Source: Ruminococcus flavefaciens
GTDB taxonomy: Bacteria; Bacteroidota; Bacteroidia; Bacteroidales; P3
Direction of reading: 5' to 3'
Length of the DNA stretch: 64,000 bases
NCBI GenBank assembly: GCA_023667315.1
Contig: JAMPAI010000005.1
Span: forward strand, 62,001 to 126,000
The notes beneath the pieces are model-generated. The model made no database searches. It worked only from the letters and a program-made list of their open reading frames with translations, and was not told where the DNA came from. Below are positions 1-64,000 of the stretch, piece by piece. The position numbers and the translations under genes were made by a program. The number at the start of each line of letters is the position of its first letter. Position 1 is the stretch's first letter.

Positions 1-2
1 TG

Positions 3-2279
3 CTGATCGCCCTGCTGGAACAGAACGCGCAGGCGGCGCAGCTCCTTAAGAACGCCGGCATCAACACCGCCGACATCAAGGCCGCCGTAAAGGAAATGCG
101 CAAGGGTTCGGCCGCCAAGGACGCCAACGCCGAAAGCACCTACCAGGCGCTGGAGAAATACGCCCGCAACCTCAACGACATGGCGCGCAACGGCAAGCTC
201 GACCCCGTGATCGGGCGCGACGAGGAGATACGCCGCGTGTTGCAGATCCTGAGCCGCCGAACCAAGAACAACCCGCTGCTTATCGGGGAACCCGGCGTGG
301 GCAAGACCGCCATCGCCGAAGGCCTGGCGCAGCGAATCGTTAGCGGAGACGTGTCGGAAGGCCTTAAGAGCAAGCAGATTTTCTCGCTCGACATGGGCGC
401 CCTCATCGCCGGGGCCAAGTACAAGGGCGAGTTCGAGGAACGCTTGAAAAGCGTGGTCAAGGAAGTGATCCAGGCCGAGGGCGAGATCATCCTCTTTATC
501 GACGAAATCCACACCCTGGTAGGCGCCGGAGGCGGCGAAGGGGCGATGGACGCCGCCAATATCCTCAAACCGGCCCTGGCGCGCGGCGAGCTACGCGCCA
601 TCGGCGCCACCACCCTGGGCGAATACCAGAAGTATTTCGAGAAAGACAAGGCGCTGGAACGCCGTTTCCAGACCGTGTATGTGGGCGAACCCAACGTGGA
701 AGACAGCATCTCGATCCTGCGCGGACTCAAGGAACGCTACGAAACCCACCACCACGTGCGCATCAAGGACGAAGCCCTGATTGCCGCCGTGGAACTCTCC
801 CACCGCTATATCGCCGACCGCTTTTTGCCCGACAAGGCCATCGATCTGGTGGACGAGGCGGCCGCCAAACTGCGGCTCGAAATCGATTCGGTGCCCGAAA
901 AGTTAGACGAGGCCGAACGCAAGATACGCCAATTAGAGATTGAACGCGAAGCCATCAAGCGCGAGAACGACCCCGCCAAACTGCAGGCGCTCAAGGAAGA
1001 AATCGCCAACCTCTCGGTGGAACGCGACAGCATGAAGGCCAAGTGGAAAACCGAGAAGGAAACGGTAGACGGCATTCAGGCGCAGTTGGACGCTATAGAA
1101 CGTTACAAGTTCGAGGCCCAGCAGGCCGAACGCCTGGGCAACTACGAGAAGGTGGCCGAGTTGCGCTACGGGCGCATCAAGGAAGCCGAAAAGCAGGTGG
1201 AGGAACTCAAGGCGCGACTGCAACAGGAGCAGAAAGAGGGCGCGATGATCAAGGAAGAAGTGGGCAGCGAGGAAATCGCCGACGTGGTGTCGCGCTGGAC
1301 GGGCATCCCGCTGAGCCGCATGCTGCAGAGCGAACGCGAGAAGCTGCTGCATATCGAGGACGAACTGCACCAGCGCGTTATCGGGCAGGACGAGGCCATC
1401 CAGGCCATCTCCGACGCCATACGCCGCAGCCGCGCCGGCCTGGGCGACGAGAACCGCCCCATCGGCTCGTTCATCTTTCTGGGCACCACCGGGGTCGGCA
1501 AGACCGAACTGGCCAAGGCCCTGGCGGATTACCTCTTTAACGACGAAAAGGCGATGGTGCGCATCGACATGAGCGAATATCAGGAGAAGCACACCGTTTC
1601 GCGGCTGGTGGGCGCGCCTCCGGGCTACGTGGGCTACGAAGAAAGCGGCCAGCTTACCGAGGCCGTACGCCGCCGCCCCTACTCGGTGATCCTGCTCGAC
1701 GAAATCGAGAAGGCGCATCCCGATGTGTTCAACATCCTGCTGCAGGTGCTCGACGACGGGCGGCTTACCGACAACAAGGGCCGGGTGGCCGACTTCAAGA
1801 ACACCATCGTGATCATGACCTCCAACCTCGGCGCGGGCTATATACAGCAGGCATTCGAAGACATGAAGCCGGGCGAGGAAGACCAGGCCTACCGCAAGAG
1901 CAAGGCGCAGGTAATGGACGAGCTTCGCCGCACGATGCGCCCCGAATTCCTGAACCGCGTGGATGAAACCATCGTGTTCAGGCCCTTGGACAAGAGCCAG
2001 ATCCTCGACATCGTGAAACTGCAGATGAAGCAGGTAACGGCCCTGATGAAGAAAAACGGCTACGCGCTGGAAGTGAACGATGCGGTATATGACGACATCG
2101 CCAACCAGGCCTACGACCCGCAATACGGGGCCAGACCCATCAAGCGCTTCGTGCAGCAGCACATCGTGAACGAACTGTCGAAGACCATCCTGGGCGGCAA
2201 GCTCCACAAGGAAACGCCCGTCTGCCTGGACGTGTTCGAAGGCAAGTACGTAATCTACAACAAAAGCGAGAAGAAGTAG
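3..2279 (+). CDS. clpB: ATP-dependent disaggregase ClpB, 5' end cut off by the window
   Basis: Hexameric AAA+ chaperone that threads aggregated proteins through its pore together with DnaK. The frame is open from base 3, so the start lies outside the window. The visible 758 residues lack roughly the first 100 of a usual ~865-residue ClpB, which is most of the N-terminal repeat domain. Seen in order: Walker [10 protein letters not shown] (about base 285), Walker [10 protein letters not shown], a long charged coiled-coil middle domain (about bases 880-1260) that separates ClpB from ClpA and ClpX, a second Walker [10 protein letters not shown] (about base 1483), second Walker [12 protein letters not shown], and the C-terminal FLNRVDE sensor region. 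It ends in a strong terminator. The protein is cytoplasmic and normally heat-shock regulated, but its promoter is not in view. Confidence 0.97.
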
Positions 2280-2308
2280 CCTTGCCGCCACGACCGACGC
2301 TTAGTAAT

Positions 2309-2344
2309 GCGAAGCCCGAAAGATTTTCGGGCTTCGCTCGTTTA
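2309..2344 (+). terminator. Rho-independent terminator after clpB
   Basis: A perfect 11-bp stem, GCGAAGCCCGA at 2309-2319 pairing with TCGGGCTTCGC at 2327-2337, is followed by a T-rich tail. It lies 30 bases after the clpB stop. Confidence 0.85.
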
Positions 2345-2448
2345 TTTACCGAGCCCAGGCCATAACAAATACCCCAGCCACACACCTTTTTAACACCCGT
2401 TAACGTACCGCCTGGGATGACGAACACGAAAAATGGTATTTCTCCATT

Positions 2449-3219
2449 GTGGATGTTGTGGCGGTGCTTACCGACAGCGCGTACCAAACCGCCCGTAAGT
2501 ACTGGAAAGTATTGAAAGGCAGACTAATAAAGGAAGGTTTTCAACTGGTAACAAATTGTTACCAGTTGAAAATGCATGCTCCTGATGGCAAAATGCGCCT
2601 TACGGATGTTGCTGATACCGAGCAGCTTTTCCGAATCATCCAGTCTGTGCCTTCGCCCAAGGCGGAACCGTTCAAGGTTTGGATGGCGCAGGTGGCGGCC
2701 ACCCGTGTCGACCAACTGCAAGATCCGGAACTTTCTATAGATCAGGCCATAATTGACTATAAGCGTCTGGGCTATTCGGATGCATGGATCAATCAGCGGG
2801 TGCGGAGCATTGAAATCCGCAAGGAACTTACCGACGAGTGGCAGCGGGGCGGAGTCCGGGAGCAGCAATACGCCACCCTTACCGACATCATCACCAAGGG
2901 CTGGAGCGGCCTATCCACCAAACAATACAAGAATCTAAAAGGTTTGAAGAAGGAGAACCTCCGCGACCATATGACCAATCTGGAACTGACCCTGAACTCG
3001 CTGGCGGAAGCCTATACGACGGAACTGTCGAAAACAAAGAATCCCAAGACCATGGCGGCTCATTCGGTGATTGCCAAGCAGGGTTCCAGTGTGGCAAAGA
3101 CAGCGAGAGATAAAATGGAGAAGCAACTCGGCCGATCAATCGTTTCCCCGCGCAACGCCAAACGTCTGCAACAACCCGGAAACGACACCGGCAACAAAGG
3201 GCGCAAACTCGACCGATAG
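2449..3219 (+). CDS. BRO-N / DinD-like protein, 5'-truncated (possible pseudogene)
   Basis: The product resembles BRO-N domain / DNA-damage-inducible protein D family members. Typical blocks are VVDVVAVLTDS-type, KYWKVLKGRL, TDVADTEQLFRIIQSVPSPK and the C-terminal MAAHSVIAKQGSSVAK. The family's role is poorly known and it is common on phages and mobile elements. Recognisable coding similarity starts before the first usable start: bases 2404-2448 read RTAWDDEHEKWYFSI in the same frame, but a TAA at 2401-2403 stops it and no ATG lies between. The only in-frame start near there is the GTG at 2449, which would split the conserved domain. About 20 N-terminal residues usual for the family are missing. 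It may be a decaying gene or be made as a shortened protein. No promoter box was seen. Confidence 0.6.
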   Translation: MDVVAVLTDSAYQTARKYWKVLKGRLIKEGFQLVTNCYQLKMHAPDGKMRLTDVADTEQLFRIIQSVPSPKAEPFKVWMAQVAATRVDQLQDPELSIDQAIIDYKRLGYSDAWINQRVRSIEIRKELTDEWQRGGVREQQYATLTDIITKGWSGLSTKQYKNLKGLKKENLRDHMTNLELTLNSLAEAYTTELSKTKNPKTMAAHSVIAKQGSSVAKTARDKMEKQLGRSIVSPRNAKRLQQPGNDTGNKGRKLDR

Positions 3220-3259
3220 CCCTAAAAGACCGAACAACTACCAACCTTAGTGCATAATG

Positions 3260-3421
3260 ATGTATTTCCTTTGTTCAAACCAAAAATTTATATTATTATA
3301 ATTTACACGGACCAACCACACAGTCAGAAACAACCCATTCCCGCCCCGACAAGCCAACCCATCCGCAATGTAAATTATAATAATATAAATTTTATCTTTT
3401 TCTACAAAAACTACAATACAT
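3260..3421. repeat. Long inverted repeat (24-bp perfect arms) upstream of the LRR gene
   Basis: Bases 3283-3306 and 3370-3393 are exact reverse complements over 24 bp, both A+T only except the terminal C/G, separated by 63 bp of GC-richer sequence. Weaker outer matches (ATGTATT at 3260-3266, AATACAT at 3415-3421) suggest an imperfect element of about 160 bp. It could be a MITE-like remnant, a recombination site or a large cruciform. No transposase lies next to it and the spacer holds no TAnnTTTG box. Apart from this and the promoter box at 3442, I see nothing in the gene-free stretch 3220-3487. Confidence 0.75.
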
Positions 3422-3441
3422 AGATAAAATTTAAATTATAC

Positions 3442-3449
3442 TATATTTG
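3442..3449 (+). promoter_or_regulatory. Bacteroidota -7 promoter box for the LRR gene
   Basis: TATATTTG matches TAnnTTTG exactly and lies 65 bases before the ATG at 3515. No clear -33 TTTG was found at the usual distance. Confidence 0.5.
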
Positions 3450-3514
3450 TAGTGGTCTGACACAGGGCGTGCACCCTGTAAAACAAGGTGAATAAAATGA
3501 AATACAATAAAATA

Positions 3515-6500
3515 ATGAAAAGACTATGGATTGGCTTGGCGGCCATCGCCCTGGGTTTATGCTCGCTGCAAGCCCAGGAAAGCGCCGCGCCCCGGATTTT
3601 GGGATTTGATTGCAGCGGAAAATCGGTAAAAAGCTTGGACGTAAGCGGAGGCACGGCATTGACTAACTTGTCTTGCTACAACAACAGCTTGACAAGTTTG
3701 AACGTGAGCGGCTGCACCGCCTTGGCGAATTTATCTTGCTACAGCAACAACTTGACAAGTTTGGACGTGAGCGGTTGCACCGCCTTGACGACTTTGTCTT
3801 GCTACAGCAACAGCCTGACAAGTTTGGACGTGAGCGGCTGCACCGCCTTGGCGACTTTGTCTTGCTACGGGAACAACTTGAAAAGTCTGAACGTGAGCGG
3901 TTGCTCCGCCTTGGCGACTTTGTCCTGCCACAGCAACAACTTGGCAAGTTTGGAGGTGAGCGGCTGCACAGCCTTGGCGAATTTGTCTTGCTACAACAAC
4001 AGCCTGAAAAGTTTGGACGTGAGCGGCTGCACGGCATTGAAAACCTTGGCCGGACATTATCAGTATTCTTTAAGGGTGGACACTCTGAAAATACACGGAG
4101 TGTCGATGGCAACGCTACGCATAGGCAGCTATTCCTCCATAGGACTTGTAGATGCCCAAGGATGTACCTCTTTGCGTAGTATTTCGGCAAATAACGGTAG
4201 TTATGCCCGCATAAGTAAAATGAATCTTCATGATTGCTCGAATCTAGAAAGTTTGAGTTACTCCTCCACATCTTCTTCGAGTCAAGCATTACAAGAATTG
4301 GATGTAAACGGTTGCACAGCCTTGTCTGAATTGAATTGCTCATACAGTCTCCTGACAAACTTAGACGTGAGCGGTTGCACAGCACTGAAAACACTGAATT
4401 GTGCGTATAACAGTCTATCAAATTTAGACGTAAGTAAAAATGCTGCCTTGGAGAACTTGTATTGCGACAACAATAAAATGACAAGTCTGGACATAAGCGG
4501 CTGCACCTCCTTAAAGAATCTGAGGGCGACGGTAAACACCCTGACCATCCATGGCAACTCAATGGATACGCTTGAAATCGAAAACAACAGTAATATAAGC
4601 GTTATTGATGCCGTCGGTTGCACGTCCCTAAAGGAACTGGTGTGCAACGGCATCAATTTGACAAGATTAGAACTGAGTGGTTGCACGGCTTTGACCGGTT
4701 TGGATTTTGAAAACAACAAGCTGACAAGTTTGGATATAAGTGGTTGCACGGCTTTAAGGGAACTGAATTGCAGTGGCAATCCATTGGGGAAACTAGACGT
4801 AAGCGGTTGCACAGCCTTAACCAATCTGTATTGCTATAACAACCAATTGACAGATCTTGACATAAGCGGATGCACGGCATTGAAAATCTTGTACTGTAGC
4901 CAAAACTCATTGACGGATTTAATTGTAAACAACTGTAAATCGTTGACAAAATTAATCTGCTGGGGTAATCGATTAACGAAGCTGGAGGTAAATAATTGCA
5001 CATTGTTAGACACCTTAGGCTGTGAATCGAATCTTCTAACATCTTTGGATCTAAGTGGATTGACCTCTTTAAAATGGCTATATTGTGGAGGCAACAATCT
5101 GACAAGTCTAAATGTAAGCGATTGTTCGGCCTTGATGAAACTATCTTGCAAAAACAATCGGTTGACCACCTTGGACGTAAGCCAAAAACCAGCCCTAACA
5201 AGTCTGTATTGCTATGAAAATCCATTGACAAATTTGGACGTGAGCGGCTGCACGGCCTTGAACTACTTGGCCGGATATTCTTCCGGTAGCAGTTATTCTG
5301 ATCATCATTACTTAACGGTGGATACTTTAAAAATACACGGAGTGTCGATGGATACGCTGAGTATAGGCAACTATTCCACCATAGGACTTGTTGATGCCAA
5401 AGGGTGTACCTCATTGCGCAGTATTTCGGCAAATAACGATCGTTATGCCAGCATAAGTAAAATGAATCTTCATGATTGCTCGAATCTAAAAAGCCTGAGT
5501 TGCTCCGGATCTTATTCTTATACAGGTTCTTTAAAAGCATTGGAGGTAAGTGGATGTACAGCCTTGTCTGAATTAAACTGCCAATACAACAAACTTGACA
5601 GCCTAAATGTAAGCGACTGCGCGGCCTTGACGGAACTGAACTGCTCCTACAACAACTTGACAAGATTAGACCTAAACCAAAATCCGGCCTTGACGGATCT
5701 GAACTGCTCCTACAACAACCTGACAAAATTAGACCTAAGCCAAAACCCGGCCTTGGTGAACCTGAACTGCTCCAACAACAACCTGGCAAGCCTTGACGTA
5801 AACGGCTGTACGGCCTTGAGCCATATGGAGTGCGACAACAACCGCTTGAGGCGACTGGAAACGGGATACAGCATTTCCTTAGATGCCTCCTCGTTCCGCA
5901 ACAACCGATTTCCCTTTTCCCTGCTGTACAACAGTTATGGCGTTCGTTCCGACTATTACGTAAAAGACCAGTCGGATTCCGTTACCGTTCTTATCGACAA
6001 GGATTTCGACCTGTCTTCGGAACGCGTTGTGGGGCAGATACTTTCCACCTTCGAACTTACAGACGCCTACGGCAAGGAGGTTCCCGATGATTCGTGGGAA
6101 GAAAACCGCTTTGTCTTTCGGTTTCATGAACCGCTCCGATATACCTTGAAATTGAAAAACTCAAGCTTCGAGGATGCTGTCTTTACCTGGCATATCTCGG
6201 TGGTGGAGGAAATGCCCGCCAACCACTACACGGTAAAGGTGGCATCGGGCAATACGGCCTGGGGTACGGCCACCCTTACCGGAGGTGGCCCCTACATAGA
6301 GGGCGAGGAGATAACCATCACCGCCAAGCCCAGGGTGGGCTACCGCTTCGTGAACTGGACTAGAAAGAACGGCAGCACGTTCAGCAATGAGGCGGTTCAC
6401 ACGTTCACGGTAAGCGAGAACCTGGAACTTACCGCCAACTTCGAGGAGCGTCCCGAGGATGTGGAGACCTTTACCGTAAGCGTGGAGAGCGGAAACAGCG

Positions 6501-7144
6501 ACTGGGGACGTGTATCCATAACCGGCGACGGCACCTATGAGGCCAACGAAAACGTAACCATTACCGCCGCCCCCAACGCGGGCTACCGCTTCGTAAACTG
6601 GACAAAGGGCAACAACATCTTCAGCACGGAGGCCGTCTATACGTTTGCCGTTACGGAAGACCTGGAACTGACAGCCAATTTCGAGAAACGTCCCGATACC
6701 GGTACCTTTACCGTAAAGCTGACGCCCAACAATGAGGCCTGGGGAATCGCCACCCAGTTGGGCGACGGCACCTACGGAAAGAACGACCTGGTAACGATTA
6801 TCGCCACCCCGCAGAACGGCTACCGCTTCGTAAACTGGACGAAAGAGAACGGCGATGTGTTCAGCACCAACGTGATCCATGCCTTCGCCATAACGGAAGA
6901 TTTGGAACTTACCGCCAACTTCACCGCATCCGGCGTGGCCAACGAGACGAACGAGACGGAGAACTTTCACGTTTACGTTAAAGACCGCAGCATCTGCCTT
7001 TCCGAAAATATGGGCAGTGTGCAGGTGTTCAACGCGGCGGGTATCTGCGTATATAGCGGGAACGCCACCGCCATCCCGGTGCGTCAAGGCGGCCTTTACG
7101 TCGTAAGGACGGCGCATGGAAACCATAAGGTAATCGTAATGTAA
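3515..7144 (+). CDS. Secreted leucine-rich-repeat protein with InlB-type repeats and T9SS-like C-terminus
   Basis: A 1209-residue predicted surface protein. The ATG at 3515 is preferred because it starts a clean signal peptide (MKRLWIGLAAIALGLCSLQA); an upstream ATG at 3497 and GTG at 3488 are in frame but would add a polar extension. Residues ~30-800 are leucine-rich repeats of 21 residues with the pattern LxxLDVSGCTALxxLxCxxN. Three Listeria-Bacteroides repeats follow, starting near residues 905, 985 and 1064, each containing a GYRFVNWT core. The last ~65 residues resemble a type IX secretion sorting domain (VQVFNAAGICVYSG...GGLYVVRT). The first repeats are nearly identical at DNA level and a larger block is duplicated (4041-4260 and 5261-5510). 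Such BspA-like proteins often bind host or matrix ligands; the ligand here is unknown. It is followed 19 bases later by another secreted ORF. Confidence 0.85.
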   Translation: MKRLWIGLAAIALGLCSLQAQESAAPRILGFDCSGKSVKSLDVSGGTALTNLSCYNNSLTSLNVSGCTALANLSCYSNNLTSLDVSGCTALTTLSCYSNSLTSLDVSGCTALATLSCYGNNLKSLNVSGCSALATLSCHSNNLASLEVSGCTALANLSCYNNSLKSLDVSGCTALKTLAGHYQYSLRVDTLKIHGVSMATLRIGSYSSIGLVDAQGCTSLRSISANNGSYARISKMNLHDCSNLESLSYSSTSSSSQALQELDVNGCTALSELNCSYSLLTNLDVSGCTALKTLNCAYNSLSNLDVSKNAALENLYCDNNKMTSLDISGCTSLKNLRATVNTLTIHGNSMDTLEIENNSNISVIDAVGCTSLKELVCNGINLTRLELSGCTALTGLDFENNKLTSLDISGCTALRELNCSGNPLGKLDVSGCTALTNLYCYNNQLTDLDISGCTALKILYCSQNSLTDLIVNNCKSLTKLICWGNRLTKLEVNNCTLLDTLGCESNLLTSLDLSGLTSLKWLYCGGNNLTSLNVSDCSALMKLSCKNNRLTTLDVSQKPALTSLYCYENPLTNLDVSGCTALNYLAGYSSGSSYSDHHYLTVDTLKIHGVSMDTLSIGNYSTIGLVDAKGCTSLRSISANNDRYASISKMNLHDCSNLKSLSCSGSYSYTGSLKALEVSGCTALSELNCQYNKLDSLNVSDCAALTELNCSYNNLTRLDLNQNPALTDLNCSYNNLTKLDLSQNPALVNLNCSNNNLASLDVNGCTALSHMECDNNRLRRLETGYSISLDASSFRNNRFPFSLLYNSYGVRSDYYVKDQSDSVTVLIDKDFDLSSERVVGQILSTFELTDAYGKEVPDDSWEENRFVFRFHEPLRYTLKLKNSSFEDAVFTWHISVVEEMPANHYTVKVASGNTAWGTATLTGGGPYIEGEEITITAKPRVGYRFVNWTRKNGSTFSNEAVHTFTVSENLELTANFEERPEDVETFTVSVESGNSDWGRVSITGDGTYEANENVTITAAPNAGYRFVNWTKGNNIFSTEAVYTFAVTEDLELTANFEKRPDTGTFTVKLTPNNEAWGIATQLGDGTYGKNDLVTIIATPQNGYRFVNWTKENGDVFSTNVIHAFAITEDLELTANFTASGVANETNETENFHVYVKDRSICLSENMGSVQVFNAAGICVYSGNATAIPVRQGGLYVVRTAHGNHKVIVM
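3640..4040 (+). repeat. Tandem 63-bp coding repeats (21-residue LRR units)
   Basis: About seven consecutive units of 63 bp differ at only a few positions and each encodes LDVSGCTALxxLSCYxNx. They lie in frame inside the LRR gene, so gain or loss of units changes protein length without a frameshift. They are not a CRISPR array: there are no unique spacers. Confidence 0.85.
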
Positions 7145-7163
7145 AACAATAAATCACAATATC

Positions 7164-7502
7164 ATGAAAGCATTAAGAATAGCCATATTACCGGCACTGT
7201 CGCTCCTGCTGTGTGCCCCATTGTCGGCTGCCGAAAGTAAACCCGCGGTACCGGAAAATCCAATAGAATCGAGAATGGCGCAGGCCGACACGGTTCGGAT
7301 AACCTGGGCTGTAAGCAGCACCAGTTCAACCAAATCCTTTTCTTTCTACGGAGAAGCCGGCAAGTCCTACAAGGTGGACTGGGGCGATGAAAAGACAGAT
7401 ACCTACACCGGAAAAGGACCGAAAGTATCCATCGTGTGCGAACACTATTATTCCAAAACCGGCGACTACAACGTGCTGCTGTTCGGCCTAACGGAAAAAT
7501 AA
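7164..7502 (+). CDS. Small secreted PKD-like protein, probable N-terminal remnant of an LRR protein
   Basis: 112 residues with a signal peptide (MKALRIAILPALSLLLCAPLSA) followed by a short linker and one beta-sandwich-like domain containing KVDWGDEKTDTYTG and HYYSKTGDYNVLLFG. The DWGD...H.Y...GDYNV pattern is typical of PKD-like caps placed before leucine-rich repeats in Bacteroidota surface proteins. Here the gene stops just where the repeats would begin and is closed by a terminator. It may be a truncated sister of the upstream LRR protein or a self-standing small secreted protein. It starts 19 bases after the LRR gene and is probably co-transcribed with it. Function unknown. Confidence 0.6.
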   Translation: MKALRIAILPALSLLLCAPLSAAESKPAVPENPIESRMAQADTVRITWAVSSTSSTKSFSFYGEAGKSYKVDWGDEKTDTYTGKGPKVSIVCEHYYSKTGDYNVLLFGLTEK

Positions 7503-7551
7503 AGGGAGAAGATATTCCTCTAAAATCAGGATAGCGAATCTCGCTCAGCAA

Positions 7552-7591
7552 AGAGCCGCCTCGACCATATGGTCGGGGCGGCTCTTTTTTA
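7552..7591 (+). terminator. Rho-independent terminator after the LRR operon
   Basis: AGAGCCGCCTCGACC pairs with GGTCGGGGCGGCTCT (one G-T wobble) around an ATAT loop and is followed by TTTTTT. It closes the 3515-7502 transcription unit. Confidence 0.9.
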
Positions 7592-7627
7592 TTAGCGCCA
7601 TCGTTATTTCAACCCTTTGGCTAAACT

Positions 7628-7675
7628 GAGTTACTACTTTATCCCCGATTTTTTGCCTAGATAAAGTAGTAACTC
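7628..7675. repeat. Perfect 16-bp inverted repeat
   Basis: GAGTTACTACTTTATC at 7628-7643 is repeated as its exact reverse complement at 7660-7675, with a 16-base loop. It lies 58 bases before the -7 box of the next gene. It has no run of T after either arm, so it is not a standard terminator. It could be an operator, a protein-binding palindrome or a mobile-element end. Confidence 0.7.
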
Positions 7676-7732
7676 AACAACCTTCCATCAAACTAAGACA
7701 CTACCTTACCCGCGTAATTTAAAAGAGATTCG

Positions 7733-7740
7733 TACATTTG
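7733..7740 (+). promoter_or_regulatory. -7 promoter box for the DUF4294 gene
   Basis: TACATTTG matches TAnnTTTG and sits 21 bases before the ATG at 7762. It also argues against an earlier in-frame TTG start at 7738, which would lie inside the promoter. Confidence 0.6.
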
Positions 7741-7761
7741 AAACTAGAAACCCATCTATCT

Positions 7762-8376
7762 ATGCGGCGGAGATTTTTCCTTTACGGGCTTTGTATGCTG
7801 GCGTACGCGCTTTTGGCGGGGGCCATGCCCGGTTCCGCCGTGCTCGCGCAGGAGGTGCTGCCCGTTGGCGTGCTCGACCCGGTGGAGATTCACGGGCATC
7901 CCCTTTCGTATGCCGAGAAACAGGCCTTTCTGAAGCTGGTCTATAACGTGCGACGCACCTATCCCTATGCGGTGATGGCCAAGGAACGCATGGATCAGTA
8001 CAACGCCATGCGCGAACAGGTGGGCAAGAAGAAAGAGCAGCGCAAGATCCTCAAGGAAGAGGAAGCCGCCATAAAGCGCGACTTTATGGAAGACCTCAAG
8101 AACATGACCCGCAGCCAGGGCACGGTGCTCATCAAACTGCTGGCGCGGCAAACCGACACCACGGCCTACTTCCTGCTTAAGGACTTCCGGGGCAACGCCC
8201 GCGCCCTGGCCTACCAGACCGTGGCCCGACTCTGGGGCTACAACCTGAAGGAAACCTATCAGCCCCAAGACCGCGACCGCGACATCGAGGCCATCGTACA
8301 GCTGATCGAACAGGGAAAGCTGCTTCCCATAGAACCCAATAAAAACGCCGCGCTCAAAAAGAAGCGCTGCCCCTAA
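7762..8376 (+). CDS. DUF4294 family protein
   Basis: 204 residues. The start ATG at 7762 follows a promoter box and opens a signal-like hydrophobic segment (FLYGLCMLAYALLAGAMPGSAVLAQ). The rest is the Bacteroidota-specific DUF4294 domain, with RRTYPYAVMAKERMDQYN, a lysine-rich helical middle and a conserved ...LIKLLARQTDTTAYFLLKDFRG... / ALAYQTVARLWGYNLKE end. No catalytic motif was recognised. The family is usually annotated only as exported and of unknown function. It lies 10 bases upstream of addB in the same direction, so it may share a transcript with the nuclease-helicase genes, though nothing shows a functional link. Confidence 0.8.
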   Translation: MRRRFFLYGLCMLAYALLAGAMPGSAVLAQEVLPVGVLDPVEIHGHPLSYAEKQAFLKLVYNVRRTYPYAVMAKERMDQYNAMREQVGKKKEQRKILKEEEAAIKRDFMEDLKNMTRSQGTVLIKLLARQTDTTAYFLLKDFRGNARALAYQTVARLWGYNLKETYQPQDRDRDIEAIVQLIEQGKLLPIEPNKNAALKKKRCP

Positions 8377-8386
8377 AACCACCGCC

Positions 8387-11293
8387 ATGCCCAGAGAATC
8401 CACGTTTATCGACTACGTATGCCGGCATATCGAAGGCTTCGACCTGCGCGCCACCGACCTGCAGGTGGTGGTGCCCTCCGTGCGCCTGGGGCGTATGCTG
8501 GGCAAACAGCTCGTACGCCTGGCCAAAGAGGAGAACCGCCTGCCCTGCTTTCTGCCCAGGTTCGTTACCATCGATAAGCTTACCACCTCTTTTTCGGGGC
8601 TGGCCAAGGCCGACCCCACCGAACTGCTGGCCCTGCTCTACACGGCCTATGCCGAAGCCTGCGCCGAGGCCGGGATACAGGCACGCAGCCTCGACCGCTT
8701 CTGGGAATGGGGGCGCATGCTGATTTCCGACTTCAACCAAATCGACAACCAGCTGGCACCGGCGCAAGAGATTCTCCAATACATGGCCGAAGAAAAGCGC
8801 CTCGGCGCCTGGCACCTCGACCTGGGTTCCTCGCAGGGCAGGCTGCAGAGCGGCTATCTGGCCTTTTACGAACTGTTGCTGCCCCTCTACCGGAACTTCA
8901 CCCGGAAACTGCTGGCCGAACACATCGCCTACACGGGCCTGGCCGGACGCACCGCCCTCGAAAGGCTGCCGGGGCTGCTGCAGGAGAACGCGCTCTCTCC
9001 CGACACCTTTTACCTCTTTGCCGGCTTCAACGCCCTTACGCAGGCCGAAGAAAAGATCATCAAGACCTTGGTGCGCGAGAAAAAGGCGGAGATACTCTGG
9101 AACGCCGACCGCCACTACCTGGACGACCCAATGCAGGAGGCCGGGCATTTCCTGCGCCAGTACCGCAAGGATCCCGACCTGAACCATTTCCTGAAAGACG
9201 AAGACATTGCCGACAAGATACGCCACCTCAAGATAAACGTGGTGGAATGCGCCCAGCGCACGGCGCAGGTAAAGTGGGCGGTGCGCCACATCTCAGAGCG
9301 CGGGCTGGCGGCGGGCACGGCCTTGGTGCTGAACGACGAGAGCCTGTTCGCCCCCGTAATGAACGCCCTGCCCGAACACATAGCCTGCAACGCCACCTTG
9401 GCCGCCCCCCTGTCGGGCACCTTTGCGGGAGAACTGCTGACGCGCCTGGTGGAGATCCGCCACTACCTGCTGCAAGGCAGGAGCCGCCGCATGACCGCGC
9501 TCCAGTTCCTGCAACTGCTGCGAAACCCTCTGCTGGCGCCGGTTCAGAAAGACAGGAAGGCACTGCGGGAAAAAGAAGAGGCCGTGTTGAACTCGCACCG
9601 CGCCCATTACGATTTCTCGGAGTTCACGGAACTCTTTCCTGAAAACAATCCTTTCTGTCAGGCCGCCGCCGGATTCCTGCTGCCCCCGAAAGACGCCAGG
9701 CCGTGGCACCCCATCGAATGCCTGCAACGGATTGCCCGCTACTGGCTCGACCTTACTCCGGAACCGGGCACGCAGGCCGATCTGTTTTCCGCCCCGCTCA
9801 ACGATTTCGAGCAGGCCTACCTGCTTTATGTGGAACAGAACTGCCGGGCGCAATTGCAGGTGCTGGAGCGTTACCCGCAGCTGCCCTTGGGCGAGATTTC
9901 GATAAACAAGCTGCTGGGCGAACTGATTTCGGGCGCGGAACTTAGCTATACCGGCAATCCGGAAACGAGCCTCAACATCATGGGGATGCTGGAGACGCGC
10001 GGCATGAATTTCGAACACGCCGTGCTGCTCTCCATGAACGAGGGCGTATTGCCCAACACGCCCAATCCCGAAAGTTTCCTGCTGCACGGGCTGCGCCATT
10101 TCTACAGGCTGCCCGCCCAGAAGGAAGAGGCCGCCATGCAGGCCTACCATTTCTACAGCCTCTTGCAGGAATGCGGCGAGGTTACGCTGGTGTATGTGAA
10201 CTCCCCGGCCGAAAAGAACGCCGAGAAGAGCCGCTTCGTGCTGCAGCTTCAGCACGAGCTGCCCGATAACGTGAACCTTTTGCCCGCGCCGGATTTCGGG
10301 TTGATGGACGCCGGTTTCCAAACGCAAGGGCTGCGTATCGAGAAGACGGAGGCGGTGATCGGTTCGATTAAACGGCGGCTGGAGGGACGGGGCATCTCCT
10401 TTTCGTCGCTGCACACGTATTTCCAGTGCCCCATGCAGTTCTACCTGCGCTACGTGCTGGGACTGGGCGAACCGCCCCAGGTGCAGGACCAGATGGACTC
10501 GGCGGCCAAGGGAAACGTGTTCCACCGGGCGATGGAGCGCTTCTTCAAGGGCGAATACCCCAACGGGAAGAACCTGCTGAACGTGGATCTGTGCGCGCAA
10601 GACATCGAAACGCTGCGCAAGCACATTCCCGAACTGGCGGAACTGGCCATGCAGGACGAATTCGAGGGCGGCAGCGCCGAAAGCGGAGCCAACCGCATGG
10701 CCTTCGAGGAAGTGAAGATATTCCTGGAACGCTACGCCTCCGCCCTTCAGGAAGAAACAAGCCATGCCACGCTCAGCGTGCTGGGCTGCGAGCAGCGGCT
10801 CAACCAAAGCTTCGAGGCACTGGTGCCCGGCCTCAAGCTCGTGATCGACGGCTTCGCCGACCGCCTGGACCTCTACGAAGACCAGGACGGCAAGCGGCTG
10901 CGCATCATCGACTACAAGACGGGGCATGTTTACGACCGTTTCCTCGATCCCGGCGAATGGGACGAACTGCGCGAGAAAGACTACAAGCAGGCCCTGCAGC
11001 TCTCGTTCTACATCTTCCTGTACCGCCACAGGTTCCCGCAAGACAGGCGCCCGCTTCAGGCCTGCATCTGCGGCCTCAAGAACCAGGGCAAGATGTTCGC
11101 CCTGGGAAACAGCCTGCCGCTGGCGCACCCAAGCGAGGCCGAATACCTGGAATGTATGGAAGGCTTTATCCGGGAGTCGGTGCAGGACATGCTGGATCCC
11201 GCCAGCCCCATCACATGCTCCGGCGACGAAGCCACCTGCCGATACTGCCCCTTTATCCAACTATGCCAAAGCCATGCAGACCAACTCGCTTAA
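8387..11293 (+). CDS. AddB-like PD-(D/E)XK nuclease subunit
   Basis: 968 residues; one subunit of an AddAB-type helicase-nuclease that resects double-strand breaks for RecA. The N-terminal two thirds look like an inactivated helicase core; no clear GxxxxGKT is visible. The C-terminal third has the nuclease: FQCPMQFYLRY (about residue 678), VIDGFADRLDL (about 816) and RIIDYKTG (about 839), giving the D...DYK catalytic pattern. Cysteines in FQCP and in the tail CSGDEATCRYCPFIQLC fit the Fe-S clasp seen in AddB proteins. The stop overlaps the start of the helicase partner by 20 bases, which supports coupled translation and a shared complex. Confidence 0.88.
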   Translation: MPRESTFIDYVCRHIEGFDLRATDLQVVVPSVRLGRMLGKQLVRLAKEENRLPCFLPRFVTIDKLTTSFSGLAKADPTELLALLYTAYAEACAEAGIQARSLDRFWEWGRMLISDFNQIDNQLAPAQEILQYMAEEKRLGAWHLDLGSSQGRLQSGYLAFYELLLPLYRNFTRKLLAEHIAYTGLAGRTALERLPGLLQENALSPDTFYLFAGFNALTQAEEKIIKTLVREKKAEILWNADRHYLDDPMQEAGHFLRQYRKDPDLNHFLKDEDIADKIRHLKINVVECAQRTAQVKWAVRHISERGLAAGTALVLNDESLFAPVMNALPEHIACNATLAAPLSGTFAGELLTRLVEIRHYLLQGRSRRMTALQFLQLLRNPLLAPVQKDRKALREKEEAVLNSHRAHYDFSEFTELFPENNPFCQAAAGFLLPPKDARPWHPIECLQRIARYWLDLTPEPGTQADLFSAPLNDFEQAYLLYVEQNCRAQLQVLERYPQLPLGEISINKLLGELISGAELSYTGNPETSLNIMGMLETRGMNFEHAVLLSMNEGVLPNTPNPESFLLHGLRHFYRLPAQKEEAAMQAYHFYSLLQECGEVTLVYVNSPAEKNAEKSRFVLQLQHELPDNVNLLPAPDFGLMDAGFQTQGLRIEKTEAVIGSIKRRLEGRGISFSSLHTYFQCPMQFYLRYVLGLGEPPQVQDQMDSAAKGNVFHRAMERFFKGEYPNGKNLLNVDLCAQDIETLRKHIPELAELAMQDEFEGGSAESGANRMAFEEVKIFLERYASALQEETSHATLSVLGCEQRLNQSFEALVPGLKLVIDGFADRLDLYEDQDGKRLRIIDYKTGHVYDRFLDPGEWDELREKDYKQALQLSFYIFLYRHRFPQDRRPLQACICGLKNQGKMFALGNSLPLAHPSEAEYLECMEGFIRESVQDMLDPASPITCSGDEATCRYCPFIQLCQSHADQLA

Positions 11294-14200
11294 CATATAC
11301 AAGGCATCCGCCGGAAGCGGAAAGACCTACACCCTTACGCGGGAATACCTGCGCCTGGCGCTGCGTCCGGGCACGAGCCCGCGCAATATCCTGGCCATCA
11401 CCTTTACCAACGCCGCCACCGCCGACATGAAGCGCAAGATCGTGGAGACCCTGGCGGAGGTAGCGTGCGGCAAGTACGCCGACTGGCAAGGCCTGCTGGA
11501 AGGCACCGGCATCAAGGACGAAACGGCACTGCGCGAACGCGCCCTCTCGGTATTGCGTTTCCTGCTGCACACCTGGCAGGATTTCTCGATCAAGACCATC
11601 GACAGCTTCGTGCAGAACCTCATCAAGCCCTTTGCCTTCGAACTGGGTCTGCCGCAAAACTACACGCCCAATCTCGAGGAGGCTCGCCTGAGCGAGGAGA
11701 TCACCCAGAAGATGATCGACGATTTCGGGCTGCCCGGCATGGAACGGCAAACCGAATTCCTGCGCCGTTTTCTAGAACACCGCAACGAAACGGGCAAGAG
11801 CCTCGACCTGAGCCAGAGCCTGCAGCAGGTGGTGAACCTGCTTTTTTCGGAACGCAGTTTCGAAGCCTTGGAAAGCATGAAAGACATCGGGGCGGAACAG
11901 TTCAACGACATCATCGCCAGGTTGAAGGCCGAATGTGCGGAAATAGAGCGTTCCGTTGCCGGACTTCTGCAGCAGGGTCGGGAAATCATCCAGAACAACC
12001 AGTTGGAAGCCTCCGACTTTCACGGAGGCAGCAAGGGCGTTTACGGCTGGTTCGCCAAGGGGGCGGAAGTCGGGATGCCCGACGCCAAGTTCCTGCAGGC
12101 CATATCCAATCCAAACGCCACGGTGCAGAACGGCATCGAAAAAGGCGTGCTCAAGAAAGATTCGCCCGAGGCCGAAGCCCTGACCGGACTCTGCCAGAGA
12201 CTCACCTCCATCGATATCGGCAACTATTTTCTGTTCAACGAGATACATAACTCCATCTACGCCCTGGCGCTCGTGAGCCGTGCCGAGGAAGTGCTGGAAG
12301 AAATCAAGGAAACTACCTCGGTGATCCCCATCTCGGAATTCAACAAGCGCATAGACCGGGCGCTGTCTTCCGAAAACAACAACTTTATCTTCGAGCGCAG
12401 CGGCTCCCGCTACACCCACGTGTTCATCGACGAGTTCCAGGACACCTCCCGCCTGCAGTGGAAGAACCTACGGCCGCTCCTGGAAGAGAACCTTGCCCAA
12501 GGCAACGAATGCCTTATCGTGGGCGACCCCAAGCAGTCGATCTACCGTTTCCGCAACGCCGACATGGAACAGTTCGTACAGCTCTGCCGGGGCAACGGAG
12601 CCATGGCGGTGAACCTCAACAACCTGCAGAGCAACTGGAGGTCGGAGCCGGGCATCATCGCGTTCAACAACGATTTCTACCGCTTTGTGGCTCAAAATTC
12701 CAACGAGCTGATGCGCGAAGTGCTGCAAGGGCACGAACAGTTCTACCGAAACCGTACCGACGCCCTGCCGGAAGCCGACCCGCAGGCGGTGCGCCTCCAT
12801 ATCGCCAAAAACATGGGCGGCGACTGCCTCGACCAATGGTATCTGGAACAGACCTTGCGCATCGTGCGGCAGTTCAACCCCGGCGACGTTACCGTGCTCT
12901 GCCGCAAGCGCATCCAGTGCACGGCGGTGGCCAACTTCCTGGTGGCGAACGGAATCGCTGTCTCCACGCCCGACTCGCTGGTGCTTTCGGCGCACACGGG
13001 GCTGAACCTGGTTATGCACTCACTGCGCTATATCGACAGCCGGCAGCGTTTCTACATGGGTATGTGCTTCGTGCTGGCCAGGCAACTGGGGCTGTGGAAC
13101 GACGGAACGGGAAACAACGACTTTTACGAAGCCTGGAAAGGCAAGGCCTGCCTGAAGACATTCGATGCCCTGGCGAACCTGAACCGGGAACAGGCCGACG
13201 TCTATGACACGGTGGAAGCCGTACTGCGCTTCTGGAACATGAACGGGAAAACCGACCAATACCTGCTCACCTTTCTCGACACGGTGCAGAACGGCCGTTT
13301 CGGAAGCCTCTCGGCGCTGATCGAATGGTGGGACAACAATGCCGGAAAAACGCCCGTATGCCCGGTAAAGAACCAAGACTGCGTAAACGTAATGACCATT
13401 CACCGTTCCAAGGGGCTGGAATTCAAGGTGGTTGTGATGCCTTTTATATGCGACACCCCCATGAACCGCCAGGATCTTTTCTGGACCTCGCCCGGCAGCA
13501 TTCCCCCCGAGATCGGGCTGCCGGCGGCCTTGGTGCGCTACGTAAACGCCGTAAGCTCGGGACAGACCGGGCAGGATATGGAACACGAAAGACAACTGGT
13601 GGACATCGACAACCTGAACGTGCTTTACGTGGCCACTACCCGCCCCCGCCACAAACTGTTCCTGCTCTGTGCCGAACCGAGCAAGAATCCGGGCGGCTTC
13701 AGTTCCGCATGGTCGCTCTGCCGCTTTGCCGACACACATCCCGAATACATAGAGCAAGTGGAAGACGGTGCCACACTGCCCGAACCCATCCAGGCCGAAA
13801 CGCTTCCGGCCGCGACCACCGCGACCGAATCCGAAGCGCAGACCTCGCCCCCAGTGTCCGCAGCCCCCAATACGCCAGCCAGCCCGTGGCGCAGCCGCAT
13901 GCTGTCGGCCCGCTTCGACACCCAGCCCTCCACGCCCGAAATGGAATGGGGCAACTTCATACACCGCGTGCTTTCCCATATCACGACCGCCCACGAAGCG
14001 GGACTGCAACGCGCCCTCGATGCGGGACTGAACGAATACCCGCACTTCAGGCCCCGCCGCAAGCAGGCGCTCGAATTTATCCGGAGCGTGCTCGAAAATC
14101 CGTCGTTGCGCCCCTATTTCAGCGCCGGTTGCCAGATCAAGCGCGAAACCGGCATGGCCGATGCCGAGGGCAACATCCATATTCCCGACCGCGTGGCCAT

Positions 14201-14369
14201 ACAGGGAAACACCGCCGTGGTGCTTGACTACAAGACCGGCGCGCCGCACAAAAGCCATGCCGAGCAGGTGCGCCGCTATATGAAACTGTTGCGGGAAACG
14301 GGGCTGGAATGTAAACAGGGATTTTTGGTATATTTAGGCGACCGCCTGAAGGTGGAGGAAGTGTCCTAA
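11274..14369 (+). CDS. AddA-like UvrD-family helicase/nuclease
   Basis: 1031 residues from the ATG at 11274, which is followed at once by YKASAGSGKTYTL (Walker A, residues 9-21), the normal opening of AddA/RecB helicases. Other SF1 motifs: DEFQDTSRLQW (motif II), VGDPKQSIYRFRNAD (motif III), MTIHRSKGLEFKVVVMPF (motif V region) and NVLYVATTRPRH (motif VI region). The last ~180 residues carry a second PD-(D/E)XK nuclease (PDRVAIQGNTAVVLDYKTG). A Pro/Ala/Thr-rich linker separates helicase and nuclease parts. It overlaps addB and ends 14 bases before the convergent trmN6. Expected role: processing of DNA ends in recombinational repair. Confidence 0.9.
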   Translation: MQTNSLNIYKASAGSGKTYTLTREYLRLALRPGTSPRNILAITFTNAATADMKRKIVETLAEVACGKYADWQGLLEGTGIKDETALRERALSVLRFLLHTWQDFSIKTIDSFVQNLIKPFAFELGLPQNYTPNLEEARLSEEITQKMIDDFGLPGMERQTEFLRRFLEHRNETGKSLDLSQSLQQVVNLLFSERSFEALESMKDIGAEQFNDIIARLKAECAEIERSVAGLLQQGREIIQNNQLEASDFHGGSKGVYGWFAKGAEVGMPDAKFLQAISNPNATVQNGIEKGVLKKDSPEAEALTGLCQRLTSIDIGNYFLFNEIHNSIYALALVSRAEEVLEEIKETTSVIPISEFNKRIDRALSSENNNFIFERSGSRYTHVFIDEFQDTSRLQWKNLRPLLEENLAQGNECLIVGDPKQSIYRFRNADMEQFVQLCRGNGAMAVNLNNLQSNWRSEPGIIAFNNDFYRFVAQNSNELMREVLQGHEQFYRNRTDALPEADPQAVRLHIAKNMGGDCLDQWYLEQTLRIVRQFNPGDVTVLCRKRIQCTAVANFLVANGIAVSTPDSLVLSAHTGLNLVMHSLRYIDSRQRFYMGMCFVLARQLGLWNDGTGNNDFYEAWKGKACLKTFDALANLNREQADVYDTVEAVLRFWNMNGKTDQYLLTFLDTVQNGRFGSLSALIEWWDNNAGKTPVCPVKNQDCVNVMTIHRSKGLEFKVVVMPFICDTPMNRQDLFWTSPGSIPPEIGLPAALVRYVNAVSSGQTGQDMEHERQLVDIDNLNVLYVATTRPRHKLFLLCAEPSKNPGGFSSAWSLCRFADTHPEYIEQVEDGATLPEPIQAETLPAATTATESEAQTSPPVSAAPNTPASPWRSRMLSARFDTQPSTPEMEWGNFIHRVLSHITTAHEAGLQRALDAGLNEYPHFRPRRKQALEFIRSVLENPSLRPYFSAGCQIKRETGMADAEGNIHIPDRVAIQGNTAVVLDYKTGAPHKSHAEQVRRYMKLLRETGLECKQGFLVYLGDRLKVEEVS

Positions 14370-14383
14370 AGGCCGGGAACCGG

Positions 14384-15136
14384 CTACGCCCAAAGATAGA
14401 AATCGCGCACAAGGCGGCGGTATTCCTCCGTATAGGTGCCTTGGGCGTTGCAGATAAAAAGCGTGATTTCCTGCGGGCTTTCGGCCTCGCGCTCAGAATG
14501 AGTCTTGCGCCACGCGCACAACACCCTTTCGCAGGGTTTTCCCGGCTTGGAATACACGCGGGCAAGCCGTTCCAGGCGCAGCAAGGAAGCCGTTTTCATC
14601 ACCAAGGCCTGTATTTTCTCAAAGGCGGACAGCGGCAGGATCATGGCCAGCCGCCCTTCCTCAAGCAGCAGGCCTTCACTCTTGCGCAACAGGGCGTCGA
14701 ACGGCAGGCTGTCGTTATGCCGCGCCAGGTTCCGCGCCGCCTCGGGCGACTTCAAGGATTCGCTGAAAAAGGGAGGATTGGATACGATAAGATGAAATTT
14801 TTCCGTTTCCGGATATTGCAGGAAGTCGAGGTGCTCCACGCAAATCTGCGTATGCCAGGGGGATTGCTGCACGTTATGCCGCGCCTCTTCACACGAAGGC
14901 GCATGTATGTCGAGGGCGGTAATCCTAAGGTTTCCCGGACCGGCCTCCGCTTGCATCCGTTGCGCCAGCATCAGCGAGACAACACCGCAGCCGCAGCCTA
15001 TTTCCAAGACCTTTACGGCTCCTGCATCCGAGCGCGGCAAGTCTGCCCATGCGCCCAGCAACACGGCATCGGTGCCCACCTTCATGGTCGATTGCCCGTG
15101 CGAGACCGAAAAGCGTTTGAACCCGAACTCCGGCAT
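14384..15136 (-). CDS. trmN6: tRNA1(Val) (adenine(37)-N6)-methyltransferase
   Basis: 250 residues; a Rossmann-fold SAM-dependent methyltransferase of the YfiC/TrmN6 type, which methylates A37 of valine tRNA. The SAM motif is VLEIGCGCGVVSL (residues 43-55), the acidic motif is ALDIHA, and the amino-methylating signature is NPPF at residues 120-123. The N-terminal block FKRFSVSHGQSTMKVGTDAVLLGAW is typical of the family. It starts five bases downstream of the rimM stop, so the two translation-related genes probably share a transcript. It converges on addA with only 14 bases between the stops. Confidence 0.9.
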   Translation of the reverse strand: MPEFGFKRFSVSHGQSTMKVGTDAVLLGAWADLPRSDAGAVKVLEIGCGCGVVSLMLAQRMQAEAGPGNLRITALDIHAPSCEEARHNVQQSPWHTQICVEHLDFLQYPETEKFHLIVSNPPFFSESLKSPEAARNLARHNDSLPFDALLRKSEGLLLEEGRLAMILPLSAFEKIQALVMKTASLLRLERLARVYSKPGKPCERVLCAWRKTHSEREAESPQEITLFICNAQGTYTEEYRRLVRDFYLWA

Positions 15137-15140
15137 AGGC

Positions 15141-15674
15141 CTATAAACCGAGGTAAAACTCCACCAGACCGGCGGGTGCCTGCACGTGCATTACCTTGTT
15201 CTCGCGGTCGAGGCTCTGCAGGAACTCATCCACCAAGGGAATCATCACCTCCTTGCCGGAAGGATGTTCTACACAGAGAACGGCCTGGGCAGCGTTGTCC
15301 ATCACTTCCCTAAGGTGCCCCAGGGAACCGTGCTCCTTGTCCACCACCTCGAAGCCCTTTACCTCGTGGTAGTAGAACTTGTTGCCGGTAAGGGGCGGAA
15401 GCGTGTCCAGGGGCAGGTACAGCGTGTAGCCCACCATAGCCTGCGCCTTTTCCAGGTCGGTTTCTTCGAAACGCAGCACCACCCCGTTGTGGCGGATCTG
15501 CACGCTCTCGATAAAGTAGGGAACCAGCTTGCCCTTTATCTCCACGAAAACCGAGTCCAGGTCCTGATAATCCGAAAGGTTGTCCACGTCAAAAAAGGCG
15601 AACACCTCCCCTTTCAGTCCGGAGGTGCGCACGATCTTTCCCAAAAAGTAGCAGGAATCCTTATCGACTACCAT
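15141..15674 (-). CDS. rimM: 16S rRNA processing protein RimM
   Basis: 177 residues from the ATG at 15672-15674. A longer reading frame exists but its extra N-terminus is out of character. RimM binds ribosomal protein S19 and matures the 3' head domain of the 30S subunit. The conserved opening YFLGKIVRTSGLKGEVFAFF and the second-domain block VKGFEVVDKEHGSLGHLREV are visible, followed by the usual IPLVDEFL...I/V end. Length matches the family (~170-180). It stands between a thioesterase gene and trmN6 on the same strand; rpsP, often next to rimM in other bacteria, lies about 500 bases upstream. Confidence 0.92.
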   Translation of the reverse strand: MVVDKDSCYFLGKIVRTSGLKGEVFAFFDVDNLSDYQDLDSVFVEIKGKLVPYFIESVQIRHNGVVLRFEETDLEKAQAMVGYTLYLPLDTLPPLTGNKFYYHEVKGFEVVDKEHGSLGHLREVMDNAAQAVLCVEHPSGKEVMIPLVDEFLQSLDRENKVMHVQAPAGLVEFYLGL

Positions 15675-15693
15675 AATCAGCGTTTTTGCTCGT

Positions 15694-16107
15694 TTAATAC
15701 GTCTTGTCGTCTTCGGCCTTGGTCTGTTCAAAGCGGCGGCGCCAGGCCTCGGGCATCGGGAACGACTGCTGAAGCACGGCATCGTAGGTGGAGAGCACCC
15801 CGTAGGAGTCGGCATGCACGGCTCCGTCTTTCTCGTTCACGATAAGCTGCCGCATGCCGATGCTGCGTTCGCCCACTTTCTCCAGCCGGGTTTCCACAAA
15901 CACCTTGTCTTCGAACACGATCTGCTTGCGGAAATTGGTTTCGAGATGCACCAGCACCATCGACTTTCCGTTTGGGTCGAAATCGGGAATGAGCTCGTTG
16001 AGATACAGGTAACGCGAGGTGTCGAACAGTTCCGGATAGCGGGCGTTGTTGATGTGTCCGAAAATGTCGATGTCGGTGAACCGTATCTGTATGGGCATTC
16101 TTTTCAT
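15694..16107 (-). CDS. Hotdog-fold acyl-CoA thioesterase (YbgC/4-HBT type)
   Basis: 137 residues, the normal size for a single hotdog domain. The N-terminal active-site block IRFTDIDIFGHINNARYPE matches the 4-hydroxybenzoyl-CoA thioesterase family, whose catalytic Asp lies in the D-x-x-G-H-x-N-N segment. The hotdog helix and strand pattern follows (VHLETNFRKQIVFEDKVFVETRLEKVG). It probably cleaves a fatty or aromatic acyl-CoA; the substrate cannot be told from sequence. It lies 19 bases upstream of rimM and downstream of the terminator that closes rpsP. An alternative start three codons in (MPIQIRF) is possible. Confidence 0.85.
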   Translation of the reverse strand: MKRMPIQIRFTDIDIFGHINNARYPELFDTSRYLYLNELIPDFDPNGKSMVLVHLETNFRKQIVFEDKVFVETRLEKVGERSIGMRQLIVNEKDGAVHADSYGVLSTYDAVLQQSFPMPEAWRRRFEQTKAEDDKTY

Positions 16108-16121
16108 GGTGATTCATATAC

Positions 16122-16158
16122 GAAAAAGGCGCGAACCCATCGGATTCACGCCTTTTTG
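16122..16158 (-). terminator. Rho-independent terminator after rpsP
   Basis: AAAAAGGCG (16123-16131) pairs with CGCCTTTTT (16149-16157), with the stem extended by G-T pairs. T runs on both strands make it potentially bidirectional; on the minus strand it lies just past the rpsP stop. Confidence 0.85.
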
Positions 16159-16174
16159 TTCAACAATGGGCTGA

Positions 16175-16738
16175 TTAAGCTTCGGCGGGAGCTTCGGCAG
16201 CGGCTTCCGGTTCAGCGGCAGGCGCTTCTTCGGCGGGAGCGGCGGCTTCAGCCTGCGCGGCCTGCTGAGCGGCCAGTGCGGCGGCCTTCTTTTCGGCTAC
16301 CTTGGCGGCGATGGCTTCGCGCACTTTCTTTTCTTCTTCAAGACGGCTGTTGCGGCCGGCTTCCATCTTGCTCAACCTTTCCTGATTGGCCTTGTTGATC
16401 TTTTCTTCTTTTTCGGCAACCCAAGCCTGGAAACGCTTTTCGGCTTCTTCCACGGAGAAAGCGCCTTTGTCAACGCCCCTAAGCAGGTGGTGTTTCAGCA
16501 TGGCACCTTTCACCGACATCAAGTTACGGGCGGTGTCGGTGGGCTGGGCACCGTTTCTGAGCCATTGAACGGCTTTGTCCACATCCAATTCAATCTTGGC
16601 GGGTTCGGTCATAGGGTTGTACGTGCCCAACTTCTCGATGAATTTCCCATCGCGAGGTGCACGACCATCCGCTACTACAATGTGATAAAAAGGAGCACCC
16701 TTCTTACCAAATCTCTGCAGTCTGATTCTTACTGACAT
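16175..16738 (-). CDS. rpsP: 30S ribosomal protein S16 with extended C-terminal tail
   Basis: 187 residues. The start at 16738 gives [20 protein letters not shown], the standard S16 opening. Residues 1-~85 are the conserved S16 core ([20 protein letters not shown]). The remainder is a long charged helix rich in Lys/Glu that passes into an Ala/Glu/Pro tail, making the protein about twice the E. coli length. Such tails are common on Bacteroidota S16. It has its own promoter (-7 box 16805-16812) and terminator, so it is a single-gene transcript. Confidence 0.96.
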
Positions 16739-16804
16739 CTTAATTAGGTTTTTAATTGTTTTCCCAAACCGGCGGCCTATAGAGACCCTCCGCTTTAAGG
16801 GCTG

Positions 16805-16812
16805 CAAAGGTA
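16805..16812 (-). promoter_or_regulatory. -7 promoter box for rpsP
   Basis: Read on the minus strand this is TACCTTTG, an exact TAnnTTTG match, 66 bases upstream of the S16 start. Confidence 0.65.
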
Positions 16813-16851
16813 GCGTTTTTTACCGACTTCCGCAAGTTCCGCGCATCTAAT

Positions 16852-16859
16852 TATCTTTG
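16852..16859 (+). promoter_or_regulatory. -7 promoter box for the alpha/beta hydrolase
   Basis: TATCTTTG matches TAnnTTTG and lies 11 bases before ATG 16871 and 23 before ATG 16883. It is back to back with the rpsP box, making a divergent promoter pair. Confidence 0.65.
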
Positions 16860-16882
16860 CGGGAGAAACAATGCTACACGCC

Positions 16883-17899
16883 ATGAAAAAGCTTTCGGTT
16901 CTTTTCCTTTTTGCGTTCGCCGCCACGATATTGTTAAACGCCCAATCCCTGCCCGAAGGGTACCGGCAAGACATTCTGGGCGAGGAATTTATCTGCAAGA
17001 CCATCGAGATGCAGGACGATTACGAAGGCAAGGTGGTGACCACCCTCGTGCGCACCAGGGAACAGCCCGCCACCTCCACCGCACTGCTCTACGTGCACGG
17101 CTACAACGACTATTTCTTTCAAGCCGAGATGGCACGTTTCTTCGAAAGCAACGGCTACCGCTTCTACGCCATCGACCTGCGTAAATACGGACGTTCCAGA
17201 CTTTCCCACCAATATCCGTTCATGGTGATGGATCTCAACGAATACTTCGCCGACATCGACAGCGCCGTGGCGCAGATGCAGCGCGAAGGCTGCCAAAGGA
17301 TAGCCCTGATGGCGCACTCCACCGGCGGACTCATCACCTCGCTCTACTGCCAGGCGCACAAAGAAAACCTGCCGTTCTACGCCATCGTGTTCAACAGCCC
17401 GTTCTTAGACATGAACCTGGGGCGTGTCGTGGAGAAAGTGGGCATTCCCGCCGTGGCGCGCATGGGCAAGAAATCGCCCCACAAGAAAGTGAGCGGAGGC
17501 CTGAGCACCGCCTACGCCGAAAGCCTGCTGAAAAACCACCACGGCGAATGGACGTTCGACACCACTTGGAAATACCCCGTGGCACCCAAACTCACCGCCT
17601 CCTGGATACGCGCCATCCACCTGGGTCAGAAAGAACTGCAGAAAGGCTTGGAGATACCCTGCCCCATCCTGGTGATGCACTCCCACCGCAGCGTGTATGG
17701 CAAGAAATGGAAACCCGAACACCAATCGGGCGACGGGGTGCTGGATGTAAAGGACATCGAGAAATACGGCAAGACCCTGGGGCCGCAAGCCCGCACGCTC
17801 ACCATCGAGAACGGCCTGCACGACCTGGCGCTATCGGCCAAGCCCGTGCGCGAGAAATTCTACCAAGAAGCCCTCTCTTTCCTGAATCAAGCGAAATAA
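16883..17899 (+). CDS. Exported alpha/beta hydrolase (serine hydrolase, monoacylglycerol-lipase type)
   Basis: 338 residues from ATG 16883, which starts a signal peptide (MKKLSVLFLFAFAATILLNA); an ATG four codons earlier (16871) is also possible. The fold is the Hydrolase_4 type: oxyanion block YVHGYNDYFFQ (about residues 70-80), DLRKYGRS, nucleophile elbow AHSTGG with Ser at about 146, and a C-terminal NGLHDLALS carrying the likely catalytic His. Predicted periplasmic or envelope-associated lipase/esterase; substrate unknown. It is transcribed alone from its own promoter and converges on the MFS transporter gene. Confidence 0.85.
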   Translation: MKKLSVLFLFAFAATILLNAQSLPEGYRQDILGEEFICKTIEMQDDYEGKVVTTLVRTREQPATSTALLYVHGYNDYFFQAEMARFFESNGYRFYAIDLRKYGRSRLSHQYPFMVMDLNEYFADIDSAVAQMQREGCQRIALMAHSTGGLITSLYCQAHKENLPFYAIVFNSPFLDMNLGRVVEKVGIPAVARMGKKSPHKKVSGGLSTAYAESLLKNHHGEWTFDTTWKYPVAPKLTASWIRAIHLGQKELQKGLEIPCPILVMHSHRSVYGKKWKPEHQSGDGVLDVKDIEKYGKTLGPQARTLTIENGLHDLALSAKPVREKFYQEALSFLNQAK

Positions 17900-17909
17900 A
17901 ACGCGGAAT

Positions 17910-19202
17910 CTATGCCTTAAGCGCGTTGTCTTCGTGCATCGCCTTCCTGTAGCGGAACAACACGATAAACAGCAAGGCCACCACCAGCGCGTAGGCTGCA
18001 AAGAAGAACCAGGCCGAACGCCAGCCTTCCATACGCGCGGCCACATCGAGCGCGTTGTTCATGCAGCCGAAATGGTTCACCACCACCTGCGCGCCCAGCG
18101 TGCCCACCGTGGCGCCTATGCCGTTGGTCATGACCACGAACAGCCCCTGTGCGCTGGAACGCGTGGAAAGGTCGGTCTCGTTATCCACGAAAAGCGAGCC
18201 GGAGATATTGAAGAAGTCGAACGCGACCCCATACACGATCATCGAAAGCACGAACATCCACACGCCGCTTCCCGGATTGCCGAGGCCGAACAGCCCGAAC
18301 CGCAATACCCAGGCGAACATGGCGATGGCCATGACCCGCTTGATGCCGAAACGGGTAAGGAAGAACGGTATCAAGAGGATGCAGAGCGTTTCGCTGATCT
18401 GGGAGAGCGAGATAAGCAGGTTGGCGTGCTGCGTGCCGAAAGCGTCTGCATATTCGGGCATCTCGCCGAAACCGGTAATAAATGGATTGGCATAGCCGTT
18501 GGTAATCTGCAGGGAAACCCCCAGGAGCATCGAAAAGATAAAGAACAGCGCCATCTTGCGCTGCTTAAAGAGGGCGAAGGCCTTCAATCCCAAGGATTCC
18601 ACCAAAGATTTCTTTTCGGAGTTTCCCTTGGCCACGGGGCAGGCCGGCAGGGTATTGGCATAGACGGCCAACAGAATTCCCCAGGCGGCGCACACGAAGA
18701 ACTGCCCGAAATTCTGCTGCAATCCGCACAAATCCACCAACCACATCGAGCAGATAAAGCCGATGGTTCCGAAGATACGTATGGGCGGGAATGCCTTTAC
18801 GGTATCCAGGCCCGCCTTATCGAGCGCGTTGTAGGCCACCGAATTGGACAAGGCCAGGGTGGGCATGTAGAACGCCACGCTAAACGAATACAGGGTGAAC
18901 AGCAGGGGGAAGGCCACGTCCTGCCCCGCCGTCATGCCGTAGAAACCGGCACCCGCCATAAACACCGCCGCCAGCAGGTGGCTCAGGCTCAGCAGCCGCT
19001 GGGCGGGAACCCAACGGTCGGCCACGATGCCCAACAATGCCGGCATAAAGAGCGACACGATGCCCTGCATCGCATAGAAAAGACCTATTTTTTCGGCCAT
19101 GCCCACTTTGGCCAGATACGTGCCCATGGAAGTGAGGTACGCGCCCCATACGGCAAACTGCAGAAAGTTCATCGCGATAAGGCGGATGCGGATGTTTTTC
19201 AT
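17910..19202 (-). CDS. MFS nucleoside:H+ symporter-type permease
   Basis: 430 residues with about twelve hydrophobic segments. The N-terminal IRLIAMNFLQFAVWGAYLTSMGTYL and the following GIVADRWVPAQRLLSLSHLL loop resemble the NupG/XapB nucleoside permease family, and IRIFGTIGFICSMW is a further family block. It should sit in the inner membrane and import nucleosides by proton symport; the substrate is inferred from family only. The start MKNIRIRL at 19202 is preferred over an in-frame site 12 codons earlier because it opens directly into the first helix. It stands alone between the hydrolase and selD. Confidence 0.8.
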   Translation of the reverse strand: MKNIRIRLIAMNFLQFAVWGAYLTSMGTYLAKVGMAEKIGLFYAMQGIVSLFMPALLGIVADRWVPAQRLLSLSHLLAAVFMAGAGFYGMTAGQDVAFPLLFTLYSFSVAFYMPTLALSNSVAYNALDKAGLDTVKAFPPIRIFGTIGFICSMWLVDLCGLQQNFGQFFVCAAWGILLAVYANTLPACPVAKGNSEKKSLVESLGLKAFALFKQRKMALFFIFSMLLGVSLQITNGYANPFITGFGEMPEYADAFGTQHANLLISLSQISETLCILLIPFFLTRFGIKRVMAIAMFAWVLRFGLFGLGNPGSGVWMFVLSMIVYGVAFDFFNISGSLFVDNETDLSTRSSAQGLFVVMTNGIGATVGTLGAQVVVNHFGCMNNALDVAARMEGWRSAWFFFAAYALVVALLFIVLFRYRKAMHEDNALKA

Positions 19203-19247
19203 AAGAAAGGTGTTTACAGATACGCTAACGGGTAACAAATGTACGAA

Positions 19248-20279
19248 TTAATCCAACACGACGCCCGCTCCCTCACTCACGCTTCCCACTACGCAGGCGT
19301 AGGGATAGCCTCCGGCCTTGAGTTCCTGCAGCACGGAGGGCACTTCATGCGTCGGCACACACATCAGCAGACCGCCCGAAGTCTGGGCGTCGGCGCAGAG
19401 CATCTTGCGTTCCAGGCTCACGCCAGGCCCCACCTGCAGATGAGGCCTGGCGAATTCCAAGTTCTTGAACGCCGCCCCCGGCACGCAACCGTCCTGCAAC
19501 AGCTGCAAGACGCCGGGCAGTACGGGCAGGCTTGCCGTATCGATATGCAGTTGTTTTCCTGAGGCGGCGGCCATCTTGCAGGCGTGGCCCATCAGACCGA
19601 AGCCGGTAATGTCGGTGGCGCAGCGGATGCCGTGGTTCCGCATCACCTCCGCCCCCTTGGCGTTCAGAAGGCACATCTGTTCCAAAGCCTCGCGGTAAGC
19701 GTTTTCTTCAGCCATGCCCAAGCGGTGGGCGGCCACCAGCACGCCTGCGCCGAGCGCCTTGGTAAGCACCAGCACGTCGCCCGCCTGCGCCGCAGCATTG
19801 GTAACCAGTTTTTCGGGTGCCACCGTCCCCACCACGGCCAGTCCGTATTTGGGCACGGCATCCACAATCGTATGTCCGCCCATCGTGAACGCACCCGCCT
19901 CGTTCACCATTTCCTGACCGCCCAACAAGATATCGTGCAGCACCTCCAGAGGAATACCCTCGGCGGGAAAAAGCGTGAGGTTGAGCGTTAGCAGCGGCGT
20001 TCCGCCCATGGCATAGACATCACTCAGCGCATTGCAGGCCGCGATCCGGCCAAAGGTACGGGCATCCGAACAGAGCGGCGGAAAGAAATCGGTGGTCACT
20101 ATCAGGGCCGTGCTGTCGTTGAGGCGATACACACCCGCATCGTCGTGGGTCTCTATATCCACCATGATGTCGGGATGAGACTTCAGGGGAATGTCGGCCA
20201 GAAGCCTGTCCAGCAATCCGGCCGGCAGTTTGGCCGAACAGCCCCCGGTCTGGGAAACGGATAAAAGATCAAATTCCAT
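19248..20279 (-). CDS. selD: Selenophosphate synthase (selenide, water dikinase)
   Basis: 343 residues. Uses ATP and selenide to form selenophosphate, the selenium donor for tRNA and protein selenation. The active-site segment is TGGCSAKL near residue 11; the Cys at about 14 and Lys at about 17 align with catalytic Cys17 and Lys20 of E. coli SelD, so this is the Cys and not the selenocysteine form. Asp-rich ATP/Mg sites are present (TTDFFPPL, ACNALSDVYAMGG, MGGHTIVD), as is the C-terminal ATDITGFGLMGH block. Its start overlaps the DUF3343 gene by 11 bases, placing it last in the operon mnmH-yedF-DUF3343-selD. Confidence 0.95.
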   Translation of the reverse strand: MEFDLLSVSQTGGCSAKLPAGLLDRLLADIPLKSHPDIMVDIETHDDAGVYRLNDSTALIVTTDFFPPLCSDARTFGRIAACNALSDVYAMGGTPLLTLNLTLFPAEGIPLEVLHDILLGGQEMVNEAGAFTMGGHTIVDAVPKYGLAVVGTVAPEKLVTNAAAQAGDVLVLTKALGAGVLVAAHRLGMAEENAYREALEQMCLLNAKGAEVMRNHGIRCATDITGFGLMGHACKMAAASGKQLHIDTASLPVLPGVLQLLQDGCVPGAAFKNLEFARPHLQVGPGVSLERKMLCADAQTSGGLLMCVPTHEVPSVLQELKAGGYPYACVVGSVSEGAGVVLD

Positions 20280-20484
20280 CGTCGCTTATATTGAATTCTA
20301 TGCCGGCCTCGCCCCAAAGCTTCCGCAACAGGGCCTCGTCCTTTCCGGCAAACACCAGTTTCATGCCGCAAGGGGTTTTCGGCGGCCCCAGCACGGTCTT
20401 AAGCTGGCAGGACACGCCTGCCTTGAGCGCGATTTCCTCGGCGCGTATCAGAATCGCGGCGCTCCCGAACAAGGCCTGCTTCAT
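20269..20484 (-). CDS. DUF3343 small protein (putative Se/S carrier)
   Basis: 71 residues of the DUF3343 family, annotated elsewhere as putative Se/S carrier-like proteins. The opening LFGSAAILIRAEEIALKAGV and the Pro-rich LGPPKTPCGMKLVFAGKD segment, with one conserved Cys in the TPCG motif, are typical. It overlaps selD by 11 bases and shares one base with the stop of yedF, so translation is tightly coupled. The position suggests that it hands sulfur or selenium between YedF and SelD or MnmH; this is inference. Confidence 0.85.
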   Translation of the reverse strand: MKQALFGSAAILIRAEEIALKAGVSCQLKTVLGPPKTPCGMKLVFAGKDEALLRKLWGEAGIEFNISDDGI

Positions 20485-21125
20485 CAGGGATAAATCACTT
20501 TAAAGGATTGCGAAAGCAATGTGGCGATATGGTACATATTGCTGATGCTGCCCACGGCCACCTTTTCCTGCAAGCCGTAAAATTCCACACAGGTGCCGCA
20601 CACCACCAGCGAAACGCCCTTTTCCTGCAAGACCTTGAGCGATTCCAGCACGGGCGAGTCCGCGCAGGTGAGCTTCACGCCTTCGTTGTAGAAGCAGATG
20701 GCCTGAGGCAGGCTGTCCAGTTCGGGCAAGACGTTCAGGAAGGCCTTTACCAGCAGGGAGCCCAAGCGTTCGTCGCCCTTACCCATGCACAGCGAGGACA
20801 CCGCCACCACATAGCTTCCCGAGGGCGTCTGAGCCGGAGCGGGCGTCGGGGCGGTGCGGCAGAAAGTCTCGGCCTGCGAGCGGTCGGCCGCCGATTTCTC
20901 GGCTTCGGAGCCCACCACGAACGAAAGGATCCATTCCTGGTTATCCACCTGCATTTCCTTAAAGGCGATGCCCAATTCGGACAGATAGTTCTTGAGGTTT
21001 CCCAAGGGAATGGCACCGTCGCCCACCACCTGTATGGGCGTTCCGGCCGCAGCCTGGCCGATGGCCTGCTTGGTCTTGATTAAGGGCGCGGGACACGAAA
21101 GCCCGCGTACATCTACGGTTGGCAT
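20484..21125 (-). CDS. yedF: Selenium-metabolism sulfurtransferase-like protein YedF
   Basis: 213 residues with two parts. The N-terminal ~75 residues are a TusA-like domain with the sulfur-carrier motif RGLSCPAPLI (Cys at 11). After a Pro/Ala linker the C-terminal ~115 residues form a DsrE-like domain (SSLCMGKGDERLGSLLVKAFL, CGTCVEFYGL). This fusion is the form of YedF found with selenium genes. Likely role: delivery of selenium or sulfur in the selenophosphate/selenouridine pathway. It lies 11 bases after mnmH and overlaps the next gene. Confidence 0.92.
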   Translation of the reverse strand: MPTVDVRGLSCPAPLIKTKQAIGQAAAGTPIQVVGDGAIPLGNLKNYLSELGIAFKEMQVDNQEWILSFVVGSEAEKSAADRSQAETFCRTAPTPAPAQTPSGSYVVAVSSLCMGKGDERLGSLLVKAFLNVLPELDSLPQAICFYNEGVKLTCADSPVLESLKVLQEKGVSLVVCGTCVEFYGLQEKVAVGSISNMYHIATLLSQSFKVIYP

Positions 21126-21136
21126 ATCTTTCTGTT

Positions 21137-22153
21137 TTATTTTTTCTGTATGAATGTATGGGAAAATTCAAGCAATTCCCGGCAAACCGCGTCCGCCGTG
21201 CCGGTGGCCATGCAGCGGTGAACCGTTTTCCCGGGACGTTTCTGCAAGGAAAAAAGATAGGTCTTGTCGTAATAGGCAAGCGCCATCTCCACGGCCTGTT
21301 CGATATGGCCGCCCTCCACGGCGGCAATAGCCTGCCGCACCCGGTCGCCGCCCATGCGCCGTTGCAGCCTCGACAGGCAATCAACCAACAGCGGGGCGGG
21401 CATCCGGCCGTATTCCTCCATGCCCCGGGCGATGCGTTCAGCCATGGGGCGTTCCACATAAACGAGCGGCGAAGAAGTCAGCAACGTGTAGAATGAATGG
21501 GGAAGCACCACCTTGCCGAGGTTCAGGCTCTCGTCCTCGCACCAAACGGGGCGTTCGGGCGAAAAGCGCTCCATAAGCGCATGCAGGGTGTTGGAGAATT
21601 CCTCGTTGCCGGGCTGGGGTTCCTGACCGAGCGCGCCGAACGCGGAACCCTTGTGGTGCGCCATGCCTTCCAGGTCGAGCACCTGTTCGCCCTGCTGTTC
21701 CAGGCAGTGCAGGATTTCGGTCTTTCCGCAGAGCGTGGGGCCGCCCAGCACGATAAACCGCCAGGGCTGCCGCATCATCGCTTCGAAAGCGTTGCGGTAA
21801 GCCCGGTAACCGCCGGGGTACACCTGCACGTCTATGTCCTGCAGGCGCAGCAGCCAGGCCACGCTCGCGCTCCGCATGCCGCCGCGCCAGCAATAAAGCA
21901 TGAGCCGGCCTTTTTTCGAAAGGGCCTTGCCCTGACGCAGCATATCCGCAAAACGAGAGCCGGTCAGCTCCAACCCGCGTTCTATGGCGGCGTATTTGCC
22001 CTGACGCGCATAGAGGGTTCCCACCTCCGCCCGTTCCTCATCGGTAAACAGAGGCAGGTTGTACGCCCCCTGCACGTGTCCACGGCGGTATTCGGAGGGC
22101 GTTCGCACGTCCACCCAGACAAAATCGTCCGTTCTTATCGAACCCGGTTCCAT
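21137..22153 (-). CDS. mnmH: tRNA 2-selenouridine synthase
   Basis: 338 residues (also called SelU). It replaces the sulfur of 2-thiouridine at the tRNA wobble position with selenium from selenophosphate, through a geranylated intermediate. The N-terminal rhodanese domain has its active-site Cys in LYCWRGGMRS (about residue 88); the C-terminal domain has a P-loop GGPTLCGKTE (about 137-146). The ATG at 22153 is chosen over a TTG three codons upstream. It is the first gene of the selenium operon, behind a -7 box at 22183-22190. With SelD it forms a complete selenouridine pathway without any selenoprotein-insertion gene nearby. Confidence 0.95.
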   Translation of the reverse strand: MEPGSIRTDDFVWVDVRTPSEYRRGHVQGAYNLPLFTDEERAEVGTLYARQGKYAAIERGLELTGSRFADMLRQGKALSKKGRLMLYCWRGGMRSASVAWLLRLQDIDVQVYPGGYRAYRNAFEAMMRQPWRFIVLGGPTLCGKTEILHCLEQQGEQVLDLEGMAHHKGSAFGALGQEPQPGNEEFSNTLHALMERFSPERPVWCEDESLNLGKVVLPHSFYTLLTSSPLVYVERPMAERIARGMEEYGRMPAPLLVDCLSRLQRRMGGDRVRQAIAAVEGGHIEQAVEMALAYYDKTYLFSLQKRPGKTVHRCMATGTADAVCRELLEFSHTFIQKK

Positions 22154-22182
22154 AGCATCCAAGCCGTTTTATAGCAAGGTAG

Positions 22183-22190
22183 CAAATTTA
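22183..22190 (-). promoter_or_regulatory. -7 promoter box for the selenium operon
   Basis: TAAATTTG on the minus strand, 29 bases upstream of the mnmH ATG; no clear -33 element. Confidence 0.5.
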
Positions 22191-22251
22191 AGAAATTCCT
22201 TAACTTCGCGTGTTTTTTGAATCCTTGTTTTTTGTAATATCAGCAAAGGAA

Positions 22252-23094
22252 ATGAGTACCAGAGATAAGGCGCCTAAAACGCCGGAAGTGGTGATGATTT
22301 CGGGGGCTTCGTCCGGTATCGGCAAGGCCTTGGCGCTGGAAATGCTCCGCCGGGGCTACAGCGTTTCGCTCTCCGCCCGCCGCGAGGAAGTGATTGAGGC
22401 ATACCTCGCGCAAACACTCTCGCCCCAAGAGGTGGAAACGCGCTGCCTGGTGGTGAAAACCGACGTTACCGTGGAGGAAGACTGCCGCCAGTGGGTGGAA
22501 AAGACGGTACAGAAATTCGGCCGGATCGACATACTGATCAACAATGCCGGGCTTTCGATGCGCGGCCTGTTCGTGGATTGCAAGACCGAGACCCTGCAAC
22601 GCCTCATGGACACCAACTTCTGGGGCACGGTCTATTGTTGCAAATACGCCCTGCCCCACCTGCTCAAGAAGCGCGGTTCCTCGGTGGTGGGCATCTCCTC
22701 GATTGCCGGCTACCAGAGCCTGCCGGCGCGGGCGGCCTACTCGGCCTCCAAGGCGGCCATCCAAAGCCTGATGCAAACCCTGCGTATCGAACACCGCCGC
22801 CAGGGGCTGCACGTTATGGTGGCCTGCCCCGGCTTCACGGCATCGCACGTTAGGGAGAACGCACTCGACAAGAACGGCAACCCGCAGGGCAAGACCCCGC
22901 GCGAGGAAGACAAGATGATGACCGCCGAGCGGGTGGCCTTCCTCATTGCCCGGGGCATCAAGCACAAACGGCGTGCGCTGATCATGACGCCGCTCGGAAA
23001 GATTACCGTTTTCGTGGAAAAATTCTGGCCGCAGCTTACCGAGGCGGTGGCCTATTCGTATATGTCCAAGGAGCCCGATTCGCCCTTTAAATAG
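22252..23094 (+). CDS. Short-chain dehydrogenase/reductase
   Basis: 280 residues from ATG 22252, preceded by AAGGA; a GTG 14 codons earlier gives an atypical extension. Classical SDR signatures: NAD(P)-binding SGASSGIG (17-24), NNAG (97-100), catalytic Ser in GISSIAG (about 149-150), YSASK with Tyr163 and Lys167. An Arg pair after the second strand (SARREE) suggests preference for NADP. The substrate is unknown. Only 12 bases separate it from the following metallo-hydrolase, so the two probably form an operon. Confidence 0.9.
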   Translation: MSTRDKAPKTPEVVMISGASSGIGKALALEMLRRGYSVSLSARREEVIEAYLAQTLSPQEVETRCLVVKTDVTVEEDCRQWVEKTVQKFGRIDILINNAGLSMRGLFVDCKTETLQRLMDTNFWGTVYCCKYALPHLLKKRGSSVVGISSIAGYQSLPARAAYSASKAAIQSLMQTLRIEHRRQGLHVMVACPGFTASHVRENALDKNGNPQGKTPREEDKMMTAERVAFLIARGIKHKRRALIMTPLGKITVFVEKFWPQLTEAVAYSYMSKEPDSPFK

Positions 23095-23106
23095 CATTGA
23101 ATCATT

Positions 23107-23757
23107 ATGAACGCGCAAGAAAACGAACTGCAGGTTAAGTGTATGCCGGTGAACCCCATCGAGATGAACCTCTATGTGGTGTACCGCAAGAACGGCGAAG
23201 GCTTTATCGTAGACCCGGGCTGCTGCCGGGAATCGGAATTCGAACGCCTGTACCGCTTTATCGAACAAGAGAACATCCAGATAAGCCATATCCTGCTGAC
23301 CCACCCGCACTTCGACCACTTCTGGGGGGCCGCCGAGGTCTGCCGCCATTTCGGCCTGCCGCTCCACGTGCACGAAAAGGCCTTGGGCTTGATTGAAAAG
23401 GGCGCGATGGGCGCGGCCTCGTTCGGCCTGCCGCCGGTAGAAGTCCCCGAAAACATAAAGGCGTTCGAGGGCAGCAAGATGCAGATTGCCGGAACCGCGC
23501 TCGAAGTGCGCTACACGCCCGGCCACTGCGAAGGCAGCGTCTGCTTCGTGCTTCCGGAAATAAAGACCGTATTCAGCGGCGACGTGCTCTTTAACGGCAG
23601 CATAGGCCGCACCGACCTACCCACCGGCGACTTCGACCTGCTGAAGAAAAGCATTTTCGAACAGCTCTTCGTATTGGACGAAGGCTACTCGGTACGCCCC
23701 GGCCACGGCGGCCGAACCTGGATCGAACAGGAACGGTATCAGAATCCGTTTTTGTAG
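23107..23757 (+). CDS. MBL-fold metallo-hydrolase (glyoxalase II-like)
   Basis: 216 residues. The metal-binding motif THPHFDHFWG gives H66-x-H68-x-D70-H71; the next ligand His lies in TPGHCEGSVCF, the bridging Asp in FSGDVLF and the last His in RPGHGGRTW. Length and motif spacing fit the single-domain hydroxyacylglutathione hydrolase-like group common in Bacteroidota, which cleaves thioesters. The true substrate is not known. It follows the SDR gene by 12 bases. After its stop comes a 167-base non-coding stretch holding the promoter of the defence island. Confidence 0.88.
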   Translation: MNAQENELQVKCMPVNPIEMNLYVVYRKNGEGFIVDPGCCRESEFERLYRFIEQENIQISHILLTHPHFDHFWGAAEVCRHFGLPLHVHEKALGLIEKGAMGAASFGLPPVEVPENIKAFEGSKMQIAGTALEVRYTPGHCEGSVCFVLPEIKTVFSGDVLFNGSIGRTDLPTGDFDLLKKSIFEQLFVLDEGYSVRPGHGGRTWIEQERYQNPFL

Positions 23758-23866
23758 GGGATGGCTTGAGGCACGAGTTTTTGTTTACGGACGACCGCAC
23801 GATTAGCCATAAACTTATTTTTGATTATCGCTTTTGTAATTTTGTTACGGTTTTAGTGTTTAAAAT

Positions 23867-23897
23867 TTTGGTATGCAGATTTTAGTCTGTACCTTTG
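23867..23897 (+). promoter_or_regulatory. Complete Bacteroidota promoter for the ATPase-RloB pair
   Basis: TTTG at 23867-23870, a 19-base spacer, then TACCTTTG (TAnnTTTG) at 23890-23897. It lies 27 bases before the GTG start at 23925 and overlaps an earlier in-frame TTG, which rules that TTG out. Confidence 0.75.
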
Positions 23898-23924
23898 CAT
23901 CACAACCAAGAAAAACATACCGTT

Positions 23925-25247
23925 GTGATAGCAGAATTCAACGTCGAGAATTTCTTGTCCATCAAGTCGGCTCAAAAAATAAGTTTTGAACCCACGCCGG
24001 ACACCACTTTGTCGGAGCAATACACCCACGAAGTGAAGCCCGGGGTGCGCTTACTCAAAATCGGCATCATTTACGGGGCGAACGCGTCGGGCAAGACCAA
24101 TATCCTTACGGCCTTTGAGTTTTTCAAGATGCTTGTCTTGGTTATGCCCCAAGACCGTAATGCAAATACCGTATTCATGCCTTTTTTGCTGGATGACACC
24201 TCGAAAAACGGCACCACTAAGACGGTGATGTCCTTCTATATCGGTCCATCCAAATACATCCTCAGTTTTGAGTTGGATGCAAAGCATATCCTTTCCGAGA
24301 CCTTGATTGTGTATGATTCCAACCGCCCCACAAAACTGTACAGCCGCAGTTACCACGAAGCCACCGACTCCACAAGTATAGAATTCGGCACAAACCTAAA
24401 GTTGTCGAAGAAGAGCCAGGATATCATTTCGGGCAACACCTTGAATAATGGCAGCGTGCTGGCAGCCTTCGGCAAAAGCAATGTAGAAAAGACCAAGCTG
24501 AACGATGTTTACGACTACTTTGACCGGCAGGTAGGGGATGTGTTGACGCCCGGAATGCTGTTATCGGGGTATATAAAGAGGCGTTTATACAGCGATGGCG
24601 GCGGTGAGTTGAAGCGATTTATCCTAAATTTCCTAAAAGCCTCCGACTTCAATATAGAAGATGTAGTCTTGCAGGAAAAGGAAGAGTTGATTACTACCGA
24701 ATTGGAGCAAGCCATTCGGCAGGTTCCCGTTAACGAAAATACCAGGAAAGAGTTACTCAAGAAAGGGACTATCACAAGTACCGAATTGATCTTCACCCAT
24801 CATGCCGGAGAACATCACTATACCTTAGGAGAGGGAAACGAGTCCAACGGCACCATGCGGTTTTTGGGCATCGCCACAATTCTGTACTTCCTGCTGAAGA
24901 AAAACCAGTTCGTGGCTATCGACGAGGTGGAATCGAGCATTCATTACGAACTGCTGGCCTACTTCATCAAGGTGTTCCTGGCCAACAGCGAGCAAACCTC
25001 GCAGATGTTGCTGACCACGCACGACATCAACCTGCTCAACGAAGACTTCATCCGCCGCGACACCATCTGGTTCGCCGACAAAAACGAACTCGGCGAAACC
25101 AAAATCATTCGCCTTTCGTCCCTTGGCCTGCACAAAAACCTTTCGCCCTACCATGCCTACCGACAGAACAAATTGGTGAAACTACCGTTCCTCGGCAGCA
25201 TTTACTTTGACCTAAACGATGAAAACGATGAGGCGGGCGGTAAATAA
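23925..25247 (+). CDS. AAA15/OLD-like ATPase of an RloA/RloB-type pair
   Basis: 440 residues from GTG 23925, chosen because the promoter lies just upstream and because MIAEFNVENFLSIKSAQ is the usual opening of AAA15 ATPases. Walker A is GANASGKTN (51-59). An ABC-like signature (EGNESNGTMRF), Walker B (FVAIDEVESSIHYELL) and a switch His (LLTTHDINLLNED) follow in the C-terminal half. These ATPases are SMC/RecF-like sensors found in abortive-infection systems beside a TOPRIM-type or RloB effector. The stop overlaps the rloB start by 29 bases. The pair resembles the ATPase-plus-effector layout of PARIS (AriA/AriB), though the partner family differs. Function is inferred. Confidence 0.8.
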   Translation: MIAEFNVENFLSIKSAQKISFEPTPDTTLSEQYTHEVKPGVRLLKIGIIYGANASGKTNILTAFEFFKMLVLVMPQDRNANTVFMPFLLDDTSKNGTTKTVMSFYIGPSKYILSFELDAKHILSETLIVYDSNRPTKLYSRSYHEATDSTSIEFGTNLKLSKKSQDIISGNTLNNGSVLAAFGKSNVEKTKLNDVYDYFDRQVGDVLTPGMLLSGYIKRRLYSDGGGELKRFILNFLKASDFNIEDVVLQEKEELITTELEQAIRQVPVNENTRKELLKKGTITSTELIFTHHAGEHHYTLGEGNESNGTMRFLGIATILYFLLKKNQFVAIDEVESSIHYELLAYFIKVFLANSEQTSQMLLTTHDINLLNEDFIRRDTIWFADKNELGETKIIRLSSLGLHKNLSPYHAYRQNKLVKLPFLGSIYFDLNDENDEAGGK

Positions 25248-25836
25248 AAGCATCGCGATTATCGGCGAAGGGGAAACCGAGTGGTTCTACTTTGAGTCCC
25301 TGCGGATAGCCTGCCGCTACCCGTTCAAGGTGGCACCCGACTTCCCGCAACACAGCGACATCGGGCATATGTTGAAGTTGCTGGAGGCATATCTATACAA
25401 ACAGTTCGACCTTGTCGTCTGCTTGTTCGATATGGACCGGCTTTTTCAACATCCCGCCGAAATGCAAGTATATCGGCAGGCGAAGAAAAAGTACAGTACC
25501 GCTAAATATGCGGGAAAGGTGATGTTCGTAGAGACGAATCCCTGCACGGAGTTCTGGTTCTTGCTGCACTTCCTGCCTCGCGCGGTTTGTCGCAAATACG
25601 AGAATTACGAGCAACTGCTTCCCGAATTGCAGAAGTACATGCCGGGCTATGAAAAGACCCAGCGATACTTTAAACGAACCAACCTCTACAAATACCTGAC
25701 TGAAAACGGAGACTTGGAACGCGCTATCGCCAACTCCGAAAAACTATGCCAAATGTGCCAAGCATCACCGGAGGACAAGATGGCATACACGGAGGTGCAT
25801 CGGGTGATAGAGGTGTTAAGATACGCATCGTCTTAG
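25219..25836 (+). CDS. RloB family protein
   Basis: 205 residues. RloB-family blocks are present: IIGEGETEWFYFESL (residues 14-28), CLFDMDRL with acidic D70 and D72, and the highly characteristic NPCTEFWFLLHF (107-118). The order Glu ... D-x-D is like that of TOPRIM-fold nucleases, so a metal-dependent nuclease is plausible but not shown. RloB genes occur in restriction-linked loci next to AAA ATPases, as here, with the start inside the end of the ATPase gene. Base composition is close to the core genome, unlike the next gene. Confidence 0.85.
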   Translation: MKTMRRAVNKSIAIIGEGETEWFYFESLRIACRYPFKVAPDFPQHSDIGHMLKLLEAYLYKQFDLVVCLFDMDRLFQHPAEMQVYRQAKKKYSTAKYAGKVMFVETNPCTEFWFLLHFLPRAVCRKYENYEQLLPELQKYMPGYEKTQRYFKRTNLYKYLTENGDLERAIANSEKLCQMCQASPEDKMAYTEVHRVIEVLRYASS

Positions 25837-25844
25837 CGTACTTA

Positions 25845-25852
25845 TAAATTTG
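25845..25852 (+). promoter_or_regulatory. -7 promoter box for the PIN-membrane gene
   Basis: TAAATTTG matches TAnnTTTG, 46 bases before the ATG at 25899, suggesting that the gene is transcribed apart from rloB. Confidence 0.5.
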
Positions 25853-25898
25853 CATTGTAATACAATTATATTTTTCAAACCATAAAAAAGAAAAAGCA

Positions 25899-27902
25899 AT
25901 GGACAAAATTTTAAACACACTTTATCTCAAAGTCAAATCAGAGACCAAAACACTGACCAATAGCGCCATAGCTCAAATATTAGTAAAAATCATATACTCA
26001 AATGAAAACCGTCTACCATTTGAGACCATAGTTTCTTTATACAAAAAATTTACAGGGAGGAAATCTGTCAATGAAAATATCATCAGAGACGTATTATCAA
26101 CCCTCTGCGCCACAAACGAAATCAAATTAAGTACAAAAAATGAATACTATATAACAGATTTGAAAAGGAAACAAATTGATTCAACTTGTGAGTCTTCAAA
26201 AAAACGACGTAAAAACATCATTGATACGTTTTTTTCACAAGTGCATTCAGAACGCGAAGCCATTGAGATTTGGCTTCAAGATGTGTCTATGCATTTTTTT
26301 CAATTCTTTTCCAATGAGTGGATTTCAGATTTGATGGAAACAAAAAGTTCCATTATTAATAACAAGGACAGTATTCGCGATGTTATTGTAAAAAGAACTA
26401 AAGATATCAAGAAGATAGATAAAAGGGATCAAGACATTCTCCCAAAATTATTCTTCGAATTTTTATGTTCTAAAGATGCAGATGTGGTTGCATATTTGTG
26501 GGAATATGGCACTTCTGCTTTCTCCGCAAAGCTAATAAGCAATACTGTAGGTGTTGATACTTTAACACTTGATGTATTCAAAGGATCCAAGTGCCTTTTT
26601 GATACGAACATCCTCATATTCGCAAAATTAGATGCAAGCAAATATCATAAAGCTCTAATTTCCCTTGAAAAATCTTTCAATAACTTAGGCATCGAAATAG
26701 GCATATTACATATAACAAAAGAGGAATATCTGCATAAAATTGATGTTCAAAGGAACATAACCCTGAACAATATTGAAAAAATGGGTTATGACCTCACAGC
26801 AACGGCCGAAGATGATTTTACCCAAAGCGCAATAGCATTGCATTGTAGAAAAAAAGAAGATTTTGAGACATTCTTTGATGACCTCAATGTATTGCCTCCA
26901 TATTTGCATAAATCTCTTCCGATTCGCATAGTGGATAACAAACAAATTGCAGACGCTATCGACTATGCACAAAAAGATGAAAAAAAGAAGAAAAAGTTAA
27001 ATTCTATTTTTTCCTCCGCAACAGGAAGAGAAAAAAGGCCTGCCCCTCTCAGACATGATGTAGGGCTGATTGCAGGTGCTGAATCACTACGTTCTAATGA
27101 AAAATGGTTCATTTTATCAGAAGAAATATCTGTAAACGAATACTCAAAACAAAAACCCGTTGAGAATGGACTACCATTATCCATACGAGTAGGTACCCTA
27201 ATAAATGTACTAGCATTAGATAGTGGCGGGGATTGTTTCGATGCAAATGATTATATGCCATTATTTGCCTCCATCATACAAAATGGATTTCAACCATCAA
27301 AAGCAACCTTTGCACAAGAGGATCTTTATGCTATTTACGATTTGAATCATCAAATAGCTTTACTCCCTGATGAACAAAAAAGGGATATTGTAATGAACAT
27401 ACACGCCAAACGGTTAAAAGGAGAAAATGAAGAAACTTTAAAAATCGAATTAGAGCGAGCTATCACAAGAGGCAAACTGCAAATCTCCAACGACTTGAAC
27501 GAAACACAAAAAGCGCTAACCGCAACAGAAGAAGAGGTAAAAAGACAAAAAAGTAGAGGTGATATTGCAACACAGGCATTACTATCACAAATACAAAAAG
27601 ATGTCAAACGTTCTTATCGAAAAAAATTATGGACGTGGATTCTAATACCCGTGGGGATTCCTTTGGTTGTTTGGGGTATACTTTTTTTCTTGCCTATAAC
27701 ATTAAACCTTAACGTATCAAGCCAGTTAGTAAATCCTATTATGAATATAATCACAGGAATAGTGCCGGATCTCATCTACCTGCTTTTGGGCGGAGCAAGA
27801 AAAATCCGCTCTATTTTCAAAAATAAGAATAGGTTCTTCGAAGAAGAAATCGAAAAACGAATGGAAAAAGCTCTAGATGAACAAACCAAATATAAAAAGT
27901 AG
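25899..27902 (+). CDS. PIN-like domain protein with two C-terminal transmembrane segments
   Basis: 667 residues; no close named family recognised. Residues 1-~95 look like a small helical, possibly winged-helix, domain. A PIN-like nuclease core is suggested by CLFDTNILIFAKLD (Asp235, Asn237), an acidic pair in ITKEEYLHK (275-276) and LRHDVGLIAGAESL (Asp387) followed by KWFILSEE, the usual last strand. Residues ~500-570 are predicted coiled coil. Two hydrophobic segments (about 579-602 and 611-631) would anchor it in the inner membrane, with a basic/acidic tail behind. The gene is far richer in A+T than its neighbours, a sign of recent transfer. It has its own promoter box and terminator. An RNase effector held at the membrane in a defence setting is an inference. 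Confidence 0.6.
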   Translation: MDKILNTLYLKVKSETKTLTNSAIAQILVKIIYSNENRLPFETIVSLYKKFTGRKSVNENIIRDVLSTLCATNEIKLSTKNEYYITDLKRKQIDSTCESSKKRRKNIIDTFFSQVHSEREAIEIWLQDVSMHFFQFFSNEWISDLMETKSSIINNKDSIRDVIVKRTKDIKKIDKRDQDILPKLFFEFLCSKDADVVAYLWEYGTSAFSAKLISNTVGVDTLTLDVFKGSKCLFDTNILIFAKLDASKYHKALISLEKSFNNLGIEIGILHITKEEYLHKIDVQRNITLNNIEKMGYDLTATAEDDFTQSAIALHCRKKEDFETFFDDLNVLPPYLHKSLPIRIVDNKQIADAIDYAQKDEKKKKKLNSIFSSATGREKRPAPLRHDVGLIAGAESLRSNEKWFILSEEISVNEYSKQKPVENGLPLSIRVGTLINVLALDSGGDCFDANDYMPLFASIIQNGFQPSKATFAQEDLYAIYDLNHQIALLPDEQKRDIVMNIHAKRLKGENEETLKIELERAITRGKLQISNDLNETQKALTATEEEVKRQKSRGDIATQALLSQIQKDVKRSYRKKLWTWILIPVGIPLVVWGILFFLPITLNLNVSSQLVNPIMNIITGIVPDLIYLLLGGARKIRSIFKNKNRFFEEEIEKRMEKALDEQTKYKK

Positions 27903-27933
27903 ATTTCTGTATATTTAAAGAGGAAATAGAAGA

Positions 27934-27960
27934 AGACAGCGGGTATTCGCTGTCTTTTTC
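27934..27960 (+). terminator. Terminator between the PIN gene and the convergent Res gene
   Basis: AGACAGCG at 27934-27941 pairs with CGCTGTCT at 27948-27955 around GGTATT, followed by TTTTC. It lies between two convergent genes and may serve both. Confidence 0.8.
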
Positions 27961-27966
27961 TATTTC

Positions 27967-30900
27967 CTACCCCACCCCCGTCATCTCGTCCACCAGATCT
28001 TGGTAGGAGGCCACTTTGTGGTAGCGCACCTTGTCGGTGGATATGGTTTTGAACAGTTTTTCCGCGCAGGCGATTTTGGCCTTTTCTATGGCGCTCAATT
28101 CCATGGAAGACATAGAGCCTTTGGTTTCGGCGATGAAGAAGATATGCTTGATGCCGTCGCGCTGCATGGCTATCGCCCAGTCCGGAGCGTAGTTGCCCAC
28201 CGGCGTGGGAATGTGGAATGTACGCGGCAGTTTGGCATATACCACCACTTCGCTGGCCTCGTCAAGGGCGTGGGCGAAATTTTTCTCGCCGAGACTGTCG
28301 GTGATGACGTAATCGGTGATATGCTTCTTCGCCTCACAGACCCGCGATATTTCCGTGTGGCTGTTGACGGTGAAGATATCCGAATCGTACTTGCCTTCAG
28401 TAAGGTGATAGTGGATATGCTCTACCACCATCGTGGCCTTCTGCTCGCGGATAATCTGAACGACCTTACGGATAAATTCCTCGGGATTGTTCTTGAACAG
28501 CGCCAGTTTTATGGGGCGCAGACCTTGTAGAATCCTGACCGCCGTCCTGCGGGTGATGTTGGCCCCCTTTGCAACCTGCCCGATAAGGTCGTACCGCACC
28601 GAAGAAGTGCTCACGTCCGTAAGTTCGTGCGACGACGATTTCGTATTCCCGAAAGAAGCAACATCCTCTTCCGTCTGCGTTCCCGTTATCTTGACATAAC
28701 GCAGGGTACGCACCTGCAATCCATCGGTATTGAGATGCAGAACGGCGTTCTTTATCAATTCTTCGGAATCGTAGCTTACCGTATAGACATATTGGTGGTT
28801 GATGGCTTTCCACAGTTCCTGAAATTCCGGCTTGCTGAAATTCTTGTTGGGATGTTGTTCGGGTATCTTGGAGGAAGATTCATCCTTGATCATCTCTTTC
28901 AAGACGGACGGATCGAAAATCGACTGTATCAGTTTCGTCACCCCTTCGGCCATCGGTGCAAGGTTTTCTCCATAAGGAACAAGAGTTTCGGCGGCCACGT
29001 CGGCATGATACTTAGGCGTGATGTTGCCGTTGTCATCCACATATCCGTTATCATCCAGGTAATTCATGATCCAGCGGGCCTCGCGGTCGGAAACGACATG
29101 CGGCTGCGCGTTTACAAGAATGGTCTGCCCGGCAAAATAAGAGGTCGTGGCTTTCGAGACCCGTTCACGGAGTACCTCACGGGTTTCCTTCTGCAAGGCA
29201 TTGGTGAAGTCCGCATAACTTTCGTTGGCGATAACGGTAAGCACGTTGATGTTGTGCACGTCGGCGCCCAACAGTTCCTTGTCTTGACGCACCCCGTCTT
29301 TATCCACACAGATACGCAGGCCGCGCCCCACCTCCTGCCGCTTGGCGGTGGTGGAATTGCTATGGCGTAAAGTGCATATCTGGAATACATTGGGATTGTC
29401 CCAACCCTCGCGGAGCGCGGAATGCGAAAAAATGAAACGGGTCGGCTCGTCGAAACTTAATAAACGTTCCTTGTTGCGGAGAATCAGGTCGTAGGCCGAG
29501 ATGTCGTCCGAAATATCCGAACCCCGTTTCACCGCGCTGTCCACCGAACGGCCTTTCTTATCGATGGAGAAATAGCCCTTATGCACCTCTTGCGCCGTGG
29601 AACGGTGCACATACTCCCAATAGTCCTTATCCCACAGCGAACCTTGCGAAAAGGCCCTGTTGTATTCCTCCTCAAAGATCTGCTGGAACACGCCCTTCAC
29701 CTCGTTGCCGTCCGCATCATAAGAACGGTATTTGGCTACCTCGTCGATGAAGAAGAGCGAAAGGCACTTGATGCCCTTTTTAAAAAGCATGCATTCCTTT
29801 TCGAGATGCGAGGCGATGGTTTCGCGTATCTGCACACGCTGCATATGCAGTTCGTTAGCATCGCCCAGCACCTCCCCCTTGTGAAGGCACACCCCGTTCA
29901 TAAAGGTGACGTAGGCCGCGGGTTGCTCCAAAGTGCCGGGAAAGATTTCCGAGACCACATAACCCTCATATTGGGCAAGGCCGTTACTTTCAGCAAGCAA
30001 CGAATCGCCCACACCAAACGACTTGATATGGCGGCGCGGCTCGCCGGCGGCGTTCTTCACCTCGATTTCCATACGCGCCACGGGCGGCTTGTTCGGCGAA
30101 AGCACAATGTTGTCGAGATACATATACCCGTTGGTGCCGCGTAAGTTCCTCACTTCAAATCCCTTCACGGCGATACGCTTTACCAGCCGTTCCCGGTAGG
30201 CGTCCAGCGCATCGAGCGCATACACCATGTCGTGTTTGATCTTGAGGGTAGCCGAATAGTTGAGGGTGAACAAGGGGCTGAACCGCTTGAGCGCCGTCTG
30301 GGTCACCGCACCCTCCATTTTCTGCGGCTCGTCCATGATGATAACCGGATGATTGGCCGCGATGACGTCTATGGGACGGCGCGAGGCAAATTCATCGCGT
30401 TTATCGTAAATAATGCGGCTTTCCTTGCTCTTGCCGCCCTCCTTCATTGAGGCGGCGAACGCCTGGGTGTTGATGATCATGACGTTCAAGCCGGCGTCCT
30501 GCGAGAATTGGTCGAGTTGATTGAGATTGGCCGAATTATAGATGAACCAACGTGCCTTCTTGCCGTAATGCTCCATAAAGTGGTCTTCGAGCATGCGGAA
30601 CGACTTGGCCACCCCTTCGCGGATGGCGATGCTCGGCACCACCACCATAAACTTCGACCAGCCGTAAAGACGGTTCAGCTCGAACATCGTCTTTATATAG
30701 ACGTAGGTCTTGCCCGTTCCGGTCTCCATCTCGATATCGAGGCTTACCGCGCCGAGGCCTTGGGTGTCGGCCAGTGAGGACGACAGCGGCACACCCGCAC
30801 GAGTCTGCACGGCATGCAGGTTCTCGAGCAACTGCTTGCGGTCAACGGCAACCTCCATATTGCGGTAGCCGTCATCGTTTTCGTCTATCCGTCGCTGGTG

Positions 30901-31020
30901 GATCTTGCCTAAGTCGCGGCGATACTTGGTGCCGTCATTGAAGGGCTGCCCCACAAAAATGTCGGTAGTGTTCTTGACCGCCTCCGTCTGATAGGCCTGA
31001 ATCTTGAACTTAAATTTCAT
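27967..31020 (-). CDS. Type III-like restriction endonuclease subunit (Res)
   Basis: 1017 residues; SF2 translocase plus nuclease. Walker A is METGTGKTYVYIK (GTGKT at 101-105), motif II is IIMDEPQKMEG (about residue 230) and motif VI lies in AKRQEVGRGLRI. The C-terminal nuclease has YAPDWAIAM (Asp947) and FIAETKGS (Glu965, Lys967), a PD-(D/E)XK centre. All catalytic residues are present, so it is predicted active. It cuts unmethylated DNA as a complex with the Mod subunit encoded three bases upstream. It is the last gene of the leftward six-gene operon and converges on the PIN gene. Confidence 0.9.
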   Translation of the reverse strand: MKFKFKIQAYQTEAVKNTTDIFVGQPFNDGTKYRRDLGKIHQRRIDENDDGYRNMEVAVDRKQLLENLHAVQTRAGVPLSSSLADTQGLGAVSLDIEMETGTGKTYVYIKTMFELNRLYGWSKFMVVVPSIAIREGVAKSFRMLEDHFMEHYGKKARWFIYNSANLNQLDQFSQDAGLNVMIINTQAFAASMKEGGKSKESRIIYDKRDEFASRRPIDVIAANHPVIIMDEPQKMEGAVTQTALKRFSPLFTLNYSATLKIKHDMVYALDALDAYRERLVKRIAVKGFEVRNLRGTNGYMYLDNIVLSPNKPPVARMEIEVKNAAGEPRRHIKSFGVGDSLLAESNGLAQYEGYVVSEIFPGTLEQPAAYVTFMNGVCLHKGEVLGDANELHMQRVQIRETIASHLEKECMLFKKGIKCLSLFFIDEVAKYRSYDADGNEVKGVFQQIFEEEYNRAFSQGSLWDKDYWEYVHRSTAQEVHKGYFSIDKKGRSVDSAVKRGSDISDDISAYDLILRNKERLLSFDEPTRFIFSHSALREGWDNPNVFQICTLRHSNSTTAKRQEVGRGLRICVDKDGVRQDKELLGADVHNINVLTVIANESYADFTNALQKETREVLRERVSKATTSYFAGQTILVNAQPHVVSDREARWIMNYLDDNGYVDDNGNITPKYHADVAAETLVPYGENLAPMAEGVTKLIQSIFDPSVLKEMIKDESSSKIPEQHPNKNFSKPEFQELWKAINHQYVYTVSYDSEELIKNAVLHLNTDGLQVRTLRYVKITGTQTEEDVASFGNTKSSSHELTDVSTSSVRYDLIGQVAKGANITRRTAVRILQGLRPIKLALFKNNPEEFIRKVVQIIREQKATMVVEHIHYHLTEGKYDSDIFTVNSHTEISRVCEAKKHITDYVITDSLGEKNFAHALDEASEVVVYAKLPRTFHIPTPVGNYAPDWAIAMQRDGIKHIFFIAETKGSMSSMELSAIEKAKIACAEKLFKTISTDKVRYHKVASYQDLVDEMTGVG

Positions 31021-31023
31021 GGC

Positions 31024-33018
31024 CTACAGAATTTTGCGGGTGGTTTCGGGCGAATAGTGGCGGAAGATCTGCTCGAAATTGTCGAGCACGTTGTCGTTGG
31101 CGGCCGAGGCATCGCGCATCACGAAGTATTGCGGCTTCAGCTTGGCGATTTCCGTTACGGTCGATTCGTTCACCTCCTTGTCGAAGGTCGCGATAAGGTA
31201 ATTGCCATCCACAAAGAACACCTTTTTGCCGTTCACTTCCTTTTCTTCCACCTTGGCCGACAGTTCGATATTGAGTTCGGGCATCACCTGAAAAAGCAGG
31301 TCGAGCGGCGTGCGGTCGGATTTCACGTTATCTACAAACAGTTTGAGTTGGTCGGAAGTAAAGTCTTCCGGCTTATAGAAAACATCCTCCATATTCGAGG
31401 AATCGAGTTTGAGCACGCGGAAGCCGATGTCCAATTTGTCGATACCCTCCTTGCCAGCATTTTCTTCCTTGATTTTCTTTCCCGCCCGGCGGATGCGTTC
31501 CTTACCGATTTCGCAGATGGTATTATAACCCGCCTTACGCGCCTCGCTATCTTTCCCTGTCTCTTCGGGCAACTGTACCATAATGAACTTGCGGTGCCCG
31601 CCGTCCTCCGCGTTGAGTTTCATGACCGCATGGGCGGTGGTGGCGGAGCCGGAGAAGAAGTCAAGGATGAAATCGTCATTGTCAGAAAAAGCGTCTATAA
31701 GATTAGATACGACAATTTCATCTTTAGGAAAGTCGAACACTTCTTGCTTCATTAAATCCCTAAGTCTTAATTTTGCCCCACGCCTGTCTTTGTAGAATAC
31801 AGTATCTAACAGCTGAGTTTCATTGTCATGCAAATAGCGTTTTAGAACAGGGAGTTTATCGTTATCGTAAAAAACTAAACGACCCTCTTCTACTGCTTTC
31901 CATAAATCTGCCTCCTTGCCAAAAACCCATCCGCGAGAAGGGGGATTTATCGTTTTTCCGTTGATGGGATTTATTACTTGATATTTACCCCCTCCGACAC
32001 GGGAGACGTTGTCCATACAGTAACAACCTCGTTCATCTATATGGCAATAATGAGCATGGGCCTTAGATTCCTCGGGAGCATCGTTAGAGAACCATTTTTT
32101 TAATTTTTCTGTCGCTAATTCGCAGTCATTAGCACATTCAGCTAAGAGAGATTCTCTTTTAGCATAAATTGCTTCAAGCCCACGCTTTTTTTCTTTCCAT
32201 TCCAAATTGCTGTTACGGCATAACTCCAAAGATTTAGCAAATACAAGAATATATTCGTGAGAAGTAGAGATAAATCGTGCAGTATTTGTTTTACCGCCTT
32301 GCCATACCATTTGGGCGATAAAATTACTTTCACCGAAAATCTCGTTCATCATACGACGAAGATTTTCTATTTCATTATCATCTATGGATACAAGAATAAC
32401 ACCCAACTCCGACAATAAATCCCTCGCCACTTTTAAGCGTGGATAAATCATGTTGAGCCAGTCGGTATGGAAGCGACCGTTGGCCTCGGTATTGCGTTGC
32501 ATGGGGTCAGTCGTTTGATTCCCCTCTTCGTCCCGAAACCCGCTGGTTGCCTCAAACTCACCTTTACCTTTCCCATAGTCATCGTTATAAACAAAATCAT
32601 TCCCCGTATTGTACGGCGGGTCTATGTAAATCATCTTGATCTTGCCGAGATAATCTTCGCGGAGCAGTTTAAGCACTTCGAGGTTGTCGCCCTCTATGTA
32701 GAGGTTCTCAGAATCGAAGCCTCCGGGTGTGCCATCCTTGCCCGCACTTTCTTTCTGACACGGACGCAAGGCCATATCGGAAGGCGTATTGGCAAGACGC
32801 GATGCCGCCCGCTTGTCGGGCCACGTAAACTGATAGCGTTCCTCACCCTCTTCCAGCACCTCATTCGACAACTCCGCCCGAAGTTTATCGAAGTCTATGG
32901 CCAGTTCCGGCTTCCCGCTCTTATTCAGTCGCTCCGTAACGCACTGCGGAAACAGCGCGGCTATTTTCGCCACATTGCTGTCCACTGCGTTAGTACTTTT
33001 CATGTTCAGTTTGTTCAT
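31024..33018 (-). CDS. Type III-like DNA adenine/cytosine-N4 methyltransferase (Mod)
   Basis: 664 residues. The amino-methyltransferase motif YIDPPYNTGND (DPPY at 133-136) comes before the SAM motif ILDFFSGSATT (about 449-459), the beta-class order of type III Mod proteins. The stretch between them (about residues 200-440) is the target-recognition domain and sets the methylated site. This middle part (bases ~31690-32450) is visibly richer in A+T than both flanks, which suggests an exchanged recognition domain. The start overlaps the end of the HEPN-like gene by 29 bases. An internal Met at codon 6 is an alternative start. It protects host DNA and guides Res. Confidence 0.9.
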   Translation of the reverse strand: MNKLNMKSTNAVDSNVAKIAALFPQCVTERLNKSGKPELAIDFDKLRAELSNEVLEEGEERYQFTWPDKRAASRLANTPSDMALRPCQKESAGKDGTPGGFDSENLYIEGDNLEVLKLLREDYLGKIKMIYIDPPYNTGNDFVYNDDYGKGKGEFEATSGFRDEEGNQTTDPMQRNTEANGRFHTDWLNMIYPRLKVARDLLSELGVILVSIDDNEIENLRRMMNEIFGESNFIAQMVWQGGKTNTARFISTSHEYILVFAKSLELCRNSNLEWKEKKRGLEAIYAKRESLLAECANDCELATEKLKKWFSNDAPEESKAHAHYCHIDERGCYCMDNVSRVGGGKYQVINPINGKTINPPSRGWVFGKEADLWKAVEEGRLVFYDNDKLPVLKRYLHDNETQLLDTVFYKDRRGAKLRLRDLMKQEVFDFPKDEIVVSNLIDAFSDNDDFILDFFSGSATTAHAVMKLNAEDGGHRKFIMVQLPEETGKDSEARKAGYNTICEIGKERIRRAGKKIKEENAGKEGIDKLDIGFRVLKLDSSNMEDVFYKPEDFTSDQLKLFVDNVKSDRTPLDLLFQVMPELNIELSAKVEEKEVNGKKVFFVDGNYLIATFDKEVNESTVTEIAKLKPQYFVMRDASAANDNVLDNFEQIFRHYSPETTRKIL

Positions 33019-33637
33019 TATCGTTTATCTCTTTTACCAGTTGCTTTGCAAAATAGTCCATTACCATGTCGTCATATCGCAAAACAGCCTCTATTTCAAT
33101 GTGTTCACAATTTTCATCATATTGTTCCAAAAATCCGCCCGTCAGTTCTTCTACTTCTTTAACCCAAAACTCACTAACCTTCTTCCTGATTCGCAAAAGT
33201 TCCTTTAACAATCGAATATCATCTTCTGTGATTCCTTTGCTTAATTCTTTATAAAATTCATGCACAAACTGATTCCTCCGCCTGGAAATATTTGTAAGCG
33301 TCATAAAGTCAGTATCATCTATTGCATTAAGATGATTTTTCATGAATTTACAAATTGACAAAGTCTGGATGACCCTCCCTTTTTCATTTTTATAACACTT
33401 GAGGAGTTCTCTGTTGCACTTCTCTTTACTTTCTTTATCTTCTGTCCGTTCATCCGTAATAGGATCATGTAGTACAAATTGTGGCGTAATTTCACCCGTA
33501 TCCACATTCACAAGGTCAAAATTGGAATACAATGTTATGAACTGTATCTTCCAATAGGAAACAAACTGCTCGAATGCCATAACAAATAAGCAGACAAAAG
33601 AAAAATCATCCTTTAACTTATCTAATTCAATATCCAT
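32990..33637 (-). CDS. Protein with HEPN-type R-N-x3-H motif, in the R-M operon
   Basis: 215 residues, mostly alpha-helical and AT-rich. No named family is certain. The segment ISRRRNQFVHEFYKEL contains R121-N-Q-F-V-H126, the exact RX4H pattern, with Asn after Arg, of HEPN RNases and HEPN-related proteins. Charged helices surround it, as in HEPN folds. It overlaps DUF4391 by 16 bases upstream and mod by 29 bases downstream, so it is translated together with the restriction genes. HEPN proteins beside R-M genes can act as toxin-like back-ups, but many HEPN proteins are only structural. Toxic RNase activity is inference. Confidence 0.55.
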   Translation of the reverse strand: MDIELDKLKDDFSFVCLFVMAFEQFVSYWKIQFITLYSNFDLVNVDTGEITPQFVLHDPITDERTEDKESKEKCNRELLKCYKNEKGRVIQTLSICKFMKNHLNAIDDTDFMTLTNISRRRNQFVHEFYKELSKGITEDDIRLLKELLRIRKKVSEFWVKEVEELTGGFLEQYDENCEHIEIEAVLRYDDMVMDYFAKQLVKEINDNEQTEHEKY

Positions 33638-34281
33638 CTCGAATCTTTCAGTTTTTGAAGTTCAACAAACAATTCCCTTTTCCGCCGCGGCTGTTTGGTC
33701 GTTGCCATCTGTTTTTCCAGCACGACGATTTGATGCCGAAGTTTCTCCACGCGTTCTTCTTCGGCTTTCTGCTCCGTATAGTCATCTATTGAGGTTATCG
33801 GCTTTTGCGAAATCTGCGCAAGGAGGTTGGAATAGACGGCATCCATATTTATCCCCTGAATGGTCAAGGTCAAATCGGCAAGATTGACTTGCTTGCGCAG
33901 TTCCGAGGCTATGATTTTCCAACCGACAGCATTTGAGTGCTCCACGCGTTGTTTATGTTGCATCAACACGTCCGTATATTCGCCATATTGAATAACGTAC
34001 AGGCAATGTCGGGGAATCAGTTTGTCGAGTGCGCAAAATGGTTTAATAGAGTAACTATCGGTTTTGCAACGAAAATAGAACACATCTATTTCGTTCACTT
34101 CCTCGCCCGGGGCTACATTCAGCGTGTCGGCACGAAGCACATACAACAACCGTATCTGCTCAAATTCGCCCGCCAGCAAGTCTCGCACCGCCGTGGGGGT
34201 AGCGCTCGCCTTGACAAACTTCGCCTTGGGGATTAGTTTGTCCACGAAACAGCCTTGCGGAAATTTGAGCAGGTTTTCCAT
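33622..34281 (-). CDS. DUF4391 family protein
   Basis: 219 residues of the DUF4391 type: FPQGCFVDKLIPKAKF near the start, an LYVLRADTLNV strand, then a helical C-terminus with a coiled coil (AEEERVEKLRHQIVVLEKQMATTKQ). DUF4391 proteins occur almost only inside helicase and methyltransferase defence operons like this one; their activity is not known. The start directly abuts the stop of the 86-residue gene, and the end overlaps the HEPN-like gene by 16 bases. It may be an adaptor between the helicase and the Mod/Res complex; this is a guess from position. Confidence 0.8.
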   Translation of the reverse strand: MENLLKFPQGCFVDKLIPKAKFVKASATPTAVRDLLAGEFEQIRLLYVLRADTLNVAPGEEVNEIDVFYFRCKTDSYSIKPFCALDKLIPRHCLYVIQYGEYTDVLMQHKQRVEHSNAVGWKIIASELRKQVNLADLTLTIQGINMDAVYSNLLAQISQKPITSIDDYTEQKAEEERVEKLRHQIVVLEKQMATTKQPRRKRELFVELQKLKDSRWILN

Positions 34282-34542
34282 TTACTCTATGACAGGGACA
34301 AAAACGACTTCGTCTACTTCAAGTTTAACAGGATAAATGGCAAAGTCATTTATCGCATGGACTTCTTTACTTCCATTATCAGGTTCCCACGCATACACAT
34401 TTGTACAACCATCAATACATGCCACCAATGCATTATAGAGCGGTAGCGTATCATCATATTTCCGATATGCATTTTGCACAAATGGCACACCATTGTACAA
34501 AAATTTGAAAGGGAATCCCGTTTTAATATTAATTACTTCCAT
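34282..34542 (-). CDS. 86-residue protein of unknown function in the defence operon
   Basis: Not recognised. It is small, beta-rich looking and acidic: FPFKFLYNGVPFVQNAYRKY, a central LYNALVACIDGCTNVYAWEPDN and a hydrophobic end (EVDEVVFVPVIE). No signal peptide, membrane segment or catalytic motif was found. Its position is fixed tightly between the helicase gene (two bases upstream) and DUF4391 (immediately downstream), so it is almost surely expressed. It is AT-rich compared with the core genes. Confidence 0.65.
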   Translation of the reverse strand: MEVINIKTGFPFKFLYNGVPFVQNAYRKYDDTLPLYNALVACIDGCTNVYAWEPDNGSKEVHAINDFAIYPVKLEVDEVVFVPVIE

Positions 34543-34544
34543 AG

Positions 34545-37500
34545 CTATTTCACTATTAAAAACGTTATCAACTCAAAATCATCAAGGCCGGCGATTTCGT
34601 TCCGCAAAAACGAAGTTTCGCCTTCGGAGAAAAGCGAATCCATATCGCTTTCTTCCTTGACGGTGACGATGCTCTCTATGGCGCAGCGCAACAGGTCGGT
34701 ATAGGCCGACATATCGCGTCCATCTTTGGTCTCGCGATTCACCTGCCTGCACAGTTCAATGAGCGGTTCCGTCTTCCCCTTGCAGGCAAGGCGCATCGTG
34801 TCGAGCATCTTCTTGGGGTCAAGATGGTCTATCAACACCTCCCCGTCCTTGGAAAGGTAAACCATATAAAACGGATGAAGCCGGTTGGTGTTGCCGATAT
34901 TCACTTCATTGCGACGGTTGCGCAACACGAAAATCACCCCGGCGGGTAATCCAACAGAAGCCGCGACAACGGCATTCATGCCATTGGGCGTGTGCTCAAT
35001 ATCCGGGTTCTCCTTGATATAGTCCAGCAAGTCGAGACGGAATTCGTTCAACCCCAAGTCCATAATCGAGACGCCGGTGTTCATTTCCTCTATATCGACA
35101 ACCTCCTTCTGGAGGCGTTCCAGCTGGTCGCGGCGATATTTCAGGTCGCCCTGTTCCTCGGCGGAAAGAGGGTTGTCGTCGCCGGTGGCGGTGAGCACCG
35201 ACACTTTCATCCGCGCCTCCACACGGCCTTTCAGGTCGATATACTCGTCCAAATCCATATCGGGCCAATAGTTCACCAACTGTATCACCTCGTTGCGCGA
35301 TCCGATACGGTCGATGCGCCCGAAGCGTTGGATAATGCGCACGGGGTTCCAGTGAATATCGTAGTTGATAAGGAAATCGCAGTCTTGCAGGTTCTGCCCT
35401 TCGGAAATGCAGTCGGTGGCAATCAGCACGTCGATTTCCTCCTTCAGGCCGGGATAGATGGCCTCCTTTTCTTTCGACAGGGGCGAGAAAAGCGTAAGCA
35501 CCTTATTGAAATCGAGTTTCTCGCGGAGCTTGAGCGTGGAGCGGGCCTCCACATCGCCCGACACAAGGGCGGTGTTCATGCCCGTGCGTTCCTTGACAAG
35601 GGGCGCGATATTTTCGTAGAGATACTGCGCCGTATCGGAAAAGGCGGTAAAGATGATGATTTTCCTGTTTTCGCCATTGATGGGATGGGCGAACTTGTCG
35701 CGGATGTCCTGCAGGAGCATTTGCAGTTTGCTGTCATGCCCGGGCGTGATGTCGGCAAGCATCGCCAGCAGGTTCCGCAAAATGTCGAGGTCTTTGGCAA
35801 GGAAACCGCGCCACTGGATATAATCCATGTCGGCAAGGTCGATTCTGGTCTTCTTGTTGCCGATAAAGACACTGTCCTCCCGATCATCGAAATCGAGCCC
35901 GTAGGAAAAATCGTAATCACACACCACAGAGGCCGAAACCTTGGCCGCCTCGGCATCGATGGCCTCAAGGGTAGCCTCTATGTATTTCGTTATCCGCTCC
36001 AGCGTTAACCGGAATGAGTTCACCGAACTTTCGAGACGTTTGAGCAGGTTGATGCCCATCAATTGCCGGATGCCGCGTTCACGACCCGCCCGCGAGAGGT
36101 TGCGGAAGCGTCCGTCTTCCCGCGCCTCCGTATATTTTTCCAGCTTGCTGGGCAGGATAAAGTCGGAAGGCGTGTAGATGGCTAAGTTCAGGTCGCTTAC
36201 ACTGGAAAAAATATCGTTGAAACTAATGGTTGTGGTGGGCAGGTCGGTCAACTTGGGCGTACGGGAAATTGGTTTCAACCGCCTGGGAAACTTGCCGATA
36301 TCGGCCGTGTCGTAATATTGCTCTATATGCTTGCGGCTGCGGGCGATGGTTACACTGTCGAGCACTTCAAAGAAATCGAAACTGAGGGAATCCAGGAGCG
36401 TCTTGGTGGTCCGTTCCTCGGGTGGCAGTTTCGACCAACGGTTAAAGGCGGACTGTGCATCGCGAAAAATCTTATCCACCGACGAAGTTGTGTTCAACAG
36501 CGCGTCCATACGCCCGGAATCGCCCTCGTAGGCAAGCGCGAGTTGATTGCGCAAGTCGTTGAAACGATTGTTGACGGGCGTGGCCGACAGCATCAGCACC
36601 TTGCTCTTCACACCCGACCGAATCACCCTGTTCATCAGTTGCAGATAGCGGTTCTCCCGCGGATTGTCGTCGTTTTCGTCGGTCGTCACCTTGCCGCCGT
36701 TGCGGAAATTATGGCTCTCGTCAATCACTATCAAATCGTAATTGCCCCAATTGATATGCGACAGATCCTGTCCGTTGGTCTTGCCCTCCTTGCGCGACAG
36801 GTCGCTGTGAAAGAACACATCGTAGCGCAAACGGTCTTTGGATATGGGATTGTTCAGATAGTTGCTCTTATAGGTAATCCAGTTGTCGTTCAACTTTTTC
36901 GGGCAGAGCACCAATACAGACTTGTTCCGGTTTTCGTAATACTTAATCACCGAAAGCGCCGTGAAGGTCTTGCCCAAGCCCACACTGTCCGCAAGAATAC
37001 AGCCGTTATACTTCTCCAGCTTGTTGATGATGGCCAGACAGGCATCTTTCTGAAAGTTGTACAGCTTGTTCCATATCTGGCTTTCCTTGAATCCAGTGGC
37101 CTCGTTGGGCAAGACGTCTTCGGAGAGATCATCCAGAAACTCACGGAAGATGTTATAGAGCGTCAGGAAGTAAATGAACTCCGGGGCGTTTTCCTTGTAG
37201 GCGTTGGTGATGTTGTTTAAAACCTCGTCGGTAACCACCTGCAATTTGGAATTGTCGTTCCAGATCTGGTCGAAAAGCGTCAGGTATTGCCGGGAGAACG
37301 GAGCCTCGAACTTGTTTATCACCGTATAGGCGTTGTCTCCACGTTCACAGCCCAACTCCACGGTTGTGAATCCGTTTATGGGCATATACGCCTTGTCGTC
37401 CACCGTGGCGAAACCCACCATATTCTCGTGGGTGCGGTTCGACTTAAAGCAGGCCTTCCGCTTTATCCATTCCGCGCATTCTTTCGCGATGGCTTTTTGC

Positions 37501-37787
37501 GAAAGTTCATTGCGCAACTTTATCTCGAATTCGGAACCGTATAGATTCCGCTCGCGATGAAGACGGGGAATGTAGAATTCCCGCTGTTGCCTGTCCACCT
37601 TTTCGGTAACAAAGGTGGGAGAAGTAAAGATGAAACGGAGTTCCTCTATATCCTTGAGGTGAGATTTCAGTTCCTCGAAAGCGTAGATAGAAAAGCACGA
37701 CGCGGCAATAGACACCTTGCTTCCGTGCCGCAAAGCCCGCAGCAAGTCGTCTTTAAAAATTGTATGTACGTTGTCTATCAGCTCCAT
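34545..37787 (-). CDS. SNF2/HepA-type helicase with N-terminal PLD-like region
   Basis: 1080 residues from ATG 37787; an in-frame start 23 codons upstream gives an unlikely extension. Residues 1-~150 resemble the phospholipase D-like domain found before defence helicases (IFKDDLLRALRHGSKVSIAASCFSIYAFEEL), but I do not see a clear HxK catalytic pair. SF2/SNF2 motifs: LADSVGLGKTFTAL (about 265), IVIDESHNFRNG (about 352), MLSATPVNNRFNDL (about 402), ATDCISEGQNLQDCD and QRFGRIDRIGS (about 820). It is the first gene of the leftward operon and should translocate on DNA. Similar helicases occur in several phage-defence operons. A -7-like TACATTCG at 37875-37882 might be the promoter. Confidence 0.85.
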   Translation of the reverse strand: MELIDNVHTIFKDDLLRALRHGSKVSIAASCFSIYAFEELKSHLKDIEELRFIFTSPTFVTEKVDRQQREFYIPRLHRERNLYGSEFEIKLRNELSQKAIAKECAEWIKRKACFKSNRTHENMVGFATVDDKAYMPINGFTTVELGCERGDNAYTVINKFEAPFSRQYLTLFDQIWNDNSKLQVVTDEVLNNITNAYKENAPEFIYFLTLYNIFREFLDDLSEDVLPNEATGFKESQIWNKLYNFQKDACLAIINKLEKYNGCILADSVGLGKTFTALSVIKYYENRNKSVLVLCPKKLNDNWITYKSNYLNNPISKDRLRYDVFFHSDLSRKEGKTNGQDLSHINWGNYDLIVIDESHNFRNGGKVTTDENDDNPRENRYLQLMNRVIRSGVKSKVLMLSATPVNNRFNDLRNQLALAYEGDSGRMDALLNTTSSVDKIFRDAQSAFNRWSKLPPEERTTKTLLDSLSFDFFEVLDSVTIARSRKHIEQYYDTADIGKFPRRLKPISRTPKLTDLPTTTISFNDIFSSVSDLNLAIYTPSDFILPSKLEKYTEAREDGRFRNLSRAGRERGIRQLMGINLLKRLESSVNSFRLTLERITKYIEATLEAIDAEAAKVSASVVCDYDFSYGLDFDDREDSVFIGNKKTRIDLADMDYIQWRGFLAKDLDILRNLLAMLADITPGHDSKLQMLLQDIRDKFAHPINGENRKIIIFTAFSDTAQYLYENIAPLVKERTGMNTALVSGDVEARSTLKLREKLDFNKVLTLFSPLSKEKEAIYPGLKEEIDVLIATDCISEGQNLQDCDFLINYDIHWNPVRIIQRFGRIDRIGSRNEVIQLVNYWPDMDLDEYIDLKGRVEARMKVSVLTATGDDNPLSAEEQGDLKYRRDQLERLQKEVVDIEEMNTGVSIMDLGLNEFRLDLLDYIKENPDIEHTPNGMNAVVAASVGLPAGVIFVLRNRRNEVNIGNTNRLHPFYMVYLSKDGEVLIDHLDPKKMLDTMRLACKGKTEPLIELCRQVNRETKDGRDMSAYTDLLRCAIESIVTVKEESDMDSLFSEGETSFLRNEIAGLDDFELITFLIVK

Positions 37788-38027
37788 AAGGAAGAAATGG
37801 GGTTCCGCGCCGAGACATCGTTCTTCCATAACAAGAAAAACAACGTCTCTACGCAAGAGACCATCAATCTATCGCGAATGTACGAAAATAAAAGAAATTT
37901 TGATATTGTCAATACGCTCAACAAGAATTGTAATCAATACTTGAAACCTATCAACAAAAAAAATATTTACCAGATCAACAAACTGAACCACACAAAAGCA
38001 GACAACTATTGGCGGTAGCAAATGAAA

Positions 38028-38058
38028 TTGAACCCGTGAGAGGCACTCACGGGTTCAA
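38028..38058 (-). terminator. Hairpin terminator after mazG
   Basis: TTGAACCCGTGAG (38028-38040) and CTCACGGGTTCAA (38046-38058) form a perfect 13-bp stem, with a T-rich stretch next to it on the minus strand. It isolates the mazG operon from the defence operon. The rest of 37788-38085 is AT-rich, and no gene was seen in it. Confidence 0.75.
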
Positions 38059-38085
38059 ATTTGAAGTTTCCAACGGAAAAAGCCC

Positions 38086-38940
38086 CTACCTCTCCCGCGT
38101 CTTGGCTTCTTCCCAGTACGTGTTCATCTCGTCTAAACTCATGTCGTGCAGGGACTTGCCTTTCTGTATGGTCTGTTCTTCCAGGTAGGTGAAGCGGCTG
38201 ATGAACTTGCGGTTGGTGTGTTCCAGCGCGTCTTCGGGATTGATGCCGATAAAGCGGGCGTAGTTGATGAGGGCGAAGAACACGTCGCCCAACTCGCTCA
38301 GCGTCTTTTCCTTTTGGGCGGCGAGCGCGGCGGCATCGGCCTTCCCTGCCTCCAGTTCCTTGGACTTCCTTACCTCCGCCTGCAATTCGTTCAATTCCTC
38401 ACCCACTTTCTCCCACACCTGTTCGCCGTTTTCCCAGTCGAAGCCCACGCCCCGAGCCTTGTCCTGGATGCGGAAGGCCTTGATCATGGCCGGCAACGAC
38501 TTGGGAACGCCCGAGAGCACGGAATGTTTCTTGCCCTCCTTCAGCTTTATTTCCTCCCAGTTCTTCTTTACCTCGTCGGAGGTTTCGGCCTGCACGTCGG
38601 CAAAGATATGCGGATGGCGGCGTATCAGCTTATCGCAAAGGCTGTTGCAGACATCGGTAAAATCGAACTTACCCTCTTCCTTGCCCAACTGCGCGTAAAA
38701 GGCGATATGCAGCAGCACGTCGCCCAGTTCCTTGCGAACCTCATCGTAATTCTTCTCGGTAAGGGCGTCCGAAAGTTCAAACACCTCCTCCACGGTAAGG
38801 GTGCGCAGGCTGTCGAAAGTCTGCTTTCTGTCCCAGGGGCACTCCTTGCGCAACAGCGTCAGGATACGCAGCAAACGGGAAATGCCTTCCTGCGGATCCC
38901 GCGCCGCGTCTTTGTTGGGTAAAAGGTTTTCCAAGCTCAT
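38086..38940 (-). CDS. mazG: Nucleoside triphosphate pyrophosphohydrolase MazG
   Basis: 284 residues with two MazG repeats. The first holds CPWDRKQTFDSLRTLTVEEVFEL and ELGDVLLHIAFYAQ; the second holds KVGEELNEL and ELGDVFFALINYAR. The E-x-x-E and E-x-x-D pairs bind Mg2+. It hydrolyses NTPs to NMP and pyrophosphate, which cleans damaged nucleotides and can limit ppGpp. The start overlaps the plsY stop by four bases, so it is the last gene of the operon 1588-residue protein - plsY - mazG. Confidence 0.93.
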   Translation of the reverse strand: MSLENLLPNKDAARDPQEGISRLLRILTLLRKECPWDRKQTFDSLRTLTVEEVFELSDALTEKNYDEVRKELGDVLLHIAFYAQLGKEEGKFDFTDVCNSLCDKLIRRHPHIFADVQAETSDEVKKNWEEIKLKEGKKHSVLSGVPKSLPAMIKAFRIQDKARGVGFDWENGEQVWEKVGEELNELQAEVRKSKELEAGKADAAALAAQKEKTLSELGDVFFALINYARFIGINPEDALEHTNRKFISRFTYLEEQTIQKGKSLHDMSLDEMNTYWEEAKTRER

Positions 38941-39575
38941 TGTCCGGATGTTTCTTTCTTCTTGTGAAGGCTCAGTTTCGATTCGTCGCCCCGCAACAGC
39001 CTTCCTATATTCTTGCGGTGCGTTATGATGATGAAAAGTCCGATAAAGATCGAGAAAAAGCGCAAAGCCGGTTCGGTCTGCCTGAACACGAAAATTTCCA
39101 GGAACGGAAAGGCAACCGCCGCCATGATGGACGAAAGCGACACGTACTTGGTAAGGATGAACACGAGGGCGAAGATAAGCACCGACGCCACGAAGGCCTC
39201 CGGATAGATGGCCAGCACCACCCCCATCAGCGTGGCCACGCCCTTGCCGCCCTTGAATCCGGTATAGAGGGGGAACACATGCCCCAGCACCGCCGCCACC
39301 GCCAAGGCCACATCGAAATAGAGCCGGTAACCGGCCGTAGCTTCGGTAAGGAACAGGAAATCGAGCTTTACGGCCAGCCAGCCCTTGAAGGCATCGATAA
39401 TCAGCACCACGATGCCCGGCGCAAGCCCCAGGGTACGTATCGTGTTGGTGGTACCGGCGTTATGGCTGCCGTACTGCCGCACATCCTTATGGTAGAAAAT
39501 CCGTCCTATCCAGACCGAAGTGGAAACGCTGCCTATCAGGTAGGCAACCGCCAATCCTATTGCCAATAAAAACAT
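38937..39575 (-). CDS. plsY: Glycerol-3-phosphate acyltransferase PlsY
   Basis: 212 residues, inner-membrane enzyme that uses acyl-phosphate to acylate glycerol-3-phosphate at position 1, the first step of phospholipid synthesis. Three conserved motifs are visible: GSVSTSVWIGRIFY, SHNAGTTNTIRTLG and GHVFPLYTGFKGGKGVATLMG. About five hydrophobic segments are present, and length fits the family. The C-terminal tail is charged (RGDESKLSLHKKK). It starts five bases after the large upstream gene and overlaps mazG by four. Confidence 0.95.
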   Translation of the reverse strand: MFLLAIGLAVAYLIGSVSTSVWIGRIFYHKDVRQYGSHNAGTTNTIRTLGLAPGIVVLIIDAFKGWLAVKLDFLFLTEATAGYRLYFDVALAVAAVLGHVFPLYTGFKGGKGVATLMGVVLAIYPEAFVASVLIFALVFILTKYVSLSSIMAAVAFPFLEIFVFRQTEPALRFFSIFIGLFIIITHRKNIGRLLRGDESKLSLHKKKETSGQ

Positions 39576-39580
39576 AACTG

Positions 39581-42500
39581 CTAATATTCGTATTCTTCCC
39601 GCATGCGGAAAGAGTTCACAAAGGTATTTTTTTGGGAGGTCTTAGACAAATAGAACTCGTAGCCGTTCTTTTTGCGCGCCCCCGGCTTTAACTGGGTGAT
39701 GTGGTTGTTCAGGGCATCGCTCGACGAGATCAGCTGCATGTAATGGTTGCTGTGCCTGAAATAGACCCAGGCGTTGGAGGCCGCCTCCATGTAGATTTCC
39801 ACCACATCGCCCTCGCGCTTGGTGCGGCGCAGGCTTATGTAGGTGTTCACCTTCTTGTTGACCGCGTTGCCGCCCACCGCCAGCAGTTCCGCCTTGCCGC
39901 TGCCCAAGTAGGCGTTGTTGGACGAATGCCAGTCGAACGAGATTTCGGAGAACGCCAGCGCCTTGCTGAGCGGTTCGGGGATACGCCCCATGTAGCCGGT
40001 AAGCTTCAGTTCGTTCCTGACCCGTTCCAGTTCGCGGCGGTCGGCCTTTTCTTCCAAATAGCGCATCAGGTGGGTGCGGCGCGAAGGCTCGGCGCTCTCC
40101 AGCTGCGGCTGCATGTTGAAGATGGTGGCGATCTGCTTGCACACTTCGGGCGTAAGGTAGAAATCGAACACCGCCAGGGCCCGTACCGACACCTTGCCGT
40201 CCTGGGCGCTGGTCATCATGTCGCCGTAGAAAGAGGGACGGAACTCGTAGGTGTTCAGCTGCAGGTTGATATTGCCCGTGGCGCGCGCGAAACAGGCGTT
40301 CACGCCCACCGAAAGGGCTTCGTGCCCTGTGCTGTCGAATACGCGGTAACTGCGTTCCGGCTTGGAGAAATTGAGCCAGCCCGCCGCGCTGATATTGGGA
40401 ATCTGCGTGGAGAGCTTGCGCCGCATGAACAGGAATTCGGGCGCGCCGCTGCGGGGGCGGGGCTTGGTGTAGAAACCACATCCCAGCAGCTGCCCCACCG
40501 TAGAACGGGTCTGCGCCGTAACGGGAATCAGCACCGAATCGGGATTGACAAGCCCCTCGAACTGAATGCCGTCGGCCAGGAACGGATTGCCCGCCTTCAG
40601 GTTAGCCGCTTCCTTGCCCGGAACAGGTTCATCGGCATCCTTCTTCTTGCCGCGCTTGCTGTGGGTATCGGGTTTCTTGGCCTCTGGCTCGGGTTCATCC
40701 TCTACATCGGCGAAAAGGTCTTCCTCCGGTTCCTCTACCTGTTTCTTGGATGAACGCACCTTGGTATCGTCCGAAACATACTCGAAATCGTCGTAATCAG
40801 CCGTCTCCGCCTCGGGTTCCTCTTCTCGGACCGGTTCCTCGTAGCGGTAATTGTCCTGCGTCCTGGGCGCGTTGCTGAAATCGCAGGCATACACCATGCG
40901 CGCGCTGCCGGCAAAATAGGGGTAGGTCTGCTGCGCGTTGAGCGTTATCCGGCCGATAAACTGGAAGGCCTCGTTAAGCAGCAGGGCTCCCGAATCGGCA
41001 CTGATCCGCGCCGAAGCCTGCGAATAACCCTCCCGCATGGGGCGGATGCCGGCAAAATAGACGGGCTGCACCTCGATGTCGGGCGCCACATAGTCGAACA
41101 CGCCCGACACCCGGTACTGCTTGGCCGAAAGGATGCTGCCCCTTACATGGTGGAAGGCGTGCAGGCGCTGGCGGTCGCCGAAATACAACTTGGCATCGGC
41201 AAAGGAACGCAGCTGCCCGCCCTTCTCTACCGTTACCGAACCCTGATGGGGCACGAACAGGGCGTCGGCCACCAGGATGCGGCGCACCCCGTTAAAGGTG
41301 AGCACCGAATCGGCATACGACAGATGGGAGGCCGTGGCGCTGAAGTGCAGCCCTTCCTGGGCGCGCCGCGTGGAAACGAAGTCCTCGCCGGGCAGCACAG
41401 CCGTAAAGAGGTCGCCCGTCTTGAGGGTATCCAAGGCCAGTGCACGTTCCGGACTTATGGGGCTGCCATGGCTCATATCCACCGTCTTGTTCCGCATATT
41501 CCACACTATGCCCGAAGCCCTGCCCTCGTACTGGTGCAGCCCGAACTCGAGCGGAGAGGAACCGTCGATGGAGCGGAAATCGCCCTTCTGTGCGTCTAAA
41601 TCCACCTGCAAGGCATAGTCCTGCGACTTCAGGAAATCGGCGCCCGGCCCCGACTGCAGGCGGAAATCGCCCGAATCGGAAGAGAACCCGCGGGAACGCA
41701 CCTCAAAACGCGGCGATGCCAAACGTGCTTCCCCTTTCTTAAAGAACACGCCCTCGGCGCGCGACACCGACTCCGAGAACGAGTATTTGCCCGCCAGCAC
41801 CCAGGGGCCGGCAAAGCAGTCGAGCAGGGAATCCTTTACCGAAGACACCTCGTAGAGCGAAGAATTTTTAACGAACACGCAGTTCACCCCGCCGCCCCGA
41901 ATCTCGGGATACGATACGGAGGCATTGCCGTTTTCCTTCAGGTTGAACCGTTTGGCCTTCATCTTCATTTTAGAAGGAAGGAACACCAGATGCTTCGATT
42001 CGGCGTGCGAGGCCAGGAAGTCGAAGCTGCCCGCCCCCTGCAAGCCACCCCTGTCTAAGGAAACCTGTCCCGTAAAGAGCGCCTTGCCATGGTAGGACGG
42101 CCAGCCGTTCTCGGGCGTGGGCGTGGCGAATCCCAGCGAGAAGTCGGGGCGTATCACCAGCGATTCCCGAATGTCGGGAAAAATGCCCGCCGACACCAGC
42201 GTACCCTTGAACTTGATGCTGTCCACCTCCACCGTGTTGAGTTTCTCCATCTTGAACGGATCCACCTTAAAGTAGAACGAATCGGGCTTGTAGGCCCCCT
42301 GCTGTATGTCGGCGTCATCGTAATACACGTAGGCCGGCTGCGTGCTCTCGAAGATGGGATATTCGGGAAAGTCTTTCTTTCCGCCCTTGTTGGCGGGATT
42401 GTCGATATACACCGTGCCGGTAAGCGAACGGATCAGCGAAGACACCGGATGCCGCTTTTCCTCGCCGTCTTCCATGCGCACCACTTCCAGGCCGAGGCGC

Positions 42501-44347
42501 TTCACGTCGGCGATGTCTATCTTGTAGTCGTCGTAGTAGAAGCGGGCGCCGCGCACCTCGAAATTAAAGGTACCCGCATGCAGGAATCCGTTAAAGTGGA
42601 AGTCGCGGTTCTTGAAGATCTCCACCACCGAGTCCACCGGCTGCAGGTACACGTTCTGCTTGGTGCTCATGTGCACGTGGCTTACGCCCGTCATGCGGAT
42701 GTCCAGGCTGTCGGTGCGCAAGACGGCCTTCACGATGCCGTTCTCGGAGGTGGTGAACTCTATCTCGTCGAAGTCGGCCTTGCCCGCCGACACGTCTAAG
42801 TTATGGAACAGTCGGGGTAAGAGGTTCAGTTTCTTCAAGCCCGGATCGTAGCTCACGAAACCGAAGGCGATCGGATTGCGGAGCAGTGCCAGCGCCTGCG
42901 TGGGTGAAAGCCCCAGGCCGTTGGCCACATCGTCCAGGTGCAGTTCGGTAACACGCCCCTTGCGCGAGAGCGAATACAAGGCGTAGAGCGGGTTCTGGTC
43001 GGTACCCATCATCAGCTTGCCCAGTTCCTCGCGCGAATAGAGCTGCAGCGACTTAAAGCTGACCACACCCACCCTGCCGGGCATATTGAGCAGGCCGATC
43101 TCTATCTTTTTCCGGTCCAGATACCAGCGCAGGGCCTCGAAATCCATACGCAGGTTGTGATAGGTGTCGATAAAGGGAATGTCCAGGCCGTATTTTTCCA
43201 TAGGTTCCACGTGCATCACGCGGGTCTTGGCGTCGAACCGCACCGATACGGCGGGATTGTAAATGGAGTCGTTTTCCAGATAAAACACGAAATGCGATTC
43301 GGGACCCGACAGGCGGCCCTGTTCCAGGATAAAGCGGTTGGCGATGACCTTGCCGCGCAACACGCCCTCTTCGTACACATACAGGTGCGCCAAGCGCTCG
43401 CCCGAACCGAAATGGGTCTTGGATCCCTGCTGCACGAAAGGCCCCACGATATCCATGCCGGGAAAGATGCCCTTGATGGAAAGTTCCGAGCTTTCGGACA
43501 CGAACTGGGGATAATTGCTCTGGCGCGCCTGCCCGGAGGCCACCAGACGTTCGGTGAAATGCCCGCGCAAGGGCGTGGGGAACAGGTAGCGGTTCAGGAG
43601 TTCGGCTTCCTTGGCCTCGTATCCGCCCTGCTTGAGGTTCACCGAATACGAGATAAGTTTGGTGCGGCAGCTGTCGGGGCTGAATCCCGAGCGGGTCCAA
43701 TACACCTCGCCGTTCCGGCCCTCGAAGCGGTCGGCCATGGGGAAATACTTCCCCGAGGTGCCGTAGATAAAGGTGCTGTCCTGATAGGCGCGGCAACTGA
43801 GGTCGATGTTGGCGAACGTAAAGGTGGCCTCGGGATTGCGCTGAAAGCTGAAATCGGTGTTCGACACCTTCCAGTGGGCGGCGTTGCTCTTATAGAGTTG
43901 ATGCTGGCTCAGCAGGGCTTCGGTCTTGTCCACCAAGGTCTTGAAATGGCGGGCGCGGCTCTTCTTGAGCATCTGCCGCAGGGCTTCAAGCCATTCGGAT
44001 TGGGCGGCCCGGTGTCCGGTGTGCATTTTCTGCTGCACGCGCAGGAAGGCCAGCAGGTCGGGATAGGCGGCCAGACGCGCCGTATAGGACTGCTGGGCGA
44101 TGGAGGCCACTTCTTCCTGAAGCTTGCCGGGCAAGGTGGCGTAAAAGGCCAGATATTCGTTGGCGGCAAGGGTGATTTCGGGTTTCCTGTCGCGTTCGAT
44201 ATTGGGGTCGGCGATCAGGTAGGCGGGAAGGTTGGCGGCGAATTCTTCCTTTGTCTTGCCCAAGGGATTGTTGCGCTGGGCAAGAACCGGCATGGATGCC
44301 ATCGCCCACAGTAACAAGGTGATTATGCGGATATAAATCGGTTTCAT
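39581..44347 (-). CDS. Very large secreted protein of unknown function (1588 residues)
   Basis: I do not recognise a named domain. A signal peptide (IRIITLLLWAMASMPVLAQ) precedes a helical segment (~residues 30-160) and then about 1300 residues of mostly beta-structured sequence with repeated strand-turn patterns. Near residues 1160-1240 there is a low-complexity acidic/lysine-rich linker (EEPEEDLFADVEDEPEPEAKK). No membrane helices are seen after the signal, and no T9SS tail. It is presumably periplasmic or outer-membrane associated. It heads the operon with plsY and mazG. A TAAATTTG box lies only four bases before the ATG (44352-44359 on the minus strand), so either the transcript is almost leaderless or the promoter is elsewhere. 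Confidence 0.7.
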   Translation of the reverse strand: MKPIYIRIITLLLWAMASMPVLAQRNNPLGKTKEEFAANLPAYLIADPNIERDRKPEITLAANEYLAFYATLPGKLQEEVASIAQQSYTARLAAYPDLLAFLRVQQKMHTGHRAAQSEWLEALRQMLKKSRARHFKTLVDKTEALLSQHQLYKSNAAHWKVSNTDFSFQRNPEATFTFANIDLSCRAYQDSTFIYGTSGKYFPMADRFEGRNGEVYWTRSGFSPDSCRTKLISYSVNLKQGGYEAKEAELLNRYLFPTPLRGHFTERLVASGQARQSNYPQFVSESSELSIKGIFPGMDIVGPFVQQGSKTHFGSGERLAHLYVYEEGVLRGKVIANRFILEQGRLSGPESHFVFYLENDSIYNPAVSVRFDAKTRVMHVEPMEKYGLDIPFIDTYHNLRMDFEALRWYLDRKKIEIGLLNMPGRVGVVSFKSLQLYSREELGKLMMGTDQNPLYALYSLSRKGRVTELHLDDVANGLGLSPTQALALLRNPIAFGFVSYDPGLKKLNLLPRLFHNLDVSAGKADFDEIEFTTSENGIVKAVLRTDSLDIRMTGVSHVHMSTKQNVYLQPVDSVVEIFKNRDFHFNGFLHAGTFNFEVRGARFYYDDYKIDIADVKRLGLEVVRMEDGEEKRHPVSSLIRSLTGTVYIDNPANKGGKKDFPEYPIFESTQPAYVYYDDADIQQGAYKPDSFYFKVDPFKMEKLNTVEVDSIKFKGTLVSAGIFPDIRESLVIRPDFSLGFATPTPENGWPSYHGKALFTGQVSLDRGGLQGAGSFDFLASHAESKHLVFLPSKMKMKAKRFNLKENGNASVSYPEIRGGGVNCVFVKNSSLYEVSSVKDSLLDCFAGPWVLAGKYSFSESVSRAEGVFFKKGEARLASPRFEVRSRGFSSDSGDFRLQSGPGADFLKSQDYALQVDLDAQKGDFRSIDGSSPLEFGLHQYEGRASGIVWNMRNKTVDMSHGSPISPERALALDTLKTGDLFTAVLPGEDFVSTRRAQEGLHFSATASHLSYADSVLTFNGVRRILVADALFVPHQGSVTVEKGGQLRSFADAKLYFGDRQRLHAFHHVRGSILSAKQYRVSGVFDYVAPDIEVQPVYFAGIRPMREGYSQASARISADSGALLLNEAFQFIGRITLNAQQTYPYFAGSARMVYACDFSNAPRTQDNYRYEEPVREEEPEAETADYDDFEYVSDDTKVRSSKKQVEEPEEDLFADVEDEPEPEAKKPDTHSKRGKKKDADEPVPGKEAANLKAGNPFLADGIQFEGLVNPDSVLIPVTAQTRSTVGQLLGCGFYTKPRPRSGAPEFLFMRRKLSTQIPNISAAGWLNFSKPERSYRVFDSTGHEALSVGVNACFARATGNINLQLNTYEFRPSFYGDMMTSAQDGKVSVRALAVFDFYLTPEVCKQIATIFNMQPQLESAEPSRRTHLMRYLEEKADRRELERVRNELKLTGYMGRIPEPLSKALAFSEISFDWHSSNNAYLGSGKAELLAVGGNAVNKKVNTYISLRRTKREGDVVEIYMEAASNAWVYFRHSNHYMQLISSSDALNNHITQLKPGARKKNGYEFYLSKTSQKNTFVNSFRMREEYEY

Positions 44348-44439
44348 GGTGCAAATTTAACACCTTTGCCCCTTTAGTCCGCACCTTTCCTGAAGTTTGC
44401 TGCCGAAGGCCTCCTGCAGGGCGATGCGGAGACCGTTGG

Positions 44440-44620
44440 CGAATGTTTTGATTCAGCCAAACGGACAGAGCCGAACTTGTTCGAGCTATGCCGTGGCCAA
44501 AACGTGCCTTGAAAAGGAACCTTTTCGTGAAGCCATGAGCAGAGGCCAAGTTTACTTGGGCTATGCCATGGCGAGAAAAGGTCGGTTGAAAACCAACGAT
44601 TTGTGCACGAACAGCGAATC
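44440..44620. repeat. Cluster of short palindromes with two diverged 32-bp copies
   Basis: The gene-free stretch 44348-44636 holds two similar segments, 44467-44498 and 44541-44572, sharing AGAG...GGGCTATGCC-type sequence. Each has its own small palindrome (CGAACTTGTTCG; CCAAGTTTACTTGG), with pairing kept although bases differ. A further palindrome GAAAAGGAACCTTTTC lies between them. Reading frames across this stretch have no family match. It may be a REP-like intergenic element. Confidence 0.4.
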
Positions 44621-44636
44621 GGTAGGACAATGGTTT

Positions 44637-45275
44637 TCATCGCGAGACTTCTTGCTGTAATCGTTCCAAAAAACGAGCTGCATGTGCGCCATCCATTTGC
44701 GTATGGTGAAATTGAAAGGAAACCACAAGAGTCGTTTTGAACAGATGCCGCCGATACTTGCCCCATATCAGGAACGGATTGTTGAAAACGCCGCTGTACA
44801 TTCCCACCGCTCCGTCTATATCGTACTGCGCCAACACGGAAGTTCCAATCACCATGCTCTCCGTAATATCGTGGTTGACGCAGGTTTCCGCCACCTGCCG
44901 GGTAAGACGCAGATAATCCTTGTTAAAAATTTTCAAATCTTCTGTAAACGGAACATCGCAGGAACTCACCTCTCCTTCTCTATTCATCACGATGGTATTC
45001 ACCGCAAGGCTGCGGTACTGCATCAGTTTATCGCCGACGGGAAGCAAATAAAATTCCTTTACGCCGCTTGCCGCCTTGCCGATGCAATGGCACATCAGCA
45101 TATTGAATTTCATTCCCGTTGTCCGGCTTTTACGCACAAGCCGCGAAACATCCAAGGTCTTGAAAAACGTAACCATCGGCATAGGTGCCTTCATCCACAT
45201 CTCGAAAGCATACGCCCGCGAGGTTTCCTGTGAGTTTATTTCTTGCATAGGACTGTTCTGTGCAGTCTCCTTCAT
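44637..45275 (-). CDS. Chloramphenicol acetyltransferase-fold O-acetyltransferase
   Basis: 212 residues, the usual CAT trimer-subunit length. The catalytic motif HHTQMDG (residues 190-196) matches HHxxxDG of CAT enzymes, and the C-terminal AARFLERLQQ helix is typical. Other family blocks: MKFNMLMCHCIGKAAS and MYSGVFNNPFLIWGKY. The enzyme transfers acetyl from acetyl-CoA to a hydroxyl group. The N-terminus is more divergent than in known resistance CATs, so chloramphenicol is only one possible substrate and clinical resistance should not be assumed. It stands alone between the palindrome-rich stretch and an MmcQ/YjbR gene. Confidence 0.8.
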   Translation of the reverse strand: MKETAQNSPMQEINSQETSRAYAFEMWMKAPMPMVTFFKTLDVSRLVRKSRTTGMKFNMLMCHCIGKAASGVKEFYLLPVGDKLMQYRSLAVNTIVMNREGEVSSCDVPFTEDLKIFNKDYLRLTRQVAETCVNHDITESMVIGTSVLAQYDIDGAVGMYSGVFNNPFLIWGKYRRHLFKTTLVVSFQFHHTQMDGAHAARFLERLQQEVSR

Positions 45276-45307
45276 GGCTATAACTTTTCCTTATCAACTT
45301 TCCTGTC

Positions 45308-45661
45308 TCACCCTTCCAACTCCCGCTGCACCTTCTTCGGCAGCCCTTTAATGGTCTGCCGATAGGCGTGTTCTATCAGTTCGTGCTGAAGGCTGTCGGG
45401 TACGTCGCCGTAGTAGTCCAGGCTTATCCAATGCTTTTTGTTCATATGGAAACCGGGACGCACCGAGGCGTAGGATTCCTGCAATTGCAACGAATACTCC
45501 GGATCCACCTTCAGATTGTAGAACTGCCATTTGGAGGTCAAATCCACCAGGCAGAACTGCTTCCCCCCGATTTCAAACACCAGATAATCGGGTCCATAGG
45601 GCAAGCGCTCCGTAACGAAAGGCAGCGACAGTGCCTTATCCCGAACTTCCTCGATATTCAT
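45308..45661 (-). CDS. MmcQ/YjbR family protein
   Basis: 117 residues from the ATG at 45661, the normal size for this family; a longer in-frame start would run into the upstream terminator. The signature is LPYGPDYLVFEIGGKQFCL followed by LQESYASVRPGFHMNKKHWISLDY, with ELIEHAYRQTIKGLPKK at the end. The fold is CyaY-like and small, with DNA-binding suggested for some members but no firm function. Cytoplasmic. It lies 32 bases upstream of the acetyltransferase gene on the same strand. Confidence 0.88.
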   Translation of the reverse strand: MNIEEVRDKALSLPFVTERLPYGPDYLVFEIGGKQFCLVDLTSKWQFYNLKVDPEYSLQLQESYASVRPGFHMNKKHWISLDYYGDVPDSLQHELIEHAYRQTIKGLPKKVQRELEG

Positions 45662-45694
45662 CTTCCAACAGGTTTTTCGAACATAAGCCTTTGC

Positions 45695-45727
45695 AAAAAG
45701 ACCCGAGCCTGCCGGCCCGGGTCTTTC
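45695..45727 (-). terminator. Rho-independent terminator after pepE
   Basis: AAAGACCCG (45697-45705) pairs with CGGGTCTTT (45718-45726); on the minus strand a run of five T follows. It lies 20 bases past the pepE stop. Confidence 0.85.
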
Positions 45728-45746
45728 AAATTTCAATCCTCCAAGC

Positions 45747-46469
45747 TTACAGCAGGAACGACACGTCGCCGGGTTCTATCTCGCGCACTTCTTCGCCGGC
45801 CTTGAACAGACGCATCTTGCGCTTGCCGCCCAAGGTCATCTTATTCCCTTCCACTTCCAGGTAGGTGGCTTCGCGCAATCCCGCCACATACACATCGGGA
45901 TTCACCACCATGAATTCGCGGATACGGTCTTCGCGCGTCTCTCCGCCGTGCCCTTCCGGATTGGCGTCCAGATAGTGGGGATTTATCTGAAACGGCACCA
46001 GGTTGAGCGCGTTGAACGATTCCGGCTCCACGATCGGCATGTCGTTGGTGGTCTTTATCGTAGGGCAGGCCACGTTCGAACCCGCGCTCCAGCCCATATA
46101 CGGACAGCCCTGCAAGGCCTTCTCGCGGATGGCCTCCATGATGCCCGTGCGCTGCATCTCGCGCACCAGATGGAAGGTGTTGCCGCCGCCCACCACGATA
46201 CATTCCGCGTTCTGCACCGCCGTTACCGGATAGGGCGTCGCATGCACCGAATCCAGCCCCACGCCCATGGTCTCGAACACCTTGGCCACCTTCTGCGCGT
46301 AGTTTTCGTAGCCCGGGGTCACGCCCGCATAAGGCACGAACAATACACGCTTGATGCCGAACCGCTTGAAGAAATCGGTGATAATCTGTTGCGGCCAAGC
46401 CAGATAGGCTTCTCCAGCGTTGGTGGAGTTGCTGATAAGCAAAAGGTGACGGTTCATGAATGTATCCAT
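45747..46469 (-). CDS. pepE: Dipeptidase E (alpha-aspartyl dipeptidase), family S51
   Basis: 240 residues (236 if the ATG at 46457 is used, which fits the family's MxxHLLLISNS opening better). PepE cleaves Asp-X dipeptides. The nucleophile Ser is in MGWSAGSNVA (about residue 128), preceded by VVGGGNTFHLVREM, and the His site is FQINPHYLD. Cytoplasmic. It follows the methylmalonyl-CoA mutase gene by six bases, so the two share a transcript, although no biochemical link is evident. Confidence 0.93.
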   Translation of the reverse strand: MDTFMNRHLLLISNSTNAGEAYLAWPQQIITDFFKRFGIKRVLFVPYAGVTPGYENYAQKVAKVFETMGVGLDSVHATPYPVTAVQNAECIVVGGGNTFHLVREMQRTGIMEAIREKALQGCPYMGWSAGSNVACPTIKTTNDMPIVEPESFNALNLVPFQINPHYLDANPEGHGGETREDRIREFMVVNPDVYVAGLREATYLEVEGNKMTLGGKRKMRLFKAGEEVREIEPGDVSFLL

Positions 46470-46475
46470 TAAAGA

Positions 46476-48617
46476 TTATTGACGGGTCTTTTCTAAAATT
46501 TCCAGCATCTGGATGGCCGCCTGCGAGATAACGGTACCGGGACCGAACACCGCGCAAGCCCCGTGTTCAAACAGGAAATCGTAGTCCTGGTAAGGAATCA
46601 CGCCGCCCACAACCACCAGAATGTCGGGACGACCCAGTTTCTTAAGTTCTTCCACCAGCTGCGGCACCAAGGTCTTGTGACCGGCCGCGAGCGAGGAAAC
46701 GCCTACGATATGCACGTCGTTTTCAACCGCCTGCTTGGCCGCTTCGGCCGGGGTCTGGAACAAGGGTCCCATATCCACGTCGAAGCCCAGGTCGGCATAT
46801 CCGGAAGCCAATACCTTGGCGCCCCGGTCGTGTCCGTCCTGCCCCATCTTGGCAATCATGATACGCGGCTGACGGCCTTCCTTCCTGGCAAAATCCTGTG
46901 CTTTCCTAAGTGCCTCTTCAAACAAGGCATCCTTCTTGATTTCCGATGAATACACGCCTGATATAGTTCTGATAACGGCCTTGTAACGGCCGAACACTTT
47001 TTCCAATGCCGAGGAAATCTCGCCCAACGACGCCCGTTTGCGGGCCGCGTCGATCGAAAGTTCCAACAAATTGCCCTGACCGGTTTCGGCGCAGCGGGTC
47101 AACGCATCCAAGGCCGCGTCCACTTCGGCCTGGTTGCGTTCGGCGCGCAGTTTCTTCAAGCGGGCGATCTGCGCCTCGCGCACCGTGGTGTTATCGACTT
47201 CCAGCGTCTCGATGGGATCTTCCTTGTCCAAACGGTATTTGTTGACCCCTAAGATGGTATCGGTCTTCGAGTCGATGCGCGCCTGCTTGCGGGCGGCCGC
47301 CTCCTCGATACGCATCTTGGGAATGCCGGCTTCCACGGCCGCCGCCATACCGCCCAACTTTTCCACTTCCTGAATCAGTTCCCAGGCCCTATGCGCCAGT
47401 TCGTGCGTAAGTTTTTCCACATAGTACGAACCTGCCCAGGGGTCGATTTCCTTGCAGACCTGGGTTTCTTCCTGAATATAGATCTGCGTGTTGCGGGCAA
47501 TGCGCGCCGAAAAGTCGGTAGGCAGCGCGATGGCTTCGTCGAGCGCGTTGGTGTGCAGCGACTGGGTGTGTCCCAAGGCCGCGCCCATGGCTTCCACGCA
47601 GGTACGGGTAACGTTGTTGAAGGGATCCTGTTCGGTAAGCGACCAGCCCGAAGTCTGCGAGTGCGTACGCAGGCTCATCGACTTGGGGTTCTTGGGGTTG
47701 AACTGCTTGATGAGCTTGGCCCACAGCATACGGGCGGCGCGCATCTTGGCGATTTCCATGAAGTGGTTCATGCCGATGCCCCAGAAGAACGAGAGACGGG
47801 GCGCGAAGTCGTCGATGCTCATGCCCGCGTTGATACCGGCGCGGATATATTCCAGCCCGTCGGCCAGCGTATAGGCCAGCTCGATGTCGGCGGTGGCGCC
47901 CGCCTCCTGGATATGGTAACCCGAGATACTGATCGAGTTGAACTTGGGCATATTCTTGGAGGTGAACTCGAAGATATCGGCGATAATCTTCATCGAAGGC
48001 ATGGGCGGATAGATATAGGTGTTGCGCACCATGAATTCCTTGAGGATATCGTTCTGAATGGTACCGCTCAGCTGTTCCATCTTCACGCCCTGTTCCTCGG
48101 CGGCCACGATGTAAAACGCCAGGATGGGCAGCACGGCGCCGTTCATGGTCATCGACACCGACATCTTGTCTAACGGAATCTGGTTGAAGAGGATCTCCAT
48201 ATCCAGGATGGAATCGACCGCCACACCGGCCTTGCCCACATCGCCCAACACACGTTCGTTGTCGGAGTCGTAGCCCCGGTGCGTGGCCAGGTCGAAGGCG
48301 ATGCTCAATCCCTTCTGTCCGGCCGCCAGGTTGCGGCGGTAAAAGGCGTTGGATTCCTCGGCCGTGGAGAAGCCGGCATACTGACGGATGGTCCAGGGAC
48401 GCTGGGTGTACATGGTGCTGTACGGGCCGCGTAAAAACGGAGGAAGACCGGCCGCATAGTTGAGATGTTCCATGCCCTGCAGGTCTTCTTTGGTGTAAAA
48501 CGGTTTTACGGGTATTTGTTCGGGCGTGTTCCAGACAGGACTTTCCGCCTTTTTCGTCGTTGATTTCCGAGCCGGAACGCCGGCCTTGATATCGACGTTT
48601 TTAAAATTCGGTTTCAT
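46476..48617 (-). CDS. Methylmalonyl-CoA mutase large (alpha) subunit
   Basis: 713 residues. This adenosylcobalamin enzyme interconverts succinyl-CoA and methylmalonyl-CoA on the route to propionate. The catalytic barrel includes [18 protein letters not shown] and [19 protein letters not shown]; the C-terminal B12 domain has the base-off motif [13 protein letters not shown] near residue 595, then [10 protein letters not shown]. All expected key blocks are present. It is the active large subunit of the two-subunit type, but the small-subunit gene, normally directly upstream, is not here: mreD is. It has its own -7 box at 48683-48690 and is followed by pepE. Confidence 0.95.
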
Positions 48618-48682
48618 GCATTTGCTTTTTTATCAAGGGTTTCAACCTCACTTTTCTTATGCACCCCCTCAATTCAAACCTG

Positions 48683-48690
48683 CAAAGATA
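48683..48690 (-). promoter_or_regulatory. -7 promoter box for methylmalonyl-CoA mutase
   Basis: TATCTTTG on the minus strand, 65 bases before the mutase ATG, so the gene need not depend on the mre promoter. The leader is too short for a cobalamin riboswitch. Confidence 0.55.
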
Positions 48691-48706
48691 GTGCAATCTG
48701 ATTAAA

Positions 48707-49234
48707 TCAGCGCAGGCTCGCCTTGGGCTTGAATACCGTTATCGTGAGTATCACGCATACAAAACATACCAGCGTGCTGCCCACGGTAAGGTAGAGAGTG
48801 TAGAATATGTTCCTGAAGCTGAAAGCGTCTATCATGAAATACGACAGGTGAAAGAGCAGGGTCGTCCACAAGGTGTAGGAAACGAAGCCGCCCCAGCCCA
48901 TCTGCGCCGGCAGCGGCGTTCCGCTCAGGTCGCTGTCGCGCCCCGATTCGTGGCGGTTCTTGATACGGAAATAAACGACCCGCACGAAGGCCATCAGCGT
49001 GGCCGCGGCCGCGTTAAGCCCCGGCACCTGGCAGAGCACGTCCACGCAGAGTCCGGAAACGAAACCCAGCAGCAACACCACCGCAGCCGAAGTCTGCAAG
49101 GGCAGCAGCAGGATGGCGATCGGATACACCATGCAGTGCAGGTTGCCCGGCAGGTCGATGTGTTCCAACACCATGCCCTGCAAAAGGATCAGGAATACGA
49201 AACGTATCAGATTTTTCCAGATGCTTGTCTGCAT
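48707..49234 (-). CDS. mreD: Rod-shape-determining protein MreD
   Basis: 175 residues with five or six hydrophobic segments and little else, typical of MreD, the least conserved member of the elongasome. Features are LIRFVFLILLQGMVLEHIDL at the N-terminus and PIAILLLPLQTSAAVVLLLGFVSGL. It is an inner-membrane partner of MreC and of the peptidoglycan elongation machinery. The start overlaps the end of mreC by 28 bases, giving translational coupling. The usual downstream pbp2 and rodA genes are not next to it. Confidence 0.85.
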   Translation of the reverse strand: MQTSIWKNLIRFVFLILLQGMVLEHIDLPGNLHCMVYPIAILLLPLQTSAAVVLLLGFVSGLCVDVLCQVPGLNAAAATLMAFVRVVYFRIKNRHESGRDSDLSGTPLPAQMGWGGFVSYTLWTTLLFHLSYFMIDAFSFRNIFYTLYLTVGSTLVCFVCVILTITVFKPKASLR

Positions 49235-50034
49235 GCCTCAATGTCTTCTTTGTAAAGGTTCTTCACCACATAGACCCGGTCTATGCGGCGATAGTCTTCG
49301 CTGAACTGTATTTTCAGGCGGTAAAAGTCGTCTTCCTTGCCGGCAATCTCAGATACGAAACCCACCGGAATGCCGCCCGGATACACCACCGAGAGCCCGC
49401 TGGTAACCACCTTGTCGCCCACGCGCACAGGCACGTGCGAGGGAATGTCGCTCAACACCGCCTCGTCGCAACGCACGCCCGGCCAAGTAAGCGAGCCCGA
49501 ATGCCCGCTGGCGGCCAAACGCACGCTCACCATGCTCTGACGGTGCAAGACCGAGATAACGGAACTGAAATGCTGGGAAACCTTGTCCACGATACCGACG
49601 ATGCCGTTGGGCGAGATCACCGCCATGCCCGGCTCCACGCCTTCGTCGCGGCCGGCATCCAACAGAAAATAGTTGTCGGCCTGGTTGATGTGCCCGTTTA
49701 CGATACGGGCGGGCAGGAACACGTACATCTGACGGTAAAGACTGTCGGTACGGGTGGAATCCTGAAAATGGACAGTTTGCAGATAGGAGGTTTCCAGACC
49801 GGCGCGCAGACGGGCGTTCTCGCGTTGCAGGCGGGCGTTCTCGCGCCTCAGATCGGCCTTGCTCCGGTACTCGCCCGAAGACATGAAAACACCCTTCACG
49901 CCCGTGCAAAAGCCATACAGGCGCGACTCCTGCTGCTGGTGATAACGGAAGTAGAGCGTAAGCGCCACGGCTTCCAAGGCCAGGAACAAGAGCACGTAGA
50001 AGTTACGTTTCAGCAATTGAAAGATGGTCTTCAT
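49207..50034 (-). CDS. mreC: Rod-shape-determining protein MreC
   Basis: 275 residues: one N-terminal membrane anchor (FYVLLFLALEAVALTLYF), then a coiled coil (RSKADLRRENARLQRENARL) and two beta-barrel domains with MAVISPNGIVGIVDKVSQHFSSVISVLH and GDKVVTSGLSVVYPGGIPVGFV, the standard MreC signature. It is periplasmic and organises PBP2/RodA during side-wall growth. It lies 22 bases after mreB and overlaps mreD. Confidence 0.93.
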   Translation of the reverse strand: MKTIFQLLKRNFYVLLFLALEAVALTLYFRYHQQQESRLYGFCTGVKGVFMSSGEYRSKADLRRENARLQRENARLRAGLETSYLQTVHFQDSTRTDSLYRQMYVFLPARIVNGHINQADNYFLLDAGRDEGVEPGMAVISPNGIVGIVDKVSQHFSSVISVLHRQSMVSVRLAASGHSGSLTWPGVRCDEAVLSDIPSHVPVRVGDKVVTSGLSVVYPGGIPVGFVSEIAGKEDDFYRLKIQFSEDYRRIDRVYVVKNLYKEDIEACRQASGKI

Positions 50035-50056
50035 CTTCTGCTCTCCGTAACAAGAA

Positions 50057-51079
50057 CTACTTAATCAGGAAGGTAAACTTGTCGAAGTTTTTAAGCGCGA
50101 TGCCCGTACCGCGGGCCACGGCGCGCAAGGGGTCTTCCGCCAGATGCACGGGCAGTTTGGTTTTGGCCGCCAAACGCTTGTCCAATCCGCGCAGGAGCGA
50201 ACCGCCGCCCGCCAGATAGATACCCGTCTTGAAAATATCGGCCGACAGTTCGGGAGGCGTCATTTCCAAGGCATTGAGCACCGCCGCCTCGATCTTGAGG
50301 ATCGAACGGTCCAACGCCTGGGCAATCTCAGCGTAATTCACCACGATTTCCTTGGGAATGCCGGTAAGCATATCGCGACCCTGAACGGCGAAGTCTTCGG
50401 GAGGCGTGTCCAATTCGGGAAGCGCGGCCCCCACCTCGATCTTGATGCGTTCGGAAGTATAGTCGCCGATGCTGATGTTGTGGCGCTTGCGCATGTATTC
50501 CTTGATATCCTGGTTGAAATCGTCGCCGGCGATACGGATCGACTTGTTGCTTACGATGCCGCCCAGCGCGATGACCGCGATTTCGCTGGTACCGCCACCG
50601 ATGTCCACCACCATGTTGCCGTGGGGTTCAAGCACGTTGAGGCCGATACCTATGGCGGCCGCCATAGGTTCGTGAATCAGCCGCACCTCGCGGGCGCCGG
50701 CCTGTTCGGCCGAATCCCTTACGGCACGTTCTTCCACCTCGGTGATGCCGGAGGGAATACAGATAACCATCTTGAGCGCGGGCGGAAACACCGACTTGGG
50801 CGCGGGAATTTTCTTGATCAGCTCGCGCATCAGGCTTTCGGTGGCCTGGAAGTCGGCGATCACCCCGTCTTTCATGGGGCGTACGGTGCGGATGTTGTCG
50901 GGCGTCTTGCCATGCATCATCATGGCGTATTTCCCTACGGCAAGCACCTTGCCGCTGTTGCGTTCCAGGGCGATGACCGAAGGCTCGTCCACCACCACTT
51001 TATCGTTGTATATGATAATCGTATTGGCCGTTCCGAGGTCAATCGCGATTTCTCGATTCATGAATGAAAAAAGGCCCAT
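50057..51079 (-). CDS. mreB: Rod-shape-determining protein MreB
   Basis: 340 residues; actin-like ATPase that forms membrane filaments directing cell-wall synthesis. Phosphate-1 is IDLGTANTIIIY, phosphate-2 is MVVDIGGGTSEIAVI and the adenosine motif is GIYLAGGGSLLRG. The N-terminal MGLFSF segment fits an amphipathic membrane-binding tip, which supports the start at 51079. It heads the operon mreB-mreC-mreD. No exact TAnnTTTG box was found upstream. Confidence 0.97.
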   Translation of the reverse strand: MGLFSFMNREIAIDLGTANTIIIYNDKVVVDEPSVIALERNSGKVLAVGKYAMMMHGKTPDNIRTVRPMKDGVIADFQATESLMRELIKKIPAPKSVFPPALKMVICIPSGITEVEERAVRDSAEQAGAREVRLIHEPMAAAIGIGLNVLEPHGNMVVDIGGGTSEIAVIALGGIVSNKSIRIAGDDFNQDIKEYMRKRHNISIGDYTSERIKIEVGAALPELDTPPEDFAVQGRDMLTGIPKEIVVNYAEIAQALDRSILKIEAAVLNALEMTPPELSADIFKTGIYLAGGGSLLRGLDKRLAAKTKLPVHLAEDPLRAVARGTGIALKNFDKFTFLIK

Positions 51080-51239
51080 TTCTCTTGTAACTATGTGATT
51101 ATGTGTTGTATTTTAGCAAAACTCGCTCTACTAAGCGAAAAATACAACTGCCAAAAGTAATTATTTTGTTGCTTTCTTACAAAACAAAATCGGGCTATTA
51201 TCCACAGAATGATGTTAAAAAGTGACGCCTCCGCCGTTA

Positions 51240-51271
51240 TTTGGCAGCGCAAGGCAGAAACATTAACTTTG
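51240..51271 (+). promoter_or_regulatory. Complete Bacteroidota promoter for the nucleotidyltransferase-miaA operon
   Basis: TTTG at 51240-51243, a 20-base spacer, then TAACTTTG (TAnnTTTG) at 51264-51271. It lies 17 bases before the ATG at 51289, and so rules out an upstream in-frame TTG at 51241. Confidence 0.75.
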
Positions 51272-51288
51272 CGCTACTGGCATTTATC

Positions 51289-52728
51289 ATGAACCTGAAA
51301 GAAAAACTCACCCATCCCGTTTTCGGAATCATCCAAAAGGTGGCCGACCGCAAAAAGCGACAAGTGTTCGTGGTGGGCGGCTTCGTGCGCGACCTGCTGC
51401 TGAACCGGCATTCGGCCGACGTGGACTGCGTGGTGATGGGAAACGGCATCGACCTTTGCCGGGAGATCTGCGCGGAAATCGAAAAAACGTACAAGACGAC
51501 CGTCGATTTACAGGAATTCGGGCAATTCGGAACCTGCAAGTTCGGATTCGACGGCCTGGAAATCGAGTTCGTGGGCGCCCGCAGGGAATGTTACCGCCCC
51601 GGTTCGCGCAAGCCCACGGTGGAGGAAGGCACGATGGAGGAAGACCGGATGCGGCGCGACTTCAGCATAAACGCCATGGCGCTCTCGCTCAACAAAAAGA
51701 CGTTCGGCGAGCTGTCCGACCCTTTCAATGGCGTGGAAGACCTGCAGAACCAACAGATACGCTCCCACCGCGACCCGGACCAGAGTTTCGAGGAAGACCC
51801 CCTGCGCATGCTGCGCGCCATCCGCTTCGCCTCCCAGCTGTTTTTCGACATCGAGGCGGAGACCTTCGCGGCCATCATACGCCAAAAGGAGCACGTGCGG
51901 GAACTCTCGGCCGAACGCATCACCGAAGAACTCAACAAGATCATCCTCTCGCCCAAACCCTCCTACGGCTTCAAGCTGCTGGACGCCGCGGGCATCCTCG
52001 AGATAATCTTTCCCGAATTCTGCGCCTTGAAAGGCGTGGAAGTGCGCAACAAGAAGGCGCATAAAGACAATTTCGAACACACCCTGGAAGTGCTCGACCA
52101 CGTGGCCTACGCCGACGGAGGGGGGAACCTCTGGCTGCGGTGGGCGGCGCTGCTGCACGACATCGCCAAGCCCAGGACAAAACGTTTCGAGGAACCGCGC
52201 GGATGGACGTTCCACGGACACGAGTTCGTAGGCGGCAAGATGGTACCGGGCATTTTCCGCAGGTTCAAGCTGCCGATGGACGAGAACATGCGCTTCGTAA
52301 AGAAGATGGTGGAACTGCACCTGCGCCCCATCATCCTGGCCGAAGACATCGTGACCGATTCGGCGGTGCGCCGCCTGCTGTTCGAGGCCGGCGAGGACAT
52401 CGATAGCCTGATGACGCTGGCGCGCGCCGACATCACCTCCAAGAACCGCGAGAAGGTGCAGCGTTACCTCAACAATTTCACGATCGTGGAACGCAAGCTC
52501 AAGGAACTGGAGGAAAAGGACCGCATCCGCAACTTCCAGCCTCCCGTTTCGGGCAGCGACATCATGGAATACTATAACCTGCCGCCCTGCGCGGAAATCG
52601 GCATCATAAAGACCCGCATCAAGGACGCCATCCTGGACGGCGCAATCGAAAACGACCGCCAGCAGGCATGGAACCTCATGCTCGAGATAGGCCAAGAACT
52701 CGGTTTGAAATGTCCGCAAAAATCCTGA
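51289..52728 (+). CDS. CCA-adding-type tRNA nucleotidyltransferase with HD domain
   Basis: 479 residues from ATG 51289, just after a good promoter. The class II nucleotidyltransferase head has VVGGFVRDLLL (residues 28-38) and ADVDCVV with the two metal-binding Asp (44 and 46); the RRDFSINAMAL block of the tRNA/poly(A) family follows. Downstream is an HD-type phosphohydrolase domain with WAALLHDIAKPR (about residue 285). The fusion is the usual Bacteroidota form of the enzyme that builds or repairs the CCA end of tRNA; a poly(A)-polymerase role cannot be excluded from sequence alone. It overlaps miaA by 19 bases. Confidence 0.92.
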   Translation: MNLKEKLTHPVFGIIQKVADRKKRQVFVVGGFVRDLLLNRHSADVDCVVMGNGIDLCREICAEIEKTYKTTVDLQEFGQFGTCKFGFDGLEIEFVGARRECYRPGSRKPTVEEGTMEEDRMRRDFSINAMALSLNKKTFGELSDPFNGVEDLQNQQIRSHRDPDQSFEEDPLRMLRAIRFASQLFFDIEAETFAAIIRQKEHVRELSAERITEELNKIILSPKPSYGFKLLDAAGILEIIFPEFCALKGVEVRNKKAHKDNFEHTLEVLDHVAYADGGGNLWLRWAALLHDIAKPRTKRFEEPRGWTFHGHEFVGGKMVPGIFRRFKLPMDENMRFVKKMVELHLRPIILAEDIVTDSAVRRLLFEAGEDIDSLMTLARADITSKNREKVQRYLNNFTIVERKLKELEEKDRIRNFQPPVSGSDIMEYYNLPPCAEIGIIKTRIKDAILDGAIENDRQQAWNLMLEIGQELGLKCPQKS

Positions 52729-53561
52729 AAGTATTGGAAGGACCCACCGCCTCGGGCAAGACGGCGCTGGCCATCGAATGGGCGTTGAAGGAAAACACCG
52801 AGATCGTCTCGGCCGACTCCCGGCAGTTCTACCGCGAGCTGAACATAGGCGTGGCGCGGCCTTCGCCCGAAGAACTGGCCGCCGTTCCGCATCATTTCAT
52901 CGCCAACAAGAGCATCTTCCACTACTACAGTGTATCGCACTACGAACAGGAAGCCCTGGCCTTGCTCGACCGACTCTTTGCGCGCCACGACACGGTAATC
53001 ATGGCCGGCGGTTCCGGCCTGTACGTGAACGCGGTCTGCCACGGCATCGACGAACTGCCCGACCCCGCTCCCGAACTGCGGCAGCAACTAAAGGAACAGG
53101 AGGTGCGCGAGGGTTTGGAATCCTTGCAGGAACTGCTCAAAAAACTGGATCCCGTCTTTTACGAAAAGGTGGATTTACATAATCCGGTACGCCTGCGCCG
53201 TGCCTTGGAAGTGTGCATCACCACCGGCAAGCCGTACTCGTCCTTGCGCACGGCAACGTCCAAGCCAAGGCCCTTTGCGATTGAACGCTACGTGCTGACC
53301 CGCCCCAAGGAAGAACTGCACGATCGTATCGAAAAACGCACCGACCTCATGATGGAGGCGGGCTTGCTCAACGAAGCCAAGACCCTATACCCGCACCGCG
53401 AACTGAACGCGCTGCAGACGGTGGGCTACCGCGAGCTGTTCGCCTACCTCGACGGCAAGATCAGCCTCGAGCAGGCCGTTACCGATATAAAGACCAACAC
53501 CCGCCGCTACGCCAAGCGGCAGATGACGTGGCTGCGGCGGCAGGATGCCGTATGGTTGTAA
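52710..53561 (+). CDS. miaA: tRNA dimethylallyltransferase MiaA
   Basis: 283 residues from ATG 52710, inside the end of the previous gene. It adds a dimethylallyl group to A37 of tRNAs that read U-starting codons. The P-loop is GPTASGKTAL (11-20), substrate-binding VSADSRQFYRELNIG follows, then GGSGLYVNAV and the C-terminal QTVGYRELFAYLDG and TRRYAKRQMTWLRR. The protein is slightly short but complete. Together with the CCA-adding gene it forms a tRNA-maturation operon. Immediately past its stop the sequence turns into the remnant of an unrelated leftward gene. Confidence 0.96.
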   Translation: MSAKILKVLEGPTASGKTALAIEWALKENTEIVSADSRQFYRELNIGVARPSPEELAAVPHHFIANKSIFHYYSVSHYEQEALALLDRLFARHDTVIMAGGSGLYVNAVCHGIDELPDPAPELRQQLKEQEVREGLESLQELLKKLDPVFYEKVDLHNPVRLRRALEVCITTGKPYSSLRTATSKPRPFAIERYVLTRPKEELHDRIEKRTDLMMEAGLLNEAKTLYPHRELNALQTVGYRELFAYLDGKISLEQAVTDIKTNTRRYAKRQMTWLRRQDAVWL

Positions 53562-53569
53562 ATGATGAT

Positions 53570-53666
53570 TATTGGGATTGTTCTTCAAGAACGACTCCAC
53601 AAACGTCTGCGCCCGCAGTCCGAAACAAGACAATAAGAAGACCAAAATTGGAAATAGGAACTTCAT
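53570..53666 (-). pseudogene. 5' remnant of a paralogue of the candidate immunity gene
   Basis: From the ATG at 53664-53666 the sequence reads MKFLFPILVFLLSCFGLRAQ then TFVESFLKNN, matching the start of the next gene upstream (signal peptide, then QTFVDSFLKN). After about 30 codons similarity ends and the frame runs on into antisense of miaA. It is therefore the broken first tenth of a second gene copy, cut right at the miaA stop codon. Confidence 0.75.
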
Positions 53667-53678
53667 GATACATCGCTG

Positions 53679-54650
53679 TTAGTCACCTACCCACCAATCT
53701 TTTTTGGATGGAACCCTGCGATATGAAATAGGTCCGTGGTATTGATTCTCTTCTCCCCGCTCCCTATACGCCTCCTCGCAAGGCACAAGGCGATACCCGA
53801 ATATCTCTATAAATTCCTTGCTATTCAGGGAGACACCACAAAAACCTCCATTATCTGCTGCGAGTAGATAATGAAAGATAATTTCATCGTCCAATATCCG
53901 GACTATCTTTTGTCTTTTTTCGGCGGGAATGATACACGTTTCATCCAATCTGTTGATAATATGGGCCGCTTTCGGATGAATATCATCCAAGGTTTCCTGA
54001 ACCGTGCGCAACCGAATCCGGTTGGAATCCGTCGCCCATACATATCCCGTATAAAGGGTATCTCCTTTCAAAAACCATTTATTGTCCATTCCCTCACATA
54101 AACTGAAACAAACAAGCTTTCTTTCCTCGAATTTACAAGGACTGCACTTCGATTCCAAAGTGTGGTTTATTCTGTCTTTCGGCTTCCTTTTCGGAGAGGA
54201 AGCGCCGCTGCACTTCGATTCCAAAATGTGGTTTATGCCATCATCCTCTAGTCCCCAAAAGTGTACAAGATCATCTTCCGGAGCATAACAAACAAGATAG
54301 GGCTGTACGATAAGATCCGGTTCAGGAAATGCGCCTTCTATCCTAAGGGGATGTACACCAAATGAAGACGGTTTCTTTTGCCGATACATACTATAGATGG
54401 TAGTTGTCTTTCCTAACAGGTATTGGTTCCACTGCGACAGCAATCGGTCGGCATCAATCCGTCCGGAGGTGTCCGGTACAAGCCTGTCGGCGAACAGATA
54501 GAACCGTACCACCGGAATCATTTCCTGGCCATCTCTGTTATGATAGATGGTGATACTGTCTTTGTTCTTCAAGAACGAATCCACAAAGGTTTGGGCTTGC
54601 ACCGTGCAAACAGAACAAAGAAGTATAAAGGCAATGTTGATAGGTTTCAT
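53679..54650 (-). CDS. Exported protein of unknown function, candidate RHS-linked immunity protein
   Basis: 323 residues with a signal peptide (MKPINIAFILLCSVCTVQAQ). No family recognised. The mature part has an early TFVDSFLKN block, FYLFADRLVPDT, several Cys residues and a C-terminal region ending KKDWWVGD. A 66-base in-frame duplication gives two INHxLESKCS copies 22 residues apart (bases 54142-54169 and 54208-54235). It starts 25 bases after the stop of the RHS toxin gene on the same strand, and a truncated paralogue lies beyond it. Gene order and duplication are as expected for immunity genes, but the signal peptide means that protection would act in the periplasm. Unproven. Confidence 0.5.
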   Translation of the reverse strand: MKPINIAFILLCSVCTVQAQTFVDSFLKNKDSITIYHNRDGQEMIPVVRFYLFADRLVPDTSGRIDADRLLSQWNQYLLGKTTTIYSMYRQKKPSSFGVHPLRIEGAFPEPDLIVQPYLVCYAPEDDLVHFWGLEDDGINHILESKCSGASSPKRKPKDRINHTLESKCSPCKFEERKLVCFSLCEGMDNKWFLKGDTLYTGYVWATDSNRIRLRTVQETLDDIHPKAAHIINRLDETCIIPAEKRQKIVRILDDEIIFHYLLAADNGGFCGVSLNSKEFIEIFGYRLVPCEEAYRERGEENQYHGPISYRRVPSKKDWWVGD

Positions 54651-54675
54651 GACAATTTATATGGAAAGATTATTT

Positions 54676-57600
54676 TTAGTGTATCAAATAAAAATAAAAA
54701 TCCTTGTTTATTTCCCACGAACGAAAATATCTATGTATTATCCGTTTGAGATTGCTGTCCCAAGAACGAATAGAGAAAGATGTTCGTGTTTTACCCAAAA
54801 GATTGGTTCTTGTTCGGATTTTTAAGGACAATGTATTGTTAAAATGGTTAGGTTTTTCCCCTGATATTCCAGGGATATACTCTACCACAGCCGGTATATA
54901 CGATATGTTTTCACCAAAAGTTTTAAGTGTGGATATATCGGTTAAAGAAACGCGCCTCAAACCACCAGGATTGAGACCTAAAACGCTTGCTACTTCTACA
55001 AAAGAACCTTCTTTGGGTAGTATGCCGGGGTTTCCTTCTCCAATAAGATAATTTAGATATATAAGTTTGCGTTCTTCGTCCGTACGATTAGGATGAAATA
55101 ATTTATCTACATTACACGCCGTTGCATGATAACACTCTCCATCTATTACAGAGGTCCTCATAAGAGTTCTTTTCGGTAGGTGGTCTAATTGGCTTGTGTA
55201 CTTCAGTGTACCGTCAAACCACCGTAACCCCTGTGCTTTGGCGGCCAATGCCCCTTGCACTCCTCCTGAAATAAAACCATTCAGAAAACCTAAGATGATG
55301 TCTGAAACCACTTGTTTTCCGAGATTCATGTCAAAAGGATTGTTTAATGTGATATTATTCAAAACGGTTTGCAAGGGGGAGGTTACTGCACCGACAGCTG
55401 CACCACCTAAACCTCCGGCTAATGCGCCCCATGCAAATCCATTGGCACTTGTTACGCCCGCTAATCCGATGCCTGCAAAACTGCTGGCAGCCCCCATAAA
55501 AGCCCCTATGCCGAACAAGGCGAAGTCTTGCCATAAATGGGTCGTCTGCCGTGAATGTATGGCAACATTTGTGATTCCTCCGATAACAGCCATTACCCCC
55601 ACCATTACCCACGACATCGGCTCGATAAAATTCCCCGTGGGGTCGGTATAATTAAACGGGTTATTCAATGCATAAGAATAACGGTTTAGGTTTTGTATGT
55701 TTTTGTAGTCCTGAAGAAAAGGATCCGGATTCAGGAATCTGCCCAAGATAGGGTCATACAAACGGGCATTGAGGTTTATCAGATCGAATTCGTCCATATG
55801 CTCTTGCCCGCAAAACCCTCGTTCGAGTAAAGATATGGCAAGATGAGGAGAATCCAAATTCCAAACGGGTTCGTTCTGACAAAATGATTTATGGGTGACA
55901 GGATTTCGCCTTTTACCCCATGGATCAAATTCAAAACGTTCGACTATCGAACCATCTCTGGTCATGATAGCCCGAATGCTATTCATATAATCGGATGCCA
56001 CGTGGTAAAACTGTTGGCTGTCTGCAGGGTTTATAGTGGTGTGTATTCCCAATAAACCTACAGGGGACAAGACATAGCAATACTCTACAGTCTTTCCGTC
56101 ATTTTGTTTCTTTTCATAATCATCAAAATAGAAGTTCGTTGTAGTCCTGACACCATCCAATGAACGTTCCATCGTCATGCGCTCTAAATCCGGATTATAT
56201 GAAAAAGAGGATTTTATTTCCTTGGCCTTACCGTTATCATTTCTCTGTTGCGTTATTTCGTTAATCTGCTTAAATGGAGTATATTTTATCCTTTGAGTCA
56301 ATAAACGCTCCGACAGATAACCCAATTCGCCTTTTACGCCAATTCCATTTACTGCATACGGTTTGTCCGGATAATACCCATAGTCTCCGACATCGCTTTT
56401 CGATAAGATATTGCCGTTTTTGTCGTATTGAATATGAATACCGAGGCTGTCATTTCCGATACAAGAAAAGATCAGCCGCCCCCAGTCATCGTATTTAAAA
56501 AATTCGGTGTCGGTTCGAGGTTGTACCGTACTGGTGTTGTCATCGGATTCGGGAAACATTTCCTGAGTCATGAAAGTTCGGGAAATAAGGTTCTGGCCCG
56601 CCGAGTCGAAAGTGTATTTTTCACCATAAAGTACAGTAGTGGCGTCCTTTTTATATGCCAGTTCAATAACCCTTCCATAATCGTTGTATTGTATCTCATA
56701 ATGAAGTCCATCGCCAAATTCGTAGGAAGTAATACGGCCATGGGCATCATATTGGGGATTTTTAAATAAAACGTGGGCAAGGTTATCCGTAATCTGTACT
56801 ACATTGCCCTGTTCGTCATAGCCATAATAAACACAATATCTGTTTGGGTAACACAATTGCGCTATTCTACCGAAAGAGTCGTAATCGTAAGTAAACGTAT
56901 AAGCATCTGATCCGTTATACAGGGTCTTTGTGGTCAACCGACCGGCTTGGTCGTATTGATACGAGATTCGGCTTCCATTGTTCAAGGTTTTTTCAACCAA
57001 CAAGTCTTTTTCATTGCCAGCCTCTCCATAACGAAAGTCAACCTTGGCATCTCCGATTTTCATTTCGGTTTCCCGCCCGAGAGGGTCATACGTATAACTG
57101 CTGACAATTCCCTCCGCATCCGTGCTCCATACTAAATCATCGTTCTCGTTGTAAGTGAATGTAGTTTTTCCTGCCGATGGGTCGTCTAATGAAATCTGCC
57201 GCCCTCTTGAATCATATGTCATTTTAGTCGTAATTCCATCATTGGAAATAGCCGACATCTTTTCCGGGTAGCTGTATTCGTACGAAACATCCGCATTTTC
57301 CCCACTTTCTACAAAATCCCAAACGTGCACTACATCACCCGTATGATTTCTCTGTTCAATATGAGTGATTCCATCCGGTTTCCGAACCGAAGAAACAAGA
57401 TCATAGTACTGATATTCTGTTATTCGCTTTCCGAAAGTTTCTTTTTTCAATCGGTTTTCCGTGTCATATTCATACAAATGCAACATTCCACCCTCAGTAC
57501 TGAAAGCGGGTTCCGACAAACCGACTAAGCGACTCCATTGGTCATATATTTTGCGTGTAAAACTCCGTGTGTTTCCAATCGTCTTAGATGTTCCTATTTC

Positions 57601-60600
57601 GTTGCCCCACTTGTCATAATAGGTTTGCGAGGTCACGCCAGGGACATTCTTTTCTTCTACAAAAAGGCATGCTCCGACCGGGTGAGCACTCGTAGCCCAA
57701 TCTTTTTTGTACAATGTTTTGTATCCATCGGGATCTGTTTTTTGTATCAAATAACCGAGTTTGTCATATTCATAGGAGGTTGCACGTCCTCGGATATCGC
57801 GTTGCTTTAACAACAGCCCTGAAATGGAGTCGTAATGATAGGTCTGTGTTCCCGTGGTATCAGAAACTGCCTTTATGAATCTATGATCCGATGTGTATTC
57901 AAAGCTTTTCCGTAAGCATGCATTCGGATGTGCGGTGGAAACGAATGTTTGATTTCGTAGCAAACCGGTACTATTATAATCATATCGAGTTGTACCTATA
58001 CGATTTTTACTTAAGATTAGTCTTCCCCGTTTATCATAATCCATAAAGGCGGTATCTGCCAATGATGGTTTACCGATATAGCCGCATCGGGTAATTTTCT
58101 TGATACACGCATTAGGTACGTTCCACGATCCATAAGAAGCGTATTCTGACTGTGTTTCTTCTTCAGATTCCCATATGAGTTTTTTTTGCCCGTCATAAGA
58201 ACCGATACGGTGTGTTTCCGATGCAAGATTTCCATACCTGTCATGCCGGAGCCAAAGTCGTTCCTGTGTATTTGTTAATTTATCAACGGATTGCGTGGAT
58301 TTGAGTGTCCAATAGGTTTTTCCATAATACGAGGTATCCCATCCGTATTCATACGTTTTCAAGGAGAATGGTGTTTCTTCTTTCTGAGGGAATAACATGG
58401 ATTTGTCTGCATTCAGACCATATTCCGACAACGAACTATGTCCTTGAGGAGATATACGTTCTATCTTGGAAAAACCGAGGAAGGCGGATTTTCCTTTATG
58501 ATACAGGCCATCCATATAGCGGTATTCATTTTTATCGCGGATTTCATCTCCTGACTGTCGATAAGTCCGTGCAACAACTTCAAGTTGGTTAAGTTGTACA
58601 ATAGGATATTGGTTGTATGTTTCCTTACGCCCGTTTTCCCTTTGACTGAATCCGTATTCGATATGCAATGGAGGCTTATTCCAACCTTCTCTAATTGTGG
58701 TTATTTTGGGAGTTCCTTTCGTTTCGTGTTCATACAGTAGAAATTTCAGTTGTCCTTTCTTTGGTATCAATAGGAGGTCAATATCGTTATCTCCATCGAA
58801 GTTGCCAAACAAGCGGCTGTAGTCCGAAGAATATGCCACCTCTTCCGTCTGTATGGAAGAAAAATGACCTCCCGTATTTTGTATCCAATGGGTGTTTTCT
58901 TTACCAAGAGCTAAGATGTCAGGCAATCCATCTTGATTCATGTCAATAAATAAAACCGGATTTTCTTCGGAATTTTTCCATTGACCTTTGGTATTTAGTA
59001 GATCTGTTGTGAAAGTTGCATTCACTACTTCCAGAGATTTCCCCTTTATTCCGAATGTTCGTTCCTCCCCTCCATTTTCAAAGACCTCGATTCCCTTTTC
59101 GCTCATAACAACAAGATCGGGATAGCCATCAGCATTCATATCCTGAAGGCTGATGTGATATCGTTCCCCTGCAGAACCTCTTTCTGCTATAATTGAATAC
59201 ACTTCTCCCCAAGGAATCACAAGAGTCCACTCTGGTTGGCTTTGGTCTAAGTTATCATAAAATCCTACACCAAGGAGTTCCCGAACATCAGGGTGCACGG
59301 GATCCGAACCCACCGATAACGCTTGGTGCACTCGCACTACCTCATCCTTTCCATCGTTATCCAAATCCGCAATTATAAAATAAACCAAATCGAAACTTCC
59401 ATGTTTTTTTGATATTGAACCGACTTGTTGTTGCAATTGATATTGTCCATTTTCATGGCTATAAATTTGCTGTGTCCAAGTAGCATATCGATTCTCTGCG
59501 TCATCACTAGATAACACAGCGGAAGTAAATATTTCAATACTCCCATCCCCATCGAAGTCTCCAAAATATAATTGGGGAACAATCCAAAAATTATGTCCCA
59601 ATATGACCTTTTTTTTCACTGACTTTATCTTTGAAATCTCAAATGTTGCCTGTGATGCCCATGCCGTATTCTTTTCCCCTCCATTGATAAAGACAGATGT
59701 CCCTCCTTTATGGCAAACCAAAACATCGTCAAGCCCATCTTGATTGACATCATATACAAAATATGCAACATCCTCTCGTCCTACATAAGACCATAATGTG
59801 GAGTTTTCTTCAGGATTTGCATGTAATATCTTTTCCCATTTTCCATTTCCTCTGTACGTATAGATTCCTAATTGAGGTAACAACACATCAGATTTCCCAT
59901 CTCCATTGAAATCACCTAAGAAACAAACATCCATATTGGAAATTTCTGTCTTTATATTTCCATTTTCATCCCGAATTTCCTCTGTAAATGTTTCCTTGGC
60001 TACAAATCGTGGATTCAAGTTTGTTTCTCCTGTCCATTCAAATACAACGGGAGGTAACGGGTTTCCCATATATGTCTTTTCCACTTTTTTCAATAGCGGA
60101 AAATGAGAATCTAAATTCCTATATGTAAAGCGATAGGAACTTTGCTCTTGATTATGTACGATACAGGAAATGGAATGTAAAATGGAGTCCTCCCATATGC
60201 GTTCTCCATTTAAGATTGAATAATTTCCAGCTTTCTTTTCATAAGAGAACTTGAGCAAAACAGAGCCTTTTGAGTCTATAAGTGTGGATGGATTGTCCAC
60301 GACAGCCGCAATAGGAAAAACTTCAGAGTCATACATCTTCAAGGAGATCCGGCCATATTCGATTTGCGATAGATAGGCACGACCTTTCTGGGTATTATAT
60401 CGATAGAGTATAGACAGTCCGTTTGCATTGCAGACTTCTCTCAATAGATATGCATATATTTTACCGTTTCCATCTTTGATTAGGGCATTTTCATTGCCTC
60501 CATAGTAGCAAACCACACCGTCTTTTGAACGGACGGTAAAACCAGGCAATGTTCTTTCCGTATAAATGATCTGGATAAAACTGGGTTGCTCCGCTATTTC

Positions 60601-61629
60601 ATATTGTGAATTATTTTTCCCATATGAACCTGATATCAATTCCAAACGTTGTCCATTGAGCGAAAATCGGAAAACACTATCATCAAAAGAGGAACTCCCT
60701 TGTCTATCGTAGTGGAACAGGGCGCCTTCTCTGTTGATTTGCGAAAGCCCCGATAACGAAAAGCCAACCCCCAATAGGCCGGTCGAATTTTGACTATTAT
60801 AAGATAGAGACAATTGGGGGGTAAAATTATCGATACCTGTAGGAATCTGAATTGGAATATCATAGGAAAATGCACCCGAAGATGTTACCTGATAATCTCC
60901 TGATGGTGCATCCAGGGGGGATACAATGCTGTTAGATACCCTGAAACAAGTATCGCTTACGGTAAAAAAATGGGAATTCAAAGCAATCTCCTTAGCAAAA
61001 GCAAAAGCTTTTACTTGTTTCTTGACAAAATCAGACCTTAAAGCCGGATTATTCTTAACATTGATACGTTGAAGGGAAACACACTTATCCCCATTAAGTC
61101 CGCTTGCATTGGGAGCACGTAATGCCGTAGGCACCGAATCGGGTGCTTTGGATGTGCCGTCATAGGTCATAGCGTCAATTATACGGCCATTTGCATCCTG
61201 CAATACAAGTGTTTCTCCCCCATTAGCTAAAATCAATTTATCTTGATACAACAACAAGTTCCACCCATGTTCGCGGGCATTTGTATAAACGCTATCTAAA
61301 CGGAATGTTTTGTTTTTGCTTCCGCGAAAAGCCACAATACAAAGGGATTGAGGCATAAGGATGGTTCCTGAAGGGAAGATGAATGTTTCTTTTCCTCCGT
61401 CTGTTATCCTCCATGCAGACAAATCCACCTGCTCATTTCCATAATTAAGAAAACTGATGAATTCACCATGGCTATAGTTCGGTTTCGTTATAACCTCGTT
61501 TAGCGGTGAATCATATAAAACTTCTGCGATGGCTACCGTGGGATGTGTTAAGTCGGAATCTAAGGTTTGGCATATACCGTAATTCCCCAATAGGAGTAAT
61601 ATCCAAAGCAACTTTTTTATCGAATTCAT
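54676..61629 (-). CDS. RHS/YD-repeat polymorphic toxin candidate
   Basis: 2317 residues. In order: signal peptide (LLWILLLLGNYGICQ); a lamin-tail-like domain (~25-140: AEVLYDSPLNEV...WRITDGGKETFIFPSG); an SpvB-like domain (~240-400: PIQIPTGIDNFTPQLSLSYN, GVGFSLSGLSQINR); FG-GAP/VCBS calcium-binding blades (DFNGDGKSDV, DVNQDGLDDV, DFDGDGSIEI, DLDNDGKDEV); a TcdB-like middle; many YD repeats (YDKRGRL, YDQAGRLTTK); and the RHS core end LNARLYDPILGRFLNPDP (~1950). The last ~320 residues are variable, with glycine-rich hydrophobic helices and then a small domain with Cys2166 (GECYHATA), His2262 (PNHFNN) and Asp2291 (SWDSN). It has no T9SS tail of its own. AT-richer than the core genome, so probably acquired. 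Confidence 0.85.
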   Translation of the reverse strand: MNSIKKLLWILLLLGNYGICQTLDSDLTHPTVAIAEVLYDSPLNEVITKPNYSHGEFISFLNYGNEQVDLSAWRITDGGKETFIFPSGTILMPQSLCIVAFRGSKNKTFRLDSVYTNAREHGWNLLLYQDKLILANGGETLVLQDANGRIIDAMTYDGTSKAPDSVPTALRAPNASGLNGDKCVSLQRINVKNNPALRSDFVKKQVKAFAFAKEIALNSHFFTVSDTCFRVSNSIVSPLDAPSGDYQVTSSGAFSYDIPIQIPTGIDNFTPQLSLSYNSQNSTGLLGVGFSLSGLSQINREGALFHYDRQGSSSFDDSVFRFSLNGQRLELISGSYGKNNSQYEIAEQPSFIQIIYTERTLPGFTVRSKDGVVCYYGGNENALIKDGNGKIYAYLLREVCNANGLSILYRYNTQKGRAYLSQIEYGRISLKMYDSEVFPIAAVVDNPSTLIDSKGSVLLKFSYEKKAGNYSILNGERIWEDSILHSISCIVHNQEQSSYRFTYRNLDSHFPLLKKVEKTYMGNPLPPVVFEWTGETNLNPRFVAKETFTEEIRDENGNIKTEISNMDVCFLGDFNGDGKSDVLLPQLGIYTYRGNGKWEKILHANPEENSTLWSYVGREDVAYFVYDVNQDGLDDVLVCHKGGTSVFINGGEKNTAWASQATFEISKIKSVKKKVILGHNFWIVPQLYFGDFDGDGSIEIFTSAVLSSDDAENRYATWTQQIYSHENGQYQLQQQVGSISKKHGSFDLVYFIIADLDNDGKDEVVRVHQALSVGSDPVHPDVRELLGVGFYDNLDQSQPEWTLVIPWGEVYSIIAERGSAGERYHISLQDMNADGYPDLVVMSEKGIEVFENGGEERTFGIKGKSLEVVNATFTTDLLNTKGQWKNSEENPVLFIDMNQDGLPDILALGKENTHWIQNTGGHFSSIQTEEVAYSSDYSRLFGNFDGDNDIDLLLIPKKGQLKFLLYEHETKGTPKITTIREGWNKPPLHIEYGFSQRENGRKETYNQYPIVQLNQLEVVARTYRQSGDEIRDKNEYRYMDGLYHKGKSAFLGFSKIERISPQGHSSLSEYGLNADKSMLFPQKEETPFSLKTYEYGWDTSYYGKTYWTLKSTQSVDKLTNTQERLWLRHDRYGNLASETHRIGSYDGQKKLIWESEEETQSEYASYGSWNVPNACIKKITRCGYIGKPSLADTAFMDYDKRGRLILSKNRIGTTRYDYNSTGLLRNQTFVSTAHPNACLRKSFEYTSDHRFIKAVSDTTGTQTYHYDSISGLLLKQRDIRGRATSYEYDKLGYLIQKTDPDGYKTLYKKDWATSAHPVGACLFVEEKNVPGVTSQTYYDKWGNEIGTSKTIGNTRSFTRKIYDQWSRLVGLSEPAFSTEGGMLHLYEYDTENRLKKETFGKRITEYQYYDLVSSVRKPDGITHIEQRNHTGDVVHVWDFVESGENADVSYEYSYPEKMSAISNDGITTKMTYDSRGRQISLDDPSAGKTTFTYNENDDLVWSTDAEGIVSSYTYDPLGRETEMKIGDAKVDFRYGEAGNEKDLLVEKTLNNGSRISYQYDQAGRLTTKTLYNGSDAYTFTYDYDSFGRIAQLCYPNRYCVYYGYDEQGNVVQITDNLAHVLFKNPQYDAHGRITSYEFGDGLHYEIQYNDYGRVIELAYKKDATTVLYGEKYTFDSAGQNLISRTFMTQEMFPESDDNTSTVQPRTDTEFFKYDDWGRLIFSCIGNDSLGIHIQYDKNGNILSKSDVGDYGYYPDKPYAVNGIGVKGELGYLSERLLTQRIKYTPFKQINEITQQRNDNGKAKEIKSSFSYNPDLERMTMERSLDGVRTTTNFYFDDYEKKQNDGKTVEYCYVLSPVGLLGIHTTINPADSQQFYHVASDYMNSIRAIMTRDGSIVERFEFDPWGKRRNPVTHKSFCQNEPVWNLDSPHLAISLLERGFCGQEHMDEFDLINLNARLYDPILGRFLNPDPFLQDYKNIQNLNRYSYALNNPFNYTDPTGNFIEPMSWVMVGVMAVIGGITNVAIHSRQTTHLWQDFALFGIGAFMGAASSFAGIGLAGVTSANGFAWGALAGGLGGAAVGAVTSPLQTVLNNITLNNPFDMNLGKQVVSDIILGFLNGFISGGVQGALAAKAQGLRWFDGTLKYTSQLDHLPKRTLMRTSVIDGECYHATACNVDKLFHPNRTDEERKLIYLNYLIGEGNPGILPKEGSFVEVASVLGLNPGGLRRVSLTDISTLKTFGENISYIPAVVEYIPGISGEKPNHFNNTLSLKIRTRTNLLGKTRTSFSIRSWDSNLKRIIHRYFRSWEINKDFYFYLIH

Positions 61630-61661
61630 TTTATGGCAGTTTTAGAGTCAGACAACAATAC

Positions 61662-62252
61662 TTACCGTTTGATGATTTTCCACGTTTCGCGGCACTCTTT
61701 GTTTTCAACTAAAAACAAATAGGTGCCTGCAATATATTCGTTCATATTTATCAACTTACTTTCATTAAAAGCAATCGTGCCACTTTGCAGTAGATACCCG
61801 GTTGTTGTGTACAAAAAGAATTTAAGTTGATCCTGTTGTGTTGAGGTTCCGCTGTTTTGTGCTATTACATTAAAACTTCCATATACCGGATTGGGATATA
61901 ACCGAAGTGAAATGTTTCCAATTCTATCTTCGTACACGTCATTATTTTTATTCTCAGAGAAAAGGTTGTTTTCTTCTGTAGCCTTTTCATTCGATGCGCT
62001 CAGATAAGTGCTGTTGTCGGGGCGCATATTGTCATTCAAGGAATCGGACGGTTTTGTCGCGTTCATTGCAATAATCATCTGTCGATCCGTACGGTTTCCC
62101 GTAGCGTCGTAATAAAATGAAATATATAGCCTTTTATTAATCTGAGGGACATCTTGTGCATTCAACCTGTTTATGTGAAATGGAACTATAGTCAGAAATA
62201 AAATCCAATAAAAGTTCCAATTCATCCATGAATAGGACATGTTTTTTTTCAT
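61662..62252 (-). CDS. Small exported protein with T9SS-type C-terminal sorting domain
   Basis: 196 residues: signal peptide or N-terminal anchor (WILFLTIVPFHINRLNA), a short segment with YYDATGNRTDRQMII, a low-complexity Asn/Glu-rich linker, then a type A sorting domain (~residues 113-196: ISLRLYPNPVYGSFNVIAQ ... YIAGTYLFLVENKECRETWKIIK). The LYPNP and G-x-Y-x-x-x-V pattern is typical. It lies 32 bases upstream of the RHS gene on the same strand and has its own promoter, so it is co-transcribed with the toxin. It may help surface delivery of the RHS protein, which lacks such a tail, or be the remains of another repeat protein. Low GC like the RHS gene. Confidence 0.75.
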   Translation of the reverse strand: MKKNMSYSWMNWNFYWILFLTIVPFHINRLNAQDVPQINKRLYISFYYDATGNRTDRQMIIAMNATKPSDSLNDNMRPDNSTYLSASNEKATEENNLFSENKNNDVYEDRIGNISLRLYPNPVYGSFNVIAQNSGTSTQQDQLKFFLYTTTGYLLQSGTIAFNESKLINMNEYIAGTYLFLVENKECRETWKIIKR

Positions 62253-62305
62253 GATTTGGAGTTTTTCCTGTTTGAATAATCAATGTTGGTTTGAAATTCG
62301 AGGCG

Positions 62306-62336
62306 CAAAGATAAAAGATAATTCGATACATTCAAC
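62306..62336 (-). promoter_or_regulatory. Promoter of the RHS operon
   Basis: On the minus strand GTTG (62333-62336), a 19-base spacer, then TATCTTTG (62306-62313), matching the Bacteroidota pattern, 53 bases before the start at 62252. Apart from this and a weak TATTTTCG box at 62508-62515 that might serve the TonB receptor, the 298-base gap 62253-62550 holds no gene I can support. Confidence 0.6.
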
Positions 62337-62550
62337 TTAATTTTAGAGGCACTTCAACCGAATGGAACACACTATGGAACACTACATCCGCAATGAAAAC
62401 TCATCCTTCGCCAGCCACCTCAACATACTCATACGCGGACACTGAAACATCGAGAACCGATAGTACTGATGTCTGAACGTTCTCTCAAGAGAAAACCATT
62501 TTTTTCGTATTTTCGCGCACCTTGGCCAAAAAGCGTAAGGATTTAACGGT

Positions 62551-64000
62551 ATGCGTTTCTTCAAAAAACTTTTTACGGCTTTACTATTATCAGGAGCGAC
62601 AGGCTGTTGGCTTTTCGCCCAAAGCGGCTCCTATTCGGGAAACGTTCTCGAATACGGCGCCAACACGCCCTTGGAGTTCGTCAACGTAATGGTTTTCGAC
62701 ACCAACGGACAGAAGTTGGTGGGCGGCGCGGTAACCGACGACAAGGGCTCGTTTTCCATTGCCAAACTGCCCCTGAACCGCCCCTTGCAGACCACCTTCT
62801 CGGCCATGGGCTTCAGCGACCTTAAAGGCCCCGTGTTCCGCCTCAGCGGCAACAAACCCGCACTGAACGCCGGATCCGTCTATATGAAGACCGCCGCCCA
62901 GATGCTGGAGGCAGTCACCATTACCGGACAGAAACGCACCATCGAATACAGCCTCGACCGCAAGGTGGTGAACGTGGAACAGAGCCTGGTGAGCGACGGC
63001 GGCTCGGCCGTGGACGTATTGCAGAACGTGCCCTCGATAAGCGTGGACGAAGAAGGCAATGTATCGATGAAAGGCAGCGAGAGCGTAACCATCCTGATCG
63101 ACGGACGCCCCGCCACCCTTTCCGGACTCGGGCTCGAACAGATTTCGGCCAACAACATCGCCAACATCGAGATCATCTCCAACCCTTCGGCCAAATACAA
63201 TCCCGAAGGCACCTCCGGCATCATCAACATCATTACCAAAGAACGCAAGAACACCGGCGTGAACGGCAGCGTGTATGCCTCGGCATCCACGGCCAACCGC
63301 TACGGACTGGGCACCAACCTCAGTTTCGGCTTCAAGAAAGTGACCCTCTTCACCAACCTCGACGTAAACTACCGGAACCGAGGTTCTTCGGGCAGTTCGA
63401 CCCGCACCAGCTTCCGGGGAGACAACCCGCTTTATCCGCTCGACAACACCCAGGTGGAAACCGGCAAGAGCGACAACAAGCGCGGCGGCTACGGCGGCAA
63501 GTTCCAGCTGGGTGCCGATTTCCGCATCACGCCCAAAGACAACTTCCTGATCAGCGGAACCTTCGAGACCTGGGAATTCGAACGCCGCAGCAAGAACCCC
63601 GCCACCGAGACCTTCAGTCGGTTCGACCCCAAACGCAGCGAAGACGCTTCCGCCAGCTATCCCGATTCCCTGCTCGGCCCGCATTGGATCCGCAGCCTCG
63701 GAACCTCTTCCATCGACAGATCGCTGATGCTGAACGGACAGGGCGCCATTTCCTACATACATAAATTCGGCAAGCCCCAGCAGGAACTTTCGCTGGATGC
63801 CACCGTAAACTACCACAACTCGCACGGCAAGGCCACCAACAACCGGAGCATGCTTACCCGCCACGACACCACATTTACGAGACAGAACACCGTCAACGAC
63901 CGGCAAGGGGTCAACTTCGACGCCCAGCTCAACTACCTGCACCCGTTCAGCGAGAAACTCTCGCTCGAAGTGGGCTACCAGGCCAAGGTGCAGTGGCAGA
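62551..64000 (+). CDS. Outer-membrane beta-barrel / TonB-dependent receptor, 3' end outside window
   Basis: 483 residues are visible and the frame is still open at the window end. A signal peptide (FFKKLFTALLLSGATGCWLFAQ) is followed by a carboxypeptidase-regulatory-like domain (~25-105: GNVLEYGANTPLEFVNVMVF, VTDDKGSFSIAKLPL), then a TonB plug (VDVLQNVPSISVDEEGNVSMKG, VTILIDGRPATLSGLG, NIEIISNPSAKYNPEGTSG, IINIITK) and the first barrel strands. This is the outer-membrane beta-barrel (OMP_b-brl_3) group, often SusC-unrelated transporters or assembly factors. Its GC content is like the core genome. No SusD-like partner is visible. The substrate cannot be told. Confidence 0.9.
   Translation, partial: MRFFKKLFTALLLSGATGCWLFAQSGSYSGNVLEYGANTPLEFVNVMVFDTNGQKLVGGAVTDDKGSFSIAKLPLNRPLQTTFSAMGFSDLKGPVFRLSGNKPALNAGSVYMKTAAQMLEAVTITGQKRTIEYSLDRKVVNVEQSLVSDGGSAVDVLQNVPSISVDEEGNVSMKGSESVTILIDGRPATLSGLGLEQISANNIANIEIISNPSAKYNPEGTSGIINIITKERKNTGVNGSVYASASTANRYGLGTNLSFGFKKVTLFTNLDVNYRNRGSSGSSTRTSFRGDNPLYPLDNTQVETGKSDNKRGGYGGKFQLGADFRITPKDNFLISGTFETWEFERRSKNPATETFSRFDPKRSEDASASYPDSLLGPHWIRSLGTSSIDRSLMLNGQGAISYIHKFGKPQQELSLDATVNYHNSHGKATNNRSMLTRHDTTFTRQNTVNDRQGVNFDAQLNYLHPFSEKLSLEVGYQAKVQWQ

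Follow-up and report, generated by a model that had tools for sequence, protein, structure and literature searches.

The six-gene operon described here, which lies in the window (a stretch of 64,000 nucleotides of Ruminococcus flavefaciens DNA), is best read as a type III restriction-modification (R-M) operon with an effector bay. Comparison of related loci showed, at the level of sequence, that helicase, DUF4391, Mod and Res form a widespread four-gene core with conserved order and shared divergence, and that the gaps between these genes are exchangeable slots filled by changing genes. In the reading favoured here, held at a probability of about 0.5, the core would be a restriction machine with a motor and an adaptor, and a guard effector would sit in a slot. 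The earlier note had described six leftward genes with overlaps or gaps of 0-3 bases, and this layout was borne out, with all six reading frames open on the minus strand and each in its described place (Table 1). Two junctions overlap, mod/HEPN-like by 29 bases and HEPN-like/DUF4391 by 16 bases, and the remaining gaps are 3 bases (res/mod), 0 (DUF4391/86-residue gene) and 2 bases (86-residue gene/helicase). The helicase start was placed at the ATG at 37787, a position that aligns with relatives, rather than at the TTG at 37856 given in the list of reading frames.

Table 1. Genes of the operon, with positions in the window
Feature	Positions	Strand	Description
res	27967-31020	minus	Type III restriction subunit Res, 1017 aa; core gene 4
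mod	31024-33018	minus	Type III N6-adenine methyltransferase subunit Mod, 664 aa; core gene 3
HEPN-like gene	32990-33637	minus	215 aa, slot 2 (between DUF4391 and mod), RNQFVH motif (R121 to H126); cargo, likely RNase effector
DUF4391 gene	33622-34281	minus	219 aa; core gene 2; alpha/beta domain followed by a helical, likely coiled-coil, C-terminus
86-aa orphan ORF	34282-34542	minus	Slot 1 (between helicase and DUF4391); cargo
SNF2-type helicase/translocase	34545-37787	minus	1080 aa; core gene 1

The order helicase-DUF4391-mod-res was found in 119 of 169 helicase-bearing loci, which are mutually related rather than independent samples and many of which are cut by contig ends, and in 104/116 helicase loci with at least 7.5 kb downstream. 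The 12 exceptions comprised four rotated loci (one, L195, visible only from Res on), three without Res, four with the helicase alone and one with a helicase-Res arrangement. DUF4391 followed the helicase in the 119 loci with the core order and in the majority of truncated loci, and the junction between the two was split less often than the others (Fisher p about 1e-10 and 7e-8). Where the sample was instead anchored on DUF4391, the helicase was present in 14/16 stretches; of the two without it, one was a contig of 4.6 kb. The loci are distributed over many phyla, all six plasmid stretches examined matched all four core profiles, and in 94 loci the distances among core proteins correlated at r=0.68-0.84, where permutations reached 0.18 at most. 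The conserved order with mod and res therefore argues that the helicase and DUF4391 are not random neighbours. It is improbable that mod and res alone matter, as a plain type III system, and that the helicase, DUF4391, HEPN-like and 86-residue genes are hitch-hikers in a defence island, since passengers would not be expected to keep order and shared divergence with mod and res over many phyla, as the first two do, or to occur as a bare four-gene cassette on plasmids, as they do at 8527-17293 of Leuconostoc kimchii plasmid LkipL4701 (L279). That explanation would nonetheless suit the bare Mod-Res operons that nest within the same clade (L254, L255 and L258, with sister supports of 0.998-1.0), from which the motor module appears dispensable for some, as well as the HEPN-like and 86-residue genes, which are unique to the window locus among 171. 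The earlier proposal that all six genes act as one system thus stood in joining the helicase and DUF4391 to mod and res, and lacked support in including the other two, which are missing from 170/170 other loci.

Type III R-M systems hemimethylate a short asymmetric site and cut DNA, in an ATP-dependent manner, 25-27 bp away. On homology and motifs Mod and Res are type III subunits, as had been read from the sequence earlier, and are related to EcoP15I. Mod matched EcoP15I Mod (4zcf_A) at E=6e-72 and the PADLOC model MTase_III at 688.2 bits, and a DPPY-type motif, [DNS]PP[YWF], was present in 122/122 full-length Mod members; a methylase motif I pattern (F.G[SG]G type) matched only 13/122, a count for which too strict a search pattern is taken to be responsible. 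Res, an SF2 helicase with a C-terminal endonuclease domain, matched EcoP15I Res (4zcf_C) at E=3e-64, in an alignment that takes in the C-terminal endonuclease region, and also matched RE_endonuc (PF19778, E=2.7e-31) and ResIII in Pfam and REase_III in PADLOC (943.9 bits). Among 110 Res relatives, TG[TS]GKT was present in 93, and DE[PA][QH] and a loose PD...ExK pattern were each present in all 110. As in EcoP15I (Mod2Res1), mod stands ahead of res; the present operon differs in the SNF2 helicase and DUF4391 placed ahead of mod in a conserved cassette with cargo slots.

The SNF2 label of the helicase was upheld by its SNF2-rel_dom and Helicase_C domains (Pfam), and each of the four helicase motifs was present in 157-160 of 160 helicases. 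The protein matched phrog_26785 at 801 bits and, over almost its full length, the PADLOC model C3a139 ('HKD+Snf2') at 398.6 bits, a model name that, to guess by its prefix, may derive from a catalogue of genes neighbouring type III CRISPR. The 'PLD' half of the earlier label was not supported, as conserved HKD residues are absent: H.K.{4,6}D was found in the N-terminus of only 9/160 helicases, and at no alignment position among the first 240 residues was H present in 40% or more of 152 sequences, so that the protein does not class as HKD/PLD. Its best NCBIfam match was DrmD, at 147.6 bits against a cut-off of 610, and DpdE likewise stayed below threshold (86.4 bits, cut-off 500); PADLOC gave DrmA at 70.7 bits, among the best 25 of 52 matches, and the BrxHI and BrxHII models at 83.3 and 62.6 bits, among the matches listed. 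On these sub-threshold matches the helicases of DISARM (DrmD) and Dpd (DpdE) are related SNF2 proteins. Both stand beside DNA-modifying enzymes.

It could be, though this is considered doubtful, that two restriction machines share one methylase, the SNF2 helicase and DUF4391 forming a DISARM- or Dpd-like arm that reads the same Mod mark and works alongside a classical arm formed by Res. The DrmD match is in keeping with such an arm, as are four loci (L175, L184, L187 and L196) in which an Eco57I-type methylase lies next or next but one to the helicase and the stretch gave no match to Res, which suggests that the helicase may work with a methylase alone. However, the HKD-labelled domain lacks the conserved nuclease residues, and Res is nearly always present (104 vs 3) in loci that have DUF4391 and Mod after the helicase and enough room. 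The operon also falls outside both systems as classified, with helicase scores below the DrmD and DpdE cut-offs and neither a DUF1998 (DrmB) nor a TGT-type (DpdA) domain found by Pfam in the nine proteins scanned. A kinship of DUF4391 to DpdI was considered and dropped, as 1/103 members matched, at E=0.0017.

The DUF4391 label was confirmed by PF14335 at 106.8 bits against a gathering cut-off of 29.9. Its AlphaFold2 model reached a mean pLDDT of 93.5, and a fold search of PDB and BFVD returned nothing at E<=0.001. Eco57I-type methylases adjoining the same helicase appear to carry a fused DUF4391-like region (profile matches at E 1.5e-5 to 1e-3, none reaching the Pfam cut-off; hhalign E 2e-4 but a probability of 47%), and the profile search found none in the L187 methylase. 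These weak profile matches and the seldom split helicase-DUF4391 junction suggest that DUF4391 is an adaptor between helicase and methylase. An apparent DUF4391-Mod fusion in L038 proved to be an over-extended reading frame. More broadly, and at less than even odds, DUF4391 may be a dedicated adaptor of new fold that links one SNF2 motor family to unlike methylases (type III Mod, which is encoded apart, and Eco57I-type enzymes, which are fused to it), so that a motor-adaptor-methylase chassis would extend over many phyla and plasmids, its gene gaps serving as an effector bay for the exchange of guard toxins (RNases, Fic, Schlafen and others) that would stand in for restriction disabled by phage.

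With near-copies removed, the slot between helicase and DUF4391 was occupied in 17/141 loci, that between DUF4391 and Mod in 58/121 and that between Mod and Res in 46/109, and at least one slot was occupied in 69/109 complete loci. Locus maps in which a core gene was left out if its overlap with a neighbour exceeded 60 bases yielded 134 cargo proteins in 94 clusters, 78 of them singletons, with Schlafen (9), RhuM (7), Abi_C (6) and Fic (5) families in a Pfam scan of the 134; on the same maps, the cargo differed in 49/67 locus pairs with a helicase identity of at least 0.85. Median spacing was -4 bases from DUF4391 to cargo and 11 bases from cargo to Mod.

The HEPN-like protein is one such cargo and a likely RNase effector or toxin. 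It carries the R-x4-6-H motif of the HEPN superfamily, and RNxxxH is invariant in the window protein and three aligned relatives, two of which (L200 and L201) are 95% identical. The earlier HEPN label held for this motif and as a family assignment stays tentative: the RiboL-PSP-HEPN match reached E=0.075 and 13.4 bits, far below the Pfam cut-off of 28.4, the three relatives had no Pfam match to the HEPN model, the hhalign match to the profile was limited to the motif (E=0.0075, probability 5%), and a poor structure model (mean pLDDT 61) had no PDB match at E<=0.001. HEPN-type motifs, strictly defined, were not enriched in slot 2, with 2/29 cargo proteins of 150-330 aa, the window's own included, against 1.5 expected. 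The gene was present in 0/170 other loci and had no relatives in plasmids or viral contigs; matches were found in 4/393 genomes of the order sample (its own, G081, G185 and G177, the last a partial match within a 767-aa frame that was omitted from the alignment) and in 2/395 of the phylum sample (its own and G619). L200 and L201 are mod-res operons that lack the helicase, and in both the relative is the gene immediately before mod and overlaps it by the same 29 bases. The gene may therefore move together with mod and, absent as it is from the 170 other loci, does not appear to be the plain passenger that such absence had been expected to indicate. The third relative, L199, has no Mod or Res within its 3.2-kb stretch. 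An unrelated cargo protein in L062 has an identical 29-base overlap, and the shared overlap is therefore suggestive only.

The product of the 86-residue gene matched no family in Pfam, NCBIfam or PHROG, or among the PADLOC matches listed, in line with its earlier description, and the conservation looked for in related operons did not appear, with no relatives in the 170 other loci, plasmids, viral contigs or 294 other sampled genomes of the order. The gene is proposed to be recent cargo. GC3 is 0.30 for this gene and 0.35 for the HEPN-like gene, vs 0.70 for the helicase and Res. A search for an empty site of the island matched MazG alone, and not its neighbours, in stretches of four relatives. 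An addiction module, in which a HEPN-like toxin paired with Mod or the 86-residue product as antitoxin would stabilise the operon and no effector would be triggered by phage, is judged unlikely. The position of the HEPN-like gene ahead of and overlapping mod in two unlike operon types would fit such a module, and its low GC3 suggests recent arrival; however, the nine window proteins scanned with Pfam include no antitoxin of nucleotidyltransferase type, L200 and L201 have no relative of the 86-residue protein, and the proteins in other slots belong to Abi, Fic and Schlafen families; some of these can supply toxin-antitoxin components as well.

In the favoured reading of a four-gene restriction machine with a slotted guard effector, Mod would recognise and methylate a site, and Res with Mod would slide along unmodified DNA and then cut, as EcoP15I does. 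DUF4391 would dock the SNF2 motor onto the methylase complex, and the motor, without a working HKD nuclease, would move or remodel DNA or strip bound proteins, which would let Mod-Res act on DNA missed by a plain type III enzyme. The HEPN-like protein would be a guard effector that an undamaged Mod complex keeps silent; a phage that disabled restriction would free it to cut RNA, in the way of PrrC with EcoprrI. The 86-residue product would perhaps be a partner or silencer of an effector.

The layered arrangement suggested earlier, with restriction first and an effector later, fits both the cargo families and the proposal, in PMC3710099 (Anantharaman 2013), that HEPN genes located within R-M operons act as a second line, as in PrrC-EcoprrI. 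The likeness extends to the RhuM and Fic/Doc-type genes described there in R-M neighbourhoods; the difference is that the HEPN-like gene here is one of many interchangeable cargos. The main text of that paper mentions 'type III' on two occasions, each in connection with CRISPR, and so does not present the helicase-DUF4391-type III core under that wording. The BREX-related systems treated in PMC12839542 likewise join a helicase (HKD+Swi2/Snf2) to an N6-methylase, with auxiliary nucleases of HEPN, Schlafen or OLD type suggested to serve BREX and BREX-related cores as backup effectors, but are centred, as presented there, on a DUF499/BrxC-type ATPase. No PglZ or BrxC/DUF499 ATPase domain was found by Pfam in the nine window proteins, the six of the operon included, which places the operon outside BREX.

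These results turn a locus that would read as a type III R-M system plus odd genes into a defined, widespread four-gene defence cassette, one that detectors at present divide, with PADLOC giving REase_III, MTase_III and HKD+Snf2 and no DUF4391 model among the matches listed. DUF4391 gains a testable function. The exchangeable slots record, as a natural experiment, the effectors that bacteria combine with restriction, and they allow a direct test of the long-standing idea of second-line toxins in R-M operons, and through these swappable slots the layering of bacterial antiviral defences becomes testable.

The helicase, DUF4391, mod and res genes, together with the slots between them, constitute a real, widespread and modular extension of type III restriction-modification (R-M), no description of which was found in the open-access literature searched, where one paper names DUF4391. 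All six minus-strand genes claimed in the earlier note were confirmed in the window, and their junctions are, as claimed, either overlaps or gaps of 0-3 bases. The window Mod and Res match those of EcoP15I, a known type III reference, as well as the PADLOC type III models; the helicase carries SNF2 and Helicase_C domains (Pfam) and is covered over almost its whole length by the PADLOC model C3a139 'HKD+Snf2' and by phrog_26785; and the DUF4391 protein scores above the Pfam cut-off. The HEPN-like protein has a Pfam HEPN match below threshold, and the 86-residue protein has no family match in Pfam, PADLOC, NCBIfam or PHROG. GC3 is 0.35 in the HEPN-like gene and 0.30 in the 86-residue gene, 0.70 in res and the helicase gene, and 0.54 to 0.56 in mod and the DUF4391 gene, the low values of the first two fitting a recent arrival. 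The res end of the operon is faced by an AbiL-like pair, and the 667-residue protein between them matches no PADLOC or NCBIfam family, its Pfam and PHROG hits being at chance level.

Features of the operon, its surroundings and selected compared loci
Feature	Location	Strand	Detail
Six-gene operon	window 27967-37787	-	helicase, 86 aa, DUF4391, HEPN-like (215 aa), mod, res in reading order
res/mod junction	window		gap of 3 bases
mod/HEPN-like junction	window		overlap of 29 bases
HEPN-like/DUF4391 junction	window		overlap of 16 bases
DUF4391/86 aa junction	window		gap of 0 bases
86 aa/helicase junction	window		gap of 2 bases
AbiL-like pair	window 23895-25836	+	AAA ATPase (PADLOC AbiLi, 219.9 bits) and RloB-family protein (AbiLii, 76.3 bits)
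667-aa protein	window 25899-27902	+	between AbiL pair and res
DUF4391-bearing protein	L116 13279-15438	+	DUF4391 as N-terminus of a 720-aa protein
Piwi-domain protein	L195 4442-6493	+	E=2.1e-16; right after helicase-DUF4391
AAA ATPase and DUF4276 pair	L275 (Aeromonas plasmid pE31A) 19700-21494		in the mod-res slot

Two search anchors, DUF4391 and the helicase, were used to collect related loci. DUF4391 matches were found in 22 of the 393 genomes of the order, 17 of them above the cut-off (own genome counted), from which 16 stretches were taken, leaving out the window's own place, genome G040 and the sub-threshold places. The helicase is present in 14 of the 16, one of the remaining two being a 4.6-kb contig, and it also adjoins three partial DUF4391 places outside this set (L017, L018 and L020). 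The helicase anchor, a 14-sequence alignment, yielded 74 viral-contig loci and 80 genome loci, the best 80 of 581 relatives, among which were Bacteroidales, Clostridia, Bacilli, Veillonella, Proteobacteria, Akkermansiaceae, Planctomycetia, Spirochaetaceae, Fibrobacter, Oligosphaera, Gastranaerophilales and others. Mapped with profiles made from the window proteins, the core genes have the same-strand order helicase-DUF4391-mod-res in 119 of 169 loci and in 104 of the 116 with at least 7.5 kb past the helicase; the remaining 12 comprise four rotated loci, three without a Res match, one helicase-Res and four helicase only. One rotated locus, L195, is visible only from Res on, with a Res piece at the contig start upstream of helicase-DUF4391. 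Pairwise divergences of the four core proteins correlate at 0.68 to 0.84 across 94 complete loci (maximum of 500 permutations, 0.18), and DUF4391 is the fastest changing, with a median identity of 0.26 versus 0.56 for the helicase, 0.44 for Mod and 0.49 for Res. Helicase matches also occur in 104 of 72,556 plasmid records, and all four core profiles were matched in each of the six plasmid stretches opened: in bare core order on E. coli pLAO18, Leuconostoc LkipL4701 and a Listeria plasmid, with the mod match split by IS1 on Acinetobacter pMsp65, and with cargo on Raoultella (L274) and Aeromonas (L275) plasmids. Both of the latter carry a 900-residue ATP-binding protein in the DUF4391-mod slot, and a WYL regulator lies ahead of the L274 helicase.

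Cargo, i.e. the genes within slots, is far more variable. With a slot counted as filled at a gap of at least 240 bases and near-copies removed (155 loci), the helicase-DUF4391 slot was filled in 17 of 141 cases, DUF4391-mod in 58 of 121 and mod-res in 46 of 109, with 40 of the 109 complete loci lacking any filled slot. The helicase-DUF4391 junction is far more rarely split than the other two (Fisher p about 1e-10 and 7e-8, optimistic values because the loci are related to each other). The window has its first slot filled (263 bases), its second filled (603 bases) and its third empty. Same-strand cargo comprises 134 proteins of at least 80 residues, including the window's two, in 94 clusters, 78 of them singletons; a Pfam scan at E<=0.001 gave, among the 25 of 71 families listed, Schlafen AlbA_2 (9), RhuM (7), Abi_C (6), Fic (5), Bro-N (4), 23S_rRNA_IVP (3), Abi_2 (2), PDDEXK_3 (2), GmrSD_N (2) and others, and when 17 proteins from the slots of other loci were scanned individually, only two scored above a family cut-off (HNH and DUF4365). 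Joins are tight, with medians of -4 bases from DUF4391 to cargo (46 of 52 within 60) and 11 bases from cargo to mod (41 of 52 within 60). Across 67 locus pairs with helicase identity of at least 0.85, cargo differs in 49, counting empty against filled as different, has a common cluster in 6, and both loci are empty in 12. The layered defence proposed in the earlier note is still plausible, but the HEPN-like and 86-residue genes belong to the exchangeable cargo and are not fixed components.

Conservation of the HEPN-like gene in related operons was not observed, as relatives were found in none of the 170 other loci, either with a profile of the window protein or with a four-sequence alignment profile at E<=10. 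Besides the own genome, there were three matches among 393 genomes of the order and one among 395 of the phylum. In L200 and L201 the gene lies directly ahead of mod and overlaps it, within mod-res operons without helicase or DUF4391; L199, the third relative, has neither Mod nor Res within its 3.2 kb, and the fourth match is weak and inside a large protein of unrelated look. In L200 the HEPN-like gene is immediately preceded by an AAA/RloB-like pair that, by reading of the sequences, resembles the window pair. The overlap with mod in L200 and L201 is identical to the window's (mod start set by alignment), the HEPN-like stop codon falling within the same two mod codons (Thr-Asn), a likeness to be treated with caution since unrelated cargo in L062 likewise overlaps by 29 bases and the window Mod is not adjacent to the L200 and L201 Mods in the Mod tree. 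As to the supposed HEPN identity, the window protein and three relatives all carry the RNxxxH motif; two of these relatives, L200 and L201, share 95% identity. The HEPN fold is putative: the window protein gave a weak Pfam match and an hhalign match to the motif only, its relatives have no Pfam HEPN match, and the structure model is poor (pLDDT 61) and without a PDB match. Strict HEPN-type motifs are not enriched among second-slot cargo of 150-330 residues (2 of 29, own counted, versus 1.5 expected).

At E<=1e-50, a Res-anchored sample gave matches in 47 of 354 genomes (own counted), and surroundings were covered for 25 of the 47, the other 22 being mostly partial matches. Eleven new Res stretches were picked from strong matches, mainly those without a DUF4391 hit, so proportions among them are meaningless; ten were read, leaving out L262, which overlaps L029. 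L254, L255 and L258 carry mod-res without a helicase, as apparently does L257, whose contig is short. A more distant SNF2 protein precedes mod-res in L259, L260 and L261. Contig ends truncate L232 and L256, and the helicase frame is short in L263, a rotated locus. The distant SNF2 helicase has about 960 residues (146-152 bits in L260 and L261, partial in L259), and in L260 and L259 a 780-residue protein, its N-terminus read as an ABC-type ATPase, lies between it and mod-res. The helicase-free L254, L255 and L258 nest among helicase-bearing loci (sister supports 0.998 to 1.0), with exact sisters that are not the same in the Mod and Res trees. This nesting indicates that mod-res is able to stand alone and that the motor module of helicase and DUF4391 is, judging from these phylogenies, a long-lived yet removable addition to it.

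The DUF4391 model is confident (mean pLDDT 93.5) and combines strands and helices with a pair of long helices at the C-terminus; PDB and BFVD searches with it returned no match at E<=0.001. In the four helicase-only loci (L175, L184, L187 and L196) an Eco57I-type methylase is the next or next-but-one gene, and a DUF4391-like region precedes the methylase domain in all except L187, as it does in L018, where the contig ends within the methylase part. These regions have E-values of 1.5e-5 to 1e-3, every one below the cut-off, and a profile of five of them aligned to the DUF4391 profile with an hhalign E of 2e-4 and a probability of 47%. Taken together, these findings are a hint that DUF4391 may connect this SNF2 motor to methylases. 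In the L116 protein that begins with DUF4391, the other ~500 residues have no Pfam match at E<=0.01. The reading of the helicase as a PLD nuclease was not upheld, as its N-terminal domain has no conserved HKD residues and would thus not be expected to cut DNA.

In the type III family, Mod recognises and methylates, and Res slides using ATP and then cuts. An SNF2 motor docked by DUF4391 could broaden the range of what is restricted. A guard role for HEPN in R-M operons has been proposed (PMC3710099), and PMC12839542 describes backup effectors that accompany BREX and BREX-related cores; cargo such as HEPN may serve as a guard effector here.
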